Of a stretch of 64,000 nt of DNA, positions 1-64,000 are shown piece by piece. Source of the stretch: Buxus sempervirens (lineage: Eukaryota > Streptophyta > Magnoliopsida > Buxales > Buxaceae). The stretch's first letter is position 1, and each line of letters begins with the position of its first letter. The notes below the pieces were generated by a model. It searched no databases, was not told where the DNA came from, and worked only from the letters and a program-made list of their open reading frames with translations. Position numbers and translations under genes: made by a program. The DNA lies in assembly GCA_947561395.2 (NCBI GenBank), contig OX387190.1:20516858-20580857 (forward strand). Direction: 5' to 3'.

Positions 1-2155
1 CCAACTGGGCTAGTTCATTAGCTTGGTAGTTTTCCTTCCTTGGCCGATGTTCGAATTCAATTCTATTGAACTGCTGGGCCAAGAATCTCGCCCTTCGTAG
101 CAACAGTACTAATGACTCGCTATTGCAGTTATATATGCCCTCCATTTGCTTCAAGACGAGTTGGGAATCTCCAACAATATTAACTGCTCTAGCACCCATT
201 TCCCATAGAATTTCCAACCCTATAATTGTAGCTTCAAACTCTGCCTGATTGTTTGTGGATAATTCTTCAAGCTGAAATGCATGTTCGTGCTTGTCACCAG
301 TAGGTGAAGTTATTACTACTCCGATCCCAGAAGCAAACTCTGTTTTTGAGCCATCAAATTCCAGTGTCCATGGTTGGAATTCGGCATAACAAAAACTGGC
401 ATGAAATACTGGGATATCCAATTCTTTTTCCTGCACACTAGATGGATGATCGGCCAATGCTTGTCCCTTTACCGCTTTCTGCGGTACATATTTAAAGTCG
501 AATTCCATCAGAGTCAGGGTCCATTTTCCGAGTCTACCACTCACCGTAGGCCGAGTGAGCATGTACTTGACCACGTCAGTGGCTGCTATGACGAAAATTT
601 CTTTGGCCGACAGGAGATAATGTCGTAATTTGGTAGCTGCATAATAGAGTGTTAGACACAACTTCTCTAGATTAGTGTACCTTTCTTCCACTGGAGTCAG
701 GAATCTACTGAGGTAATAAATGGCCTGCTCATATCCTTGATCGTTCTCTTGGGCCAACAAGACTCCAACTGAATCGCTCGAAGCCGCTATATAAAGTTTT
801 AGCGGCCGTTCTTTTGAAGGTGGCACCAAAACCGGTGGGGTTGCCAAATATTGTTTGATGCCTTCAAAAGCGGCTTGATGGTCTTCATTCCAGATAAACT
901 CTTCAGTATTCTTGATTTTCAATAATGGGGATAGGACCCTGATCTTCCCGGTCAGGTTTGAAATGAATCTTCTCAAGAAATTCACCTGGCCGAGCAACCT
1001 TTGTAGCTGTTTCTTATTGGCTGGTGGTTTGGCCTCTATGACCGATTTTGCCTTATTTTTATCGACCTCGATTCCTCTCTGGTGTACGAGAAAGCCTAGG
1101 AAATTTCCGGCCGATACACCAAAAGCACACTTTAATGGATTCATTTTCAAACTGTATTTACGAAGTCGTTCAAAAACCTTCTTTAAATGTTGCAAGTGGC
1201 CCATTTCGGTCTGAGACTTTATCACAACATCGTCAATATATACCTCAAGTATTTGACCGATCATGTCATGGAAGATAAGATTCATTGCCCTTTGATAGGT
1301 TGCGCCAGCATTCTTTAATCCGAACGGCATAACCACCCAACAATAAGTTCCTAATGCTCCTGGGCATCGAAACGCCGTTTTAGCTACATCTTCCTCGGCA
1401 ATAAAGATTTGATTATATCCGGAGTGGCCGTCCATAAATGACAAAAACTTATGCCGTGATGCATTATCAACTAAGAGGTCTGCGATCGGCATTGGATATT
1501 CGTCCTTGGGCGTTGCAGAATTCAGATTGCGGAAGTCAATACATACCCTAATTTGACCATTCTTTTTAATTACGGGTACAACGTTTGAAAGCCACTCGGC
1601 ATATCGTATCGGCCTAATAAACCCGGCTGATAAAAGCCGTTCTATTTCAACCTTCACTTTACATACCACGTCGTCACCCATCCTTCTTGAAGGTTGTCTG
1701 AATGGTTTAAATTCTGGCTTGATAGGGAGCCTGTGTTCTACCATTCTTCGGTCCAATCCTGGCATCTCTTGATAAGTCCAGGCGAAACAGTCCGAATATT
1801 CGGTTAGCAATAGTCTCATTTCTTGTTTGACCGAAGGTGGTAATAGCTTACTTATGAAAACAGGCTTCTGTTCCGCCTCTGTCCCCAGGTTGATTTCTTC
1901 TAATGGATCTTGGGTATCTACCTTCAGGTCTTCTAATTTGGCTGGTGCTGCTTGTAGGTCGGCGAGAGTAATCTCATTCCGGCCTTGTACCCTTTCATCT
2001 TCTTGTTCATTAATGAATTCGGCCGAGTTTATCATTACCTCGCCGTTTTCCAGCCATTCTTGTTCCTGTTGCAACTTCCCTATCTTTTCTTCCTGCATGT
2101 AAGCCGTCATCTTTCTTACGACGGCTTCTGCGACTTCTGATGGTTTAACCATCAT
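1..2155 (-). CDS. Retrotransposon pol: reverse transcriptase, RNase H, archaeal-type RNase H (partial)
   Basis: Copies element RNA into DNA. I checked the frame codon by codon from the ATG at 2155-2153 to position 1 and found no stop (at least 718 codons). Visible landmarks are the RT motif VCIDFRNLN near residue 200, the catalytic YIDDVV near residue 303, a Ty3-type RNase H region with YIAASSDSVG near residue 450, and a second RNase H with FDGS, NNQAEFEA and GDSQLV near residues 599-662, supplying its acidic residues. The start was chosen because two tandem ATG codons overlap the gag stop by 11 bases. The frame is +1 relative to gag. A downstream in-frame ATG at 2110-2108 is an alternative start. 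Integrase is expected beyond the left edge. Confidence 0.9.
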   Translation of the reverse strand, partial: MMVKPSEVAEAVVRKMTAYMQEEKIGKLQQEQEWLENGEVMINSAEFINEQEDERVQGRNEITLADLQAAPAKLEDLKVDTQDPLEEINLGTEAEQKPVFISKLLPPSVKQEMRLLLTEYSDCFAWTYQEMPGLDRRMVEHRLPIKPEFKPFRQPSRRMGDDVVCKVKVEIERLLSAGFIRPIRYAEWLSNVVPVIKKNGQIRVCIDFRNLNSATPKDEYPMPIADLLVDNASRHKFLSFMDGHSGYNQIFIAEEDVAKTAFRCPGALGTYCWVVMPFGLKNAGATYQRAMNLIFHDMIGQILEVYIDDVVIKSQTEMGHLQHLKKVFERLRKYSLKMNPLKCAFGVSAGNFLGFLVHQRGIEVDKNKAKSVIEAKPPANKKQLQRLLGQVNFLRRFISNLTGKIRVLSPLLKIKNTEEFIWNEDHQAAFEGIKQYLATPPVLVPPSKERPLKLYIAASSDSVGVLLAQENDQGYEQAIYYLSRFLTPVEERYTNLEKLCLTLYYAATKLRHYLLSAKEIFVIAATDVVKYMLTRPTVSGRLGKWTLTLMEFDFKYVPQKAVKGQALADHPSSVQEKELDIPVFHASFCYAEFQPWTLEFDGSKTEFASGIGVVITSPTGDKHEHAFQLEELSTNNQAEFEATIIGLEILWEMGARAVNIVGDSQLVLKQMEGIYNCNSESLVLLLRRARFLAQQFNRIEFEHRPRKENYQANELAQL

Positions 2156-5100
2156 TTGGTAGTTCTTTGAGTTCGGCGACTGCGGCTACTTCTGTAATCT
2201 GTAGTTGCGCCGTTTGTAGTATAGCCGAACTTGAAGTGATCGGCTGCCCATTCTTGTCATATCCACTAAATGAAATTGGTTTTACCCCTTTGTTATAAAG
2301 GGATGCATGTGCGGCATTGGAATCCACGGCAAATGGCCGCTGGTCGGCTTTTATTTCTTCGGTCTTGCCATCCTTCCAAAACAGCAACGATTGGTGCAAA
2401 GAAGATGGTACACATTTGTTCGAATGGATCCAATCTCTTCCCAGCAATGCGTTGTATCCGGCGGATGATTCAATTACGAAGAATGCCGTAAGAGACTGCC
2501 GTGTCCCAACCGTTAGTTCGATTGGGAGGATTCCTCTAGTTCCTGTAATACCTCCTGCAAAGTTAGTGACGGTGATCTCGGAAGAAATTAAATCCGAATA
2601 GGACTTACCTAATTTCTTCAATGTGGATATTGGGATGAAATTTATTGCTGCCCCATTATCAATTAGAATTCTATTGATAGGGATCCCATTCATGTGCACC
2701 TTTATAAATAAAGGTTTGAGATGTTGAGTCATGGTTAAGGATGGTTCAACGAAACATACCTCTCCCACCAGACCGATTTTGTCACCATCGGCCGGTTTCT
2801 GGTCTTTTTTCTCTTCTTCGAGATGTTCTGGATCAATCACATACAAATCTACTGGGTCTTCCTCCTCCAGGATCTCCTCTAAACGTGGTAACTCCATGCT
2901 GGCCCCAAAAGTCATAGGTAAAGTGAGGACCATATGACAGTCAAGTGGTATCGGGGGCATCCGACCGAAACAGATTTCGGCGATTAATGCATCCGCACTC
3001 AATGGAGGTTGACTCAGCGACTCACTGATCTCGTCTTTGGGAGTTTCGAGCGTCAATTCCTCTGTTATTTCTACCGTAGAAGGAGTTGAGATCCTACTGT
3101 ATTCTGTTAATATCTGTTTAACTAACAATTGTTCTCCTTCTCCTCCAGCGAAATTGTCCGTCAATTCTTCGTCCGAAACCAACCTTTCGGTCACTGCATT
3201 GGAATCATGCTCGGGCGTGGTATCTGGAGGGATTGGTGAATCAGGCGGGCTCTTTTTGAGCCTTTGTGGCTTCGGAATGCGTCTTTTGGCAACAAACCTA
3301 GACGACCAATATGGCTCGGATGATCCAGTACTCTGTTCCTGGTATCGTCTCTTAGCTTGCTGTCGCTGCCAGCGTCGCTTCTGCGTTCTGGTCAGTTCTG
3401 CGATACTTGCCTGCGCATGAAAAGGAAATTTAGGATGAGTCAATCTTTTCCAGTGACCATCCTGGATAATAGGTAGTTTTACCATCCTGGGTTTGACCCC
3501 GTTTACCATCCTGTATTGCTCGTAAGTCATGTAGCCGCTATCCCTAGCGGAGCTATAGGTGGCTGCCGTCCTTGTCGGCGAGCCTACTTGCCTACCAGAA
3601 GTTAAGTACAAGGGTCTCTTGCCCCCCTGAGTGTGGCGTGCATCTTCATACTTGACTGATTTCCCTTTGTATTGGGAATAACGGTATTCTGCTATCACTT
3701 TTTGCTTGCAGTCTTGGCAAAGGAGGCTTAGTGACATCTCTATTTTCTCCGGAATCTTGCATGATGTATCTTTATTGACGGAAGACTCCTCTGAGGATTT
3801 AGCAACCGTTTCTAGTCGCTTTTTGGTTGCAGCTTGATTGGAAGACAATTCAGAAGGAACCAAAACCAATTTCTTTGTTGTTTTTTCATTGAGCTCTGGT
3901 TTCCTGTCTTCTTCTATTCTGGGTTCGCGTCTGTGCTTATGCCACCATTCACCCCAGATTTCACCTTTCCTCTCTTGATGCCATGACCGTCCTTGTGTAG
4001 GTGGATACCTCCAATGGTTCCTTGGTCGTAAATTCACCTGGTTTTGCACTGGTTGTGCTGTTTTCCCCCATTTCCCTGAGGAAGATCCATCCAGGTCGAT
4101 CTTAACTGCTGGAGTGCGTTTTGGCAACCCAATGGTAACCATATTTGCCGACACCTCTTTAGGGAATGGTTGTGTGTCTACCTGCATCTTTTCTTTGTCG
4201 GTTTCTGCAAACTTCAGGAGCCCTTTATCAATATTCTCCTGTATCACATTACGAAGCACAGTACATTCATTAGTTTCGTGAGTTTTTACCCCGTGCCATT
4301 TACAAGCTTTACCCTTGGCCGCCACATTGGCTGGGATAAAAGGATGGTCTTTGGTTAATCTGAAGAATCCCTGTTTCAAGAGGTATTCAAATACTTCAGC
4401 CGTCTTATTTATGTCAAAGGAATAATTTCGGCTAAAAGTACTCGTCTCCTTTGTTGCCTCTGTATCCTTGGTTTTCCGGATAAGAATCGGGCAGGTGATT
4501 GATTGTTTTCCCACGACTTCTACAACTCCGTATTCAAAGTTCGGGTCCTTGTAATAAGACCCGTAAGATGAGACTTTCTTTTCGTTGTCTTCCTGTAATA
4601 GCCACTCGTATTTGGTGGCTCTGGCCGACAACTCAAATAAGTCTTCGAACTGTTCACCTTCGAATTTCTTTCGGAGTTCAAAGTGTAGTCCATTTAAAGC
4701 CAAATTTGCAAATTCCGATTCTGGTAAAAGAATTTGGCATTTGTTTTTCATATATTTAAAGCGAGCAATATATTTATCGGCCGATTCCCCTGGTTGTTGT
4801 CTTAACCGAGCAAGATCAACCATGGTTACTTCGGGCTCCGTACGATAAAATTGGGAGTGGAATTTCTCTTCCATCATTCCCCAATTTGTAACTGAATTGG
4901 CCGGTAAAGTAATATACCATGTAAAAGCCTGTCCGGTCAATGAGTTTCCAAATAGTCTAAGTCTAAGGAAATCATTACCGGATGCTTCTCCACATTGAAC
5001 CGTAAATCGGCCAATGTGTTCAATGGTAGATTGTTGACCTTCTCCTGAAAACAAAGTGAATTCGGGAATTTTGTATCCCCTAGGGAATTCAAATTGTTGG

Positions 5101-5732
5101 TCAATCCAGCCTGGGTAAGGTTTCCTATAAACTGGCCTAGTCATTCGTCGGTGATATTGATCTCCGATCATTTCTTGAATTACATTTTGAATGTAATTAC
5201 GGTTTACGGCCATATTTCTTACCCCGATATCTTCTCTATGGTTCTCCTGTGCTTCCCTTTGTCCCATGGGTCGCACCTCGATCGGAGGCACATTGGGATG
5301 AACTGGGACACCAGGAGGTATTTCTCCCCTTAAAGCGGCGGTGTTGGCCTGTTCGTGTCGGCCGTTTACACCTAGGTTCATGATTGGTGGCTGCTCCGGG
5401 ATATTTATCCTTTCGTGAGCATTTGACCCAGCAGCCGATGTTTCGGCTCGTTCGGTCATCATGACCAGTCTTGCCATTGTAGAGAAACCTTCCTGTAAAA
5501 CCGCTAGGATTCTACCATTATCAGAAGAAATTTTGTTAATACCCTGGCCAAAGCCTGCCATTTGTTGGCTGAGACCTTGTATGGCCTGAATAAGTCGCTC
5601 ATTAAGGTCCGGCTGAGAACTCGAAGGTCCTTCTTCCGGGACCTCTGAAGCATAAAGAGGATTTACCTGAGATTCGGCAGGTTCCTCTGGCGCTGCATTT
5701 TCAGCATGCCGAGTACTTCTTCTTGCCGCCAT
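2145..5732 (-). CDS. Retrotransposon gag-protease polyprotein
   Basis: Encodes the capsid protein and processing protease of the Tat-type element, 1195 residues from the first ATG (5732-5730; the frame is open further upstream, to about 5867, but without an ATG). The gag domain is visible near residues 230-340 (TWYITLPA, then a conserved stretch with RTEPEVTMVDLARL and GESADKYIARFK). A compact Cys/His cluster near residue 477 (CKWHGVKTHETNEC) replaces the usual CCHC knuckle, as is common in Tat gags. The aspartic protease lies near residue 1020 with ILIDNGAA at the active site and NALLGRDW downstream. Between them is a long, basic, low-similarity linker. The stop overlaps the pol start. Confidence 0.88.
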   Translation of the reverse strand: MAARRSTRHAENAAPEEPAESQVNPLYASEVPEEGPSSSQPDLNERLIQAIQGLSQQMAGFGQGINKISSDNGRILAVLQEGFSTMARLVMMTERAETSAAGSNAHERINIPEQPPIMNLGVNGRHEQANTAALRGEIPPGVPVHPNVPPIEVRPMGQREAQENHREDIGVRNMAVNRNYIQNVIQEMIGDQYHRRMTRPVYRKPYPGWIDQQFEFPRGYKIPEFTLFSGEGQQSTIEHIGRFTVQCGEASGNDFLRLRLFGNSLTGQAFTWYITLPANSVTNWGMMEEKFHSQFYRTEPEVTMVDLARLRQQPGESADKYIARFKYMKNKCQILLPESEFANLALNGLHFELRKKFEGEQFEDLFELSARATKYEWLLQEDNEKKVSSYGSYYKDPNFEYGVVEVVGKQSITCPILIRKTKDTEATKETSTFSRNYSFDINKTAEVFEYLLKQGFFRLTKDHPFIPANVAAKGKACKWHGVKTHETNECTVLRNVIQENIDKGLLKFAETDKEKMQVDTQPFPKEVSANMVTIGLPKRTPAVKIDLDGSSSGKWGKTAQPVQNQVNLRPRNHWRYPPTQGRSWHQERKGEIWGEWWHKHRREPRIEEDRKPELNEKTTKKLVLVPSELSSNQAATKKRLETVAKSSEESSVNKDTSCKIPEKIEMSLSLLCQDCKQKVIAEYRYSQYKGKSVKYEDARHTQGGKRPLYLTSGRQVGSPTRTAATYSSARDSGYMTYEQYRMVNGVKPRMVKLPIIQDGHWKRLTHPKFPFHAQASIAELTRTQKRRWQRQQAKRRYQEQSTGSSEPYWSSRFVAKRRIPKPQRLKKSPPDSPIPPDTTPEHDSNAVTERLVSDEELTDNFAGGEGEQLLVKQILTEYSRISTPSTVEITEELTLETPKDEISESLSQPPLSADALIAEICFGRMPPIPLDCHMVLTLPMTFGASMELPRLEEILEEEDPVDLYVIDPEHLEEEKKDQKPADGDKIGLVGEVCFVEPSLTMTQHLKPLFIKVHMNGIPINRILIDNGAAINFIPISTLKKLGKSYSDLISSEITVTNFAGGITGTRGILPIELTVGTRQSLTAFFVIESSAGYNALLGRDWIHSNKCVPSSLHQSLLFWKDGKTEEIKADQRPFAVDSNAAHASLYNKGVKPISFSGYDKNGQPITSSSAILQTAQLQITEVAAVAELKELPNDG

Positions 5733-5947
5733 TAGTGCTCTTTCAAAGACTAATGGTCCCACCGGGCGTGCCAAAAAGGGATGTTGCTCCAAAAATGGGC
5801 CGGTGTGGACACGTGTCTGTGGTGATGATGTGTCTCTACGCGGGCGTGCCAGTATCGTTTGATACAATGATTTTCGAGTCGATTCCTGACCCCGGGCACC
5901 TGTTCCGAATCTGAACCGGGATCGGTTCAGTCGTACTACAAGTCACC
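5733..5947 (-). other. Leader and primer-binding region of the gypsy element
   Basis: This is the stretch between the inferred inner end of the LTR and the gag ATG. The bases right after the LTR read GGTGACTTGTAGTACGAC on the minus strand. I could not match them to a tRNA 3' end, so the primer tRNA is unidentified. Confidence 0.5.
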
Positions 5948-6887
5948 TGTAATAAAATCGGTCAGGCGATGGTATGAAGACTAGGGGTTCGGTCTTCGTT
6001 TCGGGTTCTTGTAAGTGTTTGAAAGCGAAAGCAACTAACGGCACACAAATCCTTTTATTATAAAATCGGCCGAATAGCCGAAAGCGACAACAGATAATCC
6101 TCAAAATGGAAACAAAAGTACAAAAGAAAATCGACAGGGCTTGCAGGACCGGCCTGTCCTGGTCTTATAGCCGTAATCGGGTATAAGCGCAGGAGGAAGG
6201 GGGCGGCTGCTAGCAAAGCCAATTCAGGGGGTTCACCTTGGATTGCTGCTTACCCGAAAATACACAAGTCACCTGGCGTGAACAGAGCGAGTCTCGGGAC
6301 CGGCTGCTCGGGATTCTGTAAAGACAGAACTGCGAGTCAGGGGCGGCCTCAACTTACTCTCCGGTGGCAGGATTCTGGTGTTAATCGGAGTAAAGAGGGG
6401 TCGAAGATGTCACTGCGACTGGAAGCAGTGAGAGAAGTCCTAGTTTATCCGTCTGTATTAGAGGGGATAAAGGATCACGGATGATCAAAATAATATAATA
6501 ACCGGTTGCGGTTGTGTGGATTGTGTCCTCGAGTTCTTCGAATTGAGGCCTTTTATAGCCGCTTCTTGACGGTTGCTCAACTTCCTACTCTCGCACGATC
6601 TTCATGGCGGTTGTTTATCTTCAGTTCTCTGTTTCAAAGTGATAACCGCCCGGCCATGATCTAATAATTCTATTCTTGAACGGCCGATGGCACGATCTTC
6701 TGATATTTATGGTTTTGTCTTATTGGCTTGCGTGGCTCGAACCGCATTCTTCTGCATGTGTGCTGACGCGGCCGGCTCAACCCTTCAAAGTCTACGGGCC
6801 GTGGCCTAATCAAGCTACCTAGGCACCACGTGTCCTTCTCTTATTCGTCGGTTATATAGGGTGTAAACAGTAATACACTTTATTACA
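5948..6887 (-). repeat. 5' LTR of the gypsy element
   Basis: Bounded by matching inverted termini: TGTAATAAAG at the outer end and TTTATTACA at the inner end, giving 940 bp. It lies between the gag leader and single-copy-looking DNA upstream of the kinase gene. The 3' LTR is outside the window, so the boundaries rest on termini and position rather than on comparing two LTRs. Confidence 0.75.
6550..6557 (-). promoter_or_regulatory. TATA box of the gypsy LTR
   Basis: Minus strand TATAAAAG in the context GGCTATAAAAGGCC, the best core-promoter match in this LTR. It would start transcription near 6520 and read through gag and pol, away from the kinase gene. Confidence 0.55.
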
Positions 6888-7605
6888 CATTTTACTATCT
6901 GTTGCATGTTATATCAATCATTTATAATTTATTATAAATGAATTTTTCTATTTTTTGTCAAATTTTTAAAATTTTCACTAATATTTTAAACCGGATAGGA
7001 CAGGAATAGTCGGTAGGCCCGGTACTAGATCAGATAGTCTAGGCCAGTACTGTTCTAGACTGAATGGTCCAATGTCATACGCTGAATTAGATGATCTCGG
7101 ATCGGAATACCAAATCGGGATCATCCAATTTCGGTACGAATCGGCCAATACGAACCATTACCAACTGGTCCAATAAATTTGATTGTAATCATGCGATGCT
7201 ATCATGTAAAGCATCTTAAAATCACCTTTTTCAAGTGGATTCTTTTGAAAACATTTACAACAATGAAAAAACACCTCACGGGCACAGAGGAAAGCAATAC
7301 AGGTACACATTGGAGTGGTTGTACTGAGGCCATCGGATATTTCGTCCCAAAGTCCTCCTCCTTAGTCCTTACTTCCAGTTGGCAGGTACAATGCTCTCAT
7401 TCTTACTCTATCGGCTGGCAAAGAGATCGTTTTCGTACAAACAGAGCGGACGATCAACTGGTACGGCGAGTACGGGGACGCATAGAAATGTCAAAAAAAT
7501 AAAAAAATAAAATCCCAAGCTTTGGCCAGCGATTGGCCGTTGACAATATCATTTTTATACTTCAAATATTTTTTAAAAAAATTTATAAGCAAAACCGCGT
7601 TTTTT
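6888..7605 (+). promoter_or_regulatory. Upstream region and presumed promoter of the MEKK1-like gene
   Basis: About 720 bp between the gypsy LTR and the start of the pyrimidine-rich leader. No reliable gene is seen. Positions 6985-7170 are rich in short GGATC/CCGGT-like words and look like decayed repeat. A candidate TATA (TATAAG) sits at 7584-7589, just before a CT-rich stretch near 7608 that would suit a transcription start. Confidence 0.4.
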
Positions 7606-7920
7606 TCTCTCTCCCGCGACGGCGTTCACCCCGTGGCTTAAAAGGCGTAAACGCAAGCTTCGGTCAAGGCTTCAACGTTTTCAAATGTATCTTCAGACCC
7701 CCCACAACCACAAGCATCTTTTCTTCTCAGAGTCTGCACACAAGAAAAGTTCCAACAGTTGAAGACAAACAACCCAAACCCTAGAGAGAGAGACGCAGAG
7801 ATAGAGACAGAGGTTTCTCTCAACTGTTTTATTTGAATCTCCGCAATCATCTTAGCCGGACGATCGATCTTTCATCCTTAACGCAGTTGCGGAGATCGAT
7901 GGGCGGAGCCCGAGGTGCTC
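7606..7920 (+). other. Inferred 5' UTR of the MEKK1-like gene
   Basis: CT-rich then GA-rich leader (GAGAGAGAGAC near 7785), typical of plant kinase mRNAs. It contains an upstream ATG at 7899. The start is inferred from the candidate TATA, not observed. Confidence 0.4.
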
Positions 7921-7955
7921 ATGAATCGTCTTCCGCGATTGTTCGCTTACGGTAA
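7899..7955 (+). CDS. Upstream ORF overlapping the MEKK1-like start codon
   Basis: An 18-codon frame (MGGARGAHESSSAIVRLR, then TAA). It begins 22 bases before the main ATG in another frame and ends 34 bases inside the coding region. A ribosome that starts here would miss the main start, so it could lower translation. Nothing shows that it is translated or conserved. Confidence 0.4.
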   Translation: MGGARGAHESSSAIVRLR

Positions 7956-10900
7956 CGGGAAAGCTAAGGAGGGGGGAGGAGGTGGTGGTGGACGGATGGA
8001 GTCTAATAGTAAGCAACGGAGGCCTAAGCTCGACCGGAGAAATGCGCGGAAGAACTTCAATTATGATGCTACTTCGACTTCTTCTTCTCCTTCTTCTTCG
8101 TCGGAGGATCCGTCCTCTGCTCTTCGCACTCGGTCTCTCGATCTTTACCCCTTTCCCGGTCGGACTAGCTTTCGGGTCTATGGGGAGGATGGGGAAATGG
8201 ATGAGATTTGCCGGACTTTAGGGCTTTCCGGGCCGGAGGACTTTGCGATTCCGGTGGCTGCGTGGGAGGCTAGGAAAGCTAGGTGCTCTTCCGATCTTTT
8301 GCCGAGATCGCGATTGCATCGGCCGGAGAGTCCCAAGAGGGAAGAACAAGCTGAAGATGGAGAACGCGGGGTGGAGGATTGTTTGGTTCCTGTGTTTTCG
8401 GATGTGGTTAGGGTTAGTGATCAAAAGTGTGAGCTCGACGATCATAATTTAGCTAGATATAAGGTTTGTGATGAAAGTAGTAAGCTTGAAAGTGGACTTG
8501 TAGGGTCTCATCTTCGTCGGAATTCGACTAATGTTGGGGCTATTGCCGACAAGCGTAAGCTTGAGATTTGGTGTGAAAGTTCTGATCTTTGCCAGAACTC
8601 TGCTACTCAGGGGTCTAGTAGTGGTGTCGGTGGAGGAATTAAGGGGGTTAGACCCCCAGTTCTTGCTCCGCCGCCGAGAATGTTGCTGCCAGTGTTTGAT
8701 AATTCATGCTCTACCTGGGATATCTTTCGGGGGTTCGCACCTCAAGATGGTGAAAAGGGCAAGGCATCGGAAGAAGATGATGAGGTTGATGGGTCAAGTA
8801 TGAGGAGAGAGGAGGTGAATGGTGTGAGATTCGGGGAGACTGCCGTTCTTTCAGAATCTTGTTCATTCACAACATCGAACGATGACGAGGATTCTTCTAG
8901 CACAACCACGGAGCCCATGTATAATATATCACCGGATGGCAGATTCAGACGCAGTATCAAGTCTTGGCAGAAAGGCGATCTTTTAGGAAGTGGGTCGTTT
9001 GGAACAGTGTATGAAGGGATCACCGAGTAAGTAGAATTCTGTTTGAAACCATCCCTATTAATTTTGATGTCATATTACTTCAATATTCCCTTGATATCAA
9101 TGTTTATGGAATTATCGTGTACTTCAACTAGCAATGGTTCCCTGAAATACTCCCTTATTTACAATTTACGTTTATTTCTCCTTCTTTGCGATGATGCTGT
9201 TTAGATTTTTGTATCGTCTCAGAGGTTCACTGTGGATGCTTTATTTATTACATTGTCATACTTTGCGTGTGATCCAACACAAATTTACCAAATTGGGTTT
9301 TCCTCTAAATCAAAGAGACATCTTGTGAAGTTTATTTATTCATTGATGAATGTATATTACCTCTAAGATTTCGAGGCTTCTTCACTCTTTCTGCCCTCTC
9401 GAACAAAGGATAGGAGTTTTTTCATTAGTGGGCTTCTTTCATCAAATCCTATATTGGTCAAGATTTCATTATTACAATTAGATATCACCAACTGAGGAAG
9501 CACCAGCTGCTTTCAAGGATTCTCCCTTAAAACCTTCCAGAAGCAAGCATATAGAAAAAAGCTTTTTGAGAATATAGATTTTATTTCCACATGTATGGTC
9601 CAATTGGCATAATAATACTGGATATTAAAGAAACTTGAATTAAAAAATCAAATTTCCTATGAATGAATTTTACATTCCATGGTTTAAATGAATGAAGTGC
9701 ATATGCAATAAATAGTTCAAATTAATAGCTTGTGGCTTGGTACAAACCATAATTCTTCCCGGCTCTTACTAACATAGATTTATTCAGTAATACATAAATG
9801 TACATGTATAATATATGACAGAGGTTCATCAAAATGCATCATAAAATATCTTTCCTAGTAAAGTCATCTCTTTCCCCTCTTTTTTTCTGTATTTCTGCAG
9901 TGATGGATTCTTTTTCGCTGTAAAAGAGGTCTCCTTGCTTGATCAGGGAAGCCAGGGTAAGCAAAGCATTTATCAACTTGAGCAGGTGAGAGACAGTTTC
10001 AAATCTTGTCCTGACATGATATTCTTTATATGTCTATATATGGTTTCTGAGCTTTTTCTTATAAACCAACTACTGAAAACATTTCTTTTTCTTGGCGGCT
10101 AGAACTAATTGTCTTCTAATTTCCTTCTTTTTACTTCAGGAGATTGCTTTGTTAAGTCAGTTTGAGCATGAGAACATAGTTCAATACCTTGGCACAGACA
10201 AGGTAAGTTTTTGTTTATATTTTTGGTTAACTGTTCTGCTATTTCATCTTTCATTCTGATTAATGATTACAAGAATGAGAGAAGAGTTTTCAGTTTGTAT
10301 TTATCCTCAACATCTAACTTTTGTGGAGGAATAAATATATGCTCTCACTGTGAAGATCTGTTCTTTTTCTTTCCTCATCAATGGCACAAGTCACTACAAA
10401 TGAGGGGAAGTTCAACAAATTAAAGTGATACCCTAGGAACCAGTATTTTAAAACCCAAACAGGACCATCCAGTCAAATGAAACAGGATCTGGTATGTTTA
10501 TCAGATTGCTTGAACCCAATTAAATTTGAGGAATCAAATTTAATGAACTGGAATTAACTGGTATTAGCCCTGTTGCTGAATCAAATGGCCTCAAATTCTC
10601 ATTTAAGGCACCCTTTATTTTTAGAAAATTTTATTTCCAAATTAATTATAATGCAGCTTGGTTGAATTGGTCAATCAGCAGGGTCCTTAGTAACAACACT
10701 GACTTCCCAATATAAGTGAGGAACATTGTCAACAATCTGTAGTAAAATTACATATAGCCTGCACAATGTCTTCCAATAAACTTGTAGTTCCACTTTATTT
10801 CTTGCCAACCATGAAGCTGTTACTGTTAAAGGTTTTTTTATTTCTTTGATTGCATCCATTTGTTAAGCGTCTGCTGTATCGCTTCTCTGTGGCTTCTCTA

Positions 10901-13900
10901 GTTATGGATTTTATATACAAAGAGCATGTTGTCTCCAAAATTCAACTGATATTTTTGTTTACCAGTTTCTCCTTCTGTGGGCACTGTGATTATGGTGTGG
11001 TGATTCAATTTTTGTATTCAATTTTCAGGATGACTCTAAACTTTACATCTTCCTTGAGTTTGTAACAAAAGGTTCTCTGGCAAATCTCTATCAGAAGTAT
11101 CATCTGCGGGACTCCCAAGTCTCTGTATACACAAGGCAGATTCTGTGTGGTTTAAAGTATCTTCATGATCGAAAGGTGGTCCACAGGTGATAAAACGGAT
11201 TCTGTGGATTTAATTTATTTATTTTGAGTTTCTTGCCTTTGACCTTGAGGTTTTTATCCTGATCTCACCATATTCTGAATTAAAAGTGAAACTCTGTTAT
11301 AAAAAATGATACTGGATGAAGGCAACTGGGTTAAAGGCGTGTAAGCTAAGATGTAGGGTTGCTATTGATGCCAGTTCAAAAGTAGATGTGGTTACTTTCT
11401 ATGCAAATCTAAATGCATAATTAGAAAGGAAAAATGGAAAAAAGGAACAGAGAATTTTGAAGGTTGAAACACTTTTTGGAACAAGTGTCACTAGTTTTTT
11501 ACCATGGACATCAAGTTGAGATTGGATTCACACCAATCAAAGCTCTGGCATCTCACCACTAAACCAGCATCACCATAACTGAAGGAGAACTTTATTCCAT
11601 GCTTGTATGATTCCATATCACATTTGTATATATTGACTGAAGATGATTGTTTGAAAGCCCATGCATGGTTCAAGGGAAACTTTATCTATTTCCTACATAA
11701 TTTCCTGACGTGTGATGCTTATTGGACCCACAGAAAACAAAATCTAACTTTTTTAGTTACGTCATCATCTATACAGAAAATAGCCTCATTGGACACATGT
11801 AGAAGACATATCAGATTCTTAAATTGATGACCATGTTAAGAGCACAGTATCGTAATACTGTGGCACAGTGTTGTAGAAAATGACGTGGTCAACAATTTGA
11901 AGGCCTGGTTAAACATCTTTAATTGTCCAATGGAGTTGATTTTTCCATGGATAATGATGTGGAAAAAAAATTAGTTGGATTTTTTGTGAGCCCCGCAGCA
12001 TGTCAAGATAAAGAAGGAAGTCTTTAACCAGATAGTATTTAGGCAATGATTACACAGAAGTTTCAAACTTCTGGTGATTTGAGAAGCAATAAACATAGAC
12101 ATTTTTTAAGTCTCCAAACAGGTGTGGACACATATCTACAGTTGGTTCTTGGATGGAGGATGATGAGGCAAAAGTCATTATGGGTTTTGTTCTTGAGTGC
12201 AATTAAGTACCATGTGTCAAGATAACTAAGAAAGGGATAAAAAGAGTGTGTTACACAATAGCAATGTATAAGATTCACATTGTTTCAAATTATAGAAGCA
12301 AATAAAGGTATAAATGTTTGCAAAGTCCACAAACAGACAAGGACATGGATATGCACAAGTATGATGTTGACAAGTGCCCAAGTATCAGGGGGTGTAATCT
12401 TAATTCTTAGAAGGCCTTTGATCGACTGGGGAGTTTACTCTCTTACATTATTACGAGCAGAAGCTTATTCTTTTTCTAAAGAGTTCAATGGTTAACATAA
12501 AGTATGTTGGATAGAGAGTGCCAAAATGGCCCTTCCTTGGTGATTTCTTTCATTCATGTGCTTATTTCCCAGTTCCCTCATGGCTCAGATTTCACCATCT
12601 TCAAACTATTATGGTTGATGAAGACCATCTAAAGTTGCGCTCTTTCTTCGGAATTATTCGTTGGATAAAATTATGATAAATGACCCCCTCATTTCTGGGA
12701 AATGAGCTGTTCCAGATAGTTGCTGCCTCTGCAAGACAGTTCATCATATAACATTCATTGTTGTTTAACCTCTGAAATCCATTCCTTGATGGCAAAATTC
12801 GGTGTTCCAACGGAGATTGAATTCTAGGAGTAGGAACCCAACCCCCTGCCTCCATCCCTGAGATGTTTCCATTGTTATTTCGTGGTTCATTTAGTACTGG
12901 TTTTTGAAGGCTTAGAACCTTGTGTTTTGATGGGTGGTTGAGATCTCCCTCTTTCTTCCTGTCTCTTTTGCTTATTTTTACCCTATTTTCAGAGCTCAGT
13001 ATCGCTAACTCTTGTCTTCTGTGCTGTGCGCATTTCTGTTACCTTGCTATAAATGGATCTTGTATTGGTCCGTTTCTCTTCCATCTTTACATGATCAATT
13101 GTTTTATTGTTTTAAAATTGCAAACCATTCTTTCACTTGACATTAATGAGACAAAGCTAGACATGATCTTTATCATAGCTTTGATGCTGTTTGTATGATG
13201 GTATTTCAACTACAAGTTATGTATTAATTGTTCAAACATCTGATCATTATCAAATAAGCTTAATGATATGAAAACTAAAATATTTTGACACGTGCTGAAA
13301 GGAAAACAAAGAAACAAATAAAATGGTATCCAGAAATCTGTTTTAATTCTTTAAACTGGTCCACATGTCGAGTTTAGATCTATTAGTCGCCGCATTAGAT
13401 AATGTGCAGGATGGGATTATTATCATTATCCAATATTCTTAGGACTTTTACAAAAGGCTTGATGACTTAAATCACATTATAAGCTTTCATCTAGCAATCA
13501 TGACCAAGAAAGATACTAATTACTTCTTTTGTTTAATGCTTATTCCCGCTAGGAGGACAGATTTGGTTCTGGATTGCATGCCCAATTATCATATACATGT
13601 ATTTTCTTCAGACTAACTTGGTATATGACTATATTCTCTGTTGCGGTGGTGCCGATTTTACTTCATTTTGATGGTTTAAGATTCCCTTGATTTTTAGGTC
13701 AAGGGCATAGAACTTTAAACCATTAAACTGAAATGGAGTTGCCACTGTATTGAACTCCTTTGTAAATCTGTCAAGCCTTAGGAGATCTATTCCCTAAGTG
13801 AACTTTGCTTTTGTCAAATTCACAAAATGGGCACTACTATATATAAAGGAAGAATTATCTTTATTCTGCTAATTGTGTCCTTATTTGTATTGAACTTCAT

Positions 13901-16900
13901 CATTTAATCTTATGCATTATTAATTTTCTTATAGATCTGAAAGAGGCCTGATTGTCACCAACTGCCTTTGACATAATATATAATGAAAATAAGTGAACAA
14001 TGTAAATTTAATGGAGTTAAGTTGATCATTATGAATGATTTTTGTAAAAAAGGATGGCTTTTGTGTATGACTCCCCTGTAAATCTGTAATACCCTCTACC
14101 ATCTTGAGAAGCATTAGTTTTCAATCATATAAATCAAAAAGTTAATGATGTTTTTGATTCAAGATGAGCACCATTGTAAGTGATTGAAACATCTTAGAAC
14201 CATGACGCCTATGTCTTTAACCCCCCTTTATGCTTTTGAGGCTCTCTCTCTCTTTAGCATTGAAAGCTTGTTGAATACAGAGGCATGCATTCTATGACAA
14301 CTATCTGTTGAGGACCCCTCCTTATATTGTGATGGTCATATTATTATTGCATGATACCTAAACTCATGAATATTTTAACATGCCAAGGCTCTGTTATTGG
14401 ACAAGCTCACTTAGCTACTTCTCTTAGGTGTTCTCATCCTCACCATCACCCTGGTTTTGATGTGGAACATAATCTCCTCATTGGGTGTTTCTCACTTCTT
14501 ATTTCTTCCTTAACAAGTTTGTATATACTCCTTTATGGTAAGTTGAAACTCATCTGATATTGTAGGTCATCTAATTTCATCGTTCTTCGTATGTGCAAGA
14601 TGCTCTTTCAGTGGAGTAATGCCATTGCACGATCTCTTCCATGAAAATTTCACTGAATATACTTAGTGTTCCTTTCAAAAGGAACGTTATGCTGGCAACC
14701 AATATAAGGCTATCAAGGCTTTATGCTTATGTAACCTAAATAAGAACACAAAGAATCATCAATTTCAGCTGATGCCTGGAAGTATTGACCAAAAACAAAA
14801 CTGCTACATTTTTAAATAACAAGACTTTTGTAGTGAAATGGTTTATTAAAATATCACTATATAAGCAGCAAAAGGTTATTGAATTTTTATGATGTATGGA
14901 TTTAGTCAAAACCAGGCATTTTATATTTTGGTATAATATACTATGCATTTCTATAATATAATTATCTCTTAGTATTAAAACAATTTAAAAATAAATCCTA
15001 AGTAAAAAAGTAAAGCGAACCCATCTTCTGTCACTTAGTTAAAAATATAAGGTTCAAAATTAAGCTGCAGACACATTTGTATTCTTATTAATAATTTTTA
15101 TGCTAAAATACTTTTCAAAAAAATAATTTTCACTCTAAGATATAAAAATTTATAACGTTATGATAGTTAAAAAGTAACTTCTAAATTTTCGTAGGAAAAA
15201 TAATCCGCGTCATTTAGTTAATTTAAAGCTTAAAATGTGTAAAAATGAAGCTGTTAGTACATTTCCTTTTGTGTCAGTACATTATTCATATTAAAATATA
15301 TCAATTTACTCATATCATGATTCAAAAATAAATCTGAAATTAAAAAGAGGAAGCCTACCTTATCTTCAGTCACTTGATTTTGAAGCAGCTTAAGGTTTTA
15401 ATCAACTTTAAATAACCAGTTTAAATATTTTTCCCAAATAATCAAAATTACAAAAACCTATATTTCAGAAATTCCAAAAAAGAAAAGGGGTTTGTTCTTT
15501 CACCAGAATATTATAAATCAACTGTTCATTAATGGTCATCACTAAGTTGAAAAATATTACCTTAAATTTGAAATCATTAAAAACAGCAGAGTTAGTTGAT
15601 ATCCTTGAGATTTGGAATTTCAGAGTATAGATCTGAGAAATCAGAAAAGAAAAAAAAAAGAAAAGGAAGAATGGACTGGAACAATTCAGAGTCCAGAAAT
15701 GATTTAATCATTTATTTGGACATATAGAAGCAAGGAAAAGAACTTGGACATCGAAGCTTATTTCTTTTGTTTTAAAGGATAATGTGTGTTGCCAGTTAGA
15801 CTGGTCACAGTGTTTGTACCAGGCTATAGGTATCTTTTTACACTAATTAGTCCATACAACAGGACTACCTCAAATGAAGACTGGACAGTAGATATGTTAA
15901 ATCATGTTAGAGTGCCTCAAGAATGTCTTCAATGATCCTGGAGAGCCAGATTTGTTGGTATGGGCATCTTTCACTAGTGGCATTTTCTGTTAAGAAATCC
16001 TTGTATAGTCTAGATGATCTAATACGTTGATCCACCATTTTTAGACTGTTATTTTGGAACATAAGTTCTTTGTGGTCTACTATTGCAGCAGTTATTGTTG
16101 GACCATTTGAAATGAATACAAAAGGAGGCTTTATTTTTTAAGATATGAGAGCTACTAGTATCACAATGATAGACTAAGCGAAGACTGTAGTAGCAGAGTT
16201 GGTCAGAATTAGGCGAGATTTTTGGGGTCACAATTGCCGACATATTAAGGGGCTGGGGTATTCTTATATGTTCCTCAGCAGCTGTCGGCAGACTACATGA
16301 ATTGTCACAAGTGATTCACTTAGTGTGTAGTTTGTTGGACAACCTAGGGCCTTCTAGATTAAGATGGGTCCTTATAGATCATCTAGGGCACATCATAAAT
16401 TGTTACTTGACCCATTGGAGAGATTGACTCAACTAGAGCTGACTTAGTAGTGGTTGAGATGGGGATCAGGAAGGGTCAGTCTCCAGGGATTACATCAAAT
16501 TCAGTTGAGAATGACTCTTACAGAGTCACTTCATAGCTGGTCAACACTAGGAAATGCTCTTTGAGGATGGTACACAGATGTTGGTATGTTATCTGGATAG
16601 CTTATGAACACCATGTTCATGAGAGTCTTGACATTCAACAACATCATAGCAGCTTGGCTTGGCAAATGTGGTGTGGATAGGGGACAGATGATCAAGGGTA
16701 TTCCTTGAAGGATATGGAGCAGATGTTATTGTCTAGTCTTGGCTGGGGTTGTATTTTTGTACTCCCTTCCGAATTGTTGCCATGTGTGTTTTTTGGATCT
16801 CTGCTATTCTTATCTCTAGCTTTATTTTCCTTTTAACATTCTGCTTGAAAGCTTCATGGCTAACTATGCTTTTATGACTGTAGTATCTAATAATATTTCT

Positions 16901-19900
16901 TTCGTTCATTGTCAAAAAAGAAGAAAGAAAAAACAAATTTGCAGCATGGAGCAAAAGATAGTGAAAATGAGCAAATATTATGACTGAGAGAGCAAAGAGA
17001 ACAAATAGAGCAAAAGAGGGTATGGAAGCGTACAAGAGAAGAGAGTTGCTTGTTAAAAGTTGGTCTATAGAAGGCGGAACACTCCCTAACATTAAAATAA
17101 GTTCCATTTTATAGGCCTTTACGGCTTATGCAACCACACTTTCATTGCTGGCACACATCTGACTAACCATATATGAAGGTGTCACAAAAATAATACCCAC
17201 TTCCAAAGCTGCTGTTTTAGAATTGCTTATTGCTTATTATGCCTATCCATGTCTAGTAATGTCTTTGAATTGTAATTAAGTAATCTGCATAGAATTGTAT
17301 GGTATTCTAATTGAGTCTTTGTTGCTTATGCAATATTTTTAATCTTCGGCACCAAGCTGTGTAACCTAGAACGCTCCCTGAATGTGCCAGCAATATTTAC
17401 TGTGGGGGGAAGTCCTTGCCTTCTCTTACTAGAGTACTATTGTTGACAATTTCATCTTGTTTTCTTGGTTATTTCCTTGTGTGATTGAGGTTCATTTAAC
17501 TGAAATGTCCTTCATAGTTTACAAGTGCATATACTTTTTTGAATGGAGTGTATACCTTTATTATCTTTTTCTGGTCTCCATTGAATCAAATGTCTACAAA
17601 TAGGATTTGGACCTACGATTATTCAGTTAACAGCTCACCGCACTACCACCGAGATTCTTCACTGTCCTCTTAGAATGAGATTTTAACAGTGGAAAAGGAA
17701 TGAAAGAACAATGGTTAGCACTGTTTCAGTCCTATGGCATTGATAGTTACATCATGTTCTGATAGTATCTGTCGTAATATCCTTTGGTCCATGGCTACAT
17801 CCCATGGTCAATATCAGTTGCTTCTCTATGATTTTAACCATGGCTCATGTTCATACACGTGTTAGTTATGTATCTCTATTCTTGAATATTATATTGTGTT
17901 GCTGACTTTCTGTAATTATCTGATTAGAAATTTCATATGCTTGTAATGTATATATATGGATTTGAAGATTTGAAAACATTCTTTCCTTCATTTGCTTTGA
18001 ATTAGTTCTTATCTTTTTGTATCTCATGTTCAAGGGATATCAAATGTGCTAACATATTGGTGGATGCAAGTGGATCTGTTAAACTTGCAGATTTTGGACT
18101 TGCTAAGGTTTATTTCTTCGTTATCTCTTTCTTGTTTCTTATGGCTTCTTAAAAAGCTGTTTTTTTTTATCTTGATCTAAGATTTCTGTTGTCCACATTC
18201 TCAGGCGACCAAATTGAATGATGTCAAATCTTGCAAGGGAACTGCATTTTGGATGGCCCCCGAGGTTTGTTCTCTTATTATAGCTCCATGAGTCTATTAG
18301 ATCAAGGAAACCATTGACCTGCATGATGTAGAACAGATTTTGACAGGCATAAAAAATAAAAAGTAAACAAAACTAAACAGAATGCAAGTAATAAGATATA
18401 ACAATAGTTTTATTCATTAAACAATGCATGTTAAAACCAGAGCATGGCATCGCTGAGCCTCGGTGCATATCATGATCTTCCAGTCCACAAGTTAAGTGAA
18501 AGGGAAGTTCCATCAAGCTAATTTGTATAATATCCAAACTACTCATGGCAAATGCTTTGTTTGTCCTTGTAATTCAGCATAATTAGCTTGATCCGCTAGA
18601 AACTTGACTCTTGCCTGTAAAATCTTATTGGATTTTCAAATTTTATTAGAGATCTCAAGACCTCTTCACTACTGTTACAGTCCAAAAACAAAAATAGAAA
18701 CCCTCCACTAGAAACTTCACTTCTATTGGATTTTCAATTTTTTTTTGATTGGTAATCATGGGATATATATTGTATACTAATACTGAAAAAACTGGAGTAG
18801 ATTACATAGTACACAAACTGAGTACCAAAGAGAAAGGACTGAAAATCCACCCCAGGCCTAAGAAGAGTAGGGCTCTCACTCATCCTACATCCCTCCCAAA
18901 TCTGAAAAGCTATTACATGCCAAAAAATCTTCTACGGAGATAATAGCCATCGTAGGTTGAACTGATAACGCAATACAAACCTCTACTCCAAAATAGCCAT
19001 CGTAGGTAGAAACAAAAATAGAAACCCTCCACTCTAATATTCTCAAAACCTCTTTACTCCTGTTAAAGCAGTAGTTATGTTATTATCTAAATTACTTAAT
19101 ACCCATAATAAATACATAACATAAAGATGCATAGATTATGATAACTCCATGTGTTATAGAGAAAATTTGTTGATATTTTTTATTTTCAGATTTATTATGT
19201 TAGTATGATTTGTTGGATTATAAGCATGTTTTTGTATCTCTAATTTTTGTTGATACTTGCTTCATGTTTAGTTCTATCTATACTATACATTATTTGGTCT
19301 TATTTAGTAGTAAAGTTTTTTTATATTTCTTATTTTCAGACTTTATTCTTTTAGAGTATTTTTGTTGGATTGTTAAAGTACTTTTGTGTCTTCTATGTTC
19401 ATGGATATTTACTTTGGTTCTATCTACATTATGTATTACTTCTTTCATGTTAGTATAGAGTTACATTTTAAGAGATCTATGTCTAAATTTGACCATTCAA
19501 AGTTGGTACAGCCCTTTTATGGAATAGTTACATTTTTGTTTATTTGAACATTAGAAAAATTAGGTTGGCAGCTAAGCATTTGCTGTTGTTTTAGTATCTT
19601 TTTTTTAGGGATTTTTAAAAGTTCTTTCCATCCTCCATAGACCAGATGGGTCTAACTAACCCATCTCAGTTTATACCAAAACTGGTCCAGCCTGTTTCAT
19701 CCATGTTCAGTATATTACACCATGATATGTCAGGAATAGTCAAAGTGTGCACACCTTCTGTAAAATGTTTCCAATTATCAAGTTATCTGTGCCTTTTCAG
19801 GTTGTTAATGGGAAAAGCAATGGTTATGGGCTCACAGCAGACATATGGAGCCTCGGGTGCACTGTCTTAGAGATGTTAACTCGTCAGGTTCCATATTCTC

Positions 19901-21877
19901 ATTTGGAATGTGTAAGTCACATGTATTTTATAAGGAAATTTCCCATTTCTCATGTTTTCCCCCTTGTTTTAGCTATGTTCCTGCACATGATTCATTAATT
20001 AAAAAAACTCTTTTGCTTTGATCATTACAGTACAAAATAGAAGTTTTTTTTTCCTAATATCTGGCTGTATGTTACTTTGTTCCAGACTCTATTATGCCGC
20101 GTTTTAAGCAAGGTTTACTCTTTTCGATGCCACTAGAAATTTTACTCAATGGCTAGAACAAATTTTCAATAATTCAAGGAGAAAATCCTAAACCACTCAA
20201 ATTGGTCAAATTTTGCCAAAATCATTTTTTGTTTTCTAATTGCAAAAAATTTAAATATTGTTTGTAAATTAAATAACCATTCATCCAACTGAATAATATA
20301 ATGAGAACATAATCATTCATAAACATAATAAGTTACAATATGAAACATGGTAGTGAAAAACGTACAACTAACTAAGCAAATCAAACAGAAAATGGCAACT
20401 AATAGTAACTAGTTAAAAAAAAATACTGTTTTACCTTTTAGAGATATTGAATTGAAGTATACCTAGATTAGAGTCTTCAAAAATAAAAACAACCTCAGGT
20501 GCACATTCCCCCAAGTGATTCAAGCGTCAATTCTACTGTGAGACAATCCTAGAGTGTTTCTGTGGCACAGATCTGAAGAAATCACAAATTATTTGTCTAG
20601 ATCTGAAAGGTTTCCAAACCCAAGGAGAAAAAAGGAAATATGGGGGGAAAATATCGAAATTTTGATCTAAATATGTGAAAATTGAAGTCTCTCACCCATT
20701 TAAAGAGTGAGCAAAATCGTTTTCCAAAAATAAGAAAAATAAGAAGGCTTTACCAAAAAGTTTTGCTTGTAACCAAGGCTCAAGTTGCATCCTTTGCTTG
20801 GCTGCTCCATATTTTAATGTCTGTAATACCCCATATAATGATATGGGGGAAAAAGGGTGGAAAGGATTTCTCTTTTTTTTTTTTTAAAATAACTGATGAA
20901 ATTTTAAAAGAAAGAATATACCAGAATCATGACAAAATAACATGGAGAAGAAGGAAAAAAAAGAGCCCACAGCTAAAGCTATATATCCCTCAAAGTCCAT
21001 GCAAAACATACTGATATATCACTTAAAACCAAATCCTGTCTGCATGCTCCTGTTTTTGGTAATCCGTCTACAACACCATTATTTCTTTCTACTTTTCCTT
21101 TTGTTTGACAGAATTCCTAACCTCCAAAAATCTCAAGTTCCCCATCATTTTTTTCAAGTACATTTTGCATTTCACCGGGACAAGAAAAGGAGGGGTAGAG
21201 AAGCCATCGGTAGGAAGTAGTTGCTCGGGATAATTTGACCAAGGAAAACCAATTAAGGGCCAGTTAATTCATGCCTTGGAATTTTTCTTCAATATTAGTT
21301 AAACCTATGGCCGGACAGAATGTTGGCTAGAGATTTAAAATGTGTTTTGTGGGTTTAAAATGGATTAGCTGCTATTGCTAATAAGTGAAATGCTGTATAG
21401 ATGAGATAGAGATAATATGTTTAGCTCATATGCAAGAGGCTGACCTTTTGTTTGCTGATGACCATCATTTTTGTACAAATTCTATCCAATATGAATATTA
21501 TCATTATTATCTGCAATTATGCCAATATCCCAGCTACAAATATTTAGTATTATAATTGAATAAATGTTTCTTGTCATCAGTTATCATTCTTTTAAACAGT
21601 GCACTGAACCTAAATCAGATTTCTGTTTAAGAGTTCTAACACCCATTTCTCTGTGGCTTGACAGATGCCAGCTCTGTTTAAGATTGGGAAGGGTGAACCA
21701 CCTCCCATTCCTAATAACCTGTCAAAAGATGCACGGAATTTTATTAGCCAATGTTTGCAAGTAAATCCAGACGACCGACCTACTGCTGCTCAGCTCTTGG
21801 GACATCCATTTGTCAAGAGGCCACTACCAACTTCCATGGGCTCTTTATCTCCTCAGACTAATAGCAGACAGTCTTGA
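7921..21877 (+). CDS. MEKK1: MEKK1-type MAP kinase kinase kinase, 8 exons, 622 aa
   Basis: Serine/threonine kinase at the top of a MAPK cascade; the Arabidopsis relative MEKK1 acts in stress and immune signalling through MKK1/2 and MPK4. Exons read by GT-AG junctions and frame: 7921-9026, 9901-9985, 10140-10202, 11029-11186, 18035-18107, 18205-18264, 19801-19911, 21665-21877. Residues 1-345 are a low-complexity regulatory region containing RRNARKNFNYDA, GEMDEICRTLGLSGPEDFA and GGGIKGVRPPVLAPPP, which resemble the MEKK1 N terminus. The kinase domain has the Gly loop at 356-361 (GSGSFG), Lys377, Glu398, HRD at 470-472, K474, N477, DFG at 490-492, APE at 513-515 and Asp529, so all catalytic residues are present. 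The ATG at 7921 is the first in frame. The length is close to Arabidopsis MEKK1. The exon 7/8 joint gives Cys552 where relatives, as I remember them, carry Trp. Confidence 0.92.
9027..9900 (+). other. Intron 1 of the MEKK1-like gene
   Basis: 874 bp, donor GTAAGT, acceptor TTCTGCAG; it splits the Asp369 codon after two bases. AT-rich, no recognisable insertion. Confidence 0.85.
10203..11028 (+). other. Intron 3 of the MEKK1-like gene
   Basis: 826 bp, donor GTAAGT, acceptor ATTTTCAG, between codons. AT-rich, no recognisable insertion. The neighbouring intron 2 (9986-10139) is only 154 bp. Confidence 0.85.
11187..18034 (+). other. Intron 4 of the MEKK1-like gene, 6.85 kb
   Basis: Donor GTGATA, acceptor TTCAAG; it interrupts the Arg471 codon, so the HRD motif is assembled only after splicing. 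The donor is weaker than the others. Positions 14940-15530 are very AT-rich with imperfect repeats of a CTTCWGTCACTT word near 15030 and 15365. Positions 15780-16920 have a more balanced base composition, end in an A-rich tract near 16920, and look like an old retroelement remnant, but no protein motif is recoverable. No intact gene is seen in the intron. Confidence 0.75.
18265..19800 (+). other. Intron 6 of the MEKK1-like gene, with a possible SINE/LINE tail
   Basis: 1536 bp, donor GTTTGT, acceptor TTTTCAG. Positions 18738-19000 begin with a T run followed by GATTGGTAATCA. On the minus strand this reads as a short retroposon ending TGATTACCAATC plus poly(A), a known style of plant SINE/LINE tail. 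A segment near 18695-18715 recurs at 19010-19035 (AAAAATAGAAACCCTCCACT), so the insertion may lie between duplicated flanks. Confidence 0.5.
19912..21664 (+). other. Intron 7 of the MEKK1-like gene
   Basis: 1753 bp, donor GTAAGT, acceptor CTTGACAG. Positions 20080-20580 and 20640-21250 look like decayed repeats (A- and T-rich runs, no reading frame of note). Confidence 0.75.
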
Positions 21878-22660
21878 AACTTTTGTTCAACTTTTGATAT
21901 TGATGATTTGAGGTAAAGATGATTATATTTATTGGAGGATCACAAGTAGTTCTTTCTTTGTATCCCATCCCAAGGATCCTGCCCCTTGCACTCTTGCAGC
22001 ACTTGAACCATGCTGGAAAAGGAAGCTTGCTATTTTATTGATTTATTAACTATTGTATACCAGGTTCTGACTGATGTACCTTCATTCTTCTGCAATGATC
22101 ACAATCTTCATGTTTGTTAGCGAAACTGTTCCTGTTTAGGCTTTAAAATTTCTTTTACTCTGTCACAGTTTCTTCGCCTTCGATCGTGTATTCTTCAGTC
22201 TTTGACATGATTCAATTTTTAACTCGGCGTTTCGGATCCTCAGCTGGGGCAACTTCTTGTGGGTTTCAGGGGGCACATGCTGCTAAAAAATAACAATCTC
22301 AAAGCAGTCTCGGCAGCATCAATGAGTCAGACATGTATGTTTGGTCTTGTATTTTTACCTTCTAGGGTTCTTTTGCTCTTTTAAACCTTACTTTTTAGGG
22401 TTTTATTGCCTTGAAGGGGTAACATTTTTTTTTTTGGGTAACACTTGAAGGGGTAACATGTATTATAATCTTCTTGTCATGACAATTGATGTGTGATTTT
22501 GCAGTTTCTGTTTATTTTTTGTTTATACAGTCAGTGTGGATTTTTCAAAGTAGAAGATCAGATGTTACATGTATATACTCCATCAATGAAAAGAGATGTA
22601 ATGTAATTTATGTGTGCATGCATCTTTCAGGCCAACAGAGACAGCAAAAATAAATAAAAA
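21878..22660 (+). other. Inferred 3' UTR and downstream region of the MEKK1-like gene
   Basis: Follows the TGA at 21875-21877. T-rich with several TTGTA words; AATAAA-type signals cluster at about 22649-22662. The true poly(A) site is not determined and could be several hundred bases earlier. Confidence 0.4.
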
Positions 22661-24380
22661 TAAAATCACTCATGAACTGATGCCATCTCTCATTAATGCA
22701 TTGATAAATTACTGATGCTTAAAATGATAAAAGGTTTTTTTTTTTTTTTGGGTATGACTTAAAAAACAATGTTTTGGTAAGACTAAGATAAAGTAGATGT
22801 TTCCATATGACTTTCCTATATTGGCCATCATTGGCTTGTTTTAATAGGGTGTAATAGAATAAATTCAAAAAGGGAACACTTTTTAGGAATTGAGAGAAGT
22901 TTTAACCAGGTATGAAGAATGGCTTGAATTGAGAAAAGGCGGAGGGTAAGTTGTCAAATCACTGCATGCCCCAAGTACTACTTTTTTGCTCCATTTTGAA
23001 GGGGATTTGTCTTTCTCTGCCCTGGTTTTTAGATGATCTGTCACTTTCTCCCTTTTTCCTTCTCAAATTCCACTCACTCCATTGTTTTTTTTTATCTTGG
23101 CCAATTTTTGGGTGTACTTACAATCAAGGTTATCGTTTTGATACCGTTGAGGACCTAGGGCACGAAACGAGGTTTTCCGAAACGTTAGAAAATTTGAAAA
23201 ACACAAAAAAATGTGTTTGGGGTGGGTTGTTTTTATTTAGTGAAGGGGAGTTTCATCCAAATTGAATGAAATTTTCCTAAATTTCGTCAATTTAAATGAA
23301 AAAAATAATTTTTGTTAGAAAAAAATAGCGTTTCCCCCCATTTCATCTAGCACGGCGTTACCATGTCACTTGAAATTTCGCTCGATTCATAAAATAGTAA
23401 AATGACCCTACAAAATGGGTTGCTGGGGCTATGTGGAGCGAAATTTTATATTGATTACAATCAAAGAGGACTTCATAAGTAGGACGAAACATTGGCTAAG
23501 TTTAAGTTTGAAAAACGAGAATATATAGGCTCAAAATTTCATGTTGGTTGTCATGGTGGGAGTTGTGCCTTTCCATTTTGCAAAAATCTATTTCCCTTCT
23601 AATTTAAATTCCATCATCACCAATTTTCCCACGTACCGTAAGATTTTACCGTATGATCTATAATAAAAAAAGACTTTATTTTAGGATGAAATAAAGGTTG
23701 GTTTAGGTTTAAGAAAGAAAGGTGAAAGAGCTCAAGACGTTTATTTCTTAGGTTTATGATCGTGTCTGATCGAGTCATTACTTGACATTGAATTTGCCCC
23801 TTTCCTTTTATAGTGCCCTCATTCATAGTACCTTCTTGCTTTTCAGCTTCTTTTTCTTTCTTCTTCCTTTCCTCTGCACATTACTTTGTCTTCATTTTGC
23901 TTAACATTCTTCTTCTTCTTGCCATTACTTTTACGCCTTTGATCAATATTTAATATTGTGACCCTTCTTTGAGATATAAAAGATGCATGCTTAATATGTG
24001 CTAAGTGTGAGGTGGTATAACATGAAGGGATTTGAGAATGGTAAAGTGAGGCTCAAATATTGTAGTAACTTGTTTTCTCTTTTCCCTTGGTAAAAAAAAA
24101 ATGGTGATTTTGGGGGAGATTTTTCTGTACTTTTTGTTAATTGTCCTATATTTTTTAATTATTTTCTTGATTTTTTTTATTTCTTTTTTGTTTTCTTGAA
24201 TTTTTTAATAAGATATTTGTTTATCTTAAATCATATCTCAGAACTAAATCATACATATAACATCCATACATACACCCACATATATATATATATATATACA
24301 TCCTTTTCCTTTTCACATGCCGATTCATCCTAACAAAAAAAAAAATAATTTTATGGTTTTTTCCTCTCTTGTGGTAACAG
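22661..24380. other. Intergenic, no gene seen
   Basis: AT-rich with homopolymer runs. Positions 23115-23560 carry CGAAAC/GAAATTTC-like words typical of an old mobile-element remnant. No frame with recognisable protein features on either strand. A short (TA)n tract lies at about 24281-24298. Confidence 0.4.
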
Positions 24381-24548
24381 GAATGGGCCCAAAGGTTGGA
24401 GAGTCAAATTCGATGTCTCTCCCATAAACGAGGCGGCGCCGGCCTGAAAGAGTTAAAAAAAGGATTGTACAGCTGGTAAAAGGAATGGACCCAAAGGTTG
24501 GAGAGTCAAAATCGATGTCTCTACCAGAAACGAGGCGGCGCCGACCGT
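24381..24548. repeat. Tandem duplication, 102-bp period
   Basis: Segments starting at 24381 and 24483 share about 65 bp with few changes, including CCAAAGGTTGGAGAGTC and the GC-rich word GAGGCGGCGCCG, separated by about 35 diverged bases. It stands out from AT-rich surroundings. Confidence 0.75.
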
Positions 24549-24877
24549 GCAGGCTATAAAAATGGCGATTGTAAGCGCTTAAGATGCGAATGCTTCAATT
24601 TATTTTGGAGACAAAAAGAAATACTCACAGCTAAATCTACTTTATTTTTTATTTTTTATAGTATAATGAGTTGTACTTATCTAGTACTTTAATATGATGT
24701 TAGAATTAAATAAAAGTACAAGAAACAAGTATGATGTTAATCTCACTCATGTAATTCCATGAGCATTTCCTTTTTGTTTATTCCATATGGTATTAATAAA
24801 ATTTCATGGTCTCAAATCAATCCCTCTCTTTATACTCTTTATGCAAGGAGATATGATTCTATTGTTACAAGTAATGG

Positions 24878-25150
24878 GGGATGAAGTTGTCTCCTGCCGG
24901 ATTGTTGCGGCAGATGTTGTAGTTACCGTTGGATGCTGCCACGTGTAGCATCCAATGGCAGCTGCTCACTTCAATGAAAAATGTCATTGAGGTGACATTT
25001 CACATTGAAACATGTGAAATAAGTAGCTAGCTTTTGGATGCTACATTTTTCATTGAAGTGAGTAGCTGTCCATTGGATGCTACACATGGCAGTATCCAAC
25101 GGTGGCTACATAGTCTGCCGCAGCAACCTGGCGATAGAAGATTTCAACCC
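24878..25150. mobile_element. Foldback MITE
   Basis: The left half (ATGAAGTTGTCTCC, TTGTTGCGGCAG, CGTTGGATGCTGCCA, TCACTTCAATGAAAAATG) reappears inverted in the right half down to about 25150, with the centre near 25010. Arms are about 115-130 bp with scattered mismatches, so single strands would fold into a long hairpin. I could not find a convincing target duplication. Similar words recur at 29160-29250, making these members of one family. Confidence 0.7.
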
Positions 25151-25525
25151 TTATTATGCAGCGGAAGCTGCCGATTCTGTTGTATGCTACCGCGTGGAGG
25201 CGTTAACACCTCTATTTCCATCTCCGTTAGATTCAAATGATTGAGGGGATGTTTACACCTGTTGTAGCCCGGTGAATAAGAAAAAGCCACGTGTTGCTCA
25301 CGTAAGCTGGTCCCACAAGCAAAGACACGTGAGCATATGCACATGCCGAAGCAAGAAAACAACTTCCATATGTGCGAGAAGTGACGTTATCACCAAAATA
25401 TGGTTTGTAACCAAACTTGATGCAGAAGTAATTCGGCCATCTTAACAAACAACGGTAACCCAGGAAGTCAGTCGTTGGGATTGTTGTAAGCAGTTGCTCA
25501 ACCAAAATGAAGTGAGAAGATTCAT
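25151..25525. other. MITE-related remnant and intergenic DNA
   Basis: Positions 25154-25210 (TTATTATGCA, AAGCTGCCG, CCGCGTGGAG) match, inverted, positions 29275-29335. The rest, to 25525, shows no gene. Confidence 0.45.
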
Positions 25526-25995
25526 TGTACACACCCCAAAAGTGCACGATTTTTTATAAATCTTGAAGGAAATAAATATTTTATTGGAATTTTCAATTCT
25601 TAGCATTGGGTTTGAGATCCTTAACCCATTTGAATCTAAAACCACAAAGGAAAAAGCCGAAATTCAATCTTTTGCGCAAAGTCAAACTTTTTTGGTTGAA
25701 TTTTGTTGATTTTTGATAATAAAAAATGAAATATTTTTTAAGACAAGATTTTAAGATAATTTTTCTCGATAATCAGGTTTTTAGCAATGTTATTGCATAA
25801 ATGAATTTTTTGAGCCTTTAAATCTTAACAAATACCTTAGTATTAACATGTTAAAATTTTTTACTAGACCTAAAAAACCAGAATTTAGCTTTGAACTGGA
25901 AAGTTGACTTTTTATTCACTTGTAATTTAAGTCTGAAACTATTTTTTAATGGATTCAAATAGGGGGGGAGGGGGGTTTGTTTGATTATTTACATG
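25526..25995 (+). repeat. 5' fragment of a family A LTR
   Basis: Starts TGTACACACCCCAAAAGTGC, like the family A start TGTAGACACCCCAAATTGC. It continues with an AT-rich module (including AAAGTTGACTTTTTATTCAC) that is the reverse complement of about 46995-47446 in copy A3. It stops at a G-rich run and TTTACATG near 25994, before the palindrome array and TATA box, so it is truncated at its 3' side. Confidence 0.75.
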
Positions 25996-26244
25996 TCGAG
26001 CCAAGCCCATGAAATAGAGCTACCGTGACGTGTCGAGCCAAGCCCAATTTCAAAGGACGGGGGAAAAAAGAGAAATAAAATTCAAACTCTCGGATCGACG
26101 ACGGCATCTCTCGCGGCGGTTTAACTAGTTCACATCACAATGAGCTCCTAACGTCTCTCCTGCCACATGTTGCAGAAACTCGGCTTCTAATATTCTCGTT
26201 TTGGTCATCAAGATCTGCTCTGCCGGCGCTATAGTGTATGCGTA
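25996..26244. other. Intergenic, short direct repeat
   Basis: GTCGAGCCAAGCCCA occurs at about 25994 and again 40 bp later. No gene seen. Confidence 0.4.
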
Positions 26245-26786
26245 TAGGGCTGGCAATGGGTCGGATATATATATCCGAATCCGACCCGAATCCAATCCGA
26301 AAATCCCGAATCCGATCCGAAAATATAGATCCGCGGTTCGAATACGGATATCGGATTTCGGATCCGACCGAATTCAGATCCGAATCCAAATCTGTCCATA
26401 TCCGATCCGAAAAAGATCCGAACCGAAATTAACATATACTTTTCATTAAATCATTGGTAAACTTTGTATAAACCATGGTTGAACTATCCTTATTCATATC
26501 TTGCTTTAATATTTATATGTGTCATTAGTTTTGATAATTAAAATTTGCTTTAATAGTTAAACTTAACTTTTGAATTTTAAGTTCAAATCAGATCGAATTC
26601 GGATTTCGGTTATTTATTCGGTCGAACTTCGAATTCGGATATTTTATATAAATTCAGTTTCGAATTCGGATTCACATATAAAAGATCCGTCGGATTTCGG
26701 ATCGAATTCGGATATTGGATTTTTATTTTCGGTTCGGATTCGGATCATGACAGATCCGTACCGTATTCGACCCGTTGCCAGCCCTA
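26245..26786. mobile_element. hAT-like non-autonomous element (MITE)
   Basis: 542 bp with terminal inverted repeats TAGGGCTGGCAATGGGTCGG and its near-inverse at 26767-26786 (CGACCCGTTGCCAGCCCTA). Such TAGGG-TGGCAA ends are characteristic of plant hAT elements. Flanks read TATGCGTA (26237-26244) and TAATGCGTA (26787-26795), an 8-bp target duplication with one extra base. The interior is packed with GGATCCGAATC and GGATTTCGGATC words in both orientations, dense near both ends. No transposase. Confidence 0.82.
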
Positions 26787-27322
26787 TAATGCGTAGGATG
26801 GGGTGACCGCACCTTCTTTGGCGCCAACAATGGAGGTTGATTAATGTAATAAGCAAACAGAAAGAAGGGTTCCGTTTGAAATTAGAAAAATCTACCAGGA
26901 TATGAATACTATAAAAGCATCTTCCTGCAACAAGAAGAACATTGGTCCTTTTTTTCTATTTTATTTTATGTGATGCTGTTACAAAAACCTGTGATCGGTG
27001 CTTGTAGTCCATCATTTGGGGATGAGATCATCTCCTCCTGTCCAGTGTATTGGACAGATTTTAAACCCAACATGTTGCAAAGAACCAACTGCAACATTTG
27101 GCAGGAGAAGTTCATTGCTGACGGAGACAATAGTGTTGAAGCTTTCATCTCCAGCGGTCATTGTCTTCTTCTCCGGTGCTGGAACACGCATATAATGTAA
27201 GCCTTCTTCCTAAATTCTTTCTCACTCACAACCCATTCTAGTTTTAAAAACTTTCCCAAAATGACAAAGGCGAGAGGGAATGAAAAGGCGAAACGGGCGT
27301 TCTGCCATTTAAATCTAAAGGA
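26787..27322. other. Intergenic, no gene assigned
   Basis: Contains a 76-codon open frame at 26970-27200, but it lacks recognisable motifs and the opposite strand is equally open. I do not call it a gene. Confidence 0.35.
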
Positions 27323-29078
27323 GGGGCTGATATCGTCACCACTTCATTCTACTCGTATCAAATATCGTCACGCGGAACACACGGTCATGTCGTAAAAAAT
27401 GGCGTTAAGATCTCTGTTAACTCATTCCCCATTAAGATTAAATGGGCGCGAACTCAATTTCGCAGCCCCTCCATCTCTCAGTCAAACCTCCCTCCAAATT
27501 GTTTCAATCCCCTTTTCTCTTCCACTGGAATTTGCGTTATTGCATCCTTCTTCCCCCTTGGACGTCCCTTTCTCAAAAGCCCTGCTAGGGCTTCAACTGC
27601 CCCTTCCTCATCACTGATTCTGTTCTTATAAATCATGAACTGCAGATAGGCGGATAGGCGGAAAAGTGTTGCTGCAGAATTTTCTCTTGCTTCAGTCGTA
27701 TGCCCAAATCTCAAAACTTCAACAATCATTCCCAAACACCCTGATTCCTCCATAATCAGGCTCTTGTTCCTATCATAGATTGAGAGGTTGAGTAATGCAG
27801 TAACAGCATTCTCTTGTGTGACTGGTTTTGGTGATGAGAGTATCTTTTGAAGATGGGGGATTGCTCCAGCTTCTGCAATGCAAGCACGGTTCTCCTTCCC
27901 AATTTTAGCTAGCAAACGTAGTTCACGAGCGGCAACAGCTTTTGCCTCTGGTGACCCACGTGATATCTATTGAACGAGAAGCTCTGCACTGGCTCTGTTA
28001 GCTTCAATTGCTGCCTTGGTTGATGAAATCACAATGAAGGTTTCTGCAAACGTATCTCCACTCTCTGCGACGTTGAAGGGTATTCCATGAGCAGTGCACC
28101 ATTGCCAGATGAGGCTTCGTACAGCTATGTTGGGAACAAGATCAGTGTGTTCAAGCATTTGCCCTGTCTTCGAACAGCTACAACTTCCTTCTTCCACCCA
28201 CTGGGATATTGAAGCTCGATCATATGTCTGTCCTGTGGAGGTAATCACAGGGTCTTACATCAAATCCAAAGAGATTGGACAACAAAAGTCTTTGGGAATT
28301 GTAAGGAATGTTTCTGCAATTTCTTGGGAAACTAGACCCTTTCTGAGCCTTTTATGGCTCTCAAAGCTCATTCCTTCCTCATCTTCTTCAAATCCAAAAA
28401 GCAAGAATCTGCAATACCGAGTGAGAGCAATAACCCTATTGAGTACAGACACTGTTGGTTCAACATCCCCCTCTTGACTATAAATCTGCGCTTCGAGGAA
28501 CTCAATCTCAGCATCTTTGTAGCTTTGAATGTGTTGAGCTCCATGGATTTCCCCCGTCTTTTTTAGAGAAAGAACTCTCAATTTAATCTATATTTGAGAG
28601 GTTTTTTTTTTGTGACTTCGTAATAAATTTTCTGTGTTGTGATACTTTGATTTGATCAGAAACAGAAATATTCAAAAACCACCAATGATGATGACGAACA
28701 TCTCTAACAATTTAACAGAGAAGGGTATCTCCACTCTCGCCAATGATGATGACGGTGAAGCTGAAAATAATTTTACAATGAAAATCACAATGAAGGTTTC
28801 TGCAAACGTATTTCCACTTAAGGGGGAAGAAGGATGCAGTAACGCAGATTTCAGTGGGAGATAAAAAGGGATTGAAACAATTTGGAGGGAGGTTTGTTTT
28901 TATCCGACGGAGAGATGGAGGGGCTGCGAAATTGAGTTTGCGCCCATTTAATCTTAACGGGGAATGCGTTAACAAGTTAACGCCATTTTTTACGACATGA
29001 TTGTGTCTTCCACGTGGCGATATTTGATACGAGCGGTAGCGTTTGCGGTAGAATGAAGCGGTCGACGATATCAGCCCC
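27323..29078. mobile_element. Pack-MULE-like element carrying a U-box gene fragment
   Basis: Terminal inverted repeats of about 240-260 bp: 27323-27560 and 28820-29078. They share GGGGCTGATATCGTC at the tips, then CTCGTATCAAATATCG, GTCGTAAAAAATGGCGTTAA and TTTCGCAGCCCCTCCATCTC. Flanks read TAAAGGA (27316-27322) and TAACGGA (29079-29085), a possible imperfect target duplication. The length is shorter than the 9 bp expected for Mutator, so the superfamily is provisional. Inside is a fragment of a cellular U-box/ARM gene. Its 3' end extends into the left repeat and is also present in the right one. No transposase, hence non-autonomous. Confidence 0.72.
27530..28560 (-). pseudogene. U-box/ARM E3 ubiquitin ligase fragment (PUB17-like)
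   Basis: Intact relatives attach ubiquitin to target proteins; PUB17-type enzymes take part in plant defence cell death. One continuous frame on the minus strand encodes the end of the N-terminal domain (EGDVEPTVSVLNRVIALTRY, RFLLFGFEEDE), the U-box (IPKDFCCPISLDLM ... DPVITSTGQTYDRASISQWV ... TGQMLEHTDLVPN) and the first ARM repeats ([40 protein letters not shown]). It is broken by TAA at 28255-28257, inside the U-box, and TAG at 27967-27969; there is no frameshift. The usual Cys-Pro-Lys of the U-box reads CSK. Both ends of the gene are missing, the rest of the ARM repeats being replaced by the inverted repeat. It lies inside a mobile element, so capture is the likely origin. Confidence 0.88.
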
Positions 29079-29099
29079 TAACGGAGATGAAACAAGAGG

Positions 29100-29248
29100 G
29101 GTTGTTCTTTCGTATTTTTTTAATGTCAAATGTCACTTAATGACATTTGACATTGAAATAACAGTTACCGTTAGATGCTACACGCGGCAGCATCCAAGGT
29201 AGCTGTAAGGTCTGCTACAGCAACGATGCAACCAGACGATTTCATCCC
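29100..29248. mobile_element. Short Mutator-like MITE with 9-bp target duplication
   Basis: 149 bp between perfect copies of AACAAGAGG (29091-29099 and 29249-29257), the duplication length expected for Mutator-like transposons. It holds a perfect hairpin, AATGTCAAATGTCA and its inverse, at 29131-29162. Its right half (CCGTTAGATGCTACACG, GGCAGCATCCA) matches the foldback MITE at 24.9 kb. Confidence 0.7.
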
Positions 29249-29257
29249 AACAAGAGG

Positions 29258-29691
29258 TGGCTGACATTGTTATGCGCTCCACGCGGCAGCAAACGATAGG
29301 AGCGGCAGCTTTCATTGCATAATAACGCGGCAGACGATGTCGTACCGCATAACAACGCCGCAAATGATATGGTTAATTGAGATTTTGCATGTGGATAATA
29401 ATTTTATTACAAAACTCTGCACAACAGAAATTTTCTCACTTTATTTTGTGTAGACGTTCTCTTGACAATGAAGTTTGTATCCGATCATTGTTGGCTAAGT
29501 GATTTGAACATGGGTTAAATATTCATTCAATTATTCTCTTTGGTGTATCTACAGTTGAAAGTCTTCCTTTGAAGTCAGGCAGATTAATAAAATTTTCAGT
29601 GAGACCACCATTAAGAATTCGCCTTGATGTCTATTTCACCAGAAATTGGTGGAAAGAAAATATTTTTCTGGAATTTAAAATTTGCTTATCA
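29258..29691. other. MITE remnant and intergenic DNA
   Basis: Positions 29275-29335 match 25154-25210 inverted (CTCCACGCGGCAGC, GGCAGCTTTCATTGCATAAT). Positions 29400-29690 show no gene. Confidence 0.4.
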
Positions 29692-30221
29692 TTTGTTTCA
29701 ACGGAAAATTACAAGTGAGGGAAAATATTTTTCCAATCAATGGAAAAAATCGGGGAAAATAACTTCCAGTGAAATTTGGCGGAAATTATTTTCCTTTTCT
29801 TTTTGAGAACAAACCTGACACGATCTTTATGAGAGCAAGCCTGACAAAATTCCGCTGAAATTTCATCTTCCTCCTTCACGTTCCTGTTCTAATGGTTGAG
29901 AACTCTTGAGCTTCATCATGATTTCCTCCTCTTCAGGTGGACAAGGATTGAGAATTTCCGCTGCAACGATCTCAGACGATGAAGCAAAAGTTGAGTCGCG
30001 AGAGGTGGAGGCGTAGTTGCTGCAGTCGTCGTCTTCGTCGTCACCGATTCCTCTTAGATCAAGTATAAGTGAGCAACTCCGAGATTCATCACAGGACGAG
30101 CTTCAAAGCACACGCAAAATCAAGAGGATTGCACTAGTTGAGGATGACCGTTTTAATGGCGATATTAGGGATTACAGTAGAAGAAAAAGGCCTCCTCTTT
30201 GTTTTATATTGGGGGAGAGAG

Positions 30222-30256
<35 letters not shown>

Positions 30257-30314
30257 CTTCTTTGAGACAGTCTCCAAGTGGAAGAAAAGGAGAAATATTT
30301 TCCGTTGAAACAAA
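29692..30314. repeat. Perfect 18-bp inverted repeat bounding 0.6 kb
   Basis: TTTGTTTCAACGGAAAAT at 29692-29709 and its exact inverse at 30297-30314. The interior has many GGAAAAT/ATTTTCC words and a short GC-richer stretch near 29960-30190 that could be a captured exon fragment, but no protein is recognisable. A (GA)n microsatellite lies at 30217-30253. Possibly a non-autonomous element; no target duplication found. Confidence 0.5.
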
Positions 30315-30817
30315 CAGAACCAATCAGAATTATATAGTCCCAGAGTGCAACAAAAATTTATTACTTCCATTACTCTCCTATAAGCAAAGGAGGGTGGTCT
30401 CCAAGCTTTGATATACATCTTGGAAGCAATTTTGAGTTAAAAAAATTTTCTTTAAAATATCCATTAGCTAATACGATGAAGAGACAAAACATGTAAAATG
30501 AGAACCAAGTACTAGTTTTCCAAAAATAAAATGGCCTAATTACAGGTGTGAAAATTAAGGATATTACATATTAACTATCATCTACTGCAAGTCATTAGTT
30601 CATTATTATATGTAGCATATATTATATTATAAATTTATAATACTAATACATAGATAGCTAATACACATATATTATATAATATATATTCGGTTCAATTTGA
30701 TTTAGAACCTAACTTATGTAAGTCGAGTTTTGGTTTAGTTCAGTTTGATCAAGCCTTCAACCCAAAATCAAACTAAACTAATTCGGTTTATAACTTTTGG
30801 AACCAAAACCAAACCGA
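30315..30817. other. Decayed repeat rich in AACCGAACC-type words
   Basis: Positions 30680-30817, continuing after the solo LTR at 33347-33425, are dominated by CGGTTTGGTTT/AACCAAACC words, a common texture of old plant MITEs. The solo LTR A1 landed inside it. No gene. Confidence 0.4.
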
Positions 30818-30922
30818 AAGTGTGTAGACACCCCAAATTGCACAGTAAAAATGCAGAAAAATGATAAAAATCATTATTTCCTTTGAAACCAGCACAGAAT
30901 TTGAGAAAATAAGTTTTTTCCT

Positions 30923-31065
30923 TGTATCCGATTACTCAGGTCGAATATAAGCATACCTCTTTATATCCGACATAAGTTGTCGGATACAAGTAGACCTTAA
31001 TGTATCCGGCAACATATGCCGGATACATATAGGCACTTGTGTATCCGACCTAATATGTCGGATAC
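30923..31065 (+). repeat. Palindrome array in LTR A1
   Basis: Four dyads of the form GTATCCGnn-loop-nnCGGATAC: one degenerate, then TATCCGACA/TGTCGGATA, TGTATCCGGCA/TGCCGGATACA and TGTATCCGAC/GTCGGATACA. They sit about 170-310 bp upstream of the TATA box. Confidence 0.85.
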
Positions 31066-31231
31066 ATGATTTTTGCTCAAAATTAGGGTTTTATGAGAGT
31101 TTTCACTTTTTACCATCATATCCTTCATTAAATGAGTGGAAATCTCGGAAATAGCCTTAGGGTTAAGGTTGGTGGGCTCTAGACATTATGTTGTGTCTAC
31201 CATCCCACCAACCCTAACCCTAGCCTTTGCC

Positions 31232-31367
31232 TATAAATAGGAGGCTCCTCCTTAAGCAAATGGCCATTAACTCTTGCCAAGAACTTTTGCCAAGAAATTA
31301 GAGATCAAAAGAGCTCCGAGTGAAGAGGGAAACCGCCGCAGTCTTACTTTCAGAAGCCTAGGTAAGC
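31232..31367 (+). promoter_or_regulatory. TATA box and leader splice donor of LTR A1
   Basis: TATAAATAG at 31232-31240 and a donor-like G|GTAAGC at 31361-31366. The start would be near 31262, leaving a leader exon of about 100 bases. The same pair is present in A2 and A3. Confidence 0.6.
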
Positions 31368-33346
31368 CTCAAACCTCTCTTTACTTTTATGTTTTTTACA
31401 TTCTAGGTCTAGTTCTCTTCTTCTACCTTTTTGTAGATTAAGGCCTATGATGTGTGTGTGAAAACCCTTCCTCTACTCAAAGTATCTCAAGACTCCCCCT
31501 AGCCGTAAAACGTGAAGGCGGGATCTAGGTGAAACGAGACTGAGGATTGACCTTAGAGTTAGAACCTCTTTTGAATAAGCCTTTTGAATCTATGAAAACC
31601 GTTTCATATTCAAAGTACCCCAAGATTATCTTGAAGAACCGTGTTTAACGGGGAGAGAGAACTAAGGGAAACAATGATGGAACGGAACCCTAGGTTGTTT
31701 TAGAACCCCATTTGATTGATGAATACATGCTATATGTTGTTATGTTGCTGAAGATATGATTTTACATATACACACATAACACCCGTTTTATTGGATTGGC
31801 TCGTATTTTGGATCTATTGCCGTCATTGTGATAGATCTGAAATAAATAGCCTCAAGCAATTCTAGAATATATTTCAATGATTTTTGAATTGATTTCAATC
31901 AGATTTAACTTGAGTTTTGAAGACCTCTAGGTCTAACCTCTTGGTTTTGGGCATTTTGCTCACTTTTTGGGGTTCTTGGCATATCCTTTCTATTCGGAGA
32001 GGATGGTGAGCCAAACTTGCGCCCCATTACTTCCTAGAGGTTTTTCAAACTCTGTCTAAATGATTTTGATTCATCTTGCATGGATTCCACACACTGGATC
32101 ACTGTTTTAAATTGATTTTACTCAAAAAGGGCTTAACTTGACAGCAACTGTACCCCAACTTCGGACACTCGTAACTTCATCGTCCGGATGAATTTTAGAG
32201 TGATTTCAAAGCCATGGGAAAGGTTAGGCTGTCTAGTTTATGCCTGTAAAATTTCATTAATTTCTATCAAGCGGATTTTTGACACCTCTCTGTCGAAGTT
32301 GATAGGTCAGTTCAAGTCTGAATACGGAACCTGTCACTTCGACTGAGCGCCATGTGTTCGTTTTAAGTCCGATTCGAGTGATTATTGTTTCTGAGTCTTC
32401 CTTTGGGAGTCTAGTTTCAAATCCAGTTGGTTTCATATTTTTTTGATTTAATTTGTGTCGTGGGTAGCAGATTTACTCAGAACTGCTCAACAGCACTTTT
32501 CTGGGTTAATCTGTAATCTTCGGGGCCCGTTCGAGAAGTCACCCAAGGCACATCCGAATGAAATTTTGTATGAGGCTAGTTTCATTTGAAAGATGGCCAT
32601 ACATACTTCATTCACACCAAAATTCATGGATTTATATGGAGCAGATTTTTCTAGATGATTTTCCAAACTTGCCTACTTGTCATTTTTAACTATCTCCAGC
32701 AGTAGAGTTCAAAGGAGAATAACTCCTAGGATTTTAACCGAAATGGATTGAAAATTTGCATGAGTCTTCTATTTATCATAATCTTTCAAATGGATTTGGT
32801 TTGATTCAATCTAAACTAGATTTGAATGATTTCAAGACAAATGGCTCTATCTTTTACCGAATTTTCCGGATTTGACTCAACTTGGTTTTATGGAATGTTT
32901 GCTTTGATCTCAGTCTATTGGTGATATTCCAGAAGTGATATTGACATAAAATAGGATCTGGAATTCATTTGGATTTCTCATGTGAAAATATCACATATTT
33001 GTTTAATCCTTTTTCAAGGTTTTTAATGATTTTAGCAAGCTTTCTTATTTTTTTAGCATGAACAACACTTGGCAACCACCTTGTGTGGGTGAATGGGGGT
33101 GCCTAACACCTTCCCCCGTTCATAATCTAATCCCCTTACCCATCTCTGGATTTGATTTTCAAGTAGAGTTATTTTTACTATAGTATTTGCCTTTTAGCCC
33201 TTTTTTGCTTATTTTTGAATCTTTTGGTGTCCATTCTCACCCCTTTTCAAAATTTTAATGGTGGCGACTCTCCCACTTTTTAAGTTGAGCCCGTGTGTTG
33301 ACGGAGGGGGAATGATCCCGGTGATTTTTCCATGTCTCACAAAGTG

Positions 33347-34310
33347 ATAAAACCCAAATTGAACCAATCCAAAGTTGGTTTTAGTTAGGCAGTTTTCGAT
33401 TTTACCCAACCCAAGTTTCACCTCTAACCGTTATAGTGGGAAGGACACACCACCTGCATTGCATACTTGTTACGCATGAGTTTGTGGATTGTGTGGCATG
33501 GCACTTAGATATCATACTTAGAGAATATGTGCTTCAGGTTTCTTACAGTTGCATTAGGATAATCATTATTACATAAATACATGTTTATGATTATTGCATC
33601 ATGATATATTATTGATTTATGTTTTGTCTTGGCATATTCTTCTTAGTTTGAAGTTTCTAAATGGGGTTGAGATTGTAGGTTAAAGCCTACTGAGTATTGC
33701 TCCATAGAACTACATAAATGATATTGATGTTCCTTTATTTTATTACTATGGGGCTGCGCGTAGAAAACATGGGCCCACTTAGATAAACAGCCCGAGGTAG
33801 TTACAACATGTTTAAAATAGTGGGGGTTTATTTTGTTTGGGAGGGCAATGTTTGAGAAGAAAAAAAGGGGGGAACTAGAATCTGAAAGGAATATTCCCCA
33901 TCTTCTCTTTATTAATAGTATAGATAGATGATGAGATACCAAATCACAAGAGAATTAATAATGACTCGTTAATCATTATAGACGGATTTAACCGTGGGAA
34001 TTTCCCTGTATCTTTATTTTCTATGGGAAGCAATGGCATCTGAAGCGCTTGCAATCGCCATGGCCATAGCCTGCTTTGATGCAAATACGAGCTCATTGGC
34101 TATAGAAATAGCACAATCCTTTCATTACTTCTTTTTTGAGCAGGTCATTCGGCTTCGGCATACGCTTCAGCATTGACTCTACAACCTTTGGGCCCATCCC
34201 TTTTAACATAGTAGAGAAAAAAAATAATAAAATTAATTTTTAGTGAATAGTTGAGCATGTGAAAGAGAATATGAATACATATACATATATGATTCAAGCA
34301 AGATGGTATG
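33347..34310. other. Spacer between solo LTRs A1 and A2
   Basis: Begins with the rest of the AACC-rich repeat, then about 850 bp without a recognisable gene or element. Confidence 0.35.
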
Positions 34311-34315
34311 GTAAT

Positions 34316-36588
34316 TGTAGACACCCCAAATTGCACAAACAATCATCAAAAATCATTATCTCCTGGAAAGCCAGCACAGAATTTGAAGAAAATAAACTTT
34401 TACCTGTATCCGGATTGAGTATTCGGATACAAGTACTCCTTCCCGTATCCGGATACTCATACCGGATACATGTGAGACTTAGTGTATCCGGTACCGTGTA
34501 CCGGATACCTTAAGGCCCTTTTTTATCCGGTCTGATATACCGGATACCTTAAGTTTGCTCAAAATTAGGGTTTTCCGAGAGCTTTTCACTTTTACCATCA
34601 TGTCCCTCATTAAATGAGGGGAAATCGCGGAAATAACCTTAGGGTTAAGGTTGGAGGGGTTCTAGACATTAAGTTGTGTCTACCAATGACCTTAGCCTTT
34701 GCCTATAAATAGGAGCCTCCTCCTTGAGCAAATGGCACTGAACTCTTGTTTTGAATTCTCGCAAAGAAGAACTCCAAGAGAAGAAGAAAACCGCTGCGGA
34801 ATCGCCTCCAGAACTCAGGTAAGCCTCAACTTTTTTTTTATTTTCTGTCTTTACATTCCTAGATCTAGATCTCTTCTTCTACCTTTCTGTAGTGTAAAGC
34901 CTTGTTTGTATGTGTGGAAATCCTTCCCCGGCTCAAAGTATCTCAAGACTCCCCTAGCCGTAAAACGTGAAGGCGGATCTAGGAGAAACGAGACTGGGGA
35001 TTGACCCTAGTGCTAGAACCTATGTAGCATAAGGCCTTTTTGATTGATTGTAAACCGTTCCATATTCAAAGTACCCTTGATTATCTTAAAGAGAACAGAG
35101 GGAAACGATAATAGAACGGAACCCTAGGCTATGCTAGAACCTATTTTGTTGAATCTATATGCATGTTGTATTGATCTTGCTTGGTTTTTCACTTTTGCAC
35201 ACATATTACACTTTTTTGGTGAATAGGCTCACATTTGGGGATTTATTACATTCATTGTGATAAATCTCCAATAAATGGCCTCAATCAAATTCTGGAGTGT
35301 TTTTAAATGTTTTTCAAAGGTTTTGGATTCATCTCACACGAATCACACACTTTTGTCAATTTTCGGATTTGGTTTTCTTCAAAAGTGGCTTAGCTTGACA
35401 GCACCTGTACCCTTACTTCGGACGCCCATAACTTCATCATCCGGATGAATTTGGGGCGATTCCAGAAGCATGGGAAAGGTGAGGCTGTCTAGTTTATGTC
35501 CACCAAATTTCATGAATTTCCATCTAACGGATTTTTGACACCTCTCTGTCGAAGTTAAGTGGACAGTTCAGGTTCAAGTACAGAACTTGTCACTTCGACG
35601 GACCGCCATGTGTTCGTTTTAAGTTCGATTCGAGTGATTTTTATTTCTGAGTACTCCTTTATGAGTCTATTTTCAAATCCAGTTGGTTTCATAATTTTTG
35701 GATTCCATTTGAATTATTGGTAGCCGATTTACTCAGAACTGTTCATTTGTACTTTTCTGGGTAGATCTGTGATCTTCGGGGCCTGTTCGGGAGACCACCC
35801 AAGGCACATCCGAAGGGATTTTTGTATGAGGCTAGTTTATGTTGAAAGATGGCCATACAGACTTCAATCACACCAAATTTCGTGGATTTTTATGTTGTGG
35901 ATTTTTCTAGACAATTTTCCAAAGTTGCCCACTTATCACTTTTAAAAATCCCCAGCAGCAACTTCAAAGGAGCATAACTCCTAGGATTTTTATCGGAATG
36001 AAGTGAAATTTTGCATGAGACTCTTATTTACCCTAATATTTCAAATGGATTTGGTTTGGTTCAATTTAGAATTGGATTTGAATGATTTTAAGGCAAATGG
36101 CATACTTTTTACCAAATTTTCCGGATTTGATTCAACTTGGTTTTTTAGCAACTTGTGCTTTGATTTCCATCTTTTGAGATATTCCAGAAATGATATTGAC
36201 ATAAGAGAGGATCTAAAATCCATTTAGATCTTCATGTGAAAATATCATACATTAATCCTTTTTCAAGGTTTTCTATGATTTTAGCAAACTTTCTATTTTT
36301 TTTTTGCATGAACATACATTTGGCTACCACTTCGTGTGGATGAATGGGGGTGCCTAACACCTTCCCCCGTTCATAATCTAATCCCCTTACCCATCTCTGG
36401 ATTTGATTTTCAAGTAGGGTTATTTTTATCCTAGAATGTTTCTTTTGGCTATTTTTGCCTACTTTTGAATCTTTGGTGTCCATTCTCACCCCAAAATCAT
36501 GAATGGTGGCGACTCTCCCAATTTTTGCGTTGAGCCCGTGTGTTGACGGAGGGATGATCACTCCGGTGATTTTTTCCCATGTCTCACA
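34316..36588 (+). repeat. Solo LTR, family A copy 2
   Basis: 2273 bp, TGTAGACACC to TGTCTCACA, with perfect 5-bp duplications GTAAT (34311-34315 and 36589-36593). Same layout as A1: palindrome array 34406-34553, TATA at 34704-34711, donor CAG|GTAAGC with GT at 34819, conserved hairpin block at about 36340-36425. No coding region. Confidence 0.9.
34406..34553 (+). repeat. Palindrome array in LTR A2
   Basis: Four dyads with GTATCCGG arms, the best being GTATCCGGTAC-CGT-GTACCGGATAC. Here the inner arm bases are GG/CC or GGTAC/GTACC rather than GAC/GTC as in A1 and A3, and both arms have changed together. Confidence 0.85.
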
Positions 36589-36593
36589 GTAAT

Positions 36594-37744
36594 GCAAAAG
36601 AGCAAAGTTGTTTCATTTTCAATAAATTAAAGCTGAAAGATGCTGATTTGATGTACTATAATCAACATTTATTTATAAATCAATATTCAATGGGATTAAG
36701 TTAAAGATGCAAAGAGAAAGAGAAGAGAAATAGCCTGTAGCCATAATAAGTAATATGACACTTAAGGTAGCCAATAAAGACGGGGACCATGTTCCATTGA
36801 GAGAGAGAGAGCATAATGCAAGAGAATAACCTTGAACACTGCTTATATAATAATTCCAACATTTACATGGTCATTTTAGAGTATCTTTGTATAAAATTAT
36901 TTTGCTTATATAATAATTCCAACATTTACATGGTCATTTTAGAGCATCTTTGTATAAAATTATTTTTTGTCGATACCGTTAAATCTTATTCTTGAAACTT
37001 CCAGCCATCCTTGTTTTTAGTGCCCCAATCTTTAACACTAGCCATCATTTCCTGGTTTTCTCTTGTTTCTTCCTCCTTTTGATCCCACCAACAAGAGTTA
37101 CACATTGTGAGCATCCATATGGGATTTTTTAACTGAATGAGGCTAAATTTGGGACTATAAAATATAGAGTGAGGTATGTGTGTACCCTCTGCAGGCTATG
37201 CATCTTGGTTCGAGTACCTTGGTCATATATCCTTTTTGATTTCTCTCTAACTTGGTAAATTTCACTTAGTTCGGGTTTCAGTTGGAGTCACCACTGTTTA
37301 TTGGATTCAGGATGTAGACAGACACTCATATGGTTTGGTCTAATCTAGAATCTGGCTAAGTGACCCATTTATGATTCGATGATGTAAGCACCTTAATTTA
37401 GCAAGATGGAAGATGCCAAAAATGTAGACCTTTAATTGGCAAAATCAAAGGGACTTAAAGAGGAATTTTTGATAAAGGAACAAATGGCCAAATATGTTTA
37501 CATCAATAGAAAGAATACTTTGAGATGATCACAACACAAGAAACCTTGTGCAAATTGGAGTTTGAACATAGAAGTTAAATCAGCTTCAATGGTACTTCTA
37601 TAAATTGTTCAATTGTAGTCGGCATGGGCAAAAATGTGTGTGCCAAGTGTATGCCAAACATCTTTGCCATGTGTCAAACTAAAGGTAAGTCATATAAAAA
37701 CAAAATGAAAAATAATCAATAACTCTAAGAACAAATATAATGAA
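36594..37744. other. Intergenic with a 63-bp tandem duplication
   Basis: Positions 36841-36903 and 36904-36966 are tandem copies differing at one base (GAGTATC versus GAGCATC). The rest shows no gene. Confidence 0.6.
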
Positions 37745-37749
37745 ATATC

Positions 37750-38245
37750 TGTTAGAATTTTTCCTTTTATGTGGGCTCACATTAATTGTATTTTGGTTTT
37801 ATAAAAACAAGTTGAATATATAGTTTGTGATGATATTAAATGTGACCCAATATTACGAGTGATAAATTTTAATTGGGTTTGGTAGATCTTATTTTGTATA
37901 TTTGATATGTGACATAAGTTGTATGTAGACCAGGAAACTATATTGGATTAGGAGTCTCCATAGAATCTTATTTAAGATTGAAGTCTTTAATGGGAGGATT
38001 GTTTATTATAAATAGGCTAGGTCCCCTCTCCTCTCTTAATTTTTAATTGATAGAATATAACGTACTTCTCTCATCTGACGGGTTCTAATAAAGAGGAGCA
38101 AGGGGAGGAAGAGCTAGCCCTAACCAATATTGTTTTGGAGAAAATCAAAGTAAGAAAAGCAGCCACGTCTTCTGCAGGTAAGTCCGAAAAACTCAGTTCA
38201 CTTTTATTCTAGATTCATGCTTGTGAATAATATTGAAATCTAACA
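37750..38245 (+). repeat. Probable solo LTR, family D
   Basis: 496 bp with inverted termini TGTTAGA and TCTAACA, flanked by ATATC (37745-37749) and ATATT (38246-38250), a 5-bp duplication with one change. It contains TATAAATA at 38007-38014 and the donor CAG|GTAAGT with GT at 38178, so it repeats the TATA-leader-donor layout of family A. No coding region. Confidence 0.7.
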
Positions 38246-38250
38246 ATATT

Positions 38251-40035
38251 TTAATAAAATAGTCCAAAGAAATCAAACCAAATCAAATAAAAATAAAAAA
38301 TATATAAAAAAAAAGGGACAAATAAACGAGGTAATTAGGTGGGTGGTTCATGCAATGTTTGCACAACCACCACACTTTGGCTAAGAAGGGGATTAGACAT
38401 CATGGCATTTAATGCAAAAGGTAGCTTTGTCTATGCCATGCTCTGAATTTGAGTTAATATATTAGAAGTTTTTTCCACCAAAAAAAAAAAAAAAAGCTCT
38501 GAATTTGAGAACACAGCACAACCAAAATTATAAAAGTCGCAATTCCTCCTAATTCTATCCCAAAATCCTACTTCAAGATTACCTACGGACTCTGGATCCC
38601 TTCCAGATTAGATCAAACCCAAGGAACACCCCCGCGTAAGCTCTGTTGTGCATAAACACCTTGAAGAAGTCTTAGAATTGAGATTTTTGACATTCCCACA
38701 AGTTTGGTTAATCTTTATGTTCCTTTTTGAGTCAATTTTGTTGTTCATTTGATTGAATTTGCTTTGATGTCTGTCAAGTACTTGAGCAGTGGTCAAATAG
38801 GACTCGCACTCGAGAGCGAGACATGCGCTGGTTTGTGCAATTTAATTTAATGTCTGCAACCCAAGAGCACAATTATGAATATTTTATTTAACCAGTAGTA
38901 TTCAGATTGACTTGGTATGCAAATAAAAAGATTTAATTGGCTATGTGCATGGGATTAAGTGGTGTGGCGATAGACCGAATCGCCTTAAGTTCATATCTAA
39001 ACAAGCAAGCATGTGGGGTTTTTTTGCTAAGCTTGTATGATTATGATTGTGACTTGTTCGATTGATATACTACTACGGATTTTTTTGGTTTGAATGTTAA
39101 TTCTAATGGTACTGTTAGCACTCCATTGAAATGTTGGATTTCCTTAATCCTGTGTATCTATGCTTACTTCTTACTTTGAATGGTATGTTTTTTTGGTTAC
39201 CTGAGAATCGATGAACTAAAACTTTGTCAACGATGTCCAATAAGGAATTTGATATCGATAATACATTTGTTTGATCAGAAATGAATTATAAGATGTTTTG
39301 GAATCATTTAAAGTGAGTTGGGATGGAATTGAATGGATTTGCAACGAATTCGAACTGCAAAACATAATCTAGAAGTCGCAGTTCGCAACTAAGTAATTAA
39401 TCGTCGAGTTGGCAATTAATCGCAGAACGCAAGGCAATTAATAACAAAATTACTGATTAATCTTGATTATGAAATAGTGTTCTGGAAAGCTAATCATGTA
39501 AGGGACGATTAATCACGGAAGCGCAATTAATCTAGAAAATTTTTCGATTAATCCTAACTGCACAAATAATGTTCTAGAAGGTTGATCGTGGTCGGAGATT
39601 GATCGCAGGACCTAATCGCGAAAGTCGCAATTAACCGTAGATAAAGAGCGATTAATGAGCCAAAAATCTTCAAAATTGAGGAAAATAAGAAGGTTTCTAC
39701 CTGTGTACTATGGGATTAATTGAGTTTAATTAATTTAATGTGATTTGAATGTTTGCCTTCTAAATGTTACTGAAATATCATGAATCTTGAGTTACATTGG
39801 GAATTGTGAATTTAATTAGAATGTCAATGGCGTGCATAATGTTATCCTTGTGATGATATATAGTTTGTAAACATGCATAAATTGCATCATCTGACGTTCT
39901 GGCACTTTAAAGTGACTAGATAAAGTGCATGGAACTAGTCTTGGATGTCAGGATAGGACTCCAAAGGATGATTCCCGTGTTGCTTTGGGAATAGTAGGGG
40001 AAGAGAAAATTTTTCCTTGGGTTGCGAATCTCTAA
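38251..40035 (+). other. Unassigned LTR-like region (part 1)
   Basis: No gene. TATAAAAG at 38530-38537 is followed by CGC|GTAAGC near 38634. Positions 39360-39660 are an imperfect array of CGATTAATC and AATTAATCG words. With 40579-41366 this resembles one large LTR interrupted by the MITE at 40036, but I could not find its left end or a target duplication. Confidence 0.4.
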
Positions 40036-40578
40036 GGCTGTGTTTGGAACCCTGGATCTGGGGAGAAAAGAAAAGAAAATGCTAAAATTTTCTTTTCTCT
40101 TGTTTGGTTTAAATGAAGAAAAATGAGATTTTCTCTCCAAATTTTCTCTCCAATGTAAAAAATTTTCTTTCCAAAAAGGTAAGAATTTTGTAAGAAAATA
40201 AAATTCACCATCACTTATCACTATTTACACCACCCACCCTCACCACCACTAGCACCATCCACCACCACCACAACCCACCACCCACCATCACCCGCTATCA
40301 CTGCCGATCACCACCACCATTTACCACCACTATCATCGCCGCCGCTATTGCTGCCACCCCAACAACCATACCAACACCTGCCCACTCTCACTCGCCCACC
40401 ACCCCAACCCATCATCTTATTAAAATATATTTTTCTTTTCTTCTCGTTTCTTATCTCATGCAAACATCAGAAAAGAAAAGAAAATCAGTATTTTTCTTTT
40501 TTCTTTTTTTCTCTTCTCTTCTTTTCCTTTTTAGCTTTCTTTTCTTTTCTCCCCAAATCCAAGGCTCCAAATATAGCC
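40036..40578. mobile_element. PIF/Harbinger (Tourist-like) MITE
   Basis: 543 bp, terminal inverted repeats of about 40 bp (GGCTGTGTTTGGAACCCTGG on the left; the right end inverted reads GGCTATATTTGGAGCCTTGG), flanked by TAA on both sides (40033-40035, 40579-40581), the trinucleotide duplicated by this superfamily. The arms are GAAAAGAAAAG-rich. The centre (40225-40410) is a CCA/CAC-rich low-complexity tract. No transposase. Confidence 0.82.
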
Positions 40579-41572
40579 TAAAGAAACACAGGGGCAGTGA
40601 GCATTCTTTTGCACTTCCATTCAGTCGATTACACTTCCAATTTAGTCTTATAACCAGTCTTATACCACCAATCTAGGAGGGATAGTGGATTAGCTTTTTT
40701 ATGAGGTCCTATACCATCGCTTAGACAGAGGGAAAGTGGACTGTACTCCGAAGGTAGAGAGAAGATCCCTGGCTTTCCATCATGTCAGCATAGTTGTGTG
40801 TGCGTGGGAAACATGTCATCCATGCATCGTATTATTGAATTGTTATTTGTGCCTTGTTTATTAATTAAATTCTTGCTCTAGTCTGTATGATTGAGGTATG
40901 ATGTATTAAAGAGAATGACTGATTATTATGTGAATTGTAGATATCATGCATACTTTATTATTATGATGTATGTGCATGTGGTTGTAATTTAGTGGGGTTT
41001 CTTATTGCATTGTGAGCTCATTCCCTTTTTAATATTATAGGTTAGACAGCTTGGAAGAAGTCCTCATCCAGTAGATTGCAGAGAGAGAGAGAGAGAGAGA
41101 GTACTTGAGGACCTTATGTATGTACAGACTCATTTTGTTTTAATTATGTAAATTACCAGAGTCGTAAATATTGTGAGCTAAGGTCGTGAGAAATGGTATG
41201 TTACTTTCTATCTTACTTGCACAATCAGTCCCATATTCCGTTGATATATAATATTTTATTAATTAATGATTGACAGTTGTCTCAATGTGGGAAAGCAAGT
41301 ACCTCTTGTGATAGCTAATGAGTGTTACATCCCTCACTTAAAATATATCAAGTGGGGGATTTGACAGAATATTTATGTTTGATTAAAAGTAATGAAAACT
41401 GGTGAAATTGGGCTAACCTGAACCAAACCGAAAAGAATGTGCAATTTCGTTTGGGTTTTGAGTTTTACATTTTTTTTTTTGGGTTTGTTTTTTGCTTTGT
41501 ATAATCAATTCTCAATTCAGGTTGGTCCAGTTTTGGGTCGGCAATCATAGCCCTCGGTTTGGTTTTGGGTTG
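40579..41572 (+). other. Unassigned LTR-like region (part 2)
   Basis: Continues 38251-40035. It includes a (GA)n tract at 41081-41101 and ends like a Tekay-type LTR (CATCCCTCAC ... GTGGGGGATTTGACA, to 41366). Beyond that is an AACC-rich decayed repeat into which LTR B1 inserted. No gene. Confidence 0.35.
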
Positions 41573-44500
41573 AGGTCTGTAACGCCCCGAATCCAAGTTA
41601 CGTAGTGAAACCGTAACTCATCTCCGAAGGTTAATATATAACCCAGGATTGCAATATCAGAGTGAAGGAAAACATGAAAAAAAATCAATAACTGGATAAT
41701 CAGAGTGCACTATAACCCAAGCTCAACAATAAAATACAATAACTAAGGCTAACTCACATGAACTAAGCATATACCCGCTAGTGCCGTCCTTACCAGAAAC
41801 TGAAAACAAAGCAAAACAAAACGTAATGAGATACAAATATCCCAGTAAGTAGCACATGCATGCTTAAATACAGTTTATCAGTTCTAAAATATGATATAGT
41901 GTACATCATGCATCAATAGCGATAATACATTAGTTCCGAATAATCTGAGTAATCCAACAGTAAACCATCGATCAGTGTGAGATACAAGAATAATCCAGTT
42001 TAACAAACATATCTGTAACATCAAATCAACAATCGATATGTCACCGCAGGACTCATGAAATAAGACTACCTTTAACTAGTGTAACGACCATGCTCACTAT
42101 GCCACCTCCCGGCTTATGTGCGAAGCCGAGCTATACGATCATCGTCTTATTGCGGAAGAACCCATCCAGATACATTAATGGGTTGGCAAGTACTAATTCA
42201 GTCATAGTCCGAGATACACGATAAAATGAGGGATTGCCGTAGCCAACTAGATATAGAGAAGGCCTCATCGAGATACACGATGGAATGTGTACGTGAACAA
42301 GGTATTACTACTAGAAAAGAACAATCCTTTCCACTATCTAGCTCCTAACATGGATCCATATCGAGCTATGCCCACTAGACTCTAAAACCAAAACCAACAG
42401 AGAAAACCAGTAAGCACAACCCATCTCAATCTCAATTATATCATCCCGAGATACATGGGGCATCCCCGAGATACACAGGGCATCTCCGAGTACACGGAGG
42501 TAAAAGAATAACCCTCGTCTCATCAAAATAGTAAAACTATCCTCCAAGTATATGAGGAAATCCGGATAATTCATTTAAACCAAAATATTTTGTCAAAAAA
42601 CCTTTTTCCATAATATTGCATAAAATCCCTTTAAAATCTTATAATTTATTAAAACTGTCGAATTTCGGTTAAACCGGTAACTTCGAATGTAAAACCTCAA
42701 AATTAATTCCTATTATCAATCTAGATATGCTCTACTCATTTAAAACTGTAAAATATAGGTTTTTCCCACAAAAGTTATCTTCAGTTCACTCATTCTAGAA
42801 ATAACCTTTAAATACTTCTACTCGCACATGAAATTCCTTCATTTGCACTCCACATCTTTCCACCTTTAAACTAAACTCAATCCTGCAATTATTTCTCAAT
42901 ATGATTTCCAAGCAACCTCAAATGTGTTTTTGAACCTAAAAGAGACAATACTATAGTTTTACTTTGTAACCCCAATGCTCCTAACCCAACTATACCAAAT
43001 CTGAAAAATACCATGCTTATTAAGTTAATCTCTCTTTATACCCCTAATTCAGTATCTCCTTATTCCTTCCAATCCTTGGTAATCATCAATAATTAAACCA
43101 CTAAGTAAACCCCCACCAATAGAATTCAAAACCCATACAAGAGTGCTGAAAAGTGGTCGGCGCTGATCTCTAGAGAGGTTGGCACCACATCAGCAACACT
43201 CAGCACCAGAACAATTTTCCCCAGATACTACTCATATTTCCTTTAGAAATTTACTCAATTCCAACTCTCACTTAAAGTCCCTAATACTCCCCAAGTAATG
43301 GCTTACAACCCTTATAATAATTTACATCTAATTAATTGGACTTCAACTGGGCACCAATTACAGCAGCACATGGCACCCACACATTCTTTCTGTTTTCAGA
43401 ATTTATAACCTCAATTATGCTTCCAAATTAGCTCCTCCTAATCATCCAAATCTTTCATATAGCCCCTAATTAAGTCCCATAAGAAAAACTCCCATCTGTA
43501 TTTTAATAACAAACACAAAAGTTAAGATGAAGGAGCAGGCGCCAACCCCAACAGCACTTGGCTCACCCTCCATTTTCCACCCACATCACATGCACTTGTT
43601 AATTTTTGCTTATAATTGAACTGAAGTTTTATATTCAGACCATTTCCTAAATGAACCAAACCCTTCCAATAACCTATTTATCATAATTTGAATTTAATTA
43701 AACTATCAAAACAATTTATACAAAAGTAGCCACTCATGCATTCACTTAAATCAGGAATCAGCAAAAACAATTATAAGACCACTGTATATGTATATAATCC
43801 GATCAATCCTCTTAATCATTTCATCACCAGCAGATCAAAACTCATTTAATTAAATAGTAGCATCCTTGTGAATTTTATTGAATCAATTCTTACTATAGCT
43901 CTAGGCTAGGCGCTAGAAAATTCTGTAGAAACAGGGTGGGTTCGACTGACCTCTAATTCAAGACTGAAACTAAATTCAATTTAAATCATCTAAAACGAAT
44001 AAATTTATGCTACTTACATCTTAGAAGAATTTCGAGCTGATCAAATTCCTAATTGGACTAACCACAAATAGAAGTTTCTGCTGGATTTTACCCTGAACAT
44101 CTCTAGTAGCCCAAACACCATTGCTGCAACCAATTTAAATAGCTAAACATTGAGCCCCTTTCAATACTCTCTTTTTATATTAATTCATTCCAATGTAATG
44201 CCTAATATAAGTAGCACTCACTTACTTAAAATTTTCCTTTAATCATTTTACTAAAACCATTTAGACAAATCCTACTTAGAACCAATTTTACAATACATAT
44301 GTTGTTTAAAACATCTAGGCGCCAACCCAGACAGGTTAGCAGCCCTGGGCGCCCTGCCATAAATAAAAGGGGTAAGTTACGGTAGCAGCAAATCCACCTA
44401 TGAGACATGGGAAAAATCACCGGGATTATTTCCCCTCCGTTAACACACGGGCTCAACGTAAAAGTGGGAGAGTCGCCACCATTCAGTTTTTGGAGGTGTG

Positions 44501-46646
44501 AATGGACACCAAAAAGATTCAAAATAAGCAAAAATAGCTAAAAGGCAAATTCTAGAGTAAAAATAACTCTACTTAAAAATCAAATCCAGAGATGGGTAAG
44601 GGGATTAGATTATGAACGGGGGAAGGTGTTAGGCACCTCCATTCATCCACACAAGGTGGTTGCCAAGTGTTTGTTCATGCAAAGAAGTAAGAAATCTTGC
44701 TAAAATCATTGAAACATTGAAAAAGAATTAAACCAATGTGTGATATCTTCACATGAGAAATCCAAATGGATTCCAGATCCTCTTTTATGTCAATATCATT
44801 TCTGGAATATCAACAACAAATGGAAATCAAAGCAAAGATTGCACAAAGCCAAGTTGAGTGAAATCCGGAAAATTCGGTAAAAGATAATGTCATTTGTCTT
44901 GAAATCATTCCAATCCAATTTTAAATTAAATCAAACCAAATCCATTTGAAAGATTATGGTAAATAAAAGACTCATGCAAAATTTCAAGTAAATCCAGTTG
45001 AAAACCTAGGAGTTATGCTCCTTTAAAATCTGCTGCTGTAGATAATTAAAAGTGATAAGTGGGCAACTTTGGAAAATCATTCAAAACAATCGGCTCCATA
45101 TAAATTCATAAAATTTGGTGTGATTGAAGTCTGTATGGCCATATTTCAAATGAAACTAGCCTCATACAAAAAATCATTCGGATGTGCCTTGGGTGGTTCC
45201 CCGAATAGGCCCCGAAGATCACAGATTTACCCAGAAAAATGCTGATGAGCAGTTCTGAGTAAATCTGTTACCAACAGCACAAATGGAGTCAAATAATTAT
45301 GAAACCAATTGAATTTGAAAATAGACTCATAAAGGAGTGCCCAGAAACAAAAATCACTCAAATCGGATTTAAGATGAATACATGGCGCTCAGTCGAAGTG
45401 AAAAGTTCCGTATTCAGATCAGAACTGACCTATCAATTTCGACAGAGAGGTGTCAAAAATCTGCTTGATAGAAATTAATGAAATTTGGTAGGCATAAAGT
45501 AGACAGCCTCACCTTTCCCATGGTTTTAGAATCACTCCAAAATTCATCCAGACGATGAAGTTATGAGTGTCCGAAGTTGGGGTACAGTTGCTGTCAAGTT
45601 AAACCATTTTTGGATAAAAATAACTCAAAACAGTGACAAGAGGTATGTGATCCGTGCAAGATAGATCAAAATCACTTGAAAATCATTTAAAAACATTCCA
45701 GAATTTCTTGAGGCTATTTATTTCAGATTTATCACAATAAATGTAATAAATCCGAAATATGAGCCTATCCCGCCAAAATCATGTGCTATGTATGTGTAAG
45801 TGTAAAAATCATTTCAACAACATAGCAAAGATAGCAGGCATTCATATCAATCAAAATAGGGTTCTAAAAACAACCTAGGGTTCCGTTCCATTATCGTTTC
45901 CCTTAGTTCTCTTTCCCCGTTAAACACGGTTCTTCAAGATAATCTTGGGGTACTTTGAATATGAAAGGGTTTTCATAGAATCACAAGGCTTATAGTATGC
46001 ATTTAAATCAATAAAAAAAAGAGGGTTTTGGAACAACCTAGGGTTCCGTTCCATTATCGTTTCCCTTAGTTCTCTCTCCCCGTTAAACACGGTTCTTCAA
46101 GATAATCTTGGGGTATTTTGAATATGAAACGGTCTTCAAAGATTCAAAAGGCTTATTCAAAAGAGGTTCTAGTACTAGGATCAATCCCCAGTCTCGTTTC
46201 TCCTAGATCCCGCCTTCACGTTTTACGGCTAGGGGGAGTCTTGAGATACTTTGAGCCGGGGAAGGGTTTTCATACACACATCAAGGCCTTATTCTACAGA
46301 AAAGTTGAAGAAGAGATCTAGATCTAGAAATGTAAGAACAAAATTTAAAAAGAGGTTTGAGGCTTACCTGGGTTCTGGAAGTACTTCTGCAGCGGTTTCC
46401 CTCTTCTTTCGGAGCTCTTGTTGGCAAAAGTTTTTGGCAAGAATTGTTGGCCTTTTGCTTAAGGAGGAGCCTCCTATTTATAGGCAAAGGCTAGGGTTAG
46501 GGTTGGTGAGGTGGTAGACACAACATAATGTCTATAGCCCACCAACCTTAACCCTAAGGCTATTTCCAAGATTTCCACTCCTTTAATGAAGGATATGATG
46601 GTAAAATGTGAAAACTCTAGGAAAACCCTAATTTTGAGCAAAAATC

Positions 46647-46879
46647 ATGTATCCGACATATCAGGTCGGATACAAGCAATTTTCTTTGTATCCGACATTA
46701 TCTGTCGAATACAATAAAGATCCTTTGTATCCGACATTATCTGTCGGATACAAAAAAGATGTTTTGTATCCGACATTATCTGTTGAATACAATAAAGATC
46801 CTTTGTATCCGACATTATCTGTCGGATACAAAAAAGATGTTTTGTATCCGACATTATCTGTTGGATACAAAAAAAAGAA
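46647..46879 (-). repeat. Expanded palindrome array in LTR A3 (39-bp units)
   Basis: After one diverged dyad, five 39-bp units follow at 46685, 46724, 46763, 46802 and 46841, each built on TATCCGACATTATCTGTCGG. They alternate between two types ending AATAAAGATCC and AAAAAAGATGT, giving a 78-bp higher-order repeat. Because 39 is divisible by 3, several frames on both strands stay open; this is not a protein gene. Confidence 0.9.
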
Positions 46880-46910
46880 GCTTTTATCTGAATTTTAACA
46901 CAGGCAATAC

Positions 46911-47012
46911 TTATTTACATGTAATATCGTTTAAGTAAATGTCCTCGTATTTTTTTAATCTCCATTTACTTAAGATATTACATGTAAATAAGCAAACACC
47001 CCCCCCCCCCCC
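46911..47012 (-). repeat. Hairpin and C homopolymer in LTR A3
   Basis: CTTATTTACATGTAATATCG at 46911 reappears inverted at about 46977-46998 with flanking matches (about 30-bp arms, 25-bp loop), followed by a run of about 14 C. The same junction of TTTACATGTAAATAA and a C-rich run is present in LTR B2 near 48315. Confidence 0.75.
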
Positions 47013-47488
47013 TTTGAATCCATTAAAAATAGTTCCAGACCTAAATTCCAAGTGAATAAAAAGTCAACTTTCCAGTTCTAGGAAAAATTCCGATTTTTCA
47101 GGTCCGGTAAAAAGATTCAACATGTTAAAACCAAGGTATTCGTCAAGATTTAAAATCTCAAAAAATTCTTTTATGCAATAACATGGCTAAAAACCTGATT
47201 ACCGGGAAAAATTATCTTGAAATCTGGCTTTAAAAAATATTTCATTTTCTGGGGTCAAAAGTCAACAAAATTCAACCGGAAAAAGTTTGACTTTGCACAA
47301 AAGATTGAATTCGGGCCTTTTCCTTTACAGTTTTGGATTCAAATGGGTTAAGTATCTCAAACCCAATGCTAAGAATTAAAAATTCCAATAAGATATTTCT
47401 CTCCTTCATGATTTATCAAAAATCGTGCAATTTTGAGGTGTCTACACCACCTTAACTGAACCATTCTTCTTTCTTTAATCCATCTCCA

Positions 47489-49716
47489 TGTAAAACCCTG
47501 AATTTTTACAGAAATTTTAATTAAGAGTTAAATATTTTACACAAGGATAAATAAGGTATTAAAGGCTTTAAGGAGGTTAATTACATCCAATTTAATCAAG
47601 ACTAAATTGAGTTGGCTTGGTTTGGGTGGGTTTACTTTATGTGAGCAAGGTAAATTGTTTGGGTCAGGTTTTGGTTGGTCTAGTTCATTTTAGTGAACTG
47701 GCTTAATTGGTTTATTGGGTATCATATATATATATCCAAAAAATGAGAAGAACCGAGGGTTCTCATTCATTCGCGTTCATGAGGGTTAGAAGAAAACCGC
47801 AGAGAAGAAGAAAAGGGCCGCAGGTGCAGGTCGAAGAAGGAGAAGAAGGGAAGGAGAGGAAGAGAGAAAGAAAGAGAGAGCTTTGTGTGTGGATTTCGCA
47901 ATTCTAGGTAGGTAGCACCAATTTTTCATTTCGTTTTGTGTTCTTGAGGTTAATCGATTGTGTTGCATGATTTTGGGTTGTATTTAGCACAGTAGAGATG
48001 TTATATGTATGCTAGAACTGATTAGAACATGAAAATTTGAGTTATGGTACACTGTATGGCCGATTTTGGGGGACCGCCAACCTCTCTGTGCTAGGTGATC
48101 CTCGGAGCTAATACAAATGCTTTAGACCACCGACAACCGCTTACTAACAGGCAGTTGGCGCTCTAATTTAAACTACCGCCTACCCTAAACCGCCCTGGTG
48201 GTCCTGAGCGATCCTAGGCGCTCTAACCAGAAAACGCAATTTTGACAGTTTTTCATCCCCTTGGAACCAATAAAAATAAGGTCATGTGTATTTATTGCTC
48301 CATTTACTTAAGTCTTTACATGTAAATAAAGTTTTACCCCCCATTTGGAACAATAAAAATACTCGCAAGGCCAATTCCCAATCAATAAAAAGTCAACTTT
48401 CCAGTTCATGCCTAAATTCCTAGTTTTCCTGATTTTTATCAAAAATCCCGTTTTGAGTTTGATACCCAGATGAATGATTCAGAAGCCCATAAAATTCTAG
48501 AAGTTTTGTTTACCCTTCATTAGACTATAACCAGAATTTGAGCCCAAAACTCCTCGTGGATTTGTCTAGAAAAATTATATACCCAAAAGTCAACTTTTTT
48601 AACCAGACTTGGAATATTTTTTAGGTCCAAAACTGTTTGTCATGAAATCGATTGATTTTTGGTATGGTAACCTTATTAGGGATGCTAAGACTATTCCATT
48701 CATCCAAAATGTGTTTTGAGAATTTTATGACATGATTTTGGAAAGAATTGCACCGAGATGGTTCTATGTGAATTTTCCGGAAAAGGATTTTTAACATGAT
48801 TTCGAATGATTGGATTCTTGTTTTCGAATTGGTTTTCCTCCCTATACTTGGAGACGGTTTGTGATACCCATGTACTTGGGTAGATGTTTTGCCCCGTGTA
48901 CTCAGGATGATATGTTCGAGGTTGTGATGTTGAGTTGCACGTGCTAGATTTCTTGGATTGGTTTTGGTTTTAGAATCTAGTAGGCATAGCACTATATAGA
49001 TCAATTTAAGAGCTAGGTAGTTGAAGAGATTGTTCTTTGCTAGTTGGAATTCCCTGTCCACGCACACGTGTTCCACTGTGTACTTAGTGAGGCCTGATCA
49101 TGTACTCGACTAGCTACGACTATCACTCATTTTATCGTGTACTCGGACTATGTTTGGGTAGTTCATGCCAACCCATCACTGTACTGGGTGGGTTCTCCGT
49201 CAATAAGATCATGATCGTGTACTCGGTTTCGCACCTTAGCAGAGATGTGGCATAGTGGACATTGATATTACTCTAGTTAAAGGCAGTCTTATTTCATGAG
49301 TCCTGCTGTGACTTATCGACTGTTGTTGATGTCGCAGATTTGTTTGTTGTACCAGATTATTCGGAACTGATGTATCTTCGCTATTATTCCATGGTTTACA
49401 ATTGTATCATATTTTGGAACTGATAAACTATATTTGAGCATGCATGTGTTGCCTACTGGGATATTCGTATCTCATTCCGTTTTGTTTTGTTTTCAGATCT
49501 TGAGTAGGCCGATATCGGAGGGTAAAAGTTGTGATCGGGTAAGTTCAGATTAGAGCTTTGATATTTTAGTTTCAGTTGGGTTTTAGTTGACTCTATATAT
49601 ATATTTAATTGTTTAGTCATTTTCCTTTACTCTAACTTTGTAATTCTGGGTGGAAAAGTAACCCTCCGGGGATGAGTTACGGGTTAGTTTCCGTAACCCA
49701 GATCCGGGGCGTTACA
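47489..49716 (+). repeat. Solo LTR, family B copy 2, inside B1
   Basis: 2228 bp from TGTAAAACCC to GGGGCGTTACA with perfect 5-bp duplications CTCCA (47484-47488 and 49717-49721). It is the plus-strand counterpart of B1, which lies inverted around it. Visible signals are a TA-rich box near 47726, the donor TAG|GTAGGT near 47907, and the acceptor TTTTGTTTTCAG near 49495 followed by another donor CGG|GTAAGT near 49539. TGTACTCGG-type motifs are scattered at 48868-49230. Positions 48280-48430 hold a module shared with LTR A3. No coding region. Confidence 0.88.
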
Positions 49717-50647
49717 CTCCAGCATGTTTATCATCATCTAAATAACCTATATAAACATTTTTGAATTTAATCCATGCAAGATATCTTTCCCTAATAACCT
49801 AGCTGCCCATAATCATTCTAACAGAAAATTTCCAGCGACACAAACATACATTCAATTATTTTATTCAATTTATCTCAATCCAAAACTGAAATCGGAAATG
49901 CTACTTACCTCTGAACTTCAAATTACAACTACTGGAAACCTAATTGCACAAGCAAATCTCTGAATCCTCCCTCCGAAACCAAACGAAACACACTATTTCT
50001 GCAAAAATTTAACATGCATATCAGATCCATCCAGATCTGAATTCCTTCTTCAGATTAGAGGAGATTTTCACGAATTCCTGCCTAAAGGAGCTAATAATAA
50101 CTGAGATTTCGACTCACAAATGTTCAGGTTGCAGATCCTAGATGAATTCAGCTTATGCCGCAAGTGATCTCCTCAACTCTCACGAACAGAGCTCAACAGC
50201 GCCAATCTAATTCTCTGATCACCAAAATTTTCCAGATTTTACACCAAACCCTAGCTCTCCTTCTTCTCTCCTCTGAGATCTCAGTTCGGCTGCTCAAATG
50301 TCCAAAACGAAACCAATGAACTGAGTCCTTTTAGTTTTATAATTGCCGCCAATCAACAACTTGAATCAGGATCTCCTACAGTGCCACACTACAATAACTC
50401 CCTACACCAGCAGCTTGCTTACTTAATTAAACCCTACATGCCACACCACCAAACTAAAACAATTTAACTAGATTCATTCCCAAAAATTCCTCATACATAT
50501 TTAAATTTAAATAACCCATCCGATTCGACCAAAGTCTCTGGTTTGACTCCTTTTTCTCAAATTCTGAAATTTTCCATCAATTAAATAAATTAATCAACCA
50601 TAAAATCTGAATTTTAATTTTATTAAAATTCGGGATTTTACAAGGTC

Positions 50648-51190
50648 AACCCAAGACCAAACTTTGTTGCACTCTTAATAACGGTCATACTCCTATTACA
50701 CCATGTGAACCTCTATAGTGTTGCAATACTATAAGTCCATCCCAACCGCTTACAACATGCCATGTGACGTCATATGGCATTAGTTTATTAGAATTACTAA
50801 CAAGCTTCTATTCTTCTGTCGTCCTTCTCAACATTAAAAACTCCTCTCTAGCACATGCCTAAGACAACACAAGTCTAACTCTATTAAGACAATATAATAA
50901 TATTTTTATTAAGATATTTATAGTAGGATTTTATTATAAGTGAGTTTTAATTTAATGCCCTTTTGGCTTGTTATTGGGCTGAACTCAACCCAATGGTATA
51001 CTTAAAGATCCAGTTCATAGTTAAATTGGATTCTTAAGCTTGGTGTTGAGAATTGTGCAACGTGAATAGTAAGAAAAATAAAGAAAAAGAAAAACATGCA
51101 AATTTAAGTGGTTTGACAATGTGCCTATGTCCACTGTGTATGGAAAAGTTTTCACTATAAAGAAAAATCAATTAGGGTTACATCAACATA
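50648..51190. other. Intergenic between LTR B1 and copia element 1
   Basis: No gene. Positions 51060-51185 have the texture of another retrotransposon end, but no boundary is visible. Confidence 0.35.
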
Positions 51191-51195
51191 TGTAT

Positions 51196-52108
51196 TGTTG
51201 TATTTTGAGTTTTGAGAAGCCTCAAAATTGAGACTTAAATTTGTGTTTTATCCAATCCCACATTGGAAATTTATTGAAAATTTTAAGTGCTTTTTATTAT
51301 TTTGTTTTAATCTCTTTACCTTTAATTTATTCTTTACATGTTTTGTGTTTGGTGCTTTTCTAGGGATTTTCTAGAGCTTGAGCACCAAAACTATTTTTTA
51401 TGTTTGAAGTTTTTCTGAAGTTATACGGAAATTTGAGCTTCAAATGCCTACAGACAACTCGAGAGTAGCAAGTTCCGGAAGATTTGCCGGCGCTTGAGCG
51501 TCAAACACCTGCAAACAACCCAAAAGTGGGGATTTCCGGAAGATTTGCGGGTGCTCGAGCGTCAGAATGCGATTTTTATATCCATTTTTTTTTATCATTT
51601 TGAGCGATTTGGTGCATCGATTCGCACAATATTTAAAGGGGTTTTCTCCCATTTGTTAAGAGAACATCTCTATTCCTAATTTCTGAGAAAAATGGTTGTG
51701 AGAAACCCTTGCTTTCATCATCTTCTTCTTCCTCTATTCATCAAAGGTCTGATCTGAGTACACTCAAGGGGTTCGCCGTTGTCAAGATTATTCATGCAAT
51801 CTATCGGCGAGGTCTTGGACCATTGAATGCTGGGAAACCAAACGCTAGGAGCCCGTTGCACTGAGGATATCATCCGAAAGGGGGTGTCTAAATGTTTCAA
51901 GTAAAAAGATTCTAAATCTCGCCTCGGTCACAATAAGTCCCTTCTGATCTACACTTTTAATCTTTGATTTACTAATTTGGTTGAGATCTAAATATCTGGG
52001 GTTTTCGTTCGGATTTTCTACTGTATATCTGTGATTATACTTTGGGTTTGATCTACATATTAGTTTGATTGGTTTGCTTGGTTTGATCTGCCCCTATTTT
52101 CGACAACA
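51196..52108 (+). repeat. 5' LTR of copia element 1
   Basis: Contains an approximately 61-bp tandem repeat at 51432-51570 (GAGCGTCAAAC ... TTCCGGAAGATTTGCGGGTG) and a TATTTAAAGG box near 51628. It differs from the 3' LTR by scattered substitutions and short indels, so the insertion is not recent. Confidence 0.92.
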
Positions 52109-52140
52109 ATCTTGAAACCTTTAGAGATTCTTTAAAGATT

Positions 52141-52935
52141 ATGGATCCTACCAAACCTAATACTGTTGATTTGACCAAAGTTGAGCCTCTTGTTGGAGAT
52201 AATTTTAAGAGATGGAAACCGAAGATTTATTATATGTTTGATACCCTAGAAATTGTGTTTGTCCTGTCAAACCCAAAACCGGAACCGAATGACGATGGGT
52301 CTGAGTCGACTGCTTTGAATGCTTGAGTTAAAGCAGATAGAATGTGTAGGCATTATCTTCTGAACTCCTTGGCAAATGAATTGTTTGATTTATATTGCCA
52401 ATATGAGACTGCCAAGGAGATATGGGATGCTCTTCACACTAAATATGTGTCAGAGGATGCTGGGGTGAAGAAATTTGCTATAGGCAATTTTCTGAACTTT
52501 GTGATGGTGGATGGAAAATCGGTTTCAGACCAGATTAATGAATACCAAAAATTGGTGAGAGAGTTAATAAATGAAGGGATTAAACTTCCCAATGTATTTG
52601 TCGTTGGGGCTCTTATTGAGAAACTCCCTCTTGCTTGGAAAGTTTATAAGACTAACTTGAAGCATAAGAGGAAGGAGATGAGTCTGGAAGAACTGGTTGT
52701 CCACATTAGGATTGAAGAGCAAGCCAAGAGTAGAGAGAAGTCATAAAAACCTAGTGCAAGTTTCCCAGTTAGCAAGGCCAATGTGGTAGAGGACAATTCC
52801 AAGGGAAAGAAAAAGAAAGATTTCCAGAGTTCAATGTAGGCTGAGAAAAAGAAGGGGAATTGTTATGTCTATGGCAAGCTAGGGCATCATGCACCTCAAT
52901 GTAGGCTAAGACAACGCCAAGACGAATCACAGGAG
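52141..52935 (+). pseudogene. copia element 1 gag
   Basis: Nucleocapsid/capsid region in one frame (MDPTKPNTVDLTKVEPL; NELFDLYCQYETAKEIWDAL; LVRELINEGIKLPN) broken by TGA 52324-52326, TAA 52744-52746 and TAG 52837-52839. The zinc knuckle reads CYVYGKLGHHAPQC: the second metal-binding Cys is Tyr. The TAG lies in a copy of CAATGTAGGCT that also occurs 68 bp downstream, apparently a templated insertion. Confidence 0.85.
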
Positions 52936-52965
52936 AGACCTCAAGCTAATGTAGTTGAGTCTGAT

Positions 52966-55900
52966 GTGATTATTGCTGTTGTTTCAGAGGTGAACTTGGT
53001 TACCAATCCTAAGGAGTGGGTGGTTGACACTGGAGCCACCAGACACATTTGTGGAGACCGTGACTTGTTCACTTCTTACCAACCTGTGGGAGAGGGCAAG
53101 CAGGTGTCCTTGGAAAACTCTTTGGAAAACTCTCGCACTTCCCCAGTAGCTGGAAAGGGAAAAGTGATGATCAAGCTAACTTCTGGCAAGCAGCTGGCCT
53201 TGACCGAGGTTTTTCATGTACCGGATATTAGGAGAAATCTTGTGTCCGGGTCTTTGTTGAACAGGGCTAGGATTATACTTGTATTTGAGGGGGATAAGTT
53301 AATCCTTACCAAGGGATGGGTTTTTCTGGGGAAGGGCTATTGTAATAATGGTATCTTTGTACTCTCTATTTTTGATGAAATAAATGTTGCATCTTCTTTT
53401 GCTTATATTGTTGACACTTTATCTTTGTGGCATGCTAGATTAGGCCATACAAATGTTGGTTATATAAAACGTATGGAAAATCTAGGACTGATTAAGAAAT
53501 TAAATAATTTAAATTTTGAAAAATGTGAATGTTTGCTCAGAGGCAAAATTCACAAATAAGCCACATAAATCTGTTAAAAGAGAATCAGAACTTTTAAATT
53601 TAATTCATAGTGACTTAGCAGATTTTAAAAATAATATTTCAAGAGGTGGTAAAAAAATAGTATATTACTTTTATAGATGACTGTAGTGATACACTAAAGT
53701 CTATTTACTAGGAAGTAAAGATGAAGCAAAAGAAACATTTATAAAATATAAAACAGAAGTTGAAAATCAACTAAACAAAAAGATGAAAAGACTTGGGACT
53801 GATAGAGGAGGAGAGTATGACTCTAACCCATTTCACAAATATTGTGAAGAGAATGGGATTATTCATAAGGTTACTGCTCCTTGCTCTCTTGAGTCTAATG
53901 TGAAAAACAGGGTTGTGACTCCAAATACACCTAGAGGGGGGGGGGTGAATAGGTGTAGCACAGTGAAATAAAAATTTTCTATTAATTAAAGACAAGTCCT
54001 TAATTAATAGGCATGAACAAATCCTCAAAGTAATTCCAGAAAATCAAATAATCAATCAAAAGTAATAAACAAGCCACCCAATTTGCAAGTAAATAATTAA
54101 AGCACGTAAAATGAGACAAAAGCAATTTGGTGACGAAGGGAAAACTCAAAGAGAACTCTCTATAAGAAAAACCCTCCGGGCTATGCAGGAGCCACCTACA
54201 AGATCCACTATGAGAAGAAGACTTACAACCTGTAGTTCAGACCACTCAACATCCCTATGCTAGACTCTGGAACTTACAAACTTGAAAGTATTTGAAAAAC
54301 TCCTTAGATTTGCTCAACAGCAACACCTCAGAACTCTGAAGATCTTCTCACATGATCACCCAAACGAACTCGCCTGGTATCCGTAGGAACTCCCATGATT
54401 CAATCTCTCCAACCTGGAACTCCAAGGTAGAAGAAGAAAGAAGAAAAGAAAGGTTTTATGGCTCAAAAGAGGAAAACCTAGAAGAAGGGTTTTCTAGAAG
54501 AGAAAATGATATTTAGGGCTTCTAAAATGTGGCTCTCTTAGGTTTAGAAGGACCCTAATCCTATTTAAAGGTTACCAAAGAAGTTTGAAGTCAATCCGAA
54601 TTAAAACGAGTAAGTTATGTAATTTTTCGTAACTTTTCAGAAATTTTGCTAATTGAACGTTCGAACGGTGCATTAAACTTTATCTAACGCCAGCCTTCAA
54701 AAATTTCCGTTCGAATGCCAGATCAAACGTTCTCTAACGTCACTCTCTGGTTTCTCTGTAGACACTGAACGTTCGAACGCTGCATCTCACGTTCTTGAAT
54801 GCTACTCTCGGGTTTCTCTGCAAACATTGAACGTTCGAACGCTAGATCAAACATTATCTAAAACCAAGCATAGAAACTTCAATTTAACTCCGATTTTGAC
54901 GCTGTTTGAACCATGACTTCTTGGACTCAATCTAAACATTCTAAACACACTTTTTGATACGGAATTAAGCCAACATAACCTACTAGACCTAACATAATGG
55001 AGTAGCAAAGAGGAAAAATAGAACACTAAAAGAAATGATGAACTCTATGCTAATAGGGTCTGGTTCACCCAAGAACTTGTGGGGGGAGGCTATTTTATCT
55101 ACCTGTTATATTGTTAACAGGTACCCCGTAAGAAAACTGGAAAGACTCCTTATGAAGTTTGGGTAGGAGATGCTCCCAACTTTAATTATCTAAGGGTTTG
55201 GGGTTGTCTAGCAAAGGTAGGTCTTCCAGAAATAAAAAGAAGGAGAATTGGTCCTAAGATGATAGACTGTGCATTTATAGGGTATGTTGAAAACATTGCT
55301 ACCCACAGATTCCTAGTATTAAGAACCGTGGATGATGATGGGGTTTTAGCTAACTCTATAATAGAGTCTAGAGATGCAGATTTCTTTGAGTCTTCATTCC
55401 CTTTAAGACCAAAGACTACAATGGATTCAAATTTTGCTTCTACAAGTCAAACCAAAGAAGTACAATTTGAATCTCTTAATGAACCAGAACCACAACCTGA
55501 AATTGAATTAAGAAGAAGTAAACGAACAAGAAAAGAAACAACTTTTGGTGATGATTTCTACAGCTTCTTAATAGATAATGACCCTACAACCTATAATGAG
55601 GCCATGACATCTCCAAATGCTGAATTTTGGAGAGAGGCTATTAATGATGAATTAAGTTCTATTTTGGCAAATCATACATGGGAATTAGTAGACTTGCCAC
55701 CTGGAATTAAACCAATAGGTTGCAAGTGGATATTTAGAAAGAAATTTAAAACATATGGAAAAATAGACAAATTTAAAGCAAGACTAGTAGCTGAAGGCTT
55801 TAGTCAACAAAATGAGGCAGATTATTTTGACACCTATGCACCAGTTGCCAGAATAACTACTATAAGAGTGTTAATAGCCTTGGCAACTATTAACAACTTA

Positions 55901-57130
55901 ATAATACATCAAATGAATGTAAAAACTGCCTTTCTTAATGGGGACTTAGAAGAAGAAATCCATATGTCCCAACTAGAAGGATTTATAATACCTGGTAAAG
56001 AAAACAAAGTTTGTAGACTTGTAAAATCTTTATATGGTCTAAAACAAGCACCAAAAAAATTGCATGAAAATTTTGATAATATGCTTATAAATTATGGTTA
56101 TAACATAAATGATTCTGATAGATGTGTGCACTATAAATTTTTTGTTTACTCTGGTGTCATCATATGTTTATATGTAGATGACATGTTGATTATGGGAACT
56201 AGTACAGATGTGGTAATTTCCACCAAAAGATTCTTATCTTCTAAATTTGAAATGAAAGATTTAGGAGAAGCAGATGTAATTCTAGGAATTAAAATAATTA
56301 GAGAATCTGGTGGAATTACATTAAACCAATCACATTATGTTGAGAAGGTCCTAAGGAAGTTTGGACATTATGACTCTGATTCATTGTCCACTCCTTATGA
56401 TTCTAGCATGCACTTAAAGAAAAATTCTTGGACTATGGTTTCACAAGTTTAGTATGCTAGCGTGATTGGTTCCCTTATGTATTTAATGAACTGTACTAGA
56501 CTAGATATTGCTTATGCAATAGGAAGACTTAGTAGATATACTCATAGTCCTAACTATGAGCATTGGACTTCATTGATTAGAGTACTAAGGTACTTAAAGG
56601 GAACAATGCATTATGGTCTTCATTATTCTGGTTATCCTACTGTGCTAGAGGGCTATTATGATGCTAATTGGGTTACTAGGAATGAAGAGGTAAACTCAAC
56701 TAGTGGCTATATTTTTACTTTAGGAGGTGGTGTTGTTTCATGGAAATCATGCAAACAGTCTTGTAATGCAAAATCCACCATGGAATTCAAATTCATTGCC
56801 TTGGAGTTGGCTAGTGGTGAGGCAAAATGGTTAAGAAATTTTCCGCATGATATTCCTTTGTGGATGAAAGAACCTCCTATTTCTATTCATTGTGATAGCC
56901 AAGCAGCAATAGCTAGAGCCCAAAATAAGATTTATAATGGAAAATGGAGGTATATAAGATTGAGACATAATATCATAAGGCAATTACTTAATGACGGCGT
57001 AATTGCTCTTAATTATGTGAGGTCAGGTGGAAATCTAGCTGATCCCCTGACAAAGCCTCTTGAGAAAAAATTAATAATAAGTACATCAAAGGGGATGGGT
57101 CTTAAGACTATAGAAATGAACAACCCCTGA
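52966..57130 (+). pseudogene. copia element 1 pol: protease, integrase, RT, RNase H
   Basis: Protease (WVVDTGATRHICG, Asp codon at 53026) and the pre-integrase zinc region (LWHARLGHT) read in the gag frame to a stop at 53557-53559. Integrase core pieces (LIHSDLADF, RGGEYDSNPF) follow with frameshifts and are cut by a 1.1-kb insertion at 53901-54994. After it come NRTLKEMMNSML and GYVENIATHRF. RT runs from 55259 with KWIFRKKF, SLYGLKQAPKKLHENF and YVDDM at 56170-56184, then an in-frame TAG at 56450-56452. RNase H continues at 56462-57130 (GSLMYLMNCTRLDIAYA; SWKSCKQSCNAKSTMEF). It cannot make a full polyprotein. Confidence 0.88.
53901..54994 (-). repeat. Solo LTR, family C, inside copia 1 integrase
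   Basis: 1094 bp with TG...CA ends and perfect 5-bp duplications TAATG (53896-53900 and 54995-54999). Removing it with one duplication restores the integrase reading across the site. Minus-strand orientation is inferred: that strand reads TTTAAATAGG near 54562 followed by an AGGGTCC leader, and ends with a CACCCCCCC...CTAGGTG block typical of copia LTR 3' ends. GAACGTTCGAACG occurs three times (54655, 54767, 54829). Confidence 0.85.
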
Positions 57131-57686
57131 TGACAACCCAACCTATATGAATGACAATCCCAAGAAGTATGTTCAATGGGAAAAACAAATCACCTGAGTT
57201 GTTTGATAAGCACTACAAATTATTTTATGTATTGAGAAGCTCATCCCTATGATGTAGTAGTGCATAATTGCTCTTTGAGAGGTTGAGCAATAAAGCTCTT
57301 AGTGATTCCATATCCTTTATAAGTGGTGTGGTTAGTGCAGTTTACACACTTGATGGAAATCACCTATGTGGGTGTTGAGGTGGGGCTGCCTCTGTTGAGA
57401 CTTGGGCTAAGTCTCTAGAGCACTCATGAAACCAGCCAGCGCAAGGGCTATTCGTGCCACCTCGTGTAGAAACTTCCTTGAGGTATTCTATTGTGTGGGC
57501 TACAGCCATAGCTTGATTTACAACAAATAGATCAAGTTTAAGAATTTATTCCACCGGGTCTCTGTGAATCCTATAATGTAAATCCATAAGTATTGGTTTA
57601 AGTCCAAAAGACACCAGTACCATTGCACATTATAATTTTAATTACTCAAATCAATTTCTTTCAACTTTGAGTCTTGTGGGGGGAAT

Positions 57687-58597
57687 TGTTGTATTTTGAG
57701 TTTTGAGAAGCCTCAAAATTGAGACTTAAATTTGTGTTTTATCCAATCCCACATTGGACATTTATTGAAAATTTTAAGTGTTTTTAATTATTTTGTTTTA
57801 ATATCTTTACCTTTAATTTATTCTTTACATGTTTTGTGTTTGGTGCTTTTCTGGGGATTTTCTAGAGCTTGAGTACCAAAACTATTTTTTATGTTTGAAG
57901 TTTTTTTTAAGTTTTGCGGAAACTTGAGCATCAAATGCCTGCAGACAACCCGAGAGTAGCAATTTCCGAAAGATTTGCGAGCACTTGAGCGTCAAACGCC
58001 TGCAGACAACCCGAAAGTGGCGAGTTCCGGAAGATTTGCGGGTGCTCAAGCGTCAAAAGGCGATTTTTATATCCGTTTTTTATCGTTTTGAATGATCTGG
58101 TGCGTCGGTTTGCACACTATTTAAAGGGGTTTTCTCCCATTTGTCAAGAGAACATCTCTAGCCCTAATTTCTGAGAAAAATGGCTATGAGAAACCCTTGC
58201 TTTCATCATCATCTTCTTCCTCTATTCATCAAAGGTCTGATCTGGAGCACACTCAAGGGGTTCATCGTTGTCGATATTATTCGTGCAATATATCGGCAAG
58301 GTCTTGGACCATTTAATGCTGGGAAACCGGTCGCTAGGAGCCCGTTGCACTAAATATATCATCCGAAAGGGGCGTCCAAAGGTTTCAAGTACAAAGAGTC
58401 TTAAATCTCGCCTTGGTCTTGATAAGTTCCTTCTGATCTACACTTTTAATCTTTGATTTACTGATTTGGTTGAGATCTAAATATTTGGGGTTTTCATTCG
58501 GATTTTCTATTGCATATATGTGATTATACTTTGGGTTTGATCTACATATTTGTTTGATTGGTTGGTTTGGTTTGATCTGCCCCTATTTTCGACAACA
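57687..58597 (+). repeat. 3' LTR of copia element 1
   Basis: Partner of 51196-52108, with the same ends and the same approximately 61-bp tandem repeat (57925-58060). Confidence 0.92.
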
Positions 58598-58602
58598 TAT
58601 AT

Positions 58603-59277
58603 ACCAACCCTAAACCTGGTATTTCTGAAATCCCAAAAATACCCTTTACCGTACTGTATGGGCTTCGCCCCCCGTACCCCCCAACCCCATTATTCTCCGC
58701 GTGTCCAACTTGTTCCTTAGCACCTATGAGCACTGTTGCCAACACTTGATAAGTTCATTAGTTAATAAATATCTTATTAAAATAATTAGTGAGTTACTTA
58801 TTACCCCTAATGAAGTTCTAAGTTTGTACATTCTATGTACATGCATTTTAGTAGCTATCATAAAATAGAAAATCAGGTTCCTAAAGAGAAATGCCAATGT
58901 TTAATTATACAAGCTATCCATGTTAATCCAGTTGTTGTAATGGCCATGAAACAATATTCAACCTAAGCACTAATACATTTAGTTCTTTCAAAGGTTTCAG
59001 AGAAATTAAATTTGAGCCCAAAAGGGTACAGTGGATTGAAGTAGAGTGCAAGTCAAGGGGCATCTAGCCCAATTATCTTGTAATAGAAGATGAATTACTT
59101 ATGGGCAAGACTATATTGCATGACCACAATTTTTGTGGTTAAGGTTGTGGAGATAGGCTTCCAATAATAAGTATATGCTTTGGAGAGAACTTCTTTGGCA
59201 TATTTTGCACAAGATGCAGGAAAAATAATGGATATCCTTGTGACTTTAATTCTTAGAATGTTGCATAAAGATCCAAG
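58603..59277. other. Intergenic between copia elements
   Basis: Positions 58603-58740 are the right half of the DNA split by copia element 1 (CCAACCCTAAACCTGG, GGGCTTCGCCCCCCG). The rest shows no gene. Confidence 0.4.
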
Positions 59278-59564
59278 TGTTATGAATCCATTGAATATGG
59301 ATGACCATTGGGTTACACCTCTTGGACCATTGGGTTACATCTCTTGGAGCATTGGGTTGCACCTCTTGGAATACACCTCTTGAGATGAAGAGATACACCT
59401 CTTGGAGGATACACCTCTTGGAGCTTATAAAAGGGTCTTGAGATGTATGGAATTGTAATAACAAAATTGCTAAACTAGTGAATGATATTGAATTCTAAGA
59501 GAGCTGAATTTCTCTTCTATCTTGCTAATCTTTCTTGTCTTGCCATTCTCTTTCTTTCACAACA
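59278..59564 (+). repeat. 5' LTR of copia element 2
   Basis: About 287 bp, TGTTATGAATCC to TTTCACAACA. It contains an array of about six TACACCTCTTGGA-type repeats (59312-59423) and TATAAAAG at 59425-59432. The start is provisional because the 3' LTR is outside the window. Confidence 0.65.
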
Positions 59565-59720
59565 CGTTATCAGCACGAGTCTCTGCCAAATCTGAAAGCT
59601 AGTGACATTCTTTCAAAAGTCACTGTAAGTATTTCAGTTATTTTGTTTGTGATTTCCATGAATAACATGAAAGTAATTTTATATATGATACAAATGCTTT
59701 GCAACTTTGATTTGTAGAAA

Positions 59721-60730
59721 ATGTCAAATCTTAGCAAACTTTAATTTGTTGCTCTTGACATTTCTGGGAAAAATTACTTATCTTGGATCCCTGAAGGATT
59801 GTGCTAAGATTGGAAACACTATTAAAGAATGAAATAAAGGATCCCTGTAGGATCGTGCTAAGGCAATGATTTTCCTTCCCCATCATCTTCATGAGGAATT
59901 GAAAATTGAATATCTCACGGTAAAAAAAATCCCTTTGTTTATGGAATCATTTGAAGGAAATATAAGAGCACCAGAAGTGCGTCATCCTTCCAAAAGCTCG
60001 ATATGATTGGTTGCACCTGAGGTTGCAAGATTTCAAGAGTGTAAGTGAGTATAATTCTCCACTCTTTAAAATCAGCTCACTTTTGAAGTTATGTGGTGAA
60101 AAAAAAAATCACCGATGAAGACATGTTGGAAAAGACTTTTACTACTTTTCACGCCTCGAATGTGCTCCTGCAGCAGCAGTATCGAGAGCGAAAGTTCACT
60201 AAGTATTCTGAACTCATTTCTTGTCTTCTAGTGGCTGAACAAAATAATGAGCTTGTAATGAAAAATCACCTGTCTCGTCCAACTGGTTCTACACCATTTC
60301 CGGAAGCAAATGGTATATCATTCCAGAAGAATGGTAGAGGTGGACGAGGACGTGGTAGAAAGAATAGTGGCACAAGAAGTGAAACCACTAAAAAGGGAAT
60401 TCACCAGGTACCTACCATCAGAATTGGAAGAAAGGTCCCGTGAACAATCATCAAAAGAAAAATGAAGATGTATGTCATCGATATGGTATGAATGGACATT
60501 GGTCACGTACCTGTAGTACGGCCAGACACTTGGTAGACCTATATCAAGCCTCTAAAAGAGAAAAAGGAAAAGAAATTGAAATGAATGTTGCAGAACGAAT
60601 AGATCATATACTTCAATTTGATAATTGTGATGGAATTGATATTACTCATCTTGATGTTTCTGATTTCTTTGAAGATCCTAGTGGTAGAATTGATCATCTT
60701 ATTAGTGATGGAAATGTTTATTTTGAGTAG
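59721..60730 (+). pseudogene. copia element 2 gag
   Basis: Starts ATGTCAAATCTTAGC but stops after seven codons. Recognisable pieces are VALDISGKNYLSW, DEDMLEKTFTTFHASNVLLQ, YSELISCLLVAEQNNELVMK and a knuckle CHRYGMNGHWSRTC in which the second Cys is Tyr. There are several frameshifts. GGATCCCTG-AGGAT-GTGCTAAG occurs twice, 50 bp apart (59787 and 59837); the first copy replaces expected gag sequence. Confidence 0.82.
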
Positions 60731-60807
60731 TAAATCTTTTGTTTACTATGTAATAAGGGTTTGAATTCTATAGTAATGAAGTTTTATATTTTGCATGTAT
60801 AAAGAGC

Positions 60808-63800
60808 ATGGGTTCTATTGATGAATTGATGAATATTGCTGATGATGTATGCTTGGTAGATAGTGCGACAACTCACACAATCCTTAAAAATAAGAAATAT
60901 TTCCAATGTTTGAAACATAGCAAAGCCGATGTAAATACCATATCGGGTTCATCGAACCTAATTGAAGGCTCCGGAAGAGCACATATATTGTTGCCCAATG
61001 GCACAACATTGTGCATTGATGATGCTCTATTTTCTCCAAGATCAAGAAGGAACTTGTTGAGTTTTAAAGATATTCGTAGTAATGGTTATCATATTGAAAC
61101 CACTGATGAAGGCAACAAGGAGCATCTCTTTATTACTCAAACACATTTGGGCCAGAAGCTCATATTAGAAAAGTTGCCAACATTCTCTTCGGGGTTGTAT
61201 TATACGACAATGAGAATGATTGAATCACATATTGTGATGCACCAGAAGTGCACTAATCCAAAGGTCTTTATGATATGGCATGATCGCCTTGGACATTCGG
61301 GTTCTATAATGATGAGAAGAATTATTGAAAATTCAATAGGGCATCCATTAAAGAACCAGAAGATTCTTTTACCAAGTGATTATCCGTGCTCTGCTTGTTC
61401 TCAAGGTAAACTAATTATTAGACCATCTCCTTCAAAACTAGTTGTTGAATCTCCATCATTCTTGGAAAGAATTCAGGGAGATATTTGTGGGCCTATACAT
61501 CCTTCATGTGGACCATTTAAATATTTCATGGTTTTAATTGATGCATCATCTAAATGGTCACATGTTTGTCTTCTTTCTTCTAGAAATCTTGCTTTTGCTA
61601 GACTTCTTTCTCAAGTAATCAGATTGAGAGCACAATTCCCTGATTACCCAATTAAGAAAATTCGACTAGATAATGCAGCTGAATTTACATCTCAAGCTTT
61701 TGATAGCTATTGCATGTCAATTGGAATTAATGTTGAACATCCTGTTGCTCACACACACACTCAAAATGGTTTAGTTGAATCGTTTATCAAAAGACTTCAA
61801 TTGATTGCTAGGCCTCTGCTTAAGAAATCAAATTTACCTAGTTTTGCTTGGGGACATGCTATATTACACGCATCATTTCTGGTTCGAATTAGGCCATCTG
61901 CTTATCATAAATATTCTCCACTGCAACTTGCATTTGGTCAACCTCCGAATATCTCTCACCTTCGAACATTTGGTTGCGCTGTATATGTTCCTATTGCACC
62001 ACCACAACGAAGTAAAATGGGCCCTCAACGTAGACTTGGTATTTATGTTGGTTTTGATTCACCATCTATTATTAGATATCTTGAGCCCCTTACTGGGGAT
62101 ATTTTTAAAGCACGATTTGAGGATTGCCATTTCAATGAAACAGTTTTTCCGTCATTAGGGGGAGAAAAGTCAGTGCCTGAAGCACGACAAGAAATCTCTT
62201 GGAAAAATTTGTCCTTAGCTCATCTTGATCCTCGTACTAATCAATGTACGATGGAAGTTGAAAGGATTATTCATTTGCAACAAGTAGCAAATCAATTACC
62301 GGATGCATTTACTGATACCAGAAGTATAGTAAAATCTCATATACCTGCTGTAAATACTCCAGCAAGGATTGAAGTCCCTGAAGGACAACCTGCTAACAAA
62401 GCAACAGATGAATCTAAAGCACGCCTAAAGCGTGGAAGACCTATTGGTTCAAAAGACAAAAATCCCCGGAAGAGGAAAATTCAAAGAAATGAAAGTGGTG
62501 CTCCTAAAGAGACCATAAAGCCCATTTTACAATCTCCTGGAATAGAATCCCCTGAAGTGGAACCTCCTGAAGAGGAAACTCTCGAAGAGAAATCTCCTGA
62601 AGAGAAACAGGTACCTGAAAATAATGAGATCTCAATACATTATCCAAGTACAGGAGAAATTTGGGATAGAAATAAAACCATTATCGACAATGTATTTTCA
62701 TTTAAATTGGCTATTGGCATTACCAGAAGTAATGAAAAAAAATGAGCCAAAGAATGTCGAAGAATGTCGACATAGAAATGATTGCCAAAATGGAAAGAAG
62801 CTATTAAAGCTGAGTTAAGCTCACTAGCAAAACAAAAAGTTTTTGGGCCTGTAGTCCAAACACCTGAGGGAGTGTCACCTGTTGGATATAAGTGGGTGTT
62901 TGTGCGGAAACGTAATGAAAAGAATGAAATAGTGCGATATAAAGCAAGGCTTGTTGCACAAGGTTTCTCGCAGAGACCTGGGATTGATTATGAAGAAACA
63001 TATTCTCCCATTATGGATGCGACTACATTCAGATTTTTAATAAGTTTGGTAGTCACAGAAAGACTGGATATGCAGTTGATGGATGTAGTTACTGCATATT
63101 TATATGGATCATTGGATCATGAAATATACATGAAAATCCCTGAAGGATATAAAATGCCAGAAGCATGTAAATCAAGTACATCTAGAAGCATGTACTCTAT
63201 CAAGCTTCAAAGATCTTTATATGGATTAAAGTAATCTGGACGCATGTGGTATAATCGCCTTAGCGAATATTTATTAAAGAAAGGATTTGAGAATAATCCT
63301 ATATGCCCATGCATTTTCATTAAGAAATCAGAATCCGGATTTGCTATTGTTGCAATTTATGTTGATGATTTAAATCTTGTTGGAACCCCTGAAGAACTCA
63401 CAAGAATTGCTACTGCATTGAAAGATAAATTTGTAATGAAGGATCTTGGGAAAACAAAATTTTGTCTTGGCCTGCAGCTTGAGCATTTCCCAAATGGAAT
63501 CCTTGTTCATCAATCAACATATACAGAAAAATTCTTGAAGCACTTTTATATGGATAAAGCTCATCCTTTGAGTACTCCAATGATCATAGGTTCACTTGAT
63601 GTGAAAAAGGATCATTTTCGTCCTCCAGAAGATGACGAAGAAATTCTTGGTCCTGAAGTACCATATCTTAGTGCTATTGGTGCACTAATGTATCTTGCAA
63701 ACTGCACCCGACCTGATATAGCTTTTGCAGTTAACTTATTGGCAAGATATAGTTCTACTCCAACTCGAAGACATTGGAATGGAGTTAAACATGTACTTCG

Positions 63801-64000
63801 GTATCTCCGTGGTACAACTGATTTGGGATTATTCTATCATACTGGATCAACTTCACAGTTGATTGGATATGTAGATGCAGGTTATTTATCTGATCCACAC
63901 AAAGGTCGATCTCAAACAGGATATCTCTTTACTTGTGGAGGTACTGCTATTTCATGGAGATCTGTTAAACAATCATTATCTGCTACTTCTTCGAATCATT
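60808..64000 (+). pseudogene. copia element 2 pol (partial)
   Basis: A 645-codon frame (60808-62745) covers protease, with VDSATTH at the active site where DSGT is usual, the pre-integrase region (WHDRLGHSG) and integrase with its acidic triad in GDICGP, LDNAAEF and LVESF. Two frameshifts near 62715-62785, the second consistent with loss of one base, precede RT (KWVFVRKRN; RYKARLVAQGFSQ; DVVTAYLYGSLD). RT is broken by TAA at 63232-63234 where the family has Gln, then continues with YVDDL at 63358-63372 and into RNase H (GALMYLANCTRPDIAFA; SVKQS), open at the edge. Confidence 0.88.

Follow-up and report, generated by a model that had tools for sequence, protein, structure and literature searches.

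Matching half-site types in palindrome arrays at the LTR and at two antisense genes of an Ogre-like Buxus retrotransposon: putative sites for a symmetric factor

What maintains a palindrome array upstream of the TATA box in the LTRs of a Buxus sempervirens retrotransposon, and do the two arms of each palindrome change together? The window, a 64,000-nucleotide stretch of the Buxus genome, contains three copies, with pairwise identities of about 80%, that are solo LTRs of an Ogre-like Ty3/gypsy element. Copy A (30823..33341, plus strand, TG...CA), copy B (34316..36588, plus strand) and copy C (44399..47446, minus strand) have 5-bp duplications on both sides, reading AAGTG, GTAAT and CCACC, respectively. 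The original prediction placed at least four GTATCCG...CGGATAC dyads before the TATA box in each copy, and we find four, four and six. Each dyad is a 25-bp unit, GTATCCG-N11-CGGATAC, and the units recur with a 39-bp period. In copy A they start at 30924, 30963, 31002 and 31041 (array 30924..31065, plus strand), and the TATA box CTATAAATA lies at 31231..31239 (plus strand). In copy B they start at 34406, 34445, 34484 and 34523 (array 34406..34547, plus strand), with CTATAAATA at 34703..34711 (plus strand). The six dyads of copy C, five of them nearly alike, start at 46649, 46688, 46727, 46766, 46805 and 46844 (array 46649..46868, minus strand); its TATA box is at 46475..46483 (minus strand; the plus strand reads TATTTATAG), and the stretch from LTR start to array is ~500 bp longer than in copies A and B. 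The predicted inner-arm variants (GAC/GTC, GGCA/TGCC, GGTAC/GTACC) are present in these arrays, with poor inner pairing in unit 1 of copy A and units 1 and 2 of copy B.

The array is abundant and strongly conserved. The strict pattern GTATCCGN{10,12}CGGATAC occurs eight times in the window and in none of 100 shuffles, and the looser pattern GTATCCGN{3,20}CGGATAC has 30,738 matches across the 676.5-Mb genome, versus 25 for a control pattern read backwards. We retrieved 90 of 100 listed anchor places, leaving out 10. Parsing gave four dyads in 84 of 93 arrays (with one doubtful unit in two of the 84). Eleven of the 93 were excluded as not clean, and the 82 clean arrays correspond to 59 insertions and 57 distinct arrays; L066/L069 and L109/L110 are LTR pairs, yet were entered as four insertions among the 59. 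Across these insertions, mismatch in the outer heptamers is 5.2% (TAT 0.7%, CCG 7.0%), with a slight bias toward intact arms from a dyad finder that tolerates at most four mismatches in the 14 arm bases. Elsewhere it is 14.4% (downstream flank), 34.6% (core positions 10–16) and 35.7% (linkers). The core is 11 bp long in 357 of 360 parsed dyads, for a finder range of 7–15 with a one-point bonus for 11, and the period is 39 bp in 261 of 268 dyad spacings. Unlike this steady spacing, the flank alignment is gapped in 154 of 364 columns. In 56 of the 59 insertions, the TATA box CTATAAATA follows the anchor start by 127–157 bp.

The pol piece of one copy matches RVT_1 (PF00078, 108.6 bits), with RT_RNaseH_2 (PF17919) and RT_RNaseH (PF17917) also over cut-off. 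An RVT_3 match that starts after RT_RNaseH is under its cut-off of 21.6 bits (18.6 bits, E 0.0018) and is truncated by the end of the piece. In L029, one copy, the LTR end is followed by AC and then by the primer binding site (PBS) TGGCGACTCTGCTGGGGA, which we take to be of tRNA-Arg type. Membership in the Sireviruses (Ty1/copia) was considered and rejected: the pol piece matches RVT_1 rather than RVT_2, and the PBS expected from the available text of PMC2829016 is TATCAGAGC after ATTGG. For Ogre elements, the parts of the literature available to us give a PBS complementary to tRNA-Arg as the rule (PMC9289625) and extra plant mobile domain ORFs in 57% of elements (PMC6317226). The Buxus element shares with the Ogre lineage (Tat, Ty3/gypsy) a tRNA-Arg-type PBS, large LTRs, plant mobile domain ORFs and possibly a second RNase H; unlike the Buxus element, Ogres are described in the available passages of PMC6317226 and PMC9289625 with no mention of a palindrome array.

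Do the arms covary? According to the original prediction, they change together through retained pairing. Such a pattern could come from selection for a hairpin, in which the dyad would fold either in the RNA transcribed from the 3' LTR or in extruded DNA and serve for structural signalling or small-RNA production. The arrays of the three window copies, taken as 142-nt stretches, do fold much more stably than shuffled sequence (z −11.4, −7.9 and −10.7), and the available parts of PMC10760457 and PMC5311732 describe the palindromes of maize Sirevirus LTRs as hot spots for small RNAs. A raw test found inner pairs at positions 8–12 to be Watson-Crick in 0.490 of cells, versus 0.397 with arms from different arrays (null sd 0.010, maximum 0.431 over 2000 shuffles). 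However, that test alone is misleading, since a same-array control shows most of the signal to be array-wide and removes most of the apparent support for a hairpin; apparent arm covariation therefore calls for caution. At position 8, the two arms of a single dyad agree in 0.90 of cases, arms of different dyads in the same array in 0.87, and arms from separate arrays in 0.64. Position 9 has a within-dyad excess (0.71 against 0.55), but there the facing arms of neighbouring dyads match equally well (0.70). Within-dyad matching across the 57 distinct arrays is 0.36, 0.42 and 0.07 at positions 10–12. Hence, the claim that the opposite arm usually matches is right for positions 8 and 9 and wrong for positions 10–12, where pairing is not kept. 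The inference that the arms change together through retained pairing within each dyad is not supported, although position 9 shows the excess just given.

The outer arms do not covary, with 94 one-arm versus 3 two-arm changes, where ~1.6 two-arm changes are expected under independence. Their sense-strand mismatches comprise 27 G.T and 31 A.C and so show no wobble excess, and 25 of 57 arrays have a T at position 1 of unit 4, a change in one arm only. The stem sequence is itself conserved, beyond pairing. With one-arm changes dominant and position 8 matching almost as well between dyads as within them, hairpin covariation is not upheld, and we consider selection for a hairpin improbable. The co-change of arms is mainly at position 8 and is array-wide.

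Positions 8 and 9 define half-site types. In each half-site, GTATCCG leads into two bases that differ by lineage (AC, GC or GT/GA). Copy A has mostly AC-type half-sites, copy C is of AC type, and copy B is of GT/GA type and groups with copies that have nearly identical LTR pairs. Could the position-8 changes reflect decay of methylated cytosine, with old copies going from CCG to TCG in each arm and gaining A-T pairs by parallel loss? The G at position 8 and the C at position 18 are in CCG context, the differences are transitions, and close LTR pairs, searched up to 26 kb apart, include no AC-type array. However, the AC-type LTR pair L066/L069, 27.5 kb apart, differs by only ~1.5% in flank. Moreover, among half-sites whose position 8 is A, 93 of 107 retain the adjacent CpG, versus 326 of 348 where it is G, and a flank tree with a midpoint root only places AC as basal, with GC arising at least twice. 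Decay is very unlikely to have caused the position-8 changes. Changes after insertion were assessed in 23 LTR pairs from 28 rows (at most three array differences, more than 97% flank identity, L041/L043 excluded), a selection that is biased to small differences and includes links of the tandem chain L094–L100.

In full-length copies, dyads also precede two antisense genes, PMD-1 and PMD-2, located between pol and the 3' LTR. Both products match the plant mobile domain in the single copy tested (PF10536; 39.6 and 52.8 bits, respectively; cut-off 34.9). L019 shows, in succession, four dyads, a TATA box and the start codon (ATG) of antisense PMD-1. The PMD-1 array and TATA box are also found in L015, L022, L026, L127, L129 and L131, and L130 has three dyads plus TTATAAAA on the PMD-1 side. 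One of five stretches examined, L128, has no PMD-1 array where one was expected for the L112/L113 element. Two dyads lie upstream of PMD-2 in L031, and 17 of 90 anchor loci have PMD-2-type dyads ahead of the LTR, a count that excludes L079 and L089, where the dyads are other LTR arrays; the remaining loci are 5' or solo LTRs, are too short or are without such dyads. These internal arrays in copies elsewhere in the genome, like the solo-LTR status of the window copies and the exact period, go beyond the original prediction.

The half-site types of the three promoters match. For four element types, A is found at position 8 in 8/8, 6/8, 2/8 and 0/8 LTR half-sites; in the same order, the counts are 6/6, 4/8, 1/8 and 0–1/8 in PMD-1 arrays, and 2/2, 3/4, 1/4 and 0–1/4 in PMD-2 dyads. 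The share of A in the LTR correlates with that in PMD-1 (r 0.96) and PMD-2 (r 0.98), with a permutation p of 0.006 each, although these p values overstate independence because five of the eight elements compared are GT-type relatives; the L109 value for PMD-2 comes from a single dyad in a short stretch. LTR and internal half-sites agree better within the same element than between different elements at position 8 (0.88 versus 0.59) and position 9 (0.57 versus 0.36), and hardly so at positions 10–12. The fit is partial in the L066/L069 element, where position 9 is C in 7/8 LTR but 3/8 PMD-1 half-sites.

Is a changing factor needed to explain this agreement? Half-sites could be homogenised by template switching between inverted or direct repeats, for example by reverse transcriptase, or by conversion. 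Types would then drift by lineage; a protein might still bind, but co-switching would say nothing about its specificity. Cores do flip: GATACTCAATC/GATTGAGTATC at unit 1 and GTACCATGTAC/GTACATGGTAC at unit 3 are exact reverse complements, in copies with flanks 99.6% and 98.2% identical, respectively. Flip-like core pairs number 11, whereas column shuffles average 0.22 (sd 0.48) and none of 1000 reaches that number; the 11 trace back to about two events. In GT-type elements some PMD-2 cores are identical to LTR core variants, indicating that exchange between arrays does or did occur, and the near-identity of five copy C units and the position-9 match between neighbouring dyads also fit exchange. 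However, exchanged tracts should bring positions 10–12 along with positions 8 and 9, and this is hardly the case between LTR and internal arrays, nor is it so among dyads of one array. Inverted-repeat conversion, one of the causes first proposed, has real support from the core flips as a kind of mutation, but alone leaves the array-wide types unexplained. We regard exchange with no change of factor as a possible, if doubtful, explanation.

We propose instead that the array is probably a cis-regulatory module, with putative sites for a two-fold-symmetric DNA-binding protein at all three promoters. Among the causes originally offered, a dimeric protein site is the best supported, as it fits conserved heptamers and spacing around a variable core. 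Each LTR promoter would usually present four (2–6) evenly phased inverted-repeat sites upstream of the TATA box, with half-sites held 11 bp apart and dyads every 39 bp. Because the same sites precede the LTR promoter and the PMD genes, a single factor could control gag-pol expression together with that of both antisense accessory genes. If the recognised half-site shifted, most half-sites of all three promoters would shift too, and from inside one LTR an array-wide shift looks like two arms changing together. Protein binding, dimerization, activation and a changed specificity behind the half-site shift are what we infer from these sequence patterns. A more speculative and rather unlikely proposal is that one of the element's own antisense plant mobile domain proteins binds the dyads, with its recognition code (AC, GC, GT) switching repeatedly along with the sites, to form a self-contained circuit. 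Were this true, lineages would no longer cross-regulate each other.

How new is this arrangement? The original prediction knew of no named element with such an array, and none is named in the titles and abstract openings among the papers listed for the motif letters. This needs amending, since the available sections of PMC2829016 describe Sirevirus LTRs with palindromic boxes of repeated motifs upstream of the TATA box. As in Buxus, these are many short palindromes with a CGG/CCG signature and family-specific sequence, and extra boxes lie upstream of an accessory gene (env there, PMD-1/PMD-2 here); AATCCGGCTWRCCGGATT, the motif in Citrus, is similar to the GT-type dyad. In contrast, the Sirevirus host is Ty1/copia, whereas the Buxus element is Ty3/gypsy with antisense plant mobile domain accessory genes. 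Relative to the boxes in those sections, its dyad is longer (25 bp, of which the 11-bp core is variable) and recurs every 39 bp, and the sections do not describe half-site switching across promoters. Maize Grande gene23 and similar genes are likewise antisense accessory genes between pol and the 3' LTR, gene23 having its own promoter, according to the portions of PMC7264820 and PMC11963269 available to us; the Buxus element differs in having two such genes, both with plant mobile domains and with promoters that share the LTR dyad array. The new part is the three-promoter, co-switching layout, palindromic LTR arrays being already known in Sireviruses. One element thus joins antisense accessory genes, which are frequent in plant retrotransposons, with Sirevirus-like palindromic LTR boxes. 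The LTR promoter and both antisense genes share this site, whose spelling changes at all of them together from one lineage to another, and the role of the extra genes becomes testable by one binding assay. In scans of IMG/VR, the LTR piece had no match and the dyad matched four contigs. The conserved stem sequence would also be compatible with a hairpin-binding protein.

All three copies in the window are solo LTRs, each flanked by a 5-bp repeat, and they share ~80% identity: copies A (30823-33341) and B (34316-36588) on the forward strand, with four dyads each, and copy C (44399-47446) on the reverse strand, with six. In all three, dyads of the form GTATCCG-N11-CGGATAC lie upstream of CTATAAATA with a period of 39. 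The strict dyad pattern has eight matches in the window and none in 100 shuffles. Genome-wide, GTATCCGN{3,20}CGGATAC occurs at 30,738 places in the 676.5-Mb assembly, against 25 for a backwards control, and all 50 of the matches listed are 25 bp long.

We sampled arrays using an anchor of 21 bases downstream of the array, which is uninformative on the arms and has 4,790 exact copies. The 93 arrays comprise the three window copies and 90 of the 100 anchor matches listed, all on contig C1. Four dyads were parsed in 84 of them; the core is 11 bp in 357/360 dyads (finder range 7-15, with a one-point preference for 11) and the linker 14 bp in 264/268. After merging, 82 clean arrays gave 59 insertions and 57 distinct arrays. 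The original prediction depended on the arms being better conserved than the loops, and this is the case: across the 59 insertions, mean pairwise mismatch is 0.052 in the outer heptamers (0.007 for TAT and 0.070 for CCG), compared with 0.346 at core positions 10-16, 0.357 in linkers and 0.144 in the downstream flank. Conservation of the arms thus extends to their sequence and spacing, beyond pairing alone.

The proposal that the two arms change together survives only in part. In the outer heptamers of the 57 arrays, one arm is changed in 94 cells and both arms in three (~1.6 expected under independence, by hand calculation), and the mismatches include 27 G.T and 31 A.C. At position 8, the two half-sites of a dyad agree in 0.90 of cases, half-sites from separate dyads of the same array in 0.87 and those from different arrays in 0.64. 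Since the first two values are so close, most of the co-change reflects a half-site type chosen for the array as a whole (AC, GC or GT/GA, after the bases at positions 8-9). Position 9 contributes a within-dyad part (0.71, 0.55 and 0.44, respectively). At positions 10, 11 and 12, agreement is 0.36, 0.42 and 0.07 within dyads versus 0.41, 0.36 and 0.25 between dyads. Post-insertion array differences were matched in the partner arm in 0 of 11 cases among 23 neighbouring LTR pairs, which were chosen from 28 for ≤3 array differences and >97% flank identity, with L041/L043 left out, a choice that favours small differences; the set includes links of the L094-L100 chain described below. On the flank tree the half-site types need 10 changes. 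Rooted at its midpoint, this tree places AC at the base of its two main clades and requires two or more origins of GC.

Inverted-repeat conversion, the third option originally offered, does hold for flips of the core. Among close relatives, the cores of two dyad units, u1 (GATACTCAATC/GATTGAGTATC) and u3 (GTACCATGTAC/GTACATGGTAC), occur in both orientations, and in two loci whose flanks are 98.2% identical, L086 and L087, the only difference between the u1 cores is that positions 11-15 are inverted. There are 11 flip-like pairs, tracing to ~2 events, versus 0.22 in column shuffles. The flips are consistent with template switching across the palindrome.

In full-length copies, LTR arrays are mostly 15-21 kb apart (9.5 kb in one). 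Pieces of the coding region match Retrotrans_gag, G-patch, RVT_1 and RT_RNaseH. One copy has a pair of antisense frames (PMD-1 and PMD-2) in the interval from pol to the 3ʹ LTR, both of which match the plant mobile domain. By its sequence features, as set out in PMC6317226 and PMC9289625, we classify this as a putative Ogre-like Tat element. In two copies (L030 and L032), the G-patch domain lies in the gag open reading frame, downstream of gag. At L094-L100 (G000:C1:8464439-8571693), LTRs of one type recur at ~15.32-kb steps, likely a tandem chain of LTR-internal-LTR units.

The dyads are not confined to the LTR. On the antisense strand of locus L019, four dyads are followed by GCTATAAATG and the PMD-1 ATG. 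The PMD-1 array and TATA box also occur in L015, L022, L026, L127, L129 and L131; in L130, three dyads accompany TTATAAAA, and L128 has no PMD-1 array. For PMD-2, one or two dyads lie ~800-1370 bp upstream of the 21-base anchor in 17 of the 90 loci. In L031, two precede a spliced-looking leader, and no clear TATA box was seen in that upstream region. Hence, the module precedes every promoter region that we recognised, three in all. PMC2829016 describes palindromic boxes upstream of the TATA box and of env in Sireviruses, and small-RNA peaks on these palindromes are reported in later papers (PMC10760457, PMC5311732). Antisense accessory genes are likewise known, that of Grande having its own promoter (PMC7264820, PMC11963269). 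Among the papers listed by searches for palindromes in LTRs, no title or abstract opening names an array of this kind for the Ogre or Tat lineages.

The half-site type also matches across the three arrays of one element. In eight elements, which represent few lineages and include one (L066) that fits only partially at position 9, the fraction of half-sites carrying A at position 8 in the LTR, PMD-1 and PMD-2 arrays is 8/8, 6/6 and 2/2 in L109 (PMD-2 being a single dyad), 6/8, 4/8 and 3/4 in L066, 2/8, 1/8 and 1/4 in L064, 0/8, 0/8 and 0/4 in L050, and 0/8, 0-1/8 and 0-1/4 in four elements with near-identical LTRs. Bulk copying between arrays could produce such matching, and GT-type elements do have some identical core variants in their LTR and PMD-2 arrays. 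However, bulk copying should also carry positions 10-12, where LTR and internal half-sites hardly agree more within than between elements (0.40/0.38, 0.36/0.37 and 0.33/0.29), whereas the values are 0.88 versus 0.59 at position 8 and 0.57 versus 0.36 at position 9. We propose instead that a predicted two-fold-symmetric DNA-binding regulator acts on the dyads at all three promoters. Conserved half-sites at a fixed distance, free core sequence, fixed phasing, dyads located upstream of a TATA box at two of the promoters, and a two-base extension whose changes run in parallel at all three point to such a protein, which might be encoded by the host or be one of the plant-mobile-domain proteins.

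Between the array and the TATA box there is a further dyad, TAGACA-N8-TGTCTA (31180-31199 and the equivalent place in other copies), and 48 of the 59 insertions have some form of it. Copy C carries ~500 bp of extra U3 sequence (46870-47430), which includes a C run and an inverted repeat containing TTACATGTAATAT. Extra sequence of this kind is also present in 10 others of the 59 insertions; in such LTRs the array begins 522-580 bp from the start. Copy C also contains a 125-bp direct duplication (45869-46156; 94% identity, starts 163 bp apart), and a 63-bp tandem duplication (36840-36966; 98% identity) lies immediately outside copy B. Elsewhere in the window, a 1265-aa open frame on the reverse strand (2145-5942) matches Retrotrans_gag and, below cut-off, an aspartyl protease, and belongs to another gypsy-type element. 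The interval 51433-58057 holds a Ty1/copia-type coding region bounded by tandem repeats of 61 bp (51433-51564 and 57922-58057), which perhaps lie in its two LTRs, and more copia-type frames lie at 60757-63234.
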